Below are positions 1-64,000 of a stretch of DNA of 64,000 nt, piece after piece. Numbering within the stretch: position 1 is the stretch's first letter; each line of letters begins with the position of its first letter. The notes beneath the pieces were generated by a model. It was given only the letters and a program-made list of their open reading frames with translations. It did not search any database and was not told where the DNA came from. Position numbers and translations under genes: made by a program. Origin of the DNA: Pocillopora verrucosa (Eukaryota > Cnidaria > Anthozoa > Scleractinia > Pocilloporidae); NCBI RefSeq assembly GCF_036669915.1, contig NC_089325.1:12542735-12606734 (forward strand). The letters run 5' to 3'.

Positions 1-657
1 TCCAGACTGATTTACCCCTGCTGTGGTTTCAAGATCTGAAGCGATCCCTTCATTATCTGTACAAGCCTGACAAGTGGGATCAGTACTTTTACGACATCGA
101 TTGTCACTAACACCCTTTATTTGATCCTTCTTCTTGTGCTCATTGCTATCTTCCTCGTCACTTTGACTCATCAATATGTCCTTCTTTTCTTTCCTGCTCT
201 TGCGGCGATTTAATTTCTTATTGCGTTCTTGTTCTAGAGCCTTTTCCACGGGTTCCGTATAATTTGAAGTCGCTTTATCAACCTCGAGATCTTGCTCTTT
301 CATGACATTGGCATCACTTCTTTCGTTTTCTGGACACTCTGAACCTAACCTCTGCTCTGTCTTAAATTTATTATTATCTCTCTTCTTCTTCTTTCTTTTC
401 TTTTTTAATTGTCCCGTTTTATTGTTGCTTTCAGTAGCTTTTCGTTTCTTACTCTCTGAAGCACCCACACCATTCTTGAGTGATCCATTGCTCGCCAGAG
501 AAGTAGAATATTTGTCATTTTTTGAGGATATATCCCCGAACAAATGATGAATGAGAGAATCCTGTTCCTTTGATGTGCTTTCCCACTCCAAAATCTCGAA
601 AGAGTCTTGCATTTCTGTCATCTTAAGCTGTAATTTGCCAGATTTGTATATGGCCAT
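1..657 (-). CDS. Lysine-rich nuclear-type protein, 5' end only (runs off the window)
   Basis: An open frame reads leftwards from an ATG at 657 to the window edge without a stop, giving about 219 residues. It starts MAIYKSGKLQLKMTEMQDSF. It has a short acidic/hydrophobic stretch (FEILEWES, LIHHLFGDI) followed by dense Lys/Arg clusters (LKKKRKKKKR, NRRKSRKEKK) and Ser/Glu-rich spacers. The basic clusters look like nuclear or nucleolar localisation signals. I do not recognise the family. The N terminus of the rRNA-processing methyltransferase RRP8 has similar composition, but that is weak evidence. The gene is head-to-head with RPS3A, with 109 bp between start codons, so the two probably share a promoter. 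The ATG at 657 is the first in frame; ATGs at residues 13 and 16 are alternatives. The catalytic part, if any, lies outside the window. Confidence 0.6.
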   Translation of the reverse strand, partial: MAIYKSGKLQLKMTEMQDSFEILEWESTSKEQDSLIHHLFGDISSKNDKYSTSLASNGSLKNGVGASESKKRKATESNNKTGQLKKKRKKKKRDNNKFKTEQRLGSECPENERSDANVMKEQDLEVDKATSNYTEPVEKALEQERNKKLNRRKSRKEKKDILMSQSDEEDSNEHKKKDQIKGVSDNRCRKSTDPTCQACTDNEGIASDLETTAGVNQSG

Positions 658-766
658 GCACGTCCGCCATGATTGAAAAACAATTGTTATGGTCAGCGTG
701 AATCCAAACTGACTTACACCGGAGTGAGGCTACAGTCGACCTCTTCAGCTCGATCCACGATCCATC
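658..766. promoter_or_regulatory. Divergent promoter between RPS3A and the lysine-rich gene, with candidate 5'TOP
   Basis: Only 109 bp separate the two opposing start codons. The pyrimidine run CTCTTC at 741-746, about 20 bp before the RPS3A ATG, fits a 5' terminal oligopyrimidine start site. Such sites make ribosomal-protein mRNAs respond to TOR signalling. No TATA box is visible, which is usual for ribosomal-protein genes. The exact start sites are inferred. Confidence 0.45.
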
Positions 767-3700
767 ATGGCGGTGGGAAAAAATAAGAGACTGACCAAAG
801 GAAAAAAGGGACTAAAAAAGAAGATGTGAGTGTTATAATTAAAACATATTTCCATGGAACTGTTTGTCTTTCATGTAAGACTCACTCTATGAAAGTAGAT
901 GTCGTGGATGGGGAGAATTGGTCAAGGATTCGAGCGGATGCATACTTTGTGTTTTTATTTCAATTCTGCGAATGGATACTTTTAGTTGGATGTTTGACAT
1001 TTTAAAGTTTTTAAAGTGTCGTGGAAATTTAACATTCCGATAAATGCTTTATATGGAGGTGACTCTCAGGTGTGGTTCTGTAGAAATTATGCGATAGTAA
1101 ATAGCTTTTTTTTGTTTTTATTAGCGTTGATCCCTTCACCAAAAAAGATTGGTACGATGTCAAGGCTCCGTCGATGTTCACCATCCGACAGATCGGCAAA
1201 ACCATGGTGACCAGGACTACTGGAACCAGTAAGTCACTTTGTTTAAAGCGCTATGCCTGAGATGGGCCAAATTCAATTTTGTGTAAATCAATTCGGTATT
1301 CTGTAACTCACACAAGTTGTCCACTTTCGACATGTAATCCCAGTCTCCTACCTTTTCCTTTCGTAAGATTCGAAAAATGATTCTCCTAGCTGACAGGAAT
1401 GCACGTCTTTGGTGTTCGTTTGTCAGAATTTAGCTTAACGTGGAAACAATATCTCAAAGTTGATAATTTTCATAACTTTAGCTTGCCTTACATGCAACAT
1501 AGAAAACTGCACTGTACTACTCACAAACACGAGACCATAATATTGCCTTATAAAGGCATGGACTCCAGAAAGGACTTTTCCAAGCCACTTGCTCTGGAAA
1601 AGGGCTTATGCTGGAAATATCAGCTGTAGAAAATATTTGCAGTGGGCAATTTATGCGAGCAACTCTGCAGATAAAATTAAATTGTCTTTTATACTCTCCA
1701 CTGATTCAGCACCATAGTTCCTTTAGAAACTTATCCCCTTTACTTTCCAAGGTACTTACTTCTCACCAACCCAGTTCAAGGTCTGTACTGTAAGCTGCAT
1801 TCCAAGTTTTTTCCTCTTGGATTTTTGACTCAAGGGCAAAACTAGTGGGCCAGAAATCCAAGTAAAAAAAGGAGGTTTGAGAAATTACAGCACTGACCAA
1901 GAAAACAAGGGTAGTATTTTATTTTATATATCTCTAGGTTCACAAAATTTACTTATTATGACTACCCTTCATTCACAAAAATTCTGTCATTTCTTTTTGT
2001 ACAGAAATTGCTTCTGATGGTCTTAAGGGACGTGTGTTTGAAGCATCATTGGCCGACCTCCAAAACGACGAGGTTGCTTTCAGGAAGTTCAAGCTTATTG
2101 TTGAGGATGTCCAGGGTAAGAACTGCCTCACAAACTTTCACGGCATGGACATGACAACAGACAAGCTCAGGTCACTGGTTAAGAAATGGCAGGTCAGTAT
2201 TGTGGTCATGATTTTCAGTTGAGTGTTTAAATTATGAAGAGCAAGAGTGCACTTGACATTTGTTAGTAAGCAGGTCATTTTTCCAGGCAGTAATTTGAAT
2301 TTGGGGTAGCACATTATCATTGTCATCCCCACTAGCTTCACCAGCGAAAAATATATTTCCTTTGTACAGTTTACACTGTAACATCAGTATTTTTATTCTC
2401 CACACTGTTCTCTGTACATTTCTTTAAGTGCTGACAAGGTGAATTTGTCAAACAATCAAGAGTTTCTTTAGTTGGTGATTATTTCCTTTATTCTGGTGAT
2501 CTTAATGCTTTATTCAGGGGTGATATTGTAAGGAGAAAGTAGATGCTGGTCACTTTAAGGGGTCAAAGGTTGAATTATGTCCCATACTGTTAAGAGTTTG
2601 AGATTTTTCCATGAAGGAGGAGGAGTATTGGAAAGAGTAGCTGAAAAAAAGTGTCTGGTATCTAGCTTGATCTGTTTTCTTAATCCGTCATTTTTCTGTC
2701 TGTTTTATAGACCCTGATTGAGGCAGCTGTTGATGTGAAAACCACTGATGGTTACCTGTTGAGGTTGTTTTGCATTGGTTTCACAAAAAAGCGAGCCAAC
2801 CAAATCAAGAAGACAGCCTATGCCAAGCATTCACAAGTGAAAGCCATTCGCAAGAAGATGGTGGATATCATTACTCGTGATGTGAGCACCGGTGACCTCA
2901 AGGATGCAGTTAACAAATTGTAAGTTATGTAACACTGCTAAAATTGTCTGTGGTGAAAGTGGAGTGTAATTAAGAGAACATGAGAGAAATTTAAAGATCA
3001 TGAGTTCAGAAGCAAGTGGTTTACAAACTTTTAGAGAGTTCTTCCAACATCCTGTGTGGGTTATTAGGTCGGTAAACCAATTAAAAAGTGTGGTCTAATG
3101 GTTTTCTAAAATAAAATTCAATTTTAATTGATTGTTAATTGTGTTAGTGTATGGAAATTCACAGTGCATCTCTCTGATGTTCTTGGAGAGTATGCAAATT
3201 TTGGGACAAAGTTGGAGCCAGTGTTTACAGAATCTTATTGAATTGTTGTTTCCATTTGCAGAATCCCAGATGCATTTGGCCGAGACATAGAGAAGGCATG
3301 TCAGTCCATCTACCCTCTCCACGATGTATTCATCAGAAAGGTTAAGGTCCTCAAGAAACCCAAATTCGATCGTAAGTTTGCTCTCTACTACTTTACAAGG
3401 TTCATTAAAATAGTATGATGTGTATTAGTTTTTAACACTGCATCCATTAAAACCTGGGTAACCAAGACATGAGACAATGTAAAGGGATTTTTAACATGCA
3501 CCACCTCACCTCTTGCATGGTCAGTTGTAGTTGTAGCAAAGACCCCCTGAAAAAACCTGTATATCAAGTATTGGCGGAATTGATGAACTGAATTTGATAG
3601 TAGTGGAATCTGTATTTTGATGAAGGCCTTCCAGTTGCCCCAGCACTAGTAGCTGCACTGAGAAATAAAAACAGGAGATCTTCTGGTATTATTAGTAACA

Positions 3701-4105
3701 AGAACCATGATTTATTTCATGTTAAGTAAAACTGGATGTTGCTCATGGCAGGCTCAACATTATGACTCTTTTAAGTTTGTAACAATGTCAAAAGTAAATG
3801 CTAGATGATGTACTTTGTGGAAAAAAATTTTCAACTTGCAATAGTAGGATGTGCACATAGTACAGTACAGGTCACTCTAGTTTTAACTTTCAGTGCAACA
3901 ACATCTCACAACAAGTGGAAAGAAAAGGCAACTGGTCTTATTTGGTGGTAATGGTTTAAGATTAAACATGTCCTATACTTTTTTCCTTTCAGTTGGCAAG
4001 TTAATGGAGATGCATGGCGAGGGAGCAAGCCACAGCACCACAGATGAGAGTGGCACCAAGATTGAGCGCGACAGCTTCGAGCCACCTGTGCAGGAGTCTG
4101 TGTAA
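767..4105 (+). CDS. RPS3A: 40S ribosomal protein S3a (eS1), complete, six exons
   Basis: Exons 767-825, 1125-1228, 2005-2192, 2711-2919, 3262-3371 and 3993-4105 join in phase into 260 codons, close to the 264 of the human protein. Recognisable stretches run from [15 protein letters not shown] through [61 protein letters not shown] and [18 protein letters not shown] to the C-terminal EPPVQESV. The protein is a structural component of the 40S subunit near the mRNA exit and eIF3 side. All introns are GT-AG. A likely poly(A) signal ATTAAA lies at 4136-4141. The introns carry MITE copies (2360-2575) and one weak C/D snoRNA candidate. RPS3A introns host U73 snoRNA in vertebrates. Identification is secure. 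Confidence 0.98.
1688..1745 (-). repeat. Terminal fragment of the hairpin MITE family
   Basis: This stretch in RPS3A intron 2 reads, on the minus strand, AAACTATGGTGCTGAATC then GGAGAGTATA. It matches the outer end of the hairpin element seen complete at 10230-10490 and 19800-20020. Only one end is present. Confidence 0.6.
2360..2575 (+). repeat. TTAACCCTTT-class MITE, family A, in RPS3A intron 3
   Basis: About 200 bp with the family A consensus landmarks in order: ACATCAGTAT, TATTCTCCACACTGTTCTCT, GTGCTGACAAGG, CAATCAAGAG, TTAGTTGGTGAT, TTCCTTTATTCT, GGGGTGATATTGTAAGGAGA and GGGGTCAAAGGTT. The same order recurs at seven other places in the window. The ends are related inverted repeats (TTAACCCTTTGACCCCTAA type), so this is a non-autonomous DNA transposon rather than a tandem repeat. 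Confidence 0.75.
3611..3669 (+). ncRNA. Weak candidate box C/D snoRNA in RPS3A intron 5
   Basis: A C-box core TGATGA (3618-3623) and a D box CTGA (3658-3661) are closed by a 5-bp terminal stem TATTT (3613-3617) / AAATA (3663-3667). That is the layout of an intronic C/D snoRNA. Vertebrate RPS3A introns encode SNORD73, which makes the location plausible. Against it, the unit is short (about 55 nt), the base before TGATGA is T rather than a purine, and C'/D' boxes are not clear. A chance occurrence is quite possible. Confidence 0.25.
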
Positions 4106-4201
4106 AAAATATTCAGTGAAAATTGAACATAGCAAATTAAACTTCTGAAAGAAAATGTGTGATTGTGTTTATTATCAGAGAATGTTTTTAGTGACAGTGT
4201 T

Positions 4202-4425
4202 AACCTTTTCACCCCTAAGATCTCACAAGTAATTTTACTTGCTGTCTGCTAATAGAATTTGTTATTGGATCAACTAGCAATCTCCTGATTAATATTTTCA
4301 TGACTTGTTTTTTTGATATGGAAAGGAAAGATTCTGTCTGGGTCACTTGTAGGAGTTCAAGTGTGTAGGATTCTGTTTACTGGAACAGTGAGGGGAGGAT
4401 GAATGACATTTCTAATCTGAAATTT
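4202..4425 (+). repeat. TTAACCTTTTCACCCCTAAG-class MITE, family B, 3' of RPS3A
   Basis: It begins TTAACCTTTTCACCCCTAAG and contains AATTTGTTATTGGATCAACT and AATCTCCTGATTAATATTTT, shared with copies at 27925 and 37128. The right end is diverged. It lies in the short tail-to-tail interval between RPS3A and the AOPEP-containing gene. Confidence 0.55.
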
Positions 4426-4799
4426 GTTCTCTTTTTCTGTAACGTTAAAGGAGACATGCATCAACAAAGACAATTGAAATGCAATGTGTTGGTCGGTCTA
4501 TTTAACTAAAACAATCATTTGCATTTTGAGTACACTGAGTTTGATTGGAGTCATATTTTTTAAAACTGGAGTAGATGTTGCAACATCTTTGATGATATTC
4601 ATGTTATTGAAGCATATTCAGAGTTCCTGCAGAGGAAATTTACAAGAACTAGACTTTTCAAAAAAAGTTGATAGGGTTTTATACGAGAAACAGTTTGCAA
4701 AGTTCTGAAGTATCAAAAAAGTACATGCATGTTGAACGCTACCATGAATTAATACACTCATCAATGACTTACAAGGAGATGATCATCTCTTCTTGAGTC

Positions 4800-4805
4800 T
4801 TTATT
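4800..4805 (-). promoter_or_regulatory. Candidate poly(A) signal of the AOPEP-containing gene
   Basis: AATAAA on the minus strand, 317 bp beyond the stop codon at 5122-5124. It is the nearest canonical hexamer I see downstream of that stop. Confidence 0.4.
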
Positions 4806-5121
4806 CTCGTCATTCTCGTTATAAATACACTTAATTTATAGCAACAGGAGATCACTTCGGATGATCACATCCAGAAATCGTAGAAAAATTATTTCCTGAA
4901 TTTAACACGGATAAGCTTAACGTCATGTTCAATCGTTTTCCCAGTGAGGTACGACCAGATAAGTGACATGACATTATTATTTCCCTGATAAATTTCGATT
5001 GAAACCTTGATTCGTGCCGTCACACAGTACAACGTACGATAAATATGGGTGTAGCGCGATATTCTCAATTGGACCTCAGTAAAATTGTCATGCCAAGCTC
5101 ACACAAGTGGTTCCCAGGCCG

Positions 5122-8100
5122 TTAGTCGTTTCCCTCCAACATGTCCTTTACTGTTCGATAAGTACACCTGTCCATCTCGGGGCCGATTTCTGCCAGAACG
5201 TCATCCACCAAGGCGCGTTGTCTGGGTTGCTGAGAAATGATCAATTCACCAAAAAGGTAGATACCCATTCCCTACAAATGAGGATAAAACATGATGGAGC
5301 ATTGTTGAAGCCTAAATACTCCTCATTGCCTCTCTAAGTTGGAACTTGAATTACGCATAAACAGAATCCCGGGTAGTCACCGACACTGGTAAATAGTTAT
5401 TTCAGTGCATACTAAAACAGTTAGATAATAAAACGCAAAAGATGATTTTAACTCATTTATCCCACCAATGATCAAAAATACCAAAATTGGCAGTAATATG
5501 GCAATCTAATCGGCCAACTTGCCGTTGTCGATAAGATTTCATACAACACTGCTTGCGTCAACGTGTCACGCACTAAAATAATCGTTTTATTTGGCGTCAA
5601 TACTGTGGTAAAAAAAATAATTTGTTGCGGACTCACTCGGCTTCGCGTCGTGAGTCCACAAAAGTTTGACCATTGTGATGACGAATATCGTTTTCCGAAA
5701 AGATTACAGACTACGCTAAGCCACTGTCGATTTGTTAAATTTTCAGGTGCAAATCCTACGCGAGTTGCTCGGAAGTGTAGAGCAAAGGATATTTGGAGTT
5801 TAAGTAGCCAATTAGAGCGCGCCTTCAACGCGATCAACTGTTTTAATATACTCCTAATTCCAATAACAGGAGATTTCCAAAAATTCAAGAAAGAAAATTT
5901 CTATTTTGAGCTTTTTTACCTACCTGATCCTCTATCAAAAATCTCCTTACATCTGGTAACCCTGGAGTGAAACTATAACGAGAAAACAGGGAAATAACTA
6001 TTTTAAGTAAGAGCAAGTATGTTTGTTTTGCTTCCGTTCGTGCTTTGATTGGTCTAGAAAACTCGCACCAGACTCTCGACCAATCAGATGCAAAACTAAA
6101 ACCATTGCAATTTAGTCCGTCGTGATTGGACAAAAAGAAATCGCGTCACCCTCTCAACCAATCAGATGTAAGAGTACGGCAAATGCGACGCGGTCGCTCA
6201 CGTTTCTCCAAACTTCACGCTGTCTACGGTGCACCACTCCCTTTGAGTTCTCATCGGTTTCTTATGATATTTAATACTTTGGCATCACTAGCCGATTTAA
6301 TCTTTTTGGTTTTTACGATACTCATTTGAAAGGCACTCCAACCATCATTAAATCAACGGCGAACACTTGCCACACTTACTTATGTTTTACCACGAGTTCA
6401 CACCAGCGATGTCGAATCTGCAAAATGAAAACACGCGGTCATAACCAATGCACCTAAAACCCAAGGGCTGAGGAATATCATGCTACATAAACCTTCGTTT
6501 CGCTATGTTTTTTATTGCCGTTGTAGTGGCAGATTACTGAGAGTTCCTTTTAGGACATTCGTGTACTGTTGCAGCTGTTGAGAAATGGCTGTTGGTGGAG
6601 GCTCGACACAATTATCATGATTGGAAGTTAATTTAAAGTATAAATTTAGTTACGCAAGGTGAAGGTCAGAGAAACTACAAAGAACATAAAAAGACTGTTA
6701 GAGTGGTTAAAATTGGACGTTGTATTCGAGAAACGGCTTCCAGGGAAGAATTAAATGAAAACAGCGCTAAGAATAACTGACAAACCTCGGCATTTCCGTT
6801 TGATAAGTTGTAACACTTGTCCAACTGACGCAGTGTGTTATGGGATATCGCCTCTCGCTCCAAAAGTTTTTCCAGCAACAAAACAACTTGTTCAGCGACT
6901 TCCTAACATTCGAAAATAAAAGAAAGAAAAGAAACCGTTATACTAACCGTCCGGTTACAGTCGTTCGAGATTTGTAGAACTACATCGGCGTTTGACTTCG
7001 GGATTCTTCGGATCGGTTCGGACTAGAGATTAAAACTTAAAATTTCGCCGAAGAATCACTAACCAATCAGCTGTTGTTCTCTAAATAATCGCACCGCAGG
7101 AACACGCACTAAATTTAGATTTTAAAAAAGTAGCGTTGGAATAAGGGTACGTCTGGGGAATAATTGCATTCACTTTATGGTCTCGTGGTTCGGATCGTTC
7201 CGAAAAAAATACCGACCCACGGTTATGACGTTTTTGGAGCGGAACAAGTACTACACAATGGCTGCTGTTGTATTTACAGGAAAAAAAATAGCCCTCACCA
7301 AATTGGAGCTGGGAGGTTGCTTTCTCTTTCGCAATTTGAGCGTCTTGTTCCGTTTGTTAATCATGTCTTGTTTCTTCCAGACCTGAAACTAAAAATATCC
7401 GACAATTCCACCAGATCAGCAACTAGAAATCGGCAATGAATCAAGTGATAAATACCAACAGTTTTCCTGAGCTAGGTAACCGCGCACATACCTCGTTTTC
7501 CACTTGTGAAACAAGTTCATTGTCCGGGCTGTCAAACCTCTTCGGAAAAGACTGGGTACAAAAAAAATAAGAACTCTGGCCGTTTAAGTATTAATCCTTT
7601 ACACCCTAACATCAGTATGCATATTCTCCGTACTGTTATCTGTTCATTTCCTAAGATGCTGACATGGAGAACATGTCAAACAATCAAGAGCTCCTCTTTA
7701 GCTTTAGTTGGTGATCCATTCATATTCTCACAAACTCAATGTGTGACTAGTAGCGTGCATACAAAACTTTGACCATTCCTATTGGCTGGAAACACTTCAA
7801 TTAGTCCCGAACGACAAACAACGCTGAAATATAATGTATATTATTGACAAACAATCAAATAATTTCTCTTGGAATTCTGAATAATTAAGAACTTGTAAAT
7901 TTTCAAAAAAACTACCAATTACATTTTACCTGAGGACTTAGGCATTTTTTCTGGCCTTTGAAAAAAATTCTCTAAATCACTGATTCCTTATTCCAAAACA
8001 CAATGACACTTACAAAATTGTTGATTTAGTTTTTAGCTTGACAGGTTTAATGTTTTCTACCTTTTCTTTATTATTTTTACCGTACAATAAGATACCCCTC

Positions 8101-11100
8101 CTTTCCTTTCCCTCCCCGCCAAACCCAGGACGAAAGAAACAAAGCACTCAAGAGGTGCGAAAAATCTCTCGTGGCTGGCACCTTCACAGCCCTCTCAGTC
8201 TACTCGAAGCGACTGAATAGTTTTTGTCTGCTAAACGGTTCTAATAATATCATCAGGTTTTTTCATCAGCCAGTTTGGGGAGCCAGTGTCTATTCTTGCG
8301 CTTATTTGTTCCTAGCTACATAACAAACTCACCTTGGGTAATCCCGGTCTTTCCAGCCATTCGCTCATAAAATTATCCTTCATTTCTCTTTAACAAGAAA
8401 GAAGCTCACAGTTACTAGAGTATCACAAAAAAACAGAACGAAGGGAGATGCTTTATTCAACGGTTACGATAGAAGCTCTTGAGTCTTACCTTGGTACATC
8501 GGGAAAACTTTCAACAAAGAAGCCAAAAAAGTCCTATATGGTCATGAAAAAGTAACGATTAATAACACCTCATAGAAAGTCTTGATAGCCCACAGGCGGT
8601 TAAGGATGTTTAAGAGTCGTTTTGAATTTGCATTTCACAAAAACCATTTTGAATTTGGATTTTATGAGAGAATGTATTTATAGGAGAATGTATCCAAATA
8701 AAAATCTGCCTTCAGTAAAAATATAAAAAATGACGTACTTTACTTTTGAGTTATTTCTTTAACTATCTCTTTGTGACTGATGCCGTTTCAATACCAACTT
8801 AGATTTCAAGTTGTACCACCTATAACAATTTGTTTTCACTTTACATAGAAAGTTATAAAAATAACTCAAAAGCAAGCTAAGATAGTCATTTCTATTGCAT
8901 AATTTTTACTTGAGGCACAAATTCCCTTGTAAAATGCAAATTCAAACGGTACTCGTAATATGCAAATTAAAAACTGCTGTCATTCAACCTGGGCTGCCTG
9001 TGGATACTGCTATATTTGACTAATTTTTCCTTAAAAAGTCAATATTCTCTAAAACTTTGAAAACTATAATACTTCATACCTAAATTGCCTGGAGGTTTGA
9101 CCCGTGTATCTACACCGTATACCAAAACTTCATGACAAACGAGATTACTCATACTAACTATGCCGGACACTAATCGACAATAGACTTGGCACACTAATAC
9201 AAGTAAAGGTTCACCGAGGCAGAATTCATCCTTATACTTGGACAAACCAATTTATTTCATACTTAAGTCGATGAACAAAATTTACTTCCGACAGTCTTTT
9301 TAATGGGATGAGAATCTACACTATTGCGGCACAGCAGCTTCATTGAATCTTAAGCCATAAAAATAAACACCGGACTTACCTCTGAAGTAACAAGTTGCTC
9401 TCTGAAATGTTGGACATATTCAAACAAAAACTGATCAAATTCCTCAAGTCCAACCATAGTCGCCATGCAATGAAGTAAAAAGTATCCCTGCAAGGAAATA
9501 AGACATGATCATACGGCCCTACGCTGTTGTAGAGCGGTTGTATGGGGTGGTAAGGACTGCACTTGTGCCGGAGCCTGTCCCGATTTTCGTTTCATATAGC
9601 GACTAGGAATTCTTTACTACCCCAGGATGGCATGTTAATTCACGGCTGGTTCATCACAGGTTTCCTTCCGCCAACCCAAAATTTCGCCGTACCCATTTGA
9701 CCCTTGACTGACATGACTGACCAAGACTGAATTTCTCCTTACAATATCAGTCAGACAGATAGTGAGAATAAAGGAGATTATGAATTGATCCTATACCAAA
9801 TCATCTGAATTGAACAGCAGACAGTAAGGTGGATTACTGATGAGATTTTGAGGATGAAGGGGTTGAACTCCTGGGTGGAGAAAGGCAATGTGTTTAACCC
9901 AAGAACATAACACAACGACCCGCCTTGGTCTCGAACCCGGACTTCTCAATCCGGAGTCCAGTGCACTGACCATTAGGCCACCATGTCACGGCTTCCTGCA
10001 CTCCCTGAACAAATGAACAATAAGTAAACAGGGCGCACCTTGAGGTAATGAACTTGTGTCCATTTTCTGGAGCAGATTTGACCGAACTGGACCACAGTGT
10101 GAGGTTTGATAGACACAGAATCAGACTGACGCGAGCTCCTCTTAACTGCTTCGGCTGCTGAAATAGCTGTGAATCATAAAAACAAGCGTTTATGGGGCTA
10201 CTTTAAAAGTTAGACAGTTTTTTTAATAACGGAGGTAAGTTTCTAAAGAAACGATAGTGCTGAGTCGGTGGGAGAGTATAACGAGGTAATTTAATATTAT
10301 CAACTGAGTTGAAAACGTAGATTGGCCACCATAAAGAGTTTCAAAGCCGACGTTTCGAGCATTAGCCCTTCGTCTATCGCTCTGAAGAGGGGCTAACGCT
10401 CGAAACGTCAGCTTTGAAACTATTTACGGTGGCCAATTTACGTTATCAACTGAGTTGATAATACTGAGTTGATAATAATAAATTACCCGGGTTTTTTTTC
10501 AGATTCATTTGTTGTTAGAGTCAGTTGTTACCATAATCAAAAGGAAAGGCTCTTACCAGATTTCGGTTTGGCGACTTTGGGCCTGAAACGAAAAGAAAAC
10601 ATCCCATTTAGTTAGCTTTACATGCAAAATTATAGGCTTGTCTTGAATTCTGCATTTCAACGATTCCTTGGTTTTGGTTACAGCATTTAGAGCAAGGTGC
10701 CTAAATCTTCATTTGTAAGTCACTGTTATTTGCCTCTCCAAATATTTCTTCTTTACGATTTTCTTACCTCAAACACTTGAGACTGTCATCACACTCCTTG
10801 ATTTCAGACAATAAACATCTGTGCCGGAGAATTTGCCTCATTTCTCGAAAAAATCTGTCTTTATCCCTAGACCACTGCGGAAGAAACAAATTCGCCAAAT
10901 TCAGCAGAACACAGGTTACAAAAATACTATGTCTCAAAGCCTGCGTAGTTGGCAGTTTTGTGTGCGCTGAAGCGATGAGTGGCTGCTTGAGATGGGAGAT
11001 ACTTGCACCTTCGCAACTCACAAACGAGCGCACACAAAACCATCATCAAGTGCTAAAAAAAAAACGCAAGCATAGCGTCTTCATGCCCATATGGGGCATT

Positions 11101-14100
11101 TGAGGTCGCTGAAAAAATACCAATATTAAAACAAGTATCCATACTAGCAAGAGAGATTGGTTCCTAAAAGGAGGCCAACCGGTCATTTTACAAAGCGTAG
11201 CCAGAAAGGAGAACTCAGGGCAACAAAGATAAAATTCAGTGAGCAGCAGAGAGGAAGACTTGAACCCAGGATCCCACCAGTGCCCTTACCACTCGGCCTC
11301 TCTCCAGTACACTCTCTCTTATAATGTACATAAGTTACATGTTAATAACTTCTGGAAGTTAAAAGGTTAAGTATGGACGTAAGTAATTGTTAGTCTCCAA
11401 TCTTATCGTCTAAAAGTTAAGGTTTCGGTCAAGCGTAAATGAAAGCGGTAAAAATTCACCGCTTCGTGTCTCGGCAAATTTCCACCACCTCCACTTCGGT
11501 GAATAGTTGTCCACTATCAATGTCGGGAATTTATTTTTACTTATTTTGCGTAAGAAACACGAACTGTCCACGTACCCTCTCAGCCTTTGATTGAATCTTC
11601 TCTTCTATGAACGTGGCGAACCCCTCTGAAAGCCATTCTTCGCTCCAGTCCTTGGCGCCAACCAGGAGCCCGAACCAGGCGTGCGAGATCTCATGTGCCA
11701 GTCGCACGCGCATGCTCGCATCACCAGAAAGAAGGGACTGGGACAGAAACACCAGATTGGGACTAAAAGACAAAAAAAAAAGAGATGAAAGTCACCTTGG
11801 ATTGATTTCCAAGGTTAAGGTTTTGGACGACATAAAAGAAAGAGGAATTTTGAACTAGTTATGAGCAACTGGTCTGGAACGAAAGAGCGGATCTTGAAAA
11901 CGAGAACGAACTGAATATAAACCAACCTTTTGAGTCCCATGCAAGCGAAACACTTTGGCAAAACCAACATGTCCAACCGTCTGAATGGATAAGGACCTAA
12001 CAACTCGCAGGAAGCTTCTAGAAATTTAGGCGCGTATTCTAGCAACTCCTCTGCCGCCCTGTCAATCAAACTGGGCGGAGCAAACAAACGACACGTGACC
12101 GGCACATTGGGATTATCACCGTTTTTAGTGTCGGCGGTTCTAGATAGCCGGCACTCCCACCACCCCACAGCCAAGGCCAGAGTTGAGCAAGGCAGTGGAC
12201 AATCCATCTCATAGTGGTAGGTCACTGCAACATGATACAAAAAAAAAAAAAGGTTTCTTCTAGAAAATCCACGATGCCGATTTTTGTTAAACACTTGGGT
12301 ATGATTTTAGGAACAAATGAGCAGTAGTTTCACGACTCTCTCCGACGACTTCTGCAATTTAAATTCCCATCCAGAGTATAAGTCGAGTCCATAATTTCGT
12401 CAAAACGCAATCTGATTGATCAAACGGCACTAACATTTTTGGCCGATCACTGAGGCAGTAAAGGAAAACCAATGACACTTCGAATAGCTTTTGACAAATG
12501 CCTCCCATTCGCCGAATTAGGGAGACCAATATCTCTGTTTCTAGCGGCCGTGCATTTACTGATCGACATACACGCGCCATTTAGCTACCTCACGATTTTT
12601 CCATCTATCGTCTATCAAGATTTCAAGTTAGTCGCCTGCAATCCGTTTCAATCTTCTCCATCCTTACCGACCAGAAAATGAAAGAATTGAAGTCTTACCT
12701 TGAGTATCATTCCGGGTGGTTTTCCCAACAAACTGGTTCCCACTCATTAACACAACACAGTCCTCCGGCACGTGGATCGATGCCTGCCATGTTGACATGG
12801 CAATCGGAGGCTCCTGACATGGCATCAGAGAACGATTATTGATGTACGCACCGGGTGAGTAGACAGAAGGCCTGGTGCACAGAAAAAAATACAATTTGAA
12901 ATCATTCAATTTCTTGGAAATTTCCAGGCCATTCTAAATTTCCTCACAAATTAATGGGGAGCGTTCGGCGTTGTATCAAGACAGGATTTCACCAACTAAC
13001 TGATCGTTCGTTTACTCTGTTAAACTGTTTTCTAGATAACGAATTTATATCATATGCAGAAGTTAAAAAGTTACAACTAGGAATAAGGGCCCAGTTGTTC
13101 GAAGGCCGATTGGCGCTACCTAAGGGTTCAATTGATAACTGGGTCTCTATATTCGTTTGTTCCAAAGCCTGTTTCAGATAACTTTCTTCACTCTTTCTAT
13201 AGCATCCATTCATCAAACTGTAGGCAGAAAGAATTATACGGAATTTTCTATTGAAGCTTTCAGATCTGAAGTCAGATTTTACACTAATCCTGGGTAGTCT
13301 TAACCCAGCTTTGAACCACCCGTCCCTGGTCGAGGACGACGCCTCACTTACTTGCCATCTTGGTCAGTCGCCCAAGTCAATGACGATCCTTCTGGACTAG
13401 TGTGGTATTTAATCCAGACACATCTGGGCCACGCCTTGCCAGTTGCTTCAGGTTTCGAAATCTGTACACACCAACCATACACTGAATACGACAGGCCCTT
13501 AAACGGCAAGGGCGTGTGGGATTTATCGCCGAGAATGTTCCCTAAGAAGCCGAGTGGTACCTCGGATGAAGTTGTTTCGTGTGACAAGAGGCCGCTTTGT
13601 TTATGTCGGCAAAATGTTACTTGGAAATCATCTGGAAGAACAACTTCGCTCACAGATTCAATGTTCACTAAGGTACTGTCTAACGTCATTTGAAATTGCT
13701 TTTTAGTGACCTCTTCGTTGCGAGGTTCAAGAAATAACACTATGTTTCCTTTCATACTTTTTTCGTTAAATTCCACAGACAAGTCAAGAATGTAATGATA
13801 CACAAGAACTTCATCAACATTTGCCATCAACGGCAAATCGTCGCTTTTATCCCATTTAGTGCCAATGGATCTTTCATCTTCACTCGTTCCCTTGCAATCA
13901 GAATCAGATTCACTTTTTGTTCTCTTCGTCGAACTTTGAGCTACGTCACAAACTTCCTCAGTTGATAGAGACCTTTTCCTTCCACAACTGCCTTCTCCCC
14001 CTGCGTTTTCACCAGCATTGGTGGCATAATCACAAACATCTTCCATATTTAAAGAGTATTTCAAGTTACATCCGTCAGTTTTGACCTCTGTGTGTTCCAC

Positions 14101-15632
14101 ATCATGACTTCCTTTACAATAATCCGTAAAATTCTGAAGCCATGATCGGTATGAGATCTTCATTTGCACTCCATTTGGCAGAGTGCGGGAACTTGTATCA
14201 CTGACGGTTACCGATGACTTACTCCTGTTATTTTTCTTGTTTTTCTTGTTTTTATTCTTCTTCTTCATCTTTCTCTTCTCCTGAATTGTATGATCATCTG
14301 CCCCACATTTTCCAGAGCATGGGGAAGGGATCGTGGTGGCATTTTCATCGACCACAGATTCCATGGAGCTTCCTTCAGCCATCGACATGCTCACGCTTGT
14401 AGCATCAGAACTGGTGATTGACATCAGATTCTCAAGACGAGGCCCATCCTCAGCTCTGTACATTGTACCTTCTGCATCCTTGGACACCTCTTCTAAATTT
14501 ACACCAACCCCAACCGAGATAACGGCTGAACTCAGTTTGTCGCAACCCATCACACCTTCTGAATTCGTACGCAAGACATATTCATTGTCAATAAGCTCCA
14601 CTTCCCCTTTCTCCTCTGTTATACTCTTGCCCTCCCCATCTTGGCTCGTGCCTGATGTAGGGCTAATAGCTATACATGCATCCTTGCAAATCATGGATTC
14701 TATTCCATTGTGACACAAAGCATTGTCTGCTTCCTCCTCTTTGGACCACGCATTCTTGTGTACGGTCGCAGATAATCTGAACGTTGAAGGTGAATTCTCC
14801 AAAAGCGTCGCGTCATTTGGTTCCTCGACAAGCCTATGCTTTTTATGATCTGTCATAAAGTTGCCATCTTTTTCCTTTGACGATCCTGAATCTTTTCTAG
14901 GCGTATTAGTTGATGACAAAGAGTTTAAAGCTGATGATGAAATGTCGTGAATCGTGACATCACCAAGATCATGTCCTTCAATAATGGGAACGTTTTCAAC
15001 CAAAGGCTTATCGTTGTGGTTGATCCCTGTTGGCAAGCTTGAAGCTGCTATAATTTTACCGTCACATGAAGGGGATTTATCGTGAAACGCTTCATCAGCT
15101 GACGCCTCAATGCAAGTTAAAGTGTTACAACCAGAGCTGAGTACAACTTTATCTTCATTTCCCCCTACACTGGAAGTTGTAGGTGTCTCACACTGCCCTG
15201 TCGTACTGCCTTGCTCCTTCACTTCTGTAGTAAGCACATTGCTTGACACTTCATTCCCAAAATTGTCGTGAAACGATTCACAAGCGCTTTCGTCTATCAT
15301 AGACGTGCATACCACTGAAGGTAATGTTAGGCAAGAGGAAGAATCTGACTCTAGATTGCGCGCTGGGGGTTGGCTTTCATTTTTGGACATATAAGTGGAA
15401 GCTCCTTTCTCGTGAACAGATTCCACCTCGTTTCCTTCACTGGAAGTCACGTGGTAAGCTTTCCCAGATTTTTCAATCGTAGAATTCGACTCTACAGGCG
15501 TTGGCGCCGCTGATAGCAAATGCATTCCACACTTTCTGCTCAAGCCTGACAACACGTGGCAAGTTTCCATGTACACTTCTTCCAACGTCCAAGATGACAA
15601 ACCATGTCCAACTGGCCTTTTGCTGTACACGG
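5122..15632 (-). CDS. AOPEP: Aminopeptidase O (M1 metallopeptidase), 3' fifteen exons of a longer transcript
   Basis: Exons in transcript order: 15632-13352, 12871-12699, 12224-11927, 11762-11576, 10874-10768, 10582-10557 (26-nt microexon), 10166-10039, 9487-9380, 8533-8490, 8387-8333, 7551-7492, 6902-6786, 6417-6380, 5972-5924, 5271-5122. All phases agree. The enzyme part starts near DDLPLMAN (about 13843). It continues through [20 protein letters not shown] and carries the zinc site HEISHAWFG (HEXXH, about 11681-11695). The third ligand Glu falls 18 residues later in the WLSEGF motif. The C-terminal armadillo-like region ends [13 protein letters not shown]...MLEGND. This order matches vertebrate AOPEP (C9orf3), a peptidase that removes N-terminal residues from peptides such as angiotensin III. 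The peptidase part is about 677 aa. In frame upstream of it lie about 600 residues absent from the human protein. Confidence 0.93.
5640..6200. repeat. CCAAT/ATTGG-bearing dispersed repeat in AOPEP introns
   Basis: The segment around 5750-5860 (AGCAAAGGATATTTGGAG, AGTAGCCAATTAGAGCGCGC) recurs at 50265-50350. The segment 6045-6160 has inverted ATTGG/CCAATCAGATG motifs flanking ACTCGCACCAGACTCTCGAC. The same motif, in the opposite orientation, recurs at 17330-17420, 53520-53600 and 55950-56010. The AOPEP exon at 5924-5972 sits between the two repeat pieces. Confidence 0.5.
7590..7715 (+). repeat. Family A MITE, left half only
   Basis: TTTACACCCTAACATCAGTA, TGCATATTCTCCGTACTG and CAATCAAGAGC match the left half of the family. 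The right half is replaced by unrelated sequence. Confidence 0.65.
9787..9990 (-). repeat. tRNA-derived SINE
   Basis: Read on the minus strand, it begins GTGACATGGTGGCCTAATGG then TCAGTGCACTGGACTCC. That is followed by a B-box-like GGGTTCGAGACC and a tRNA-unrelated body. The A and B box spacing is that of an RNA polymerase III promoter, but no full tRNA cloverleaf is present. Confidence 0.65.
10225..10492 (+). repeat. Hairpin MITE, near full length
   Basis: The left end GGAGAGTATAACGAGGTAAT is followed by TATCAACTGAGTTGA, GGCCACCATAAAGAG and an arm ending in CGACGTTTCGAGCATTAG. The right side repeats these in reverse complement (TAACGCTCGAAACGTCAG, GGTGGCCAATTTACG, TATCAACTGAGTTGATAA). The two halves form one long imperfect hairpin, so the element is almost a palindrome. 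Further copies lie at 19800, 26345, 52075 and 1688. Confidence 0.8.
11225..11315 (-). repeat. tRNA-like SINE fragment
   Basis: On the minus strand it reads GAGAGAGGCCGAGTGGTAAG, then GGCACTGGTGGGATCCTGGG and TTCAAGTC. This is A/B-box order with a leucine- or serine-tRNA-like head. It is too diverged to be a tRNA gene. Confidence 0.5.
13352..15632 (-). CDS. 2.3-kb joining exon: end of the unknown protein, Ser/Thr/Asp-rich linker, start of AOPEP
   Basis: This single 2281-nt exon is open throughout. It begins [20 protein letters not shown], which looks like folded-domain sequence continuing from upstream exons. About 500 residues of low-complexity Ser/Thr/Glu/Asp follow, then a strongly basic block ([16 protein letters not shown], likely nuclear localisation). 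Next come [17 protein letters not shown], two copies of a SL-x2-EVCD-x-A motif ([17 protein letters not shown]) and finally AOPEP. The acceptor (TTTTAG then CCGTGTAC) is in phase with the upstream exon ending at 16210. The donor at 13352 is in phase with AOPEP exon 2. Internal methionines could also serve as a start if AOPEP has its own promoter inside the exon. Confidence 0.8.
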
Positions 15633-16209
15633 CTAAAAATGTACAAAGTTCTACAATATTTAACACTGTTACATAGCAGACGTTGAGAGTCCTTGACAAG
15701 GATCTAAGTCAAAATCGAGCGTAAGACCAGTGTCCTCCAGAGGCAATAGCAACTGGTGTTTTCTTCAGCTACTTTAACACGACAAAACAGTATTTTACTG
15801 GTCTTAATATGAAATAAACTTTATTTTTTAGTTACTCTCGCATGTAACCGTATATAGATCAAAACTGGAAAGAAAAACGATCCGTAAAATGGGAATTGAT
15901 GCGAGAGGAAGAGATTAACAGGTGTGTTCTTTCTAATATTCTGTACGCTGGTGCTCGGCCTAACCGTGCAAAGTAACCCTAATGGTTCGATATTTAAGCT
16001 GTCTGTTGTGCAGTGGAGCCGAGATTTTCCCTCTGAAGCACCCGTTTCCCACTGGTTACTTTTACTTGTTACGGTTGGTCACCAAAAATGTTTTGAAAAC
16101 ACCTCTACGATTCGTTGTAATCTTTAATCTACGATTCGTTGTAATCTTTCGTTGGTCACTTTAGTTTTGATTTCACGACACTGAATTGAAATGGTTACTA
16201 ATTTCTCAC

Positions 16210-19200
16210 CTGAGGGAATTCCTTTCCCAGCTAATCGGTTCCCGTTCTCCCCAATGGCAAGATGAATCATGTAGAGAAGTACTGGGAATGAGGAAGAGCA
16301 GTCTCTGTTGTCATCTTCGACAAGCCCTGTCACCGCAAGATGTCCGCTACCAGACATTTTTTCGCTATTGCCCAGAACCTCTTTGAGCTTATTCTTCATT
16401 ACAAAGGCCTGCATAGCTGTAACATGTTGAAAGTGAATCCCATAACAAACATCACGTGTTCTGAGATCGCTCCAGTCCTTTATCAGCCTGATAAGGTCCA
16501 AGTTTGGCCGGGAAAACATGGGCCCTATTGCCACGAAGAATACCTTGAGAGCATCTTCGGGCAAATGATTAAAGTAATTCTTCAGTGACTCTTGCAAGAG
16601 GTGGACTTCATCTCCTTTCAATTGGAAAACCATATGTTCGAATTTCACGTCCGAAGCTTTGCGCATTCGAAGATTTGCAACAATAGCATCAGCCAAGGCA
16701 ATATGTGATCCAAACTGCCAGGAATTGTAAGCTTCTCGGTTTGATGCAGAAGGAAAGTCATCCTCGACAAGAAAAACGACTCTCATGGATGACATGACCA
16801 AACCAGGAGGAGTGACCTAGAAGAAATGGGTGACAAAAAAGATACGAGCAAGTAATTCTTGTAAAAAGGAATATAGTTAAAAAGATAAGGTACCAAAGGC
16901 CAGCAGTAACAATCGATAACATGTAAAATGGCAGGCAAAAACATTTTACACCCAACATTTCTACGGTCCCGACAAGATGTTGCCGGTTTTCCTGCGACAT
17001 AAAAATACCGGAAACGTTATGTCCCGAATCGAAAATTTTCATTTTGTTTTTGCGCTAAAAGTCATCTGCCGCCACATAGCGCTGCCTGCCAAGATCGCCT
17101 AAGAATTTTTTCCGAATAACTCGAGGAAACTCTGCCTTCATTTCTTCGAGGTCCTCCTTTGCCAACCGTGTTGCAGCGCTTCTTGATTCAATTTGGTAAA
17201 ACTAAAACCAAAATAATCCCAATAACCAATCCAATCAGAGCGTGGGAAAGTACTACTACGAACTAAAGAGAACTCAAAGTTAAAAAAAGCAATCTTCTCG
17301 AACAGCGGGACAACGCGAGAGGCCAAGGTGCGGCTGGTATTAGTTTTGCATCTGATTGGCGGAGAAAATGGTGCGAGTTTTCTGGACCAATCACGAAGTG
17401 AATTAATGCAAAACCAATAAAAAAATATGACAACAGTGGTACCTGATCTTCTTTGCCTTCTGTTGAAAGCCTTTCCTCGACATTATCACAGCCTAAGAAC
17501 CCTAATCCCATCTCCCGTGCTAGATCTGGAAATCCCTCGGTGCATGCTCTGTTCACGGTATCCTTCAGTCGTGTACCACATGTGCCTGTCGTTTTCCTGC
17601 AAACCATGGTCGAGAGCATCAAATGAAGATCAGCAACTTGGGAACCAGTCTCGTAAACTTCTTTTGTACTGCCGCAAAGAATGGAACGAAGTTTGGTCTT
17701 CAGCCAATCAGCATCCACAGGCCAATCCTAAATTCATCGAGATTTGTACACACTAAAGATTAGTAATCTGGAATACCGAAGGATGATTTGAGAAATTAAG
17801 GAACAATGCACCGTAGCCTTCCTCTAGAACAAACTCTAGTGAGTTAAATTTCTACTTTCCAAGCATAAAGGCTGGGACTCTTAAAGGATCAATCAACTAC
17901 TTTGAAACAGATTCTATGCTTACCACCACAGAAAGATGTCTCTGGACACATTTTAACATAGCAAACATTGCACAAATTCAAACCAAGTTTAACTTGTCTA
18001 ACTCTGTTGAGGTTTGAAAGCTGTCACAAGAGTGAAGATTTTTCTCGACCTAAAGCAAATTTCTGCATCAACTCGTCACCATGACGAAATGGAGTGATTT
18101 CTTTATCCAGTGTCTCCCGTTCTTCAATCATTAATAAGAAAGAAACTTACTGCATGAGAACAATCTAATTTCAATGTGAAACAAGATGAGATGTGTGTAG
18201 CCATCAGAGCATCTTCCAGCATTGTCTGGCAGGCCATTACAAAGTCGTGAAGAGAACAAAATTCTTCGAATCCACTTTCTTTTCCAATGGCAAATGGAGT
18301 GCATGAAAAAACTTGACCTTGACAACTTGAGTGGCAGCTCAATACTGCAACAACTTCAACTGTAAGAGAAGCTCACATTTTATATCAAGTGCCAAATTTA
18401 AATAGCCAATATTTCTTATTGATGAAATTTTTTTAATACCATCAAATCAGGGTTGTTAGGTGTTTAATTTAAAAGAATTGGCATATGTGACAATAATTAG
18501 CATGAAAAGTGGTTGCTTTACCAAGGTAAAGAACCCTTAAACCATCAAGCTGGGGTTGTTAGGTGTTTAATTTTAAAAGAATTGGCATATGTGATGATAA
18601 TTGATATCAAAGGTGGTTGCTTTAAAGAGGGAAAGAACCCTTTTTTGTTAATATTATGATTCCATGTTGTCATGCATCTGCCCAGTAATACTTCACATAC
18701 AACATGGAAATGTGGTACAAAACAAAAGTGGCACACATGGCACAGCTGAGTGTGCCTGTATTGTTCTTACCACATTTTAAGATCATCAGTGATCTATTAC
18801 GGTACAGACCCATAGCGACATGGAATTTACTTGTTACTCATAAGTGATCTCAGCCTGTACAATGCAACTGTCTTTCATTCATGTTTCAAAAATATTGTTA
18901 ATGCATTTTTTAAAATTTAAATCATGGTTTTACCAATCAAAATAATTAATAAATGGCTGAATGATTAATAGAAGCAACTTTTACACTCAGTGATTGTTAC
19001 CTGTTGGCCAGTGACTTTTCAAGAATGACAGCTTTGTAATGGATTCCATTAGTTCTTGACGACTCACAAAGTTCTGAGTTATGACCACACAATTGTTGTT
19101 GTATGTCCCTGGATGATTGACCAACTAACATCAATAACTATAAGTAAAGTCTACATACAAGACTATAGTACATACATGTAGCAACAAGAGTCTGTCTCAG

Positions 19201-22200
19201 AAATGGTGGAGTGAAGTGATAACACTTATCACTACTTCAACAGCAACTGTTCCTTAATGAGATGCAAGTTTATTACAGGTTTCTTTCTTCCCAGAAAATC
19301 GTGAAGATTCACAGACAGTTAACTGGTCCCATTAACCTTCCTGAGCGGAAGTCAAGAAAGACAATGTAAGAGGTAAATGCCTAAGAACCCTGCCTGAGAA
19401 CACACCACTTGTTATAACCCTTGCCAGGGCTTGATTCAAAACCTTTACATCTGAAGGCCACACATCTTCAGAGATCCATAGGCAGGTCAGCAGGCAAGAC
19501 CAAGATTAAACAGCAGTTGTAGTTTGATGCAAAAGTTTAATTGACAAGTGAGAGAGGCAGGGCTCTCACCCATTTACTAAACTTTCATGTCAAAGTGAAA
19601 CCACTATTTTATTTCCCTCTTGCCTGATTATTTGCCTCTAAGTAGCCACAGGTAGAGTCCAGCACGCTGCTCACTGGTTTACAATGTGTCTTATCATTAA
19701 CCATCAAAAGTGTTCAGTGATGAACAAATATTGCATTTGTGTTTTTACTGAAACTATAGTTTACAAAAATAAACCTTCAAGAATGGACTTAATATATAAC
19801 AGAAGGTAAGTTTCTTAAGAAACTGTGGTGCTGAGTCTGTGGGAGAGTATAACAAGGTAATTTAGTATTATCAACTGAGTCGCTAACGTAAATTGGCCAC
19901 TGTAAAGAGTTTTGAAGCTGACATTTTGAGCATAAGCCCTTCCTCAGAGTGATGACGAAAGGCTAACAGTGGCCAACTTACTTTATCAACTCAGTTGATA
20001 ATACTAAACTACCCTGTTAGTATATAACACCTCACCCCATATTTTGGCATCACATACCTTCAGCCAGAAGAGCAGCTTTCAGAAACAAGGAAATCCAATC
20101 ACCAAACTGGGACTGCGGGTCTTTTAAATTAAACACCGCAAGCACCTAGAGAGATGTCAAAAGATAAGCTATCCCATACGAAAGATAGAAAATAAGTTTG
20201 AACACACTGCATAAAAAAATAAAAGTAATGAATGAAAGGCTAAACTAATGAAAGGTGTTTAAATTTTAATCTTAACACATTTTCACATCACTCATGATCT
20301 ACATGCATTACTGCTTATTACTACTGAGTAATCATCTGTTTCCAAGATAACATATTGCATTTTTGTTTCTGAAGCATTTCAGCAGGCCAGAATTGTAAAT
20401 CCTCAAATTTGATTGGCTAATTGTGTGCTTGTACCTAGTCTAGTTCTTTACAATACAGTCTAGATGTCTTTTTTTGCACAGAAAAACAGAAAAAAGCCAA
20501 CCAGCAGAAAAAAATAAATAGTAAGTTATTTACTGGTCTAGGTCGGTCTGTATGGGAAAATAACTGCGCCGTCGGTCTTACTGGAGACCTTAGCACAGTT
20601 TTTTCCCATACTGGCCTCCTGCCCCGTAGATAACATATACATATTGCAAGGAAATGTTACATGCTTTAACATGAGGGGTTAACCCTTGCAATCTCACAAT
20701 TTACATAATCATTTCATTCATTCTCTACATTTATTGCCATACATCTCTTACAACCTAAGCTCCAATGATTTAGTATTAAATCAAACAATATTGCCTGGTT
20801 GATCTTTTCCTTTCTTCTTTTCAATTTTTTTGCTTGGAAATGTATTGAAATTGATTGCGGAAAACCTCTTTTGGTCACCTTGAGGAGTGAAGTGGTTAAA
20901 GGGTTAAATTGTTTAAACTAATTATTTGTGTCAACTAATGGTATTAAATATTAAATATTAAATATTTTTCTTAATTATAGCCATACCTTTCTGACGCCTT
21001 CAGGTAACCATTGCCTCTCGATAAAATCATTGCTATCAACAAGATGAGAGTTGCTGAATTCATCATCAGTTCCAGAATCCTTTTCTTTCATATAATGATG
21101 AACTTCTTTGCCAACATGTCTTTCTAGAACTTTTACATTCTTTATGGTATTGAGGAGCCAGCAAGGCTTCCCTAGAAGATAAATGGCTAAAATTTCAGGT
21201 AAAGTGATTTTAACTATGAAAGAAACAAATAGGATCCAATCTAGGATGTTTTGCAGATTTTACTCTAGAATCTTAACAAATTCATCTATTGCATCCAAGC
21301 AACTAACTATACCCCTACCCAACAAACCTTTAACTTTTTACACTTAACGTCAATATGCATATTCTCTATACTGTTCTCTATACATTTGCTAAGGTGCTGA
21401 AGAGGAGAATTTGTTCAACAATCAAGAGCTTCTTTAGTTGGTCATTGTTACCTTTAGTCTCATAACCTAAATGTTTGATTCAAGGGTGATATTGTAAGGA
21501 GAAATTAGTTGTTAGTCAATGTCAAAGGTCAAAGGGTTAATGGGTGTTAATCTTTGTAAGTAATGCAGTCCTGTTTTGGACAATACCTTGCAAGGCTTCT
21601 GAATGCTGCTTGCACTGTGGAAAGTCGCATCGTACGTATCTCGTGTCTGGAGATGTGTCAAATGCAAAAACAGTACTGGAGAACCGTTTCAAAAGTTCTT
21701 GAGTCTATGAGACAACATGTGGAAAATGAAATGCAAATTATCAAAGATATTTTTTTATATAATGCTTGTGAATAAAAAAGTATCTACAACATGAGAGACA
21801 ATTCACCTTAAAGAGAATAACAGTGCTAACAATTCTTTCAGACTGTTTCTTTTTTTTTCAGTAACTAAAGCAAAGATCTAAGAGAAAATTTATCTGCCTA
21901 TCACTGAATTTTTTTAAATTACAGATCACCTTTTTCCTTCCTCTTCATTTTAAATTCATTAACTTATTTATTAACTCTTCTGATCTTTTCAGGCCCATAA
22001 CTTTAAGGGAAACTTTTCAGTTCATTTAAGACATGAAAAGGAATGCTGGGTGGTTTCCAGAGCTAGATAAGTTCCTTGAGTAACAAATATTCCATAACAA
22101 ATTAGGAAATTCAAAATGATGCGAATGAAGATGTTAACCAGTGAATGACACAGGTATGTCCAGACAACAAGGACTGCACCCGAGTTTCACCCTTAGCTAA

Positions 22201-22619
22201 ACCTTAACATTTATTTGATATTAATATTCTCCACACTGTTCTCTTAACGTTTCCTCTCGCACAGACAAGGAGAATTTATTTGACAATCAGTAACTGACCA
22301 AACTGGTGATAATTTCCTTTATTCTCATCACCTTTGCATTTGATTCAAGGGTGATACTGTAAGGATATTACAGACGCCAATCAGTCTAAAGGGTTGAAAG
22401 GTTAACTGAATAATACCCCATTCACACCAGCAAAACATGTTTTGTTAAACTGGTTTTCATTGAATGAAAATTATAAACAGAGAACTGAAAAACTTGATTT
22501 TCCATTGGATTCAAGTACTTGCTAACTTGCATTTCCAATGTGCTGCATTCAAGTCAAAAATATTCGGCTAAATAGTTTCTATGAAGAAAAAAAGAATTAA
22601 ACTGTGTTTAACAAAACAA

Positions 22620-22650
<31 letters not shown>

Positions 22651-23065
22651 GGGGCATAAGTCTCGATCACACACACAAACAAAAAGTGATATGCCTATCA
22701 TGAGGGATAACGAAACATTCAGATTTAGCTCTGTAGATGACTGAGGAGAGCTAAGTATCTTTTTATACAGACGAATGCCACGGCATCTGCTCCTCAAAAT
22801 TATATCACACTTTGAGGCACCCTGTTTTTCTGAGTGCTTGGTGTTCTTAACAAATTTTATCAATAAGAACATAATAGGTTAATTTTCATATAATAAAAGA
22901 TGCAAGTTAGAAGTTAAAAATCTCCTCGGACTAAAAAATAACCGCGGGAATCCTTACCTTGGCAGCACTGGTGTTATGTTCTTCCTTCGAACTTTCTGTC
23001 TGGTCTGCCATGTTGGACCATGTTGGTGCCCGCAGAAGATTGCTGTCTTCCAGCGGTATTTCCAT
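16210..23065 (-). CDS. Unrecognised protein, seven 5' exons, in frame with AOPEP
   Basis: Exons in transcript order: 23065-22958, 21166-20987, 20145-20058, 19108-19001, 18359-18151, 17727-17443, 16816-16210. Their phases (0, 0, 1, 1, 0, 0, 1) chain without a break into the exon at 15632. The start is MEIPLEDSNLLRAPTWSNMA; a second in-frame ATG (MADQTESSKEE) at 23011 may be the real start. Alternating hydrophobic strands and helices (VLAVFNL, NCVVITQNFVSRQELMESI, VEVVAVLSC, MRVVFLVEDDFPSASN, LKVFFVAIGPMF) suggest Rossmann or von Willebrand A-like folds. There is no MIDAS-type metal motif that I can see. I considered M1AP and Treslin-type vWA proteins, but the match is too weak to name. The weakest junction is the acceptor at 21166, which has little polypyrimidine. 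Confidence 0.65.
17265..17425 (+). repeat. CCAAT-bearing repeat copy in the unknown-gene/AOPEP transcript
   Basis: It contains GCATCTGATTGGCGGAGAA, GGTGCGAGTTTTCTGGACC and AATCACGAAGTGAA, the same order as in copies at 53500-53610 and 55930-56030. Confidence 0.6.
18437..18646. repeat. Two-copy tandem duplication, unit about 104 bp
   Basis: GGGTTGTTAGGTGTTTAATT, AAAAGAATTGGCATATGTGA, GTGGTTGCTTTA and AAAGAACCCTT occur in the same order twice, about 103 bp apart, with roughly 10% divergence. They lie in the intron between the exons at 18359 and 19001. Confidence 0.8.
19800..20020 (+). repeat. Hairpin MITE copy
   Basis: AGGTAAGTTTCTTAAGAAAC, GTGGGAGAGTATAACAAGG, TATCAACTGAGTCG and GGCCACTGTAAAGAG match the 10225 copy. 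The central hairpin is partly eroded. Confidence 0.75.
20540..20630. repeat. Inverted repeat GTATGGGAAAATAACTG / CAGTTTTTTCCCATAC
   Basis: A left arm GTATGGGAAAATAACTG and a right arm CAGTTTTTTCCCATAC flank about 35 bp that include GTCGGTCTTACTGGAGACC. The arms match apart from one or two positions, so this is a small foldback element. Confidence 0.6.
21330..21541 (+). repeat. Family A MITE
   Basis: Full order of family A landmarks: GTCAATATGCATATTCTCT, CAATCAAGAGCTTCTTTAG, GGGTGATATTGTAAGGAGA and GTCAAAGGGTTAA at the right end. Confidence 0.75.
22190..22405 (+). repeat. Family A MITE, diverged
   Basis: Landmarks TATTCTCCACACTGTTCTCT, GACAAGGAGAATTTATTTGA, TTTCCTTTATTCTCATCACC, GGGTGATACTGTAAGG and AAAGGGTTGAAAGGTTAA are in order. 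It is directly followed by a different MITE at 22416. Confidence 0.65.
22416..22654. repeat. 239-bp MITE with perfect 14-bp terminal inverted repeats
   Basis: CCCCATTCACACCA (22416-22429) and TGGTGTGAATGGGG (22641-22654) are exact reverse complements. The subterminal regions also pair partly (ACATGTTTTGTTAAAC versus GTTTAACAAAACAAC). There is no coding capacity. A short AATA/CATA context surrounds the ends, but I cannot define the target duplication with confidence. Confidence 0.8.
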
Positions 23066-23086
23066 GACGGCAATTTTCAAAACAAA
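23012..23086. promoter_or_regulatory. Compact bidirectional promoter of ZMYND10 and the unknown-AOPEP gene
   Basis: The ZMYND10 ATG at 23087 and the two possible minus-strand ATGs at 23065 and 23011 leave only 21 or 75 bp between the opposing coding starts. With the outer start, the 5' untranslated regions would have to overlap. No TATA box is seen. ATGGCGG/CCGCCAT-type (YY1-like) sequence surrounds the ZMYND10 start. Confidence 0.55.
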
Positions 23087-26000
23087 ATGGCGGGCAACTC
23101 GAACTTGGAAACGAAGCAAGTTTTGTTAGCTTCAGAGGCAGAATTGTACATAGAGGAGCTAAAAACTTATTCTTTGAAGGAAATAGGAAGTCCAAAGTGA
23201 GCTTATATTAAGTTTTATTTAAGAGCTTTGTGCACTTTACTTCAGATTTTGATCACTCAATTTTTTTAGTAAGACTTGTTGCTATAGGAAGGTATATATA
23301 TTATTAACTAATTTGTCCTTCTTGTTTTTACAGATGGATGAGTCAACATGAATACATAGAAAAACTTAACATGCAGGTGAGATTGTGTGCTTAGTTGATA
23401 GCCCTTAGGCAAATCATTATTGGGTAAAACATCTGTTAAATACCTGTAAATTGTGCAAAATTAGATGAAAACCTAAGGGCTTGCTAAAGATTCTTGTTTT
23501 ATTTGTTTAACAGGCCATCATAAGTGCTTCGTCGCAGGCAGATGAATTTATCAAGGAACTGCTGATAACCTTGGAAAAGGTACCCACTCAAAATCAACTG
23601 AATTTATTCATAGCATTTGTTTATAACAAATAATATTAAATTGGTAAAAAATAATTACTTTGATAATTAATAAATAATTAGTTTCATGAATATGTTATTA
23701 TACATTTGTATGATGTATATTTGTAAGAATCATAGCATTTCATGAATAGCTGTTACTTGAGCCAGAGGCACTACTGCAAGCACACACTCATGAGTTCCAG
23801 ACTTTTAGATGTTGACCTTCAACTTCCAGGATCTGCTGCTGAATGCTAATGCTAATTCCCCCCTCAAGCTGCTACATATTTCCTTGCAAATTAGTTGCAA
23901 CTGTGCACTCTTGGCAGACTGGGGAATGGATTGTGTCAGTATTATGATCACAATCTGATTTAAAACCTTATGTTTGAGACCAGGGCTAGCCAATGTTTGT
24001 GATCTAATGGGCAAGTCACTTCATTCTTGCCTCCTCTCTGTCATGTCCTCCTTACGCCCTAACATCAGTATGCATATTCTCCATACTGTTTTGTATACAT
24101 TCCCTAAGACACTGACAAGAAGAGTTTGTATAACAATCATGAGCTTCTTTATTTGGTGATCATTTCCTTTATTCTCATAACCTTCATGTTTGATTCAGGG
24201 GTAATACTGTATCTTTCCTCTAGTGGGGCTTTTCTTGCTCCAAACATTCGGACAAGGCAAGCTTTCTTTTTTAAGAACAAAGTTTATTAAGCAACTCAAT
24301 GGTGTAATTTTTTTTAAACTCTCACATGCTATGAATAAATCTATTTTTAAGTACAAGCTGCACATAATTATGATACAAACAAAAACCATTCCATCTAGAG
24401 AATAACCATAGTAGTCGTGCTAATTTTGTATACAAAGGTATATTACAACCCTGTAAGGAGAAATCAGTTGTTAGTCACTCTTTTGAGTTAAAGGCTGGGA
24501 TAAAAAATAGGGGAAGAGGAATAACCTGAGGTAACAAGCATACCATAAATACTCTCAACCATTTAATGCTTGGAATTTCAAAGCAAGGATGAGCTCCAGC
24601 CAGATTAGTTGCACAGCTCCATTGCTGACTTTGCTTAGTTTACCTTGGTTGCTTTTCTTGCAAACAGATCCCTGTTCTGATTCACGAGTTGCTAGCAGTG
24701 GAGCTTTGGAAAGACAAAGTGTTTCCAAAAATCTTGGAGTTAGGCTTCAACCCAACAACAACCTTACCTATTTACTTTGTGGTAAGTTTTACAATCATGC
24801 TCATTTTCACCTGATGGTATAATCTTTTAAGAATTCTTTTGAATATTTAACATTCCTTACAATCTGTACTAGTTTTAGGTATTCCTGTTAATTTGAAATT
24901 TGCATCTGGAAGACATTGTTGCATAACGCTTAGCAAGCTGAATCCTAAATTGATAGGTTCTGGGCTTGAGCCATCTACCTGTAAGTGGGATAGACATAAA
25001 TACTCTCAGTCACTTTGGGCTTCAAAAAAAAAAATGGGCAAAGAAATGCATGCTATTGTGGGCCATTTATCCCCTTGAGATAATAACAACATAACCTAAG
25101 ATCTACAAACTAAGATCTTCTACAGTGTGAAAGGTATTGATCATTGTGAAAGTTGTGACTAACACTGCTTCTCGGCAGCTCAAAAATCTCCTAACTTAAA
25201 AAAAATGTTTTGTGGTATTGCAATGATAAATTGGAAAGCAGCAGAAAAGAAAAATACTGCTTGATGTGTTAGTATTAATTAAAATTATATTTGAGTTTTA
25301 AAAAGGTTGTCATTTTTTTGTCATTTTGTAGCTTTTTCATGAAGCAACAGTCATAAGCCTGCTGGAAACTATTCTTTATCATAAGGTAAGGTTGAGAGTG
25401 GTATCATCTGTCCTTCAACAGACCATAAGTCAATTGAGAACCAATCAAAATGCATGTATATTGATTCAGCTTTTCCTATAAATAGCCCTAGTATGCAAGC
25501 AAGTCTTTTGTGTTGCTGCCCGAGATCTAGGTTATTACTGGTACTTTAAAAATTATGGTAACTGGAAAATCAGATCTATTGGAGAGTAATAGGTGTTTGC
25601 AATTTGTGTCTTCGCAATGCAAATCCTCTAGAATTATCAATTTAAAGTGAAAGCTTACAGTACAGACCTCATACTTTTTTCATAAGGGGTATATATTGTA
25701 TCCATAGGAAGCATGTGAAGCAGCTGGTGACAGCATTCTTGACCTTGCTGATTACTGCCTCAGAAGAATATCACTACTTATTGCACAGTATGTACCACAT
25801 ATTGGACTGTTTTTAGGGAACATCAGTGATGTTTTTTAAATCATATTTGTCAGTTTGTGTTATGCTCTCAATTTAATATGATTCTTTTTGGCAAGCTTTG
25901 AAACAAGCAACTGATTTTTTATTGATTGTAAAACTTTAAACCCATACTTACAGACATGATGAGGTTTCTAGTAATGGAGAATTGACAGATTCCAGTGATG

Positions 26001-29000
26001 ATCTTTCAAGCATAGAGGTATTTTGTTATTTAACCATATGAATATTATGTGCTAAAATAATAATTGGGTAATATATTCACCACTTCTTAACGCTTAAACC
26101 CCTAAGAATAACCAACATCTAAATTGTCCTTACAATATCTTCCCTGAATCACACATTGAGGCCACAAGAATAAAGGAAATGATACCAACTAAAGGACCTC
26201 TTGATTGTTGAACAAATTCTCCTTATCAGCACTGAAGGAAATGTATCAAGGAGAGTATAAAGAATGTAGATAATGATGTTAGGCATCACATTTTTAGCAC
26301 AGAATTTTGTTAGCCACAGAAGTCTTTGTTTCCTAATGCCTATCTGACACTTTGAATAGAGAATTGGCCACCATAAAGAGTTAAAAGGCTGACATTTTGA
26401 GTGTCAGCCCCTCATCAATTGCTCTGACGAAGGGCTAACACTTGAAATATCAGCCTTTTAACTCTTTATGGTGGCCAATTCAAATTTTCAATTCAATTGT
26501 TAACACTAAATTACCTGCTATACTCTCCCACCAACACAGCACTGCAGTTTGTTTAGAAACTTACCCCCTCTATGGCCTTGAAAAGTGACTTTGTAAGAAA
26601 GTTTTCTCTCTTTTCTTTCAGGAGTTAAAGAAGCAAGATAAAACAATATTCTTTACTGTTTGTGTCAAGTCTGTGTCAATTCTTAGATACATCACAGACT
26701 CTTTATCAAGGTAAGGTGAATTACAAATTAGACAGAAAATTTGACTTTTTAAACTTTTTTTCCATTCACTTGCCAAACTTTCATAAGGCCTGTGATGGTA
26801 AAGATCTGCTTTTTTTGTAGTCTACCTCTGAGTGTCACGACAAGGCTACTTAACACACACAGTAAGTGTCAACTGTTTGTTACCCTGTCTCTATTGTCAT
26901 GATAGTACTTTGACTAAGAGGAGTACAATTTGGTCTGTAATCTTACAACTGATTGATAATTTGTTAAACCTTCACACCTTCACTTCAGCAAGCTTTTTCT
27001 CCAAAACATTCTCTATTCATTTCTTAAAGTGCTTACAAGGAGAAATAGTTTAACAATGAGGAACTTGTCTCATTGGTGATCATTTGCTTTATTCTTGTGA
27101 CCTCAATGAGTGATTCAAGGGTGATATTGTAAGGAGAAATTAGATGCTGGTCACTCTTAGTAGCTATAGGGTTAATCCAGAGTATGATCACAGTCAGAAT
27201 AATATTGGCAGCAAGGATTCTTGTTACCAATTAATTAAAGCTATGACAAAATTTAAGAAGCAAAATATCCCTTGATAAATACAATTGTAATGATTAGCTT
27301 GAATTTTTCATAAAGAAAATGAACTCAATAGGCTATATAATTGTTCAGTGTATGTCAAATACAAGTGTTTTTCTTGTCATGTGCTTGAATATGTAGAGAG
27401 ATAGCAGTTTAACTAAGAGAATTAAAGACACCCTTAAATTCAGTTTTTTTTTCTGTTTCACACTTGCAGATACCCCTGTAGTGCTTGTTCAGTTGGTAGA
27501 AAATCCTCCTTGGATAAAAAGAGACAAAGGTGACCCTTTTCATAAACATTTAGAGCTGCTTTTTAAGAATTATTGGGTTGCAACAGTGGGAAAATAAAGA
27601 CCATGCAAATAAACACCCTAAATGGCAAGCCATTGCAGCAGCTTATGCCAGTTCACAGTCTCTAATAACTTCAGTCCTGCTTGTATGCCTGTATAAAGGT
27701 GAAATTATGGTGTGCATATTTTATGATCTATTTTAATGGTTTCACATTTTTGAACTCCAGGAAAATTGAAGAAATTCATTGATAATGCTTGGAAAGAGAT
27801 ATCAGAAAGAGAAAGACTTCAGCTTAGCAAAACAGAGGGACAAGTAAGTTTTTCCTTTCACTCACAAGATCTCATTTATTTACTAAATCTCCTTTCTATT
27901 GGTCAAACAATAATTATGATGTTAGTCTTGGAAATTTGTTATTGGATCAACTGATAATCTCCTAATTTATATTTTCCTTTATGCTGATCACTTTTATTCT
28001 AGTTCTAGTCTCCGTTTGGAATCAATTTGTTTCTAACAGAGAGATCATGCATTAGGATTTTGACCAAAAAAATTCAAGATTTTGTGTTTTTAAAATTTGT
28101 GTTTTATCCCTAGGTCTGGCTTGCCATTCATCAACTTCTCATGAATGAAGACTGTCAAAGAAAGTATGAATTTAACTCTTATAGCAAGGAGCAAATATTA
28201 AAGGTAATTGCACTGACATCTTTTTTTTATTTAGCAATAACTATATACTTGGTACAGTCTGGGCAGATCCAGTTGGAGGGGAGGTTCAAAGGCTCCAGAA
28301 CTCCCCCCTCCCCCTCTCCCTCAGACCAATGGGTTTCCTTTTACTACTTGTCTGTCATCAAAATGTTGGCAGTGACAGGATCAACTGTTAATACTCAACA
28401 TAGAGCATTTAGAATTAACATGTCTTAAAATATTTCTTAACTTATTTGGACTATAATCAAAGTTTGGATTTCCTCCCCTACCCCTACATAAAACTTCCTA
28501 AATCCACCCCTGTGGTCTTAATCAGCAGCTTGACTGAAAGGTGATGTCCATATTGTCGTTGACAATTGATTTTCTCGACTTTATTTTCAGCTACGAGGTT
28601 TTATGAATGAGGTTCTTCTGGATCAGATTCCCAGTTTGATTGATCTGCAACGATACCTTGAGCAACTGTCCATCATGGAACCACCAGCAATAAAAAAGGA
28701 CATTATTTTAGAACAGGTAAATGAATTGTGCTTGATTTTAAAAGCCAAACGTTTTGTTCACTTTCTCTGATCCCCTCTCTCATTATTATTTTTTTCTAAT
28801 TTATAAAAAAAAAATAAAATAAAACCAGGTTCCAGAAATTAGAGAGAAACTTTTAAAGGATAATCAAGGCAAATGGGAGAGGTTTGCAAAATACCAGAAA
28901 AAGGCTTTCTTTTCGCCATCAGCGGAGGATATTAAAAAGCAGGCTAAAATGTGAGTATACTTGACAATAATTATTTTATACTTCATAACTCCAAATCTTA

Positions 29001-29961
29001 CAATTATGTTATTGAAAAAGATGTTTAAAAACCTTTTGATGTACTTGAATGATAACTGTGCTGTCTATTAGTTCGGCTAACAAAATTACTCGTTTAAAGC
29101 GGAGAGCACTTATTTTAAATTTTGGCTACAGGAGGAACTCTTTTTCAAAGGGGTACGCTTGTTGGGTTTGTGATTTGAGTTAGTTGTTAGTTCTCTTTTT
29201 GCTCCAAAAGTTTTCTCGTGGTTCTTCTCTTTTCCTCACTTTGCGAAAACCAATACTCCACATTGCGCTTTCTTCTCAGACTTAAAGGAATCTTGATGTG
29301 GATCTGTCTGTTTTTAGGTGGGCAGATACATACAATTTGGACATGCTGGAAGAACTTGTCAGCGAGCCTCCAAAATGTGCCTCGTGTGGTCTGCCAGCGA
29401 CAAAGCGGTGCTCAAGATGTCAGACTGAATGGTATTGCAAGAGGTAAAATGATAGAGAGGTTATTATAAGCAAACGGACGATAGCCGGAAGTTGAGATTC
29501 CATTTCCCTAGCGCTGACTACGGATTTCTGGCTGGATTACTTTCGAATATGACCGTACTTTGGTTTTTATTTACCACGCTTCTGGTTGGTCAAGAAAACC
29601 CGCGCCTTTCTCAACCAATAAGAGTTAAAAACCTACCACCCACTTTTTTCCCGCGCTTGTTGCCGGTCACGTGTATGAATTTTGAGTTTTGATTCGCTCC
29701 ATGTGAACGCCTTTGTGCCTTTGTTCTGATTGACTATGATGATGGTTTTTCATTTTGCCTAATGGCAATCTTTTTATCAATAATCGCCGATATAAACCTA
29801 ACACCTCACATGCATGAATTTGCCAGACTGACTTTAGTCTACGGTGTATGGAAATTTTTACTTCTGTTAACTTTGGCTTTTTTCCTCTTAGGGAATGCCA
29901 GGTGAAACATTGGAGCAAACACAAGCCTGCTTGCAATCTTGTCGTCAAGTCAAAGACATAA
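23087..29961 (+). CDS. ZMYND10: Zinc finger MYND domain-containing protein 10, complete, 16 exons
   Basis: Exons: 23087-23196, 23334-23376, 23514-23579, 24668-24781, 25332-25385, 25708-25787, 25954-26017, 26622-26710, 26821-26861, 27470-27529, 27761-27843, 28114-28203, 28591-28716, 28829-28950, 29318-29443, 29892-29961. They sum to 446 codons including the stop, against 440 residues in human. The start is [20 protein letters not shown]. Family stretches include [22 protein letters not shown] and [13 protein letters not shown]. The C-terminal MYND zinc finger runs [20 protein letters not shown] then [17 protein letters not shown], with all eight Cys/His positions present. ZMYND10 is a cytoplasmic co-chaperone with LRRC6 and FKBP8 in preassembly of axonemal dynein arms, so this implies motile cilia. 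Introns hold several MITEs. Confidence 0.96.
24050..24500 (+). repeat. Family A MITE split by a 239-bp insertion
   Basis: The left part runs 24050-24211 (CTAACATCAGTATGCATATT to GGGGTAATACTGTA). The right part resumes at 24451 (CTGTAAGGAGAAATCAGTTG). The break is flanked on both sides by CTGTA (24207-24211 and 24451-24455), which fits a 5-bp target-site duplication around an insert at 24212-24450. Confidence 0.65.
24212..24450. mobile_element. Unidentified 239-bp insertion inside a MITE
   Basis: Unique sequence interrupts the family A copy between CTGTA repeats. Its ends (TCTTTCCTCTAGTGGGG and GGTATATTACAAC) are not inverted repeats of each other and there is no poly(A) tail. Insertion is judged from the interrupted consensus, not from its own structure. 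Confidence 0.45.
26090..26292 (-). repeat. Family A MITE, inverted
   Basis: Reverse-complement landmarks are CCTTACAATATCTTCCCTGA, AATAAAGGAAATGATACC, CTCTTGATTGTTGAACAAAT and TCTCCTTATCAGCACTG. Confidence 0.75.
26345..26578. repeat. Hairpin MITE with near-perfect central foldback
   Basis: AATTGGCCACCATAAAGAGT with AAAAGGCTGACATTTTGAGT pairs with the downstream ATATCAGCCTTTTAACTC and TTTATGGTGGCCAATT across a small loop. The right end ATACTCTCCCACCAACACAG matches the outer end of the family. Confidence 0.8.
26965..27178 (+). repeat. Family A MITE
   Basis: Landmarks TTTCTTAAAGTGCTTACAAG, CATTGGTGATCATTTGCTTT, GGGTGATATTGTAAGGAGAA and TTAGATGCTGGTCACTCTTA, ending TAGGGTTAA. Confidence 0.7.
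29490..29700. repeat. CCAAT-bearing repeat in ZMYND10 intron 15
   Basis: GTTGGTCAAGAAAACCCGCG, CCTTTCTCAACCAATAAGAG and TTTTTTCCCGCGCTTG form the same inverted ATTGG/CCAAT layout seen in AOPEP and GCNA introns. Confidence 0.45.
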
Positions 29962-32220
29962 CCAGCAAAGACGTTGTTCGTATTGAACATTTTACATTGG
30001 GGACACCGTCGTAAAAGTTTCAAAGTGGATTATCATTGCAGAGACTATAACCAGTCGCTGGTCGGGAAATGAGCCCATGATGTCGGGACTCGGTAGAGCA
30101 GCAGAAATCGAGCCTGATTCTTCTTACCTAAAACTTTAAGCATTCGAAATTGTAAAATATGTGAATATTTCTTACCAAGGAATAACATGACACTCATACG
30201 TATCGTGCTGGTTTATTTCAGTGATTTTGGTCATTAGCCGGGAGGGGGGAGTCCAAGGACACCCCACCCCCCTGCGGTGAAATGTGTTGGGACGCAGTTG
30301 CTTAGCGATTAGCACTCAGGACTCCGGGACGAAACTAGCGGGTTAGAACCCTGACTGGATCATTCCAATGTGTTCTTACTCTCGTAGTGTCTGTTTCTCT
30401 TTAAGGTGAGGGTTAACCTGCAATAGCATTCCAGCCTGAGGGGGGAGGGGTGGAAGGAGTAGGTAAGCAATGCTACTGGTAGCTTGATGCCAGAAAAAGC
30501 GGAATGAGTTTCCATGGGTCATTTGGTTTGTAAGCTGACTTAATTGGTATCTATTCACATTTGAGGTGATTGTTCAGGTTTATACTTCGAGCCAAAGCCC
30601 CTGTTGTTACGACCTAACGTCGAGTTAATGTTCCGTTATTGGTATCAATAATAGAGATTCGCCTCAACTGCCTTAAAACGGCAGGTGCTTCAAATATAGA
30701 ATACGGCTTCCATTCTTTCGTCTCTTGGGTTTCTTCGTAGCCCATCCGTCATGGAATAGGTAGCGAAGTTTCTCGACATTTTTAATTTCCATTCCCTTTG
30801 GCGAAATAGCTAGCCACACTGACCCTGGTGAATTTATTTAAGAACGAACAAACCTTGGCCTTGATCATCCCTTCGCTCACCTTACCCTCGTTGCGTTTAT
30901 CAATTTATACAGACAAGATTCTTCCCTAATGTTCTTGAAATCACATGATTTCAAGAACAATTTGGAATAAATAAGCAAGAGTAATCATTATCAAGGACCA
31001 ACAAAATTACATGCGCCAGTAGGGCGATTTCTATTTAAAGACTTTGGAGAAAAGGATTACGAGTGTCTGTTTAAGACCGACAAGGGCACGAGAAAATCAC
31101 GTGATTACTTATTTAAAATAAACTTGAGAGGGTTTTTCATAGATAACGCAAAACCAAAGCATACGAATCTCTTGCAACTGAATAATTCAATTTGCGATCG
31201 GTGGAAACAAACGCATTCGATAAAAAAAAAAAAAAATGTCTCAAACTTTCTTCACAGCAAGAAGGGTCAAAGGCCTTGCTAAATGGATAGCTGCCTATGT
31301 TGACGTACAAAAACAATTTTCTTCACTGTATTACATTATTGCATAATGTTAAGTGAAAACTGCATTTCTCTTATTAGCCAGTCGGAACAAAGAAAATTGT
31401 TTCGTGTATATAAATATAGACAAAATTGACGTGTAAATTGATGTGACCTCTGACCCCATCCTGAGTGCTGATAGACACGTTGATAGGTCGCGTGACTTCC
31501 ATTAGCAGAGAGCGCATTCCTTAGTGATGCTAATCCAACTGGTACAAGCCTGTGGCGTCTTATTAGAATCTACAGAAACCGACAGTTTCTGTCGCACCCC
31601 AAGGAAAATTAGCGCCTACTGCGTAATTTTTTTTACTGAAAAAGACAACATTTATTTTATTTAGTCACACTAGAAAACTTTGTAGGTGGTAACTGCCTAA
31701 CCTGCACGATTTCGTCAGAAAACCCTGACGACTGATAAATTCAAGCTAAGAAGAGAAATTCATGAATCATGTTCTAATCATTTAAGGCAGAAAAAAATCG
31801 GATAAAAAGTGAAAGGCAAATGAATATCTCGAGTCTTTGCTTTAAAGCCAGTTACTCTTGAGTTCATCGTGAAAACTAGAAAACTGGAGCTAAAGGAGCG
31901 GGGTGTGAAGAGTGAATCGGATTCGTGGATTCCAAAATACCATGAATCGTGGCTGAGCTAAAAATTTTAGAAAGGATTCGGGATTCTCTCCGATGATGAG
32001 TTAATACCCGCCCTACCCACGCCCCACCCTCCCTTGAAAGGCGTAGTGAACTGGCGGGAAGGACTGTTTGTATAAATCTAAGATGGGATCAGAGTGGGAT
32101 TAAGACGAAACCATTCTTTTAATAGACAAGGTTTTGTTCGTAGAATTAGTGTCGAGACACTGCAATGACAATGACAAATAGCCCAGAGCACAGATTAGAA
32201 AACATAGAAAAGTTGGTCTG
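29962..32220. other. Intergenic interval between ZMYND10 and the HMGB-type gene
   Basis: I see no supported gene here. It holds a SINE-like piece near 30295-30370 (GCTTAGCGATTAGCACTCAG then CGGGTTAGAACCC) and a 28-bp perfect palindrome at 30931-30958. No canonical AATAAA is obvious just after the ZMYND10 stop. Confidence 0.5.
30931..30958. repeat. 28-bp palindrome with two heat-shock-element-like dimers
   Basis: GTTCTTGAAATCA, a CA centre, and TGATTTCAAGAAC are perfectly complementary. Each arm contains TTCnnGAA (TTCTTGAA, TTCAAGAA), the HSF dimer pattern. It lies about 1.5 kb before the HMGB-type coding start. Confidence 0.6.
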
Positions 32221-32429
32221 CTGCGCAAGCGCAGAAGTGTCGCGTCAGCTCAGCGACCTCGTGTTTGTCTTCTTGTCTCTTACAAGCGTCTCTTCCCTTG
32301 TGCTCTTATACTAAGAGAAGCAGTGAGGTAGTGGAAAAGACCTTAGCGGATCGACAGTTTCAGCCGCGCAAACTCGATAAAAGCAAAGAGGCAAATCGTT
32401 CTACACCTGAAAAGCGCAAATCCGGCAAA
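32220..32429 (+). promoter_or_regulatory. Promoter and 5'UTR region of the HMGB-type gene with NRF1-like site
   Basis: TGCGCAAGCGCA at 32222-32233 is close to the palindromic NRF1 consensus. A GC-richer, intron-free stretch leads to the ATG at 32430, where coding exon 1 holds only seven bases. No TATA box was seen. The start site is not determinable from sequence alone. Confidence 0.4.
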
Positions 32430-35400
32430 ATGGAAGGTAACCTTGGGATTTTGTTGCATTGCGCCTCTTTTATTTTCAAATCTCAGTCAAACTCTTATGA
32501 GGGACTCCATGAATTGTTCTCCCTTGTTGTCTTATATTTCTTACAAGCCTCATACGAGGCCTTATGAAGCATATAGGACATATGGAAGTGTGCACGACCG
32601 TAGTCAGCTCAAAAATTTATTCGGTTTAAACGACAAAATACGATCCGATAGACCCTACATTTGTATTTTAAGCTCTTCTTCTCGGATTAAACGGCGGAAA
32701 ATGTCTGCTGCGTTTAATTTCAAAGCGATTTCTACGAATTTCTTTATTCAAATTCGCGCTCAGAGAATACACCGACTACTATAAATTATGCCTCGGGGAC
32801 TTACCGTTGCCTACGCTTACCTAAAATTTCGACCTTTACTGCCATTTTATCGATGGAAAGGGCTAAAATTTGGAGACAAATGACACTTTTAAGTCGTTAC
32901 GACTAGGAAGACGCGAAGACATGATGTTGTTCTTCTTTACTCGAAGGAGCGAAGTCAAAGAAAAGGTCCGCGGAGGCAGCATTGTCCAAGGCCAAACCGA
33001 AGAAAGCCAAGACTGTTAAAGATGGGAAAAGAAAGAAGGCTAAAGGAGACGGACCCCAAGTGAAAAGGGCCTCCTCTGCCTACATTCACTTCACCACAGA
33101 TTTTCGAAAGAAGCTCAAAGAGAAATGCGAGAAGAAGGGCGATTCTCTTCCAAAGGCGAACGAAGTCGCGAAGATGGCGGGCGAAGCGTGGAAAAATCTC
33201 ACGGATGAGGAGAAAAAACCGTACAATATTTTGGCCCAGGAAGACAAAGAGCGCTACCTGAAGGAGGTTAGTAAGCACTGTTGGCAAAACAAAGCTCAAA
33301 CGAAAGGTTAAATTACTCATTCTTCGTGAGTTCAACATGGCCGCCACCTTACCACTGTTCCTTGTCTGTGTAAGTGTTGACGTCACGTGATTTTAAGTTT
33401 CTAAGGAAGGTATGAACTCTTTCAGGAGAATTTTCTAATGATTTCAAAATTTCAAATTCTTTAATGTCACAATGCGTTTTGATTTTGTGTATGTGTAAAC
33501 CTGTTATTTTGAGGTAAAAGCTTTTTTTGCAAGAATTTGATTGCATATATGGAGATCATACAGTGAGATACCTATGTTCCATTTTCTTTTCTTAAAAAAT
33601 AAATTTCATACAAAGGTTTTTTTCCCAGTGATGTTAGGCTAAAATTTTTGTTTTTTGATTTTTTTTTTGCACCACATGAGTGTAGAAATATCTCAGTGAA
33701 ATCTAGTTTCTCAGAATTTAATAACCAAATGGGTCAAACTTGACAGAAAGACTTTCACAAGTTTGAGTTTTGTAAAAATTAGGAAATTCTGTGGCCAAGT
33801 TACAATGGGTAAAGAAGGAAAGACTGTGGGAGTCATAAAGATTTGAAATGAACAGTTAGACGGTAGTATTGCAAATTCATAACCTAGTTCATTTCATTTT
33901 TGTGATGTTTTCAGTTAAAGTTGGAAAGACTTTCAAATCATAACACCTTGGAATTATATTTTATAAGCAAAGCATAGCAAAATCTTAAACAGAGTTAGTG
34001 ACTGACATAAAGTTTGTCTCATGCAATAGTATTAAAATTTTTGGCTGAAATTAATTTTGATATTTGTTATATGGACTTACACCTCAAAGAAAATTTTTTG
34101 TGTCATATTTTTGCAATATTTTAACTATATGTCCAAAAATATGTTGAAATTTACCACTAGACTCCTTTTAAATTCCATTTTAGTTAACCCAAAGTGAACC
34201 TTTTTTCAAATATTTCATTATTTGGGACATATAAATTCGTATAAGAACATTTAATACTTTTTGCAACGCCAAACTTTTAACATATATAGAAGATTCACTT
34301 TCCTAGGGTTGTTATATGAAAATGTAATAGATGCATGATCTGAACTGAGCAGGCAGCTGATTTGATGAATGCTTGCAAAACAAAACAAACACGCCCTTCC
34401 AGGTGGGTTTAGGGGGGCATACTGCCTTGAATAAAAATTGAAATTTGAAAATCTGTGAGATGTGATTTCTAGGAGTCTGAGACATATTTGACTTTGGGAA
34501 AACCTACAAACTTATTTCTTGTCTGATCACAATTCACAAATGGCTTGACAACAAGTAGGTTTAGCAACTTTCTGACTTCGAATCAGAACTCTGCCCTTTT
34601 ATTCTTTGGTCCTGGAAATCTGTGTTGAAATCTACCTGGCAGCACTGTACATGTTATGGAAAACCACAAAATATTTGACTTCATTTCATAATATCATTTT
34701 CCAGTTGTGGAAAGTTCTTCAATTTAAGTGTGGGTAAGAGAAAAAGAAGGAATATGATAAGAAACAATTTTTCTGTCAAAAAAAGTATATACTTGAGTAG
34801 AGAGATTGTTTTTGATTGCAGAAAACATCTGAAAATTGGAGAAAAAAAAAGCTTCAAACAATCATGTTATCTGAAATTTAAGCTTGAAAGGGTATGAACC
34901 CTGATATTAAGTCTTTGTCTATCTTCACAGAGTGGTAAACTTGCCAAGAAAGAATCAGATAAACCAAAGCGTGCTCCCACAGCTTATTTCATTTTCCTTG
35001 CTGAATTCCGAGAGCAAATGAAAGGGAAAAAGATTGATGATAATCAGAAAATTCCTGCCTTGGCTGGAGAGAAGTGGCGAACCATGACTGACAAGGACAA
35101 AGAGAAATACAAACAGCAGGAGGCAGTAGCTAAAAAGAAACATGAAGCTGCAATGGAAGAGTGGAGGAAGAAGGTAAGTGTTTGCTAAAATCTTGAAATC
35201 ATTTTTACTTCCACACTGAGAGATGCTCTGTAAGTTCCACATTGAGAGATGCTCTGTAAGTTCCACATTGAGAGATGCTCTGTAAGTTCCACATTGAGAG
35301 ATGCTCTGTAAGTTCCACATTGAGAGATGCTCTGTAAGACTCAAGTGTCAGGCCCAAAAACACAACATGGTGTGCCTGACAGGTCTCGAACCTAGACCTC

Positions 35401-36887
35401 TGAGAGTGCAGTATGCAAACAACCAGCCCACCAACCTGTTGTTAACCTTTTATCTCCTAAGACTGATTGTTAATTCTTCCCTTTGGTTGCTGCACATTTC
35501 CTTGAAAATTAGTTATGAGAATTTGGTGTTGGATCACAATAAAACTTCTACCTAATATGTTTGAGTACTTTCATCACCTTTTTGATGGATCATGCATGGA
35601 TATTATAGGGACAAGTTTCATGTTAATTGTCGCTGAGAGTGGAAAGGTTAATTTGGTAACCTGTTTTTTTGTATTGTCATTTTATTCATAGAATGCTGGA
35701 AAGGAGGTAGCAGCCCCACCAAAAGCAAAGTCAGAGAAGAAGAAGCCTCCACCTAAAAAGGAGGTTGCTAAAGCATCAGAGTCTGAAGAGGAGGATGATG
35801 AAGATGAAGATGATGATGATGATGATGAAGAGGAAGAAGAGCCTGAAGATGATGATGATGGTCTGTTGACAACAGTTATAGATTTAAACAGAATAAGAAA
35901 GATTGTAAATTTTAACTTGGTTATGAGAAGGAGAAAACATTTTTTTTTCGTCTTGTCACAAGCATGGGTTAAAGAAAACAGTTTGAGTCCCAATGAGGAA
36001 TCAAACCGCTAACCTACAGATTCCAGAGCATCAGAGGGCAGAATTTAAAGGTTTGAGGTTGCACTCCTTGTGAGATGTATAACCTTAGACCTTGCTTCCA
36101 TGCTCAGAAAAGTGACAATTAATAGCATACCAAAACTAAAACTAAAAATAAAAAAAAACTTACTGTATAACTAAAAATGGGCACTAAAAAAATAAGTTTT
36201 CTGGTTTTTTATTTTTTTTAAAAATTGCAACGGTTTCAGACTGATTTATAGATTGAGCCAAGAGTGGTTATAGTGAGGCCTTATTTTACATTTTTGAAAG
36301 CTCCAAGATGAAAAAATAGTGGAACATCCTAATAATGGAGTCCAAATTTGTTCTCTGGCAAGCTGTGTCAGCTGGCAAGGTGAAACTAATCATGTGTTTC
36401 AGTTGACAACTGAAATGCGTGCCCTTGGAAGAGTCATCGGTTGCCTTTTTTGCATTTACATTTTATCACAGTATTATTTCTAGGACTGCAAAGGAGAGGT
36501 ACCTAAAGCTTTATACTAACCAGGCTCTATCTTTACTCTTGTGCCACTGAAGTTTTCTTTGTTAAATTAATCCCACTTCAGGGGTTTCAATAAAATCTGA
36601 CTACCGCAGCCAGTAAGACCTCTTATCACTGTCTGTTTAGTCTGCAAGCAGGTTCTTGTGTTTTTGTTTGGGTTACAGCTCCTTTTCATGCACAGCTGCC
36701 TATTATACCATTGGCAACTGCTTCTGGAAAAACTTTATCATAAACCCCTGACACTCTATCACTAGGCTAAATTGACATTGGCTAAATGTAATTACAGAAT
36801 CAAATGTTTAAGTTAGCTTCGTTGTATTTTGCAGGAGATGATGATGAAGACGATGATGACGACGACGATGATGATGACGATGAATAA
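32430..36887 (+). CDS. HMGB-type protein: two HMG boxes and acidic tail
   Basis: Coding exons 32430-32436, 32947-33266, 34931-35173, 35692-35860 and 36835-36887 join in phase into 263 residues. The start is MEGAKSKKRSAEAALSKAK. A basic N terminus precedes HMG box 1 (about residues 40-107: VKRASSAYIHFTTDFR, AGEAWKNLTDEEKKPY). HMG box 2 follows (about 118-190: PKRAPTAYFIFLAEFREQM, ALAGEKWRTMTDKDKEKY). The Pro/Lys linker leads to an almost pure Asp/Glu tail of about 45 residues, split over two exons. Such proteins bend DNA non-specifically and act as chromatin architectural factors. The tail is encoded by GAT/GAA runs, so length polymorphism is likely. The two-box-plus-tail layout is HMGB1-3-like; the exact orthologue is not assigned. 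A poly(A) signal AATAAA is at 38044-38049. Confidence 0.92.
35209..35338. repeat. 26-bp tandem repeat, five copies, in HMGB intron
   Basis: The unit TTCCACATTGAGAGATGC plus TCTGTAAG is repeated five times head-to-tail, essentially identical apart from one base in the first unit. It begins about 36 bp after the exon ending at 35173. Confidence 0.95.
35365..35430 (-). repeat. tRNA-like SINE fragment
   Basis: The minus strand reads GGTCTAGGTTCGAGACCTGT, a B-box-like core, with TGCATACTGCACTCTCAGAG upstream. Only the head is clear. Confidence 0.4.
35440..35652 (+). repeat. Family B MITE
   Basis: TTAACCTTTTATCTCCTAAG at the left and TGTCGCTGAGAGTGGAAAGG at the right, with GAATTTGGTGTTGGATCA and GGATATTATAGGGACAAG inside, match copies at 37128 and 59640. 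Confidence 0.65.
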
Positions 36888-37127
36888 ACAGATTTCCTTT
36901 GCACTTCCTCTGATAGCAAGAGATCCATCTTAGATTTTTATCCCACCATTTTCCTAGTTGACATTTGCTCTTTGTAATATGTAGCTTGTGATTTCAAACT
37001 CCAAGAGAATGTGTGAATCATGTGTACACCATGATTGTAGAAGTAAAAGACATTTTATTACACCAGTAGGTTTGCTTACTCCTTCCTTGCTTGCAGTTCT
37101 TATTTTGACATTCACTAAAGATACATT

Positions 37128-37366
37128 TAATCCTTTCACTCCCAAAATCTGATTGTTACATGTAATTCTCCTTCCCAGCTACTATAGATTTCCTTGTAAA
37201 TTAGATGTGAGAATTTGTTGTTAGATCAAGGCAACAACTTCCAGCTGATAAGTTTGATTATTCTTTTAGAGTATTCTATCTCATTTGCTGGATTATATAT
37301 GGATACCATAGGGAAAAGTTACATGTTAATCACTTTTGGGATTTAAGGAGTGAAGTGGTAGTGATA
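37128..37366 (+). repeat. Family B MITE in HMGB 3'UTR
   Basis: TTTAATCCTTTCACTCCCAA at the left is mirrored by CACTTTTGGGATTTAAGGAG at the right. The body has GAGAATTTGTTGTTAGATCA and ATATATGGATACCATAGGG. It lies between the stop (36887) and the poly(A) signal (38044), so it would be part of the mRNA. Confidence 0.7.
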
Positions 37367-38043
37367 AAAGTCAGTTGTTTCCAAAGAGCTTTTAAAGCAG
37401 GGAGGGTGTGCATTAATATATCTTGTTCAGGTTGTTGTTTAAGTTAAGTAAAATTCTTAGTTTGGATCTCACTTGGTATTGAGCAGAAACCTTTTCATTT
37501 TTTGTTGCTTTGCAGTGTGTTTGTAACCATTAGTTTGGTCTTAAAGGCCTTGCTGCTAAAAAGTGAAATTGCATCTCACTATTATCCACAAGTGTGCCAC
37601 TGTTTATAGCATTCCTTTGCGTAGTTATTTATTCAGACTAATTTAGCCAGACCTGAAAACTAATAATTAATATATACCTGAGTTAACAGTTATTTCACCT
37701 ACGAAAGTTTACAGAGATACCTTTTGAATTTTCTCCCACTGACCCTTTTTGGTTAGAATACCAGAATGATTTTGTTTGAACTATCACAGCCTCCTCTCTC
37801 AATCTTCAACATTTCAGGTGTTTGCAGCATCATTTTCAAGGTTCTTTATTTCAGATAACAAGATTAGTCCCTCAGTTACAAAGGAAATGGGGATTTTGTG
37901 ATTTTTGGATGTAGTTAAGAGATTGTTTATCCCGGAAAGGGAATCCCACGTTTCTTAAAGTTATTTCTGTCTCCTTTTGGCACCATTAGTAAACTAAGAT
38001 ATTTTGATTTTAGTTTGTACATGCATGTGTATGATATGTTTTA

Positions 38044-38049
38044 AATAAA
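38044..38049 (+). promoter_or_regulatory. Poly(A) signal of the HMGB-type gene
   Basis: AATAAA followed by a T-rich stretch (GTTGTTCTTTTTCATTAC). It implies a 3'UTR of about 1.15 kb. Confidence 0.6.
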
Positions 38050-38267
38050 GTTGTTCTTTTTCATTACTTTGTGTTATTTTTTACATAGACAGAGCTTCCT
38101 GAGTGACTTCTCGCAGGAACTATTTCTTGGACAGTGAAGTGTTTTCTTTTTTTTTTCCCACTTTTAATCAAATATAGAGGAATGGAAATGTTATTTTTGA
38201 GGATTGCATACCAGTGGATCCCATATCCTCTCCTTATTCTGCTAACTGAAAATATCAAGGTAACTAC

Positions 38268-38670
38268 CAGATAAATTGAGTATTTTCATTACCTGTTTGC
38301 GAGGTAATGTATGGATATTATAGGGAGAAGTTACTTGTTAATCACCTCTGGCAGATCAGGGGTGAATGTACTTGATGACAGTGGCTTAAGGTATGTGTGG
38401 GTGGAAGGAGGAGAGTTACTAATTTTGGGCAAGCATCTGGTGGCTGTCTCCATCAAGGATTTTTCATAACACTGACCTGGAAACTGAGTCCAACCTATTT
38501 ACCCCCAAGACCTGAATACAAGTAAATTCTCTTCACCATCTGCAGTACATTTTAATGACTCTACTTCTATCCCTGAATTGATATTTTTTTCTTTCATCAT
38601 TTTTCTCTTTGAAAATGTTCTTGAAATTCCCTTTTGGTCACTATAGAGAGTGATCGAATGAATAATCTAA
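38268..38670 (+). repeat. Two eroded family B MITE pieces
   Basis: 38268-38360 carries GGATATTATAGGGAGAAGTT and TTGTTAATCACCTCTGGCAG. 38498-38670 carries TTTACCCCCAAGACCTGAAT and CCCTTTTGGTCACTATAG. Both are partial. Confidence 0.5.
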
Positions 38671-40360
38671 GAGTAGTGCGTTAACTACTTTAAATTTGGA
38701 AAATTCCCGAGTAATAGCTGACAGCAATGCAACACAGCTGACTGCTAATAATACAGTGTCAAGAAATACTCTCCGGATGAAGATCAAACTAAAATTGTCA
38801 TTCATACCCATGTGTACAAATACCAGTTATCAATCCTCATTGCAAGCGCTCTCAGTGCACCCCAAACTTTTCAAACACATTCAGTTAGAACTGAACAATA
38901 GCTACGCAACATTTTTAGGCGCACAAAGTGTATTGTGTTTAATTAAGTGCAAGTGGAGATTATTTTATCACTTAATTTCAAAACTGATAGTAGCTGTTCT
39001 GTGTGGTGTCTTATGTTAAGTCTTCTAGAAGAACGAAGTTGGCTTAAATAGCTTACGAAGTGTTTTTAGTACTTATCTCATCCTGAGAATAAATTTATCA
39101 AGGCAGGTAAGGTAACTTTGTTTCCTTGTTCAGGGTAAAACCGCATGCGGTACGTACACTGTTTCCCTCCATACCTAGGCCTAGGGTTGTTTTTTCAGGA
39201 CGGTTTTTTTTAAAGCCCTATTAAACCTCAACGAAAAAGGGAGCATTTCAAAGAACACTGAATTATTAGATTTCCTTCCCTTGCAAGACCTTCTTTGTGG
39301 CTTCTGCAACAACAACAACAACAACAAAAAAACACAATGCAGCCAAGAAAACAAAAGAACTCTACATGTGAACAATATTTTGTTTAGGGCGTTCTCGCAC
39401 CTAAAGTTAGCACAAGTGTTTAGGGCGCCCCATCTTAAATAATTTTTTTAAAGCACAAAACAGAATCATCCCTCACAGATTATGTCCCAAAATCATATAT
39501 TAAGACTCGACGGTCTGCGCGCGAAACTTCGATATCGCGCAAAATTTACTGAGATCTTACTTGTAATCAAGAACATGGATTTGGTGTTCGGGGATGCCAT
39601 GCGAGTATCATTATGTTTTCTTTCCGCGATAATACTCCTTCTTCTCGGCGGCACGCGATATTGTAAAACGTGACACATTCCTCTCAGCTGTTTAAGCGTC
39701 ATCCGATACGTCACAGTAAATTCGCCAAAAATAGTAACAATGGACAAGAGCAATAACAGATGAATAAGGGGCTTCCACTGAGATGTTCGGATTTTTTGGG
39801 CGCATTGCAAATTTTTATCGCGAACGAACGTTTTGAGGAATGTTAAATGGAATAAATATTCAATTAGAGCCATAAAATGGTGTGTTTCGCCACGCATCAC
39901 TGAAGGGTGTTAGGTTCATTGCATTACGTGTTTCTTCACATGATACGAAAACAGGCTAGTCCGTAGTACGAACTGCAACGAACAATTCTAATGTTAGCAG
40001 TGCCAATTCTATTTAAAAGCGTTGTAATTCGTAAGACTTACTAGTTCCTATAAGACCCCGTAAATTCAAAGAAACAAAACAATGTGTCCATTTACATCGC
40101 TTTGAGAAACACATGGTGAAATCAGGTGACTTGCCTTCCATCGGGACACTGAATAATTGAACAAAGACATATTCTAAATAAAAGTCCATAAATCCGCCAA
40201 AAGCCCTTTCGTTTTTAACTTCTCATTGCTTCAGATAAGCGAAATGTTGATAAATATGCCCGATATATTGCGTGTTGGTACGTTTCCAAAAGCAAATATA
40301 CACTGCCAAAGAATCACCACAATAACACGTAAACGGCCTTGAATATGCTTCAGTGTTATC
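38670..40360. other. Intergenic, no supported gene
   Basis: Short open frames only (longest 135 codons on the minus strand at 39493-39900), with no recognisable domain or splice partners. It contains a (CAA)n microsatellite near 39308-39330. Confidence 0.5.
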
Positions 40361-40626
40361 CAATTTATTATTGCTGTGAACAGCAAACTGTACAGACTTT
40401 TATACAAAATTCTATACAGTTAAAAATACAGGTCGTTGCTGTTATCTTACAAAATTCCCAGCCAAAGAAAAATTAACAAAGTCGAGCTTTCTTTATACAC
40501 CAACACAACTTAAAAGGAATAAATTCGATCGAACGTGAAATTTACATATCTTTGTATACCCGAAAATTTTTTATATGCACACAAACATTTTTAACTTTAA
40601 GTTCTCTCTGATTTGGTTTTTTAACG

Positions 40627-41130
40627 CTAACATGGAATGCAAGACGATACTGGAAAACTGACCACATCCTTCGTGCAATTAAGGATATTCATGCTATTTC
40701 TCTTGGCTGGTCTTCTCTCTTGATTCCTTGAATTCAGTGCTTCTTTTGGCGAGGGCTTGCTTGTGTTGTTTTCTTGAGAAATCATTGATTCATCCAGGTC
40801 GCAAATTGATCCGTTTTCCCCAATTCGAAACGCCACTGATTTAGGGTCGATCCAAAGCGTTAGCTCATCGGGGAGAGCAAGATCGTTGTTGACAAGACCA
40901 CAGGCTTGGGCTGCTTCAGCAAGAACGGGATCTAAGGAATGGTTGATTCTAATACAGCGAAACCCACTTCCTAACAAAGGATTCTGCGGATGCCAGTGAT
41001 GCTTGTATCTCGCACACAAAATCTCCTTCGTCTTCTTGTGAAAAGCCTCTATCTGCTTCTCTGACAGCTTTGCACTCCCTCTCAAGATTTTCGTCAAAAA
41101 TCTACAAGCCATTTCGATTTCGGTCTTCAT
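40627..41130 (-). CDS. BTG/TOB family anti-proliferative protein, intronless
   Basis: A single open frame of 167 codons. The BTG domain fills residues 1 to about 115: MACRFLTKILRGSAKLSEKQ then YKHHWHPQNPLLGSGFRCIR (box A, with the YKHHW and GSGYRCIRIN-like motifs) and DELTLWIDPKSVAFRIGENG (box B, LTLWVDP-like). The C-terminal third is Ser/Asn/Lys-rich and unconserved. It ends SFPVSSCIPC, a possible prenylation-like cysteine end, although CIPC is not a classical CaaX. BTG proteins bind the CAF1/CCR4 deadenylase and restrain proliferation. Vertebrate BTG1/2 have an intron within the domain; here there is none. A poly(A) signal lies at 40364-40369 on the minus strand. The best match is the BTG1/2-like subgroup. 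Confidence 0.93.
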   Translation of the reverse strand: MKTEIEMACRFLTKILRGSAKLSEKQIEAFHKKTKEILCARYKHHWHPQNPLLGSGFRCIRINHSLDPVLAEAAQACGLVNNDLALPDELTLWIDPKSVAFRIGENGSICDLDESMISQENNTSKPSPKEALNSRNQERRPAKRNSMNILNCTKDVVSFPVSSCIPC

Positions 41131-41366
41131 GGTTTATGTCGAATAGAATGTTTATCCTTGAACGCACACAGTTTTCGTTTGCCCTCGCTGGTATTGTTCC
41201 AAATTAACCCCGTTCTTTCGACAGACAGTTTCTTTCTCGGTATCTCTATCACAGTGCTTTCCTAGAAAGCTACCAACCTTCTTAAACGACGATTTTCTCG
41301 CCTTCAAGATCGCCCTCAATTAAACCTCCTTTCAGCTATTCTTCGTATCGAAAATTTAGCGGAAAT

Positions 41367-41424
41367 AATACTTTTATGCGTCTGGTAAAAATCCCTTTCC
41401 GTGACGTCATGTGTGTGACCAATC
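41367..41424 (-). promoter_or_regulatory. BTG promoter: TATA-like box, CRE and CCAAT
   Basis: Upstream of the BTG start on the minus strand, CATAAAAG lies at 41371-41378, a full palindromic CRE TGACGTCA at 41402-41409, and an ATTGG (CCAAT) element at about 41419-41423. The order and spacing fit a CREB/ATF-responsive immediate-early promoter, which agrees with how vertebrate BTG genes behave. Confidence 0.6.
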
Positions 41425-41429
41425 ACAAT

Positions 41430-43200
41430 CCAGCATGTTACAAAGGCTCTGAGTGGCGTTGCTAGGCAAGAGGTCGATATGTGAATAGTCTTTTGTTGTT
41501 TTTCGGTTTCGCTTCAGCTAAAAGGGAACTCTTTCGACTGACACCCAAACAACACGATTCTCCTCCAAATTATTTAATCTCATGACAATTTGGGCAGCAT
41601 TTTATTTTTAGCGCAGTTTCTCGACAAATTATTCAGTTAAAGGTACAAATCTGCTCTTTGTTTTGGGACGTGATCAAACTTATTTTTGACAAGCTGTTCT
41701 AATTCATCCGTGACGTATTAGTAAACAGATGAAATCCTGATATCAAATCTCGAAAGAATACCATGTTCGACTTATTGTTTTATTGTTCTCTTTCTTCTCT
41801 ACACTTTTTGATCTCTCACATAATTCCCAAGTCGTAACGTAACCCAAAAAGTCCGCGAAGAACCCCTGATGTCTTTAAGATCCCTGAGATGAAAGGGAAG
41901 CAATTTTGACCACACTTCTTGAATAATATATCATTTCTATGTCCGCAAGACACGCTTATTTGAACCCACACATGAGGTGCCTCAAGATTCAGTCTTTTGG
42001 TGGGTTTTCCGTTTAGCTTTTAAGACAAAGCGCTTGGGTTTCACGCACACAACATGCACGGATTAACGTTTTTGTTTAGCCTTTCAAAACGGTTTCAAAA
42101 AACCAGAAACCAAACGAAAAACTTCGGAGGGGTTTAAAGAAAAACAAAAGATAATGATATTGCAATTCAAGGCCAAATACTGCTATGAAGCAGTTTCGGT
42201 CTTAAGTCACTGGTCACGGGTGAATTGACCCAATTAAAAATATTGCGAAATGAATGCCATTATCAAGATAAAAATCTCGTGCCGACATGCCAAGTCAAAA
42301 AGCGATTGGTCAACACGGGGTGTGAGATGTAAATTACTCATCCGATCATTCGTGCAAATGGTTTTCCTTTATCTTCTAACGACAATGAACGCAGACAAGT
42401 AACTCATGCAGCTGTAACCTCTAACCTTAGGCTTCCATAAATCTTGAGAGCTGATTGCGTTGTTAAAACTATCATTAACCATACATCATATATTACCATC
42501 ATCACCAGCACCATAGGAAGAAAATTGTACGCTTAAAATGAACCGAATCCCGCTTTACTTGTTGTAAATATTTTGAATGCATCTGTACACGGTCATTCTT
42601 TCAAACCCGCGGGTAATATAAAGATTAAGATAACCAGCAGGAGCACAGGCAAGTTACTACCAATAAGTGTATTAAATGAAAGTTCTCACATTTCACGATC
42701 GAAAGGGAATAGGGGTAAATCCCACGAGCGTCAAAAGTCTCGAATTTAAAAAAAGAAAAACGCTAAAAAATTTCGGAAAGTTTTTTTTTATCCAGATTTG
42801 TAAACAATGTCCAATATACTTTATTGCTGTAAGCTACTTGTTATGTTAAAAATACATCGCATGATCATTATACCACCCTTAGATTTTCGAGCACGTTTCA
42901 GTGAGAATCGATTCTAGACACCAGCTGATGGCGAGGAGATTGGACTGTCCCCAGTTATGGTCCCTTTCAAGGCTAATAAGCTTAACTTCGGAAACAATTT
43001 CGTCTTATAATTCGTATTTCTGACTGCTGGACCACAAGTTAGATGCTGCGCTTGTTTTGGGCAGACAAAATAGACCGAAAAGAATGAAACTGAAATCGTT
43101 TGTCTTGCAGTCAGAAAGTAGGAGGCTTTTTTTTTCTCTACGTTTTCACTCAAAGTACAGCTGTTCTTGTTTTTCCAAAATGTCGCTCGAGATTTAATTG
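41430..43200. other. Intergenic, no supported gene
   Basis: Only short unrelated frames. The minus-strand frame 42914-43153 (79 codons) has no recognisable domain. Confidence 0.4.
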
Positions 43201-43210
43201 TTTACAATGC

Positions 43211-43227
43211 GTATAAAATTTATACCA
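43211..43227. promoter_or_regulatory. Palindromic TATA element (both strands)
   Basis: GTATAAAATTTATAC is self-complementary and gives TATAAAA on the plus strand and TATAAAT on the minus strand. It lies about 160 bp before the plus-strand ATG at 43374. Confidence 0.35.
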
Positions 43228-43373
43228 TAGCTGAAGAGATAATTCGGAAAACAAGTCGTCATAACAGATGGCGAAAAGAAAAGGTAAAAAAAAAAATTCA
43301 AGTTCCTATGTAAGGTATTGTTTTTCGAGAAAATAAAGCAACTTTTCCGTGTTGCCTTCGATAACGGTCAATA

Positions 43374-43804
43374 ATGGCAAACCAAAAGAATACATCTCGT
43401 AACTTGGGTACAACGGTTTGTTTCGTTGCGAATCTCGAAAGATTTCTTAGTTGTTATGAAACGGAAATTGGGTGTCATCCGGAAGACTTGGCCGATTTCA
43501 TACACCTACTAGAATGTTTTAACCGGAAACACTCAGCTGTTCTACCACTCCTAACACCCGTTTTCAAAACTGTACACGAGCCAAAAATTCTAATTCCTGC
43601 TTTATTCCATTTCCTGAGCGTAGTGTCTGCATTATATCGATGCAGGATTACTTTCAAAGTAAGTTACTGGCTCTACAACCGCCTTCTGCCAAAGAGCCTG
43701 GGGTAGTTTTGGCGCTCGATCTTGTCTAATAAAAGCAAATCTACTTTCACTGAGCCTATATCATTTATTGCTAATATTTTTAGTTGAACTCGAGGGCCTC
43801 TCAG
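43374..43804 (+). CDS. Candidate small gene: 95-codon exon spliced to a 21-nt microexon
   Basis: ATG at 43374 starts MANQKNTSRNLGTTVCFVAN and stays open to a consensus donor (AAA, then GTAAGT) at 43658. A 21-nt candidate exon at 43784-43804 has a good acceptor (ATTTTTAG) and donor (GTAAGG) and continues in frame (LNSRASQ). The encoded segment is helical, with DLADFIHLLECFNRKHSAVL and ILIPALFHFLSVVSALYR. I do not recognise it. Further exons were not found with confidence. A piece at 44542-44696 after a pyrimidine-rich ACCAG acceptor is open but unproven. Confidence 0.3.
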
Positions 43805-46800
43805 GTAAGGAATGCTATAAAACAACGATAAATTGCTGGTATTCCGGTGTACTTTAAAGAGGTTTCTCGAGTGTCCTCACTGAAAATGAACTGATAAGTT
43901 TCGGCTTCCTTCAAGATGTGACAGTCCCTTTAAATTGACGTCACGAATTTAAACTGCCAAAAAATCAATCTTTTGTCTATCACTTAGCCGCTAGTTATAC
44001 TGCTAAAGTTTATTTCAATGGGCTTCTCAAATGCAGAACGATGAATTTTTAGTCGTATGAAGTTGAAGGCTGCGTGTTTAATTTGATATTTGTGTTGACT
44101 GTATTGGATATCTGTACAATATACTTTACTTATCTTTTGCCTAATTGTAAATATTTTACTTTCAGTATATCTATGCCCACTGACGTCTAGTTAGTGGTTG
44201 CCGAGTAGATTCTCCATAGCAAGAAACTGATGTCGATGATATGTTTGGCTTACCAGGGTATGCAACAAAAACTAACTAGGCAATTAATTTTTTTTAACGC
44301 ACAAAAAATTACCTATGCATTAGTCTACTTTTTTTTCCATTCATTTCACACTTTTCTTTTCCTACTTTGAAGCACAACAATGAGCGAGGCTGTATGAGTT
44401 AAAAAATCCGGCCCCTAAATGCCTTGATTTATCGTCCAACACGGACATTTATGTAAACATAGCATCGATGTAAGGAAACAAAGAAAGATAAACAAAAGTT
44501 AAACTTGAAACTTCGAGACATCTATTTTTGTATCCCGCTGTTTATACCAGCCGAGGTACTAAAGCAATTTGGTTCTGAGCCAAATAATTTAAGCATGATG
44601 TATATTGCAGCATTTCCTGCCGTTATCCGGCGTGATTCATTTTTCTTTTATCCCGTTGTAGACGAGACTTCCTCACCGGCTTTCTACAGTTCATAGTTAT
44701 TTTAAGACGATTTAGTTGTAGCATCCAAGTAGGTCTTGCTTAGGAATTTCTTTTGTACTTTTTCAAGATTCGAGCTAATTCCTGTTTTGGCTCTCCGTAA
44801 ACAATAGATACAAACAGCCCTGAACTAGCGACACAGTTCAAACAAAGACAAGCTCAAAATAATTGTGGAGATCTTAAACGTCGCAAGATGATCCTCTCTC
44901 AAACAACTCGAGTTTGTTCCTGTTTCCTGTGCCTTAGGAAACGAGTGAGGGCAGGCAAAACAGTGCAGCCAAAATTGGTCATGATTTTAGGAAGTTCTTT
45001 TACATATAGGAAATTTTCACATCGAATATATTTCGTTGGGTTCTGCTGAAAATAAAGAAGGCTAGTCTGTGAGTTGCTCAGAAATGGAAATCCTTGTCCT
45101 CGTGTTGCTTTGATAGCTGTGTGTTTTCTTCTCAACAATCTGTTTTCCATTTCGTTCAGCTGGCCACGTATAAACAGGAAGAGCTTTCATTACCCCTCAC
45201 GGTAACGCCCTAATTTTTTCACTACGTTTGAAAATAGCTTTCTCCACCTTCTCCGTTAAAAAAACACCTCCGCTCCTAATCATATCCAATTGATAATTTT
45301 CCATCTGTCGTTACTTAATCGCCGAGTTTAAAGTCTTAAAATGCAGGTCACGTATAAGAGTCTCACCTACAAACTGGTATTCCACTAATTTTTTCCTTCA
45401 ATCATACAATACTGAATATCTGATTTATTTATTTCGAGGCCTTGAACAGTTTCTCGCGGGCGAAGAATTGTTTTTGCCACAGCGGCAACCGTGAATGAGG
45501 GCCTGCTCGTTTTCTACTCACCTTGCAGAGCACGCTGTTTTGTTCAACTTATAGAGAAAAGTCTCATATGACTTTCAGGTAAGCTGCTTGTCTGTCCCAT
45601 GACTGGCTGACTTACTCGCTGGGTGGTGACTGGTGAGAGACAAAGTCAGGGTTCAGTAACCTTGTTCAGGAACACACACACTTGCACGAAATATAACCTC
45701 AGCCACAGCTTCCATTCCTCTTTAACCGCATTGCACACTGAGTAAGTTTTTCTGGACACTTTTCATCCCATGAAACAAATCCTCTTAACGCTGATTTGGA
45801 CTGGAAATTTGTAGAGACGGAGTCGAGGAAAATGACCTCATACTGAGCGCATAGGACCATATTTCCCCATCCTTTGAGAACAAGAAAAAAAATACCCTTT
45901 TCTACTCGTGTCGCAAATTTTTTACTACAAGACGAAAAATTGCTTTGACAGAAAAAGCTTCCAACAGCATGTAGCGATTGCATAACTGTAGCACTTTTAA
46001 GTTTGCGCGTTGCATGCGCAAGGATTTTAAAATAATATTTATTTTTTCATTTGGGGGCGTAGTCGAGGCGTTGCAGCTGGCGACGTCTTGTGACCTTCTG
46101 ACTTGTCTGGTCTGGCAATGACACAGAGAAGGCCCAAGAGGACTGTCTCCCGTCTCTCCTCTCTTAGCGAAGTGTTTATCAAACTGTTTGTTTCGAAATG
46201 GGGCTGCGATCTACCCTGTGAGAAAGCTTTCCTTGAGGGCCCGAAAGACTTCGGTCGAAGGCCAATTGCGACCTCACCAGAATTTTTCCGCCCCCTTCCT
46301 GAAAACGTTCCGGGGCGGATCCATCCCTGAATGGCGAGAGAGCTGCAGCTGAAAGACAGACGATAAATATTCCAACAGGGCCTAAGAGTCGTGCGAGTGA
46401 AGTAGGTCTCGTATTTTGGAGGACAATTGAATATGAATTTGGCGCCGGTCGTTAGGAAAATAACGCAACAGTCTAAATGAAAAATATGACAAAATTGTGG
46501 GAGAATATAATTGGCTATCAACAAAAGAAAGTCAAGCCTCTTTTGAGTTTTCAAATCATCTGGACTGTATTTGTAGGAAAACAGTTAACAAAGTTTGTTC
46601 TTTGTAAATGCACTTAAAACAGTAAGCAAACTGTGACCTTATAATAAACATCTGTCTAAAATATCGTCTATATGTGGTTATGGGAAAACAAACAATATTT
46701 TTAAAGACCTTTACGTTAGTCCGCGTTTTGGTAATGAATATTATCTTTGCACTTGGCGTTTAGCACACGTGTATGCGAACATAGCGAGCTTTTAGCAATC

Positions 46801-49800
46801 CTCCTTGTTAGCACCTCACGAAATATATCGGGAACAGTATGGAGTATGTGCGTATTAAACGTAAGGATGTATTGGGTTTAATGCTCAAAAATTTTCCTTT
46901 TAATGGAAGTATCATGTTGGGTAGATTGACAGCGAAATCGCTCTTTTTGCAGCGATCAGAAGGAAAATCTTATCAACCTGATAAATTTCGAGAAAGCAAT
47001 CATGTCCTTAAAATTTCTTTAAAGTTAATGTCGCAGTGATATGAAAGGATTAGCTAGATTAACCAGTGTGCCTTTTATAAACTGGTTCGCTTCCACGCTT
47101 GAGTTGGATTTGCAATAAACATTGCAAATGCTGTTTGAACTTTATCCGCTGAAATCGAATCAGCGATTTACCAGCGGTAGTAATTTGCTACTCTCTTCAA
47201 GTTTGACCTCCTGAAAGTGAAAGTTTCAATGGAGATGCACAGAGAAACCAAAGAAACCCTGGAACTGTTTTTCATGGGAAGTTTCTTCAAATATACCTGC
47301 CGATTTGGTGCCAATTCCGTCGGGAGACGTGTATGAACAGATCCACCGTGTCCCTTCTTTTGATACCTTACTTTGTGCCTGTGAGAGATTAGGTTCTATC
47401 ATTTGCAACGACAAACATGGCTATGAACAAGTGGTGCAGAATTTTTTTTGATTCGCGTAAAAAAAAAAAAAAAAAAGGATAGAAGCAAAAACCTCAGAGG
47501 GCATTCTCTTTGATTTGCAAGAGTTAAGAACGTTCTCTCCCTAGGCCACAGAACAAGCTTTAATGCTAGATTCTCGCCATTCGCATTGCCGAGTTCGCTC
47601 CAGAGTTTCCTGTCGATTCTAAAGCCAGGTTGAGTCTAAGAAACTTCAAGTTACGCTTAGTTCTTAAAACCAATGGACAGAAATTAATAAAACAAAGCAG
47701 TTTAAAGTGAAACAAGCCTGCTCAAAATACCACTTTCTTAATTAACACTGAGTCTGTTTTTGTGTTTAACATAAATTGAACGCTTTGAAAAGGGGTCTTT
47801 TGTTCTGTCAAGTGATCATTTGGTTTTTTTGCTCAATAAACTCTGAGAAACTGCTGTTTTTGTTTTTTTGGTGGCCATTTGATTTGCAAATAAAATGACA
47901 TATCTTGTTTTGACGAAGGCCTTTCTTTAATTTCTGAGCACCTGCAGAAATTGTTTGCATGAACCTAAAGCAATGAAAATGCTTTTGTGTATTGATTTGA
48001 TATAGTTAATTCTTTAGTCTTTCCCGGATATAAACTTATAATTTTCTCTCTTAAGTTAGAACTGCTAAAAATCGTCCTTAATACCGACCTCCTTCTTTGT
48101 CACAACGAACAGTCGTTCATGTTTTATGTTTCCAAAACTAACGACGTGTTTTATTCAATACAGAGCACAATTAGTACAGACCATGCTTTCAAAAACAAAG
48201 CAACAGGTTCCAGCCGCTTTAAGTTTCTTTTCACACTTTTTACCGCGACACCTGCTTCAACAAAACATTAGCATATATTCTGCAATGACAAAATGTTGGA
48301 TGCCTCAAAACATCAAAAGAATTAATATTTTGTCATTTACGTTTCTTTCAAGGGTCGATTTTAGCTTGTGGCTCTTTAAAATTCGCAAAGCGTTGGAAAA
48401 TAGCGCATCGTTCTCATTCCGTCACCGAAAGCTATTCCATCGGTTCATTGAATAACGAACGCATGAACAAACTCTATTCGCTATGTCTATGACCATAAAA
48501 GAACGAAACAACTGAAACGAATAAACTCAAACGAAGGCTGATCCAGGCGTAGCATTCACTTGAAGTTTTAGATACATTGTAGCATTCGTTTGAAATTTGA
48601 GATACATTGGTCAGGATGAAGTTTCGAAGCCCTGTGAGCATGCCGAGTGAAAATGTTCGTGAGAACAAACAGACAGCGCAAAATTTGAGGTAATTTATTT
48701 TCTCAGGCTCTAAAAAAGTTTCCTCTTCTCAAATATGTCGCGGACTTACACGATTCAGTAATCTGCGTGCTATATTTTCAACAGTCGAAAACCATTTTAG
48801 CTTTAGACAATTCGTGCACGCCATGTTTGGGATCCGCCCATCCGATAATAGGGAATTCGTTGGAGTATTGTTCAGTTGGACGAAACAAAACACTCTTCTT
48901 CAAACGTCAGTTCTTTTCAACAGCAGATTTCGCGATCGATGTGCACGAAGGTTGATGTGCTTCGTAGAGTGTCATTTTAACGAGGTCTTCATCGTCTTAC
49001 TTTGGGATTCATTTTGAAAATGTTGCGAAGCAGTGTTCAGATGTTTTCTTGGGAGATTTTAATTGCGCGCTGGTATATTGTCGTAGTCGGTCTTAAAAAC
49101 AATTTTGAGATTTTCGGCTAAATGCAAAGTTATTGATATGCATATCATTTGTTTATAATGAGATATTCCTACGCCGGCCGTCCATTTGCTGTGGCTCTGT
49201 TCGTGTGACTTTCACCGTGAATCATACCGTGAGCAATTTGGGATTTGGTTCATATTTTGTGAATCAGTTTCTCAAAAATATTATTTTTAACATTAGCGCA
49301 GGTTTGCGTTTCATTTCATATTTCTTTTAAATGTTGCCCGACTTCATGAGGAGAGGCACTCACTCATCTAACCGTAACAAGAACGCTTCCGTTTAAACTA
49401 CTAGCAATCCTCCCTTCCTTTTCGGCGAAGACCGTTGCGCGAGTAAAAAAATTAGCGAAGAAAGATTGCGCGTCACGCGGAACTCTAGGATTTTGGCGCA
49501 CGAAAGGTTCCGCTTGGTGGACTAATATCAGTTTTTTCACTGCTTTGTCATGACTCGCGCGACGGAATTCGCCGAAGAGGAGGGACTGCTCGTAAAACTC
49601 ACGGTCTAGCTTCCGTTCAACTCAGAAAATACATTTTGAAACTTTCTGGTCCAAAGAAATTAATTTATAATTTCAATGATTTGATAAACCCTACATATTT
49701 ACTCAAGATTTTACTTCATTGGCGAAGGGTTTTGTTTGAATAGCCCACTGTTAGAGTAACAAGCGTGTGAAACCTTCTGACCTCTTGAGCTGAATTGGGT

Positions 49801-50060
49801 AAAGTCAAGGAAGTTATTTTAGACAGTTTTGTGAATTCATTTCGTCAGTTATGAACTCATACCTGAAAATTGGCTTCGCGGCACGACTGCTACAACCATG
49901 AATAAATTCTGAGTTTCATGAAAGAAAATCAGCCCACAGATCTGTATAAACTTGAAAAATGCGGAGGCATTATTTTTGTCGGAGAAATATTTAATCATTT
50001 ATGGCGAGTGTGACAAAATAAATCAATGAAGATTGATTACTCAGGCGGATTCAAGTTTAT
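43805..50060. other. Long gene-poor interval
   Basis: About 6.2 kb with only short open frames. The longest, 46039-46554 on the minus strand (171 codons), overlaps a GC-richer stretch (46100-46330) open on both strands and has no domain I know. Poly(A/T) runs and unique-looking AT-rich DNA fill most of it. I see no tRNA, rRNA or long terminal repeats. Confidence 0.4.
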
Positions 50061-50084
50061 TGACCTCACGATCTCGTGGGAAGA

Positions 50085-50360
50085 TTCTCCACCATTACTG
50101 GAGGGCTGATTAACAACTTTTCACCGAAGTGGAGGTGGCTAATTCGCGGGTTTGTGAATATCCACCTCCAGCCACCAACACGGAGGTGGAAAGCTGTTGT
50201 AGCATATGCTAAAACAGAGAGATAATTTAGTTCATTCATTCCTGTAACGATTATATCTTTGGGCACAAATCCCGCGCGCGTTGTTCGAAGGCGAATAGCA
50301 AAGGATATTCGGAATTTGAGTAGCCAATCAGAGCGCGGCTTCAACGTCATCGACTGTTTT
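50085..50360. repeat. Composite dispersed repeat (CACCGAAGTGGAGGTGG and CCAAT parts)
   Basis: TTCACCGAAGTGGAGGTGG recurs in reverse complement near 11487-11507. ATAGCAAAGGATATTCGGAA and GAGTAGCCAATCAGAGCGCG recur at 5790-5822. The GGAGGTGG and CCACCTCC motifs inside can fold back. Confidence 0.55.
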
Positions 50361-50439
50361 ATTTTAGACTAGAACCAAAATAATCTGTTTGCTGTAAATA
50401 CAGTGTATTACTGCATCTGTCATTTATTTATTCGAAGTA

Positions 50440-50809
50440 TACGCATTCTTTCAGTTCACCGCCAGACGCCAAGAACCACAAGGGAACGATTCGCCGACAG
50501 GAGAGAGAAGGAAGCCCGAAATGTTACCACTGTGACGGAGAGGAAAACATTACTGTTGAACATTTCCTGTTGTCCTGTTCAAAGTTTGAAGAGATTCGCT
50601 CAGAGCTACTTTGCCAACTCCGCGGCAAGCTGGAAGCTATCGGAGAGAGCGGTTTTCAAGTATGGGAGACCTTCACAGCAAGCAGCCCTGCATTCCAATC
50701 CAAGATCATTCTTGGAGCGCAGAGCTTTGGCGCCGAAGAGGACGAGGCAATCAATCACTTTCGGACACAGTACGTCGCCAGGGCCTGGAGCGAGAGGCTT
50801 GTGATATGA
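50440..50809 (+). pseudogene. LINE 3' fragment with reverse-transcriptase-associated zinc finger
   Basis: A frame from about 50440 to the TGA at 50807-50809 encodes RRQEREGSPKCYHCDGEENI then TVEHFLLSCSKFEEI. This is the Cys-x2-Cys ... His-x4-Cys knuckle that follows the reverse transcriptase in many non-LTR retrotransposons, with its usual E-x-VEHFLL-x-C context. The conserved reverse transcriptase and endonuclease parts are missing, so this is a 5'-truncated copy. A G-rich imperfect repeat follows at 50840-50875. Confidence 0.65.
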
Positions 50810-51085
50810 GGTCGCTCGCTAGCTTACGTGTAGCCGTAAGGAGAGGGGGGGGAGGGGGGGAGGGGGGGAGAGAAGGAGGTTACAACTACAGGATTTTCAG
50901 GATTTTCATTTACAGGACTCATTGGATTTTCGGTAATTCTTCTCCGCCTTTTTATTAGTCAGAGAATTGAATCGCTCATAATCCAGCCAAAAATAGTTAT
51001 CTAAAAAAAAGCAACGAATTATTGAGAAAAAACAAAATGAAACAAAAAAATTAATGAAAAAAAAAAAGCCTGTTTGAACGACAAC

Positions 51086-51091
51086 TTTATT
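51086..51091 (-). promoter_or_regulatory. Candidate poly(A) signal of GCNA
   Basis: AATAAA on the minus strand, about 730 bp past the GCNA stop codon, followed on that strand by a T-rich stretch. Confidence 0.35.
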
Positions 51092-51819
51092 CAAAACACA
51101 ACAGACTGATTAGGCAATCAAAGCGTGTACAAGAATAGGGATCGTAATATATTTCATATAAGTATTAAATAAATTTTTAGGTCAGTTCTGTAAGTATTTC
51201 TGTTATCAGCTTTAATTTAATGTAATAAAATAATCTTCAAGGTCTTGTTTTTGTTGACGTTCGATGTATAGTTACGAGAAAATGAAAATCGATAACACAG
51301 CGAACTATGGCCTTAAAATTAATTCTCATGGGAAACCACTGAAAGATTTTTAGAATGCGCTACTAAATCCGCGCATACGTTTGGGCGCCTTACATGCTGA
51401 AATAAGCCATGGGCGAAACATTTTGATCCCGCGTAAAATGAACCACTTCAAACGCTAAGAAACCTTTTTTCAGTTTTTTCATTCCGACAAAAAGTCTGCA
51501 TCATCGCTTGATTAATTTTGCAAAGTTTGAAAAATCTGCGACGTTTTACGAGAACCCTTACCAGGGTACACAATCGAGACCTGTCCCAAAATGACCATGG
51601 TTTGTCAAGCCCTGATCGAATGACGTTGTTGAGAACATAAAGGTCTTATTCCCATGCACTATTCAACTAAGAACGGACATGAGATCACTACTTTTTACAT
51701 ATCGCAGGCTAAATGATTAGCGAGCGATAGGCCACAGAAATACCAGATATGTCACAGGATACCAAGCCCGAGGCAAATGTTTTGATCTTCTGTAAGTAAT
51801 TACCATGTTCCCTAACATG

Positions 51820-54800
51820 CTATGTGCCTAGTTTGGAGAACTCCGTGCTCAAAGCTTTCATGACATCCTGGTGAGAAAATGTTTCATGGCCACTTTTGAT
51901 ACGAGCGTAGTTTTCTTTAACGAACATGGCAAATCGACTAGGAGTGCGATTCTGTGGTGTGCCATCCTTCTTCAGCGGTGGAACAAGCTCCAAACGGCTG
52001 TAAAAAACGAGAAAGAAGGAGAAAGAACTTGAACAACTGCAGATCTTAAGCAAAGCCCTAAAGTTGAGAGAATATACAGTATAATTTGGTGTTATCAACT
52101 AAGTTGATAATTTAAATTGGCTACCGTAAAGAGTTTCTATAGCTGACGATTCAAGCGTTAGCCCTTCGTTAGGGAGTTCCTAAGTTTATTTGCTCAAGGG
52201 AGGTCCTAAGTTTCTTTTGCTCAAACGAAAACTGCGCCTCCAATTTGTCAAGTTCGTCATTCACAATCGGTGTTAATCTTCTCCATGGTTGGCCATCCTT
52301 GTTCTCTCTTCTCTAAATTTCATCATACTTATATCTTACAGTTTCCTTCAAGTTTAAGTTATTGTGTTCGTCACAAAAAGGAACGAAAAAATGCTCGATC
52401 ACAATGTCGCGACGCAGCTCTGAATCTCGATGTTTTTCTGAAATCTTTTTGGTAGTAAACTAACCAAATCTCTCTCGAGAACGACACCACGCTAAAACTA
52501 ACGCTAAAAAAGACATCAACTTACCTGTGACAATAAGCACATCGACTTTTCTCCAAATTTACTGACTTAGAGTGACGGCCAAACCTAATAAGTGATAAAC
52601 ATCGGCAGATAAAGATCACTAACACATAATACTCGTTTTTTCGATAGAACTCATTCCCAGCCCCAATGTTTAACGACCGACTAGTGAGCAGGTCTTCATT
52701 AGTAGCGCTTCGACGCGAGCGTTTCTTTGCTTGCGAGAAATTAAGACGCCCTGAGCAACGTGAGCCGTCGAGGGGTCTTCAAGAGGTCTGGCACTAATTA
52801 TTACTAGTGCCAGACCCACGGCAAACCTCTCCCGACGCGTCTCAAATCTTCCCGAGGGCGGAAAAACGCGCGCAATGATCAGCGGTAAATTATCCATTAC
52901 CACAGATTTCTAGAAGTGTTAGATAACGCACTTTCTACAGATACTCACGTGTTCCCACATTTGGTACACCTGTACGTGTATTTGGCTTTGATAGTGTAGC
53001 TGTGGCACCGCGAGATCGGCGGCAAGTCTTGATGGACATGATTTGCACGTAATGTCCTACAATAGAATCAACGATAAAGAGACTACTGTGAAAAGGAGTT
53101 CAGAATGTGGTTACTACATCTGTAAAAGCCGGTTAAATTAAATAAAATAGGGTGGTAATTTTATAAAGAACGTCTCACCATCTTTTCCAAACGGGTCCGT
53201 GACCAGCTTTGACCCCGCTAATCATCCAGGCGGCAGCGTGACACAGCTCGTGTATTAGTGTGTCACGCAAGCGATCTGCAAGTCGCAAAAGTAGTTATTT
53301 AAAAGAAGCGAGAGCACGACTCAAGTGCGAAATTGGTCAGACAAATAATGCATCAGGTGCTCGATTACTTTCTGCACAATTTAAGTGTGAGAAATATTTT
53401 CTTTTCAGTCACCATGGCGAATCATCAGAGTAAAGGTGAATTTGACAAGAAACTAAAGAAAATTTATCGTAAAAACAAGGAAACTTCCTACAGCGCGGGA
53501 AAAAGCGAGTGACCAAGACACGACTGGTCTTAGATCTGCATCTGATTGGTTGAGATTTTGGCGCGAGTTTTTAGGACCAATCACAGAGCGACGTAAAACA
53601 GGACAGATGCAATCTCGGATTACTTTTGACACTAAACTGAAAACTACTCTCAACCGGCCGGTGGGTCAAATCGAGTGAGGCGTACTCCTTCACCCTAAAG
53701 TGAAAACAACGGAAATATTGTGGAACAAATCAACAATATCTTGCCTGCGGAATCAATAACTTTGTCTGCTAATTCTATCCTGGCCATACGAAGACTGCCT
53801 TTCCTAGAAAAAGAAAAAAAAAAAGTTGCATGAACATAGTGTTAAGCCATTTACGAGCGAGTGTAGTTGAAACCAAAGGTGATGCGGTGACAACGGCTAG
53901 TTGGAACAAAGGCAAATGTCAAAAGGTGTCAATAAGAGTTTGAGGTGAAAACAAGCAAGCTGTCTGAAGCTCGGGTAAACGCGAATAACCAGTTCACGAT
54001 TGATTATAGGGTTGAAGTGAAGCGAGTTTTACTCCGATTTCAATCAACAATCAAAGTTACCTGCTGTAGTAGCAGAAGCCAGCAGTGCTGCGCATTCTTG
54101 AATTCCATGATATCTGGAAATCTGACGGCAGCTGGCGAAAAATAAATTTCAGGATATTTAAGGCTTTACTATTGACAAATTTAAAAATACAAGTCAATTG
54201 ATAAAACTAAATAAATTACCTCTATTTCAAATCCCCCCTAATTCAAACATCATAATTTCATCGTGAAAAAATGAGTATCAATTTCACTTATCTTTTTCCA
54301 AGTGCATGGGTTAAAATAAAGGTTACCGTCGTTAAAAGAAGAAATAAGTTACTTTTAAACGCAATTTTTATCTTCATAACTGCCAGGAAACCACAAATCA
54401 GAAGGTTAATTTGTATTACGAGGTACAAAATCCTGTAACCTGGATACTACTGGTATCAGTTTTTACCTGATTATCAAAGACTGTTCGGTTGTACAATTCA
54501 AAGAGATCTCTCACAAGTTTCTCTTTGTTCTTCCTAAAATCTTTCTCGGCGGAGAACGGGGTAAGGATATTCTCCAACACGCTTTTGGGTCGAGATGGTT
54601 TAGCTGATAACAATCCTAGAAGATAAAATATAAGTTATGTTTTGCACTCAACGAAGAGCAGGGTAAGACGATGGCTTACTAAAAGGCTTGAAAAGTAAAA
54701 AATAAAAAGTGGGTTAAGTTTGTACTCGAGCCAGTTGGCCCATCTAGTTGTAACTTATCTCGGTTTCCATAGTACGAAGCGATCTAGAGTATTACCACTT

Positions 54801-57800
54801 CCCCTTGAATGAGATGCCAGTCCATCGCAAGGTTACCCCCAGCATTTCATCAGGCTTCCCTGATAATCCGCTAGAACCCACTTATACTTCTGCTGGTGAA
54901 AGAAGCACTGTGAGAGTAGAAACTCTCGTCTAAAACCCAGACCCATCGAGTCTGGAGTCCAGTGCACTGACCATCAAGTCAGCGCGCCTTGAAAAGCGCG
55001 ATGCAAAAGAAAATGGACGAGAAATGATTTAATATTAGTTTTAAGATCTTATATATAATATAAGATCTTAAAACAAACATTAAATACAGGACTTAGACAA
55101 ATAAACCTTGAGAAGAAAGCAAGAAGAAGAAAACTACAAAAACAACAAATAAATTTCTCACCACTGTCATTTCTGGGTTTGGTTTTAGGAGTCCTCCACG
55201 AGAAATCTGTCGAGGGTGTCTGAAACGTAGGACGGTTTGGGGCTGTGCAAAGGATAAGGAGAAAGGGGATTGTAAAAAAAAAAGTGTATATCTATATTTT
55301 AGTCATAACTGCACGCTAATTTCGTGTAAGATCGCGCGTTGGTTTGACGTTTATCAGACCATATGAATTGCTGCATAAGTTGATGCTATATAAAACTATA
55401 TATATTAAATATTATTATATTATTATCAGTTTGTCAGTGCACTGAAACTTGAGTGTCTAGGACGAAACGTACCTAACAAACTTTGTTTAAATTTATCTAG
55501 TTTGAACGCTTTTCGATTGGGTGTTGTAAGACCGAGAGCGATGTCGTTACGGTGGCCAATCGGAACAAAGGGATATATTACAAGGAGCCAATGAAAGCAC
55601 AAGGGAAAAAAAGGTGCGGGAAAACGCGGACAACCAAGTCATTAGTAAAGGTCTTAAATCTGATTGGATAAGACGGTGTGCAAGTTCTCGGGGCCACTCA
55701 CATGGTAAAGATATGATAAACGGTGGCAATCCAGGACTTTTATTTTTTACTTAACTGAAAACTAAACTGCTTCATAATTTGAGCGCTTTTCAATTGAGTG
55801 TTACAATACCAAAACCAAAACCAAAGGAATCACAACAGCCAATCAAAGCAAGGAGAATGAAGTAGCCAATGACAACTCAAAGTAAAAACAAGCAAACTAC
55901 CTGAAGCGCGGGAAAACGTGGGTGATCAAGTAGCGATTGGGTTTAGTTTGAACCTGATTGGTTGAGAAAGTGGTGCGAGTTTCTGGACCAATCACAGGGC
56001 GAAATAAGCGAAACCAAAACAATCCCCAATTACTTTCGTCGCTCATTTAAAAATTTATCTATCTTACTTGAATGGGTGGCGGCCTTCCTGGATAAGCTGG
56101 TCAATGAAGTCTTTGAAGGTGCATTACCTGCAACTGAAAAAAGAGAAAAAATTACGTATTTGAAAAGTTGGCAACGAGAAGCTCCAATGCAAGTTTAAAC
56201 CGAAAACATTGTGAAAATCTTGCCAAACCCAAACCCCGAAATGAATGGCAAGGAAAGTAGGCAACTTCCCAGGGCTTCATTTCTCCATGGGATGGTTTTT
56301 ATTTCACCTTATTTTAATTAATTTTTTCCAAAGCAGGTTGAATTACCTGGTGTTGCTAACTCGATACAATCTTCATTTTCTTTGTCGTCATCAAAGAATT
56401 CGCCAGGTTCAGGAGTGAAACCAGGGTCACAAAATACGTCATCGTCCTGAGCTTCGATGATGTCATTATAATCGTCATCGTCATCATCATCATCCACAAT
56501 AAACATGTTTAGACTGTAGCAAAAGAAATTGTCAATATGGTCAACACTGTGCAGAAAACAAGACTCTTATTGAGAGAGAGCACCAGTAAGTTGTTTGGTA
56601 GAATGTCCCAATAAGCTTTTACACCCTAACATCAGTATACATATTCTCCACACTATTCTCTATACATTTCCTAAGGTGCTGACAAGGAGAATTTGGGTAA
56701 TAATCAAGTGATTCTTTGGTTGATGATCATTTCCTTTATTCTCATGACCTTAATGTGTGGTTCAAGGGTGATCTTGTAAGGAGAAATTAGATGCTGGTCA
56801 CCCTTAGGGGTCAAAGGGTTAATCCTGTTAGTTGTGTTTTTCCACCTGGGTTAAGATAATGAATGTTTAATCATTTGACTCACAATATTTAAAATGTAAA
56901 AAATATTTAAATTTAAAATTAAAAAATTTAACTTTATAATTTATATAGCACTTATTGCAAGCCTCTAAGTGCATTACAATATTTAAACATAAAGTGCTTG
57001 AAAATCCCATCTGGCAGGAGGCAGACCAGTTGGCTATTTACAGACTGCAACCGAGGAGTTGAACCCGAGGTGACAAATCCAGTGAGTGGCAGGGTGGAGG
57101 ACTTGAACCCAGGACCACCAGCTTAACAAGTCCAGCACCCTAACCCCTCAGCCACTCTGCCTCCACTCAACATTTAGAGTCACGTTCAATTGTAGAGTTA
57201 GTCTATCAATTGAGGATTGCAAAGTTCTGATTTTTATTCTGTTAGTAGTTGTTAAGTTGAATGATAAAACATTGCACCAGGAGTGATCAACCATTGCTAT
57301 AAATAGCATTGTATTATCCCATCTCATTGCCTGGTGATAGCAAGCAGTATACCCCCAAACTTTGCAATATTCAATTTAAAATAATCCTACAGTTAATGGT
57401 AACTCTTGATCATGTGAAAAATGATCAAACAATTATTTATTGAGGTGTCTAATTTTACTCAATTTGGATGGTAAAATAAAATTACTTTCAAGTAAATTAT
57501 GGTTTGAATTATATAAGTAATCATAAACTCAATGATTTACACATAAACATATTTTTATTACCTTGATTCTGGCTTTCTCTCTTTTGCAAACAATCCTGAT
57601 TGTTTGGGAGTCCGGATATTCTGTAAAACTATATAAAAAACATCATTTTTTAAATTAATTCGATGTGTCTCAGGACGGCATATCAAAGTATGCCTGGATC
57701 AGATTCAGTAGCAATAAGAATTCTTAAAGTTAAATGAAAATTTTCTTACACTGTTCAAAGTCATCTACATCATCACTTTCACTTTTCTCTGGATTATACT

Positions 57801-60800
57801 TGTTCAACAGTCTTTCACTTAGGCTAAAAACATTCAACAAGTGAGAAATATCATTTACTGTTAGTAATCCACTACCTTCATTTTTCCCCCAAAATGATCA
57901 CTTGTCAATTGCTACTTTTTAAATGATTAGTAAACACACACACAAAAATTAACAATTGTAATATGCAAGTTGTCAAGTTGTTTCTAATACCTAGCTTTAA
58001 CAGGACTGGTTTCTTCAATACTGCAGTTAATGGTACCTATGCTAGAGAAAAATAGTAAAAATGTCAGGTTATGTATAGCAATGAAACTCAGGATAGAAAG
58101 TATTTTATTATTAACTCATAACTGAAGCATCAATGTCTGGGCTACGAACAGAGTAAGGTCATAAAAATTAGTATATGTAATAACATGATTTCAAGTGCTT
58201 TTTCAAGACAGCAAAATTGTACAAGCATATAGGGCAAGTGCAATTTGTAATCTTTGAAAAATTACCAATACTAATTAACAACAATTTAATTGAGAAATCT
58301 TGTTATTACTATGCAATAATACACAAAAAAAAGAATCATCATCAGAAAGTCAAGACAGACAAAATTTTGTAATTTGCAATTTGTAATTTGCACCTGTGTT
58401 ACAACTTTGCACTGGTGTTACAACTCTGTACTAGTGTTACATGAAAAAGGCACTTGTTTCCAGCCAATCAGAAGTGCACAATTTTTCATGTACATTATTA
58501 CAAAGTTTACATGATAGCTTTCCTGTTACAGAGACTATGTAGAATTATGAGAGTAAAAAAAGGCTGTGCAGAAGATTTATTTCACTTAACCTGGTTTTAG
58601 CTTTGATTGATTCTTTTGATACATACCTTTCCCCATCAAAGTCATTATCATCATCATCATCATTATCACTTTTTCTATCATAGTCACATGCAGAAGATAT
58701 TGCTAAAACTTGCAATTCTTCACTATCCAGGAGATTCCTATCATCATCATCATCATCATTACACTTATCATCATCACTTTTGTTTAAACATGTGTGGTCT
58801 TTGTTGTCATCCTGACTATCACTGTAGCTGTCAGTGTTGTTGAGGGAGCTGGATTCTTGAAGTTTGGAGAGCTCCTGATCAACACCCTCGACAGGACTGT
58901 AAGATCTATTGTTATTTTCAGAGCTGTTATTAAAACTGCTGTAACCATTTCTGCAAAAGTGGGAAAAAAAGAAAAGCATCAAGAGAGTCACAATGTTGCA
59001 AGTCTTGTGATAAAATTGTGCTAATTGACCACAAACCTGAGTGTGGTCCTGCTTAAATCTATTGACAAAGCACCTTGGCCTTCATCATCTGTCACAGAGT
59101 TTAACATTTCTGTTTTTCTTTTTTCTATGTTGTTGCATTGTACATCTTTATCGTCAACATCATCATTATGCTCAATATCGTCAACTTCAGTGTTACTTAG
59201 TCCATTGTGGACACTGTTGTTGTCACAAGGCTCATTACTGCCACAATGGGAACCAGTTTCATCAAGTCTGGACAACTCGCTGACTTTTGCAGGACTATCA
59301 GATAAACTGATATTTTCGGTGCTAACATAGCTGCAGTCATCCCTATTAAGACATAAAGATATTTTCTTTACAATGTAAATGGTCAGAAAAAGCTCATTCC
59401 TTGTAAAGAACTAACAGTGGGTTCCTCAAACCCTTGATGCAATTATAAAGAAGCCCATCTGGTATCTTCTTCTAGCAATTTTAATACATTATCTGGACAA
59501 TAGGTGGTGATAAAAGGCAGTTGTAATGGCTGGAGGCAAAGGGTACATTTTTGATACAACAACAAACATATACAATCTTCATATAGTCACAGTCACAGCA
59601 AACTCCCTTAACTTATTCACATGGTAGTGTCAAATACCTAGAGGGGAGAAATATCAATCCATTATTCTTTGAAGTGATAAACTTGTTACTTTTTCTTATA
59701 ATATCTTTGCATTATCCACATAACAGGTAATGAGAATGCTCAGACTTATCAGGTAGAAGTTGTTCTCTTAATCTGACACCAAATTCTCATAACTAATCAC
59801 TTCTGGGAGTGAAAGGGGTTAATAAACTAGCTATATGACATTATTTCGATCACGGTAAAATGCTTATAATAAAGATTAAAATTATTTACAGAATCAGTAT
59901 GGAATTTCATCTTCACAAAGTAAGCAAGAAAATTAATTTGTCTTGCCTTCATTTTACCTTGACTGGGACCTGATCAATTCCCTTGATAAGTTCCTGCTGC
60001 AACTGTCACTAACTTCCAGGGAATTATCTAAGAGAGATGAGCAGCCTTCCTCTACAATCATAAGTGATTTTGCCTCTATAATGTCTTCGTAATCATCCTT
60101 CAGCTGATCACACCTTTCAGCATTGTCATCATCATCCAACGCATCATCATTACCATTTCTGTACTTGAACTCATCATCAGCATCATCATTGCTATTTGTC
60201 TTTCCGTTAGCATCATTCTCAGTGTTGCCTTCCTCTCTGTTGTTATAAAAACAAGAATCCTCAACTTTGAAGCCCTCAAGGCTTGCTGTTCCGTTTGCAT
60301 TCTCCAACCCCTCTTGAATGCATTGTTCTGTCATGTCAAACCCAGAACTGTCCCTCTCAAAACTGTGTTCAAGTGTGCCACTCATTAGATCATTGTTTTC
60401 AGACAAATACATTTTTTCGCAAAGCTGAGAATCAGTTGAGGATTCTTGATTTACATTTGAGGTATTTCCTAAGGCATCGTCACAGATATTTACGTAATCG
60501 CTATAGTCGTCTGCATCATTGGAATACATGATCACGCTTGGAGTATTGTCCTCCTCAATTTCTTTTCCGTGGTTAGAGATCAGACCAACTGACTCCGTCT
60601 TTGTAACAATTCCATCTCTGTCTCCATTTGATTGCGATAATTTGATCAGCTACGGAACAATATGAAATCATCAGAATGGATTAGACACTCTCGCAAATAT
60701 TATAACACGTACAGACCATGATAAGGTGAAAGAGGGATATGCTACAGTACCGTACTCGAAATAAGCGATCAAAATCGGGAATGCATTCATCTACACAGCT

Positions 60801-61087
60801 GATTTGATCACGAGCTAGGAAGAGTCTTCTTAAACAGCTAGACCTCATAAGACACTTTGTAGATCGAAAAGTGTCAACTAAAGGTTAAAAGATACAATGG
60901 GCGAGATACTAAAACAAACATTTGCAAGAGGAGCATTCAATACGAAAAACTGAAATCGATTACGATTATTTAAAAACTGAATTACCTTTTCAATTTTCCC
61001 ACGCCAACTAGGCTGATCAAACCATCCAAATTTTATGCCCATGTTTAAAAATCGTTCCTCTACCAGTTTCTTCGTATACACTTCCAT
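51820..61087 (-). CDS. GCNA: GCNA: acidic disordered region, SprT-type protease, zinc ribbon, HMG-like box
   Basis: Exons in transcript order: 61087-60986, 60649-59958, 59342-59037, 58950-58627, 58041-57991, 57823-57752, 57620-57562, 56513-56347, 56127-56068, 55242-55162, 54615-54467, 54131-54061, 53803-53745, 53275-53179, 53056-52949, 52584-52525, 51997-51820, about 878 residues. The start is MEVYTKKLVEERFLNMG. The first half is Asp/Glu/Ser/Asn-rich and disordered, with SUMO-interaction-like cores next to acid runs (MFIVDDDD, KSLMIVEEG). SprT follows: LFELYNRTVFDNQ, LPSDFQISWNSRM and RDTLIHELCHAAAWM (HEXXH), then HGPVWKRW. A zinc ribbon (CTKCGNTFGRHS, CAYC) and TPSRFAMFVKENYARIKSG complete the GCNA layout. 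GCNA clears DNA-protein crosslinks and protects germline genomes. The junction 57752/57620 is one phase off and needs checking. Confidence 0.93.
52075..52172 (+). repeat. Hairpin MITE, left half
   Basis: GAATATACAGTATAATTTGG, TATCAACTAAGTTGATAATT, GGCTACCGTAAAGAG and CGTTAGCCCTTCGTTA match the left side of the family. The right arm is gone. Confidence 0.65.
52785..52816. repeat. 12-bp perfect inverted repeat, 8-nt loop
   Basis: GGTCTGGCACTA (52785-52796) and TAGTGCCAGACC (52805-52816) lie within a GCNA intron. Confidence 0.8.
53440..54010 (+). repeat. CCAAT-bearing repeats in GCNA introns (two pieces)
   Basis: 53480-53610: AGCGCGGGAAAAAGCGAGTG, TCTGATTGGTTGAGATTTTG, GCGCGAGTTTTTAGGACC, AATCACAGAGCG. 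53850-54000: AACAAGCAAGCTGTCTGAAG, GCTCGGGTAAACGCG. They share order with 55785-56010. The GCNA exon at 53745-53803 lies between the two pieces. Confidence 0.6.
54730..54992 (-). repeat. tRNA-headed SINE, near full length
   Basis: On the minus strand: a head GCTGACTTGATGGTCAGTGC, ACTGGACTCCAGACTCGATG and GGTCTGGGTTTTAGACGAG (B-box region), then a body containing GCGATGGACTGGCATCTCAT and GGAAACCGAGATAAG. The body motif resembles the conserved tails of metazoan SINE superfamilies, from memory only. Confidence 0.6.
55038..55074. repeat. 17-bp perfect inverted repeat with 3-nt loop
   Basis: GTTTTAAGATCTTATAT (55038-55054) and ATATAAGATCTTAAAAC (55058-55074) are exact reverse complements and form a near-continuous AT-rich palindrome in a GCNA intron. 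Confidence 0.9.
55500..56030 (+). repeat. Two successive CCAAT-bearing repeats in a GCNA intron
   Basis: Copy one (55500-55720): CGCTTTTCGATTGGGTGTTG, CGGTGGCCAATCGGAACAAA, AATCTGATTGGATAAGAC. Copy two (55785-56030): GCGCTTTTCAATTGAGTG, AACAGCCAATCAAAGC, ACCTGATTGGTTGAGAAAGT, GGACCAATCACAGGGCG. Both are in the same orientation. Confidence 0.7.
56612..56823 (+). repeat. Family A MITE, best-preserved copy
   Basis: CTTTTACACCCTAACATCAG at the left and CTTAGGGGTCAAAGGGTTAA at the right define the terminal inverted repeat (TTAACCCTTTGACCCCTAAG when read inward). All internal landmarks are present. There is no coding capacity. Confidence 0.8.
56960..57170 (-). repeat. tRNA-headed SINE
   Basis: The minus strand reads GGCAGAGTGGCTGAGGGGTT, AGGGTGCTGGACTTG and GGTCCTGGGTTCAAGTCC. 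This is a leucine-tRNA-like head with A and B boxes, followed by a non-tRNA body. Confidence 0.6.
59630..59825 (-). repeat. Family B MITE, inverted, in GCNA intron 2
   Basis: CTTCTGGGAGTGAAAGGGGT and TAA at the outer end, and GACACCAAATTCTCATAACT inside, are the reverse complement of the family B left half. Confidence 0.6.
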
Positions 61088-61460
61088 GATTCAACTCGCG
61101 ATCGATCTCCCAAATCTTACTGCGAAAGTCAGAGGAACTAAATTCGAATTTTGGCGCTGAACTAATCGGTAAAGCTGAAGACAGAGAAGGCGAGGTTACA
61201 GAAGATTGAGAGATGTTGATTGGTTGGGTCAGCATTAGATTCCATCCACCAAAACCACCTCGGTCGAGAGGGACTGAGATGGAATATTTAATGACTTGCA
61301 AAACATAACCGAAGATTCTCGGAAATCCGCAAGTGATGTAGCCGAACATCAAAAGCTGTAAATCCCATGATTCTTGAGGAACAAACAGAAACAGCATAGC
61401 GAGAATTTTAAGTCGCGAACCATTGATGGTAGACATGCAGATAATTTAGGATATGTAAAT

Positions 61461-62350
61461 TCTGTTGATGAGGCGCTTAAACTTATTGCGGAATTTGAAA
61501 CAGGATTGACGACGAAGTTTTCTTTCTTTAAAGCTGTCAAAGGTTTCGGGAACATATATTTATATATATTTGATATAGCTCTTTAGCATTACAAAGCTTT
61601 GCTATCGCTATTGTGCATTCTCACTAGTTTGTCTAGTTCGAGTCCTCTGGCATGGCTTGGATGATACCACAATCGTGGAATCATTCGGACAGAAGTCACA
61701 AAATACTGGGGGAAGTGCATGAGATATTTAAGGAGCAAAAATTCGTTTTTTACTGGTGTGCCTTTCCTAATTTTGGGAAGGAAAGTGTTCAATTGCCAGC
61801 ACGGCATAGATTGAACAGCTGGAGAGAAAAGGAAACGAAAAGATACAGAAGAAGTACTGTATATAATAATTTCTTTTTATCCTCAACCTTTGTGTTTCTG
61901 TCAACTATGGCTTACTAATTTGAAAGGTCAAATACATGAATGGGTCATATGACATTGATCTCAGAATACTTTTATGACAAACGTGATAACAGTTCAATCT
62001 TGGCTAAATTGAAGATGGTTTAGAAGTTAACAATTGTAAGAACTTTTCACTAACATATGCTGCTGACAAAGGAGAAAATATATGCAATTCTGCATTTTTT
62101 GCATTCTATCAAGCAATCATATGTTTGCTCCTTATCACGCTATGACACTTCCGTTTTGTCACATTCCAAAAAATAACTTGAGAAATACACTGTCACTCAT
62201 CTTACACTGTTATATTTACCTATTACAGAAGGCTGGAAACAAAGATTTTGTTTTCAAGAAAATAAGATTTCTTGTCCAAGACACAAGGAAGTTTGACTGC
62301 GAAGCACAGATAAAAATGCAAGAAATTTTATTTTTTTCAGAGAACAAGGT
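61461..62350 (+). pseudogene. Broken copy of a putative cnidarian multi-copy DNA-binding-like gene
   Basis: Three separated segments in the expected order read SVDEALKLIAEFETGLTTKF then SFFKAVKGFG (61461-61551), FFTGVPFLILGRKVFNCQHG then ID (about 61744-61811), and FLVQDTRKFDCEAQIKMQEI (62270-62330). From memory this order (SVEEAL..., G.PF..LGRK...CQHG.D, VQDT.K.DCPA) is typical of uncharacterised cnidarian proteins with a FAR1/CARF-like domain. That recognition is not verified. The second segment ends in TGA (61812-61814) where Arg is usual, and the first has no clear donor, so the copy looks dead. The third follows a decent acceptor (CTATTACAG). Confidence 0.4.
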
Positions 62351-62479
62351 TGTTCTACTCATGTATAAACAGAACAAATGCGATTTAATAAATCAGATAT
62401 GCGGCATGACTCCTTTTCTTCCATCCCCACTCAAAACAAGCAAACACACCTATAGAGGTTCCAGTCTGGTCTGCAAATG

Positions 62480-63630
62480 AAAAGGAGGAAGGTGATTACT
62501 GCAAAATTAAGCATTAGGGTTCTTATTTATAACATATTGATTATTGTATACTGATATCTAGAAATTAAGGTTGCAAGTAGCAGCCAGCTGAGTTATAGTT
62601 TGAGTTTTATCAAGTCCATTACTTTGTTAAATTTAGAGTAACCTTGACTTGAGAGAGGAAAATTGAGGAGCTGTAATATACTAATCATCAATTAGGGACC
62701 ACAAAGAAAAATTTATTTATAGAGACTTTTGAAGGAGAGGGGTAAGACTTGTGACAAGCTGGCAGACATATAGATAAACTTTACTGCTAAATGGGTTACA
62801 ATACAAAGTGCTCAGTATTTGGATCAGCTATGGTTCAACTTAAACTTTGCTTTAGCTTCAAGTTTAATCCTTTGTGGTTTCCTTTCTCTGTGTTTATTTT
62901 TCAAGTTATGTACACAGAAGAACACAAAAATGACAAGGAATGCTTTTGAATATCAAGAGGCTGGAATAAGCAAGAAACCAAAACTGAATTTTAAACAGTA
63001 CAAAGTTAATTTGATCTTCCAATGTTATTTAATTTTAACCATAGAATTTGCTATTTAAATTTATCCCCTCCATTTTTCTGGGTATTGTGAGCAAAAACAA
63101 ACAATTATCACAAAATGCATGGTATACAATGGTTTGATTCACCAATGTGGCAAAGGCCTTTCACTGTCTATCCATAAAAAGGGAAATAGTTTGTAAACTG
63201 TAAGACATTCTGCATGTTGAGTGTATACTTATTCATCCATGTGAAATTAAAGGTTACTTGAAATAAATGTGAAAGATTTATAGGATTTTCAGACCCCTGA
63301 TAACAATTACTAATGTGCTGATTTGTTGTACTTAAAGGTTATGATTTTGGCGGAAATAGTGGAAGAAATTTCTGGACCTGGAATTTTGTTGCAAATGTTT
63401 GTTTAAATCAGTTTAAGTCAGTTAAAAACTCTCCTGTTTCAAGATTACATGATTACCACACCAGAACCTTTTGTATTCTATATTATGCACCATGTTATGA
63501 TTATGGTTTCAATAATAAAAGGTGCTGACTCAAGAACTTTCCAAAATATCTCTACATACAAAGAAATAGATTGTGGTTATGTACTCCAAATAGCAGGTCA
63601 CATCAGTCTTCTGTAAGGAAGTAGCAGAAA
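62480..63630. other. Intergenic, no supported gene
   Basis: AT-rich, with one short plus-strand frame (62819-63058) beginning MDQLWFNLNFALASSLIL. Its N terminus is hydrophobic, but it has no supporting splice or promoter evidence. Confidence 0.4.
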
Positions 63631-63638
63631 TTTCTGTG

Positions 63639-63678
63639 GTGGTTTTGGTGGATGGAGAGAAACATCCACCAAAACCAC
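63639..63678. repeat. 16-bp perfect inverted repeat GTGGTTTTGGTGGATG
   Basis: GTGGTTTTGGTGGATG (63639-63654) and CATCCACCAAAACCAC (63663-63678) flank an 8-nt loop. A related hairpin lies at 63867-63905 and a single arm at 61244-61258. Confidence 0.9.
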
Positions 63679-63866
63679 TTTATTCTATGTGTTAAGAGTT
63701 ATGATAATCATTATGAACGTTTGGTCGGTCAGCAATTGTGCACCATAAAAAATAATTAGCCAGAGCACTAACTGCTAATTAGTGGTATAAATCTTTTGTC
63801 TCCCTGAACATCTAACAATGGCTATAGATAAAATTTAAAAAATATATTGTTGATGGTTTTGGTCAA

Positions 63867-63905
63867 AGTTTTGGTGGATGTTCCCTAATGACATCCACCA
63901 AAACT
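63867..63905. repeat. 15-bp inverted repeat AGTTTTGGTGGATGT
   Basis: AGTTTTGGTGGATGT (63867-63881) pairs with ACATCCACCAAAACT (63891-63905) across a 9-nt loop. It has the same core as the hairpin 213 bp upstream. Confidence 0.9.
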
Positions 63906-64000
63906 ACGTAACATCTAAGCACCTTTTAAATACGTGAAATATCTGCATAAAATTGCGTAAAATGTTTTATAATACTACAATCGAACAATAAATTAATACT

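Follow-up and report, generated by a model that had tools for sequence, protein, structure and literature searches.

Does the aminopeptidase O gene of the coral Pocillopora verrucosa code for the peptidase alone, or for a longer chain with a second module in front of it? The question arises in a window of 64,000 nucleotides, the whole stretch of DNA analysed (C14:12542735-12606734, in an assembly of 353 Mb and 52 contigs). A preliminary description had joined 22 exons of the minus strand into about 1801 residues, in which a front protein of some 530 residues was linked to the enzyme by a single exon of 2281 nt. Little is known about what aminopeptidase O cleaves or which partners it has. Among the papers listed in literature searches, with subscription papers mostly outside them, no report of an aminopeptidase O fusion of this type was found.

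As a sequence chain the fusion is confirmed. Both candidate ATGs (23065 and 23011) and, in frame, the AOPEP stop at 5122 are present on the minus strand, GT or AG is found at sites 16210, 15632, 13352 and 12871, and positions 5001-23300 contain no N, the locus being one assembled chromosome without gaps. Exons were chained with a script that was not supplied with exon borders and that used generic splice matrices. The splice and codon models were self-built and in part trained on exons 8 and 9; the codon training set consisted of the long exon and of exons spotted earlier by eye. In all eight runs the in-frame chain led from ATG 23065 to stop 5122. The number of exons varied from 12 to 40 with the penalty per intron, and exons 16816-16210, 15632-13352, 12224-11927, 11762-11576 and 5271-5122 were common to every run. 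The run at penalty -7 gave 23 exons and the 1801 residues first described. The curated model, i.e., the chain with exon 19108-19001 added and exon 2 lengthened (21704-21587) after reading of the sequence, has 24 exons rather than 22, 1870 residues and no phase conflicts. Its layout is a front half (residues 1 to about 612), a linker of 554 residues and the peptidase (1167-1870), encoded as follows.

22958..23065, minus strand: exon 1, front half, with the ATG and an alternative start at 23011; its donor is beaten by 0.2% of the GTs of the gene
21587..21704, minus strand: exon 2, open frame in fitting phase; acceptor and donor weak
20987..21171, minus strand: exon 3, from chain model and splice scores
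20058..20145, minus strand: exon 4, from chain model and splice scores
19001..19108, minus strand: exon 5, added in curation; picked by the script at penalties -5 and -3 only; phase fits
18151..18359, minus strand: exon 6, from chain model and splice scores
17443..17727, minus strand: exon 7, 95 open codons; splice sites weak
16210..16816, minus strand: exon 8, alpha/beta stretch, with the strongest coding signal in the front half and no second copy in the genome
15821..15864, minus strand: alternative short terminal exon if there are two genes, 14 residues and then a TAA overlapping AATAAA at 15825
13352..15632, minus strand: exon 9, in which the front half ends, the low-complexity linker and its basic clusters follow, and the first strand region of aminopeptidase O opens with DDLPLMAN
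12699..12871, minus strand: exon 10, aminopeptidase O, from chain, Pfam and AOPEP alignment
11927..12224, minus strand: exon 11, aminopeptidase O, from chain, Pfam and AOPEP alignment
11576..11762, minus strand: exon 12, zinc site HEISH-18-E, from chain and AOPEP alignment
10768..10874, minus strand: exon 13, from chain and AOPEP alignment
10557..10582, minus strand: exon 14, from chain and AOPEP alignment
10039..10166, minus strand: exon 15, from chain and AOPEP alignment
9380..9487, minus strand: exon 16, from chain and AOPEP alignment
8490..8533, minus strand: exon 17, from chain and AOPEP alignment
8333..8387, minus strand: exon 18, from chain and AOPEP alignment
7492..7551, minus strand: exon 19, from chain and AOPEP alignment
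7299..7382, minus strand: exon 20, basic cluster KLRKRK, from chain and AOPEP alignment
6786..6902, minus strand: exon 21, from chain and AOPEP alignment
6380..6417, minus strand: exon 22, from chain and AOPEP alignment
5924..5972, minus strand: exon 23, from chain and AOPEP alignment
5122..5271, minus strand: exon 24 with the stop codon, from chain, Pfam and AOPEP alignment
23066..23086, no strand: the 21 bp that separate the ATG of this gene from that of ZMYND10 (plus strand, ATG 23087)

Dispersed repeats, both direct and inverted, occur in introns of the gene (10233-10374 / 19804-19945 and 6022-6104 / 17335-17417). Between exons 7 and 8, an intronic minus-strand open frame of 48 codons with a stop (17058-17201) sits in CpG-rich DNA by CCAAT-like repeats; it could be part of another exon.

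Residues 1167-1870 are predicted to be a complete M1 enzyme of the aminopeptidase O type. Pfam profiles detect Peptidase_M1 (3.5e-24, 86.1 bits, cut-off 27.7), the leukotriene-A4-hydrolase C-terminal domain PF09127 (4.2e-15, 56.3 bits, cut-off 27) and the M1 N-terminal domain (8e-6), and the zinc site HEXXH-18-E is present as HEISH-18-E at residue 1510. The best PDB relative is leukotriene A4 hydrolase (1.9e-45, 159 bits). An approximate human AOPEP sequence aligns with 426 bits and 35% identity over residues 1167-1866. This alignment starts at DDLPLMAN in both sequences; vertebrate aminopeptidase O begins nearly at that motif. Judged from its sequence, the peptidase end of the gene looks complete and functional. 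The enzyme had been described as the last 677 or so residues; it is indeed C-terminal and complete, but comprises 704 residues in the curated model.

The front half is coding. Its chain score is 70.3, of which about 44 comes from exon 16816-16210, an exon that was in the codon training set. Dinucleotide shuffles gave a path in 49 of 60 cases with a best score of 7.9, and the reverse strand reached 5.1. In eight further stretches of the genome the score was 2.1 to 79.4, the high values (25.1 and 79.4) falling at real or apparent other genes. As the preliminary description held, the front half belongs to no recognised family: with the 621-residue query nothing rose above a Pfam cut-off, the only hit being PF06648 (E 0.083), and no convincing match was found among PDB sequences with a query lacking exon 5. 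The best PDB match, to hepatocyte growth factor, spans 30 residues encoded by exon 2 at E 0.0077 and was taken as chance. A second copy was not found in the coral's own genome, nor were relatives found in the bacterial and viral contigs searched. The Treslin_M and Fanconi_C profiles matched neither this genome nor 14 control genomes and are uninformative. An internal repeat of two modules was rejected, as 349 of 1000 shuffles were equally good. The length of about 530 residues given for the front protein fared less well than its existence, with about 612 residues found here and a further 554 of linker.

The front half is likely alpha/beta in make-up, going by the low-confidence fold model of exon 8, in which strands and helices alternate. 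The Foldseek comparison proposed for the translated front exons was run on exon 8, and the Foldseek and VIA matches of that model (RlmJ, SpoIIAA, APOBEC) were weak, mixed and set aside. The von Willebrand A label proposed earlier was not upheld: there is no Pfam vWA match, the structural matches are weak, and the one DxSxS among residues 1-612 (position 539) lies far from a first strand of the low-confidence model rather than after it.

The exon that connects the two halves is open from end to end over its 2281 nt, as described. With a codon model trained without exon 9, 17 of 19 windows in its frame have positive scores, and the remaining two stand at -0.02. The linker that it encodes (554 residues) is low-complexity and rich in Ser, Glu and Lys, with S, T, N, G, Q, P, D, E or K making up 66%. 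Basic clusters occur at residues 1022-1036 of the linker and at 1741 of the model; aminopeptidase O reportedly has a functional nucleolar localisation signal. AlphaFold gives exon 9 a pLDDT of 32.6, with 750 of 759 residues below 50. This is no evidence for disorder, since the known peptidase stretch is among the residues that score below 50.

Whether the two halves are parts of one gene is decided at the junction between 16210 and 15632. The donor at 16210 is strong, being beaten by 0.3% of GTs, and the acceptor at 15632 is weak, with 14.7% of the gene's AGs scoring higher. For the acceptor of exon 7 at 17727, weaker still, that figure is 26.8%. An in-frame acceptor at 15545 outscores 15632 (3.5 vs 0.2), so the true junction may be at 15545. 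The join from 16210 to 15632 is worth 6.8 bits if a separate peptidase would start at Met 15570, 11.1 bits at Met 15525, 29.8 bits at the third Met (15390), and 160.9 bits at the last of the 15 Mets. A later Met start would leave a long coding-like 5' leader without explanation, because the coding frame of exon 9 extends to its 5' end. By comparison, the terminal exon that opens at 15864 is worth 0.8 bits. One gene thus has a narrow advantage of some 6 to 10 bits, to which the cost of starting another gene is added; for such models the margin is modest. The front module, the linker and a complete aminopeptidase O are probably combined in one chain, as far as sequence can indicate.

Such a gene, arranged back to back with ZMYND10, would be one transcription unit of 24 exons from about 23.1 kb and would encode a protein of about 1870 residues. 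The chain would be transcribed as a single mRNA. The linker may be flexible and its basic clusters may help nuclear entry of the protein, the front module may bring the peptidase to its partner or substrate, and the peptidase would trim N-terminal residues of short peptides.

Gene prediction is known to produce erroneous fused models (PMC3927609). The best alternative, though less likely, is a pair of tandem genes; the preliminary description had itself offered two genes overlapping in one exon, with an internal promoter, as an alternative. The front half would then end at 15864-15821, or read through 16210 to a stop ending at 16124, and the poly(A) signal would be the one at 15825 or that at 16128. 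Inside the 2281-nt exon, aminopeptidase O would begin at Met 15570 or Met 15525, driven by a separate promoter located in the 577-nt gap, and the peptidase gene would have its own long N-terminal tail. Poly(A)-type signals are present on the minus strand (AATAAA 15825, ATTAAA 16128), and the possible terminal exon has a better acceptor than 15632 (3.4, beaten by 1.9% of AGs) and a stop that overlaps AATAAA. In vertebrates, the enzyme has its start almost at DDLPLMAN. However, that exon contributes 14 residues at a negative coding score (-2.7), and the join outscores it (6.8 to 11.1 vs 0.8 bits). Read-through scores -0.8 and bypasses the strong donor 16210. The 3' UTR would be nearly nil, and the control signals of both genes would need to fit into 577 nt. 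This gap is CpG-rich (observed/expected 1.06), but not above the neighbouring introns (1.13 and 0.82). The phase of the join also fits, as it would in one case in three by chance.

Somewhat more doubtful is that both products are made, a long fusion and, from an internal promoter in or before the 2281-nt exon, a short aminopeptidase O; such an arrangement is compatible with a single fused gene. The 15 in-frame Met codons upstream of DDLPLMAN within exon 9 and the CpG-rich DNA from 17.8 kb down are in its favor. In Nematostella, unmethylated gene-body regions carry alternative start-site clusters (PMC13345969). Against it, the CpG-rich stretch spans the whole 3' part of the gene and is larger than a promoter-sized island.

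CpG content changes sharply along the gene, with observed/expected about 0.3 over 23.1-17.8 kb and 0.9 from 17.8 kb to the stop. For comparison, four loci of the RNA-polymerase largest subunit were found in the coral's own genome with PF04997 and PF04998, the hits on each contig being assigned to one gene by nearness. The ratio changes inside these genes as well (0.19 to 0.82, 0.28 to 0.74, 0.14 to 0.81 and 0.10 to 0.71). For the two loci on contig C5, the fetched stretch begins only beyond the first domain hit, and in one of these two a CpG-rich island and a second dip take the place of a clean single step. In ZMYND10 the ratio goes from 0.09 to 0.65. The step at 17.8 kb therefore marks no boundary, given the similar change inside all four RNA-polymerase genes. 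A low-then-high profile agrees with cnidarian gene-body methylation as described in section 8 of PMC8857917. The profile fits one gene from about 23.1 kb; it fits equally two, with a wholly CpG-rich peptidase gene. The whole window is two-state in CpG, depleted at 1.5-4.5, 18-29, 33.5-39 and 56.5-60.4 kb and near-expected elsewhere, as in mosaic gene-body methylation.

A mis-join farther upstream, with exons 1-6 in one gene, exons 7-24 in another and a border at about 17.8 kb, is improbable: the CpG change point (17815-17850) and the weakest acceptor, that of exon 7, would suit it, but a like change point lies inside all four RNA-polymerase genes (two fetched only from inside the gene), and exons 6 and 7 meet in phase 0 with no stop.

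The start of the fused gene lies head to head with ZMYND10 (plus strand, 23087-29450), 21 bp separating the start codons if ATG 23065 is used and 75 bp if ATG 23011 is used. In the PDB, the matches of the MYND exon are all ZMYND10 chains (2.9e-8), and zf-MYND in Pfam gives 22.6 bits, just below the cut-off of 22.7. There is a weak CpG rise at 22.6-23.2 kb. An interval of 21 bp between start codons is tight for two promoters and counts against the single fused gene, the best explanation. ZMYND10 is a cilium-assembly gene. It would take a bold reading, and a very unlikely one, to see here a nuclear protein in which a new alpha/beta module and aminopeptidase O are fused, co-expressed with ZMYND10 from a shared start region; if true, it would tie a little-understood peptidase to ciliated cells.

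Other features of the window include a BTG family exon (40630-41133, minus strand, Pfam 1.8e-39) and an HMG-box exon (32928-33311, plus strand, Pfam 8.6e-16). Long acidic, Asp/Ser-rich open frames at 58545-60649 on the minus strand, with no Pfam match at E 0.01, are probably exons of one low-complexity gene.

A real fusion would be a novel form of a familiar enzyme; otherwise, the locus is an instructive tandem pair. Were the whole lineage to make the fused chain, the front module would name a likely partner or targeting device of the enzyme, and a search for the module's stand-alone relative would be a direct route to the enzyme's partners. With two genes, the locus would be a clean example of how tandem genes yield false fusion models.

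AOPEP (C9orf3) is among the closest of the known systems. The likeness covers the whole peptidase from DDLPLMAN on, including HEISH-18-E, the LTA4H-type C-terminal domain and a basic cluster ahead of the last helices. The difference is in what precedes DDLPLMAN, 1166 residues in the present model compared to only about nine in the human enzyme. Leukotriene A4 hydrolase and aminopeptidase B belong to the same M1 subgroup and the former is the best relative of solved structure, but its match is 159 bits vs 426 for the approximate human AOPEP sequence, and both enzymes are without a front module or linker. The likeness to von Willebrand A and Rossmann-like domains consists of the strand/helix alternation in the low-confidence model of exon 8.
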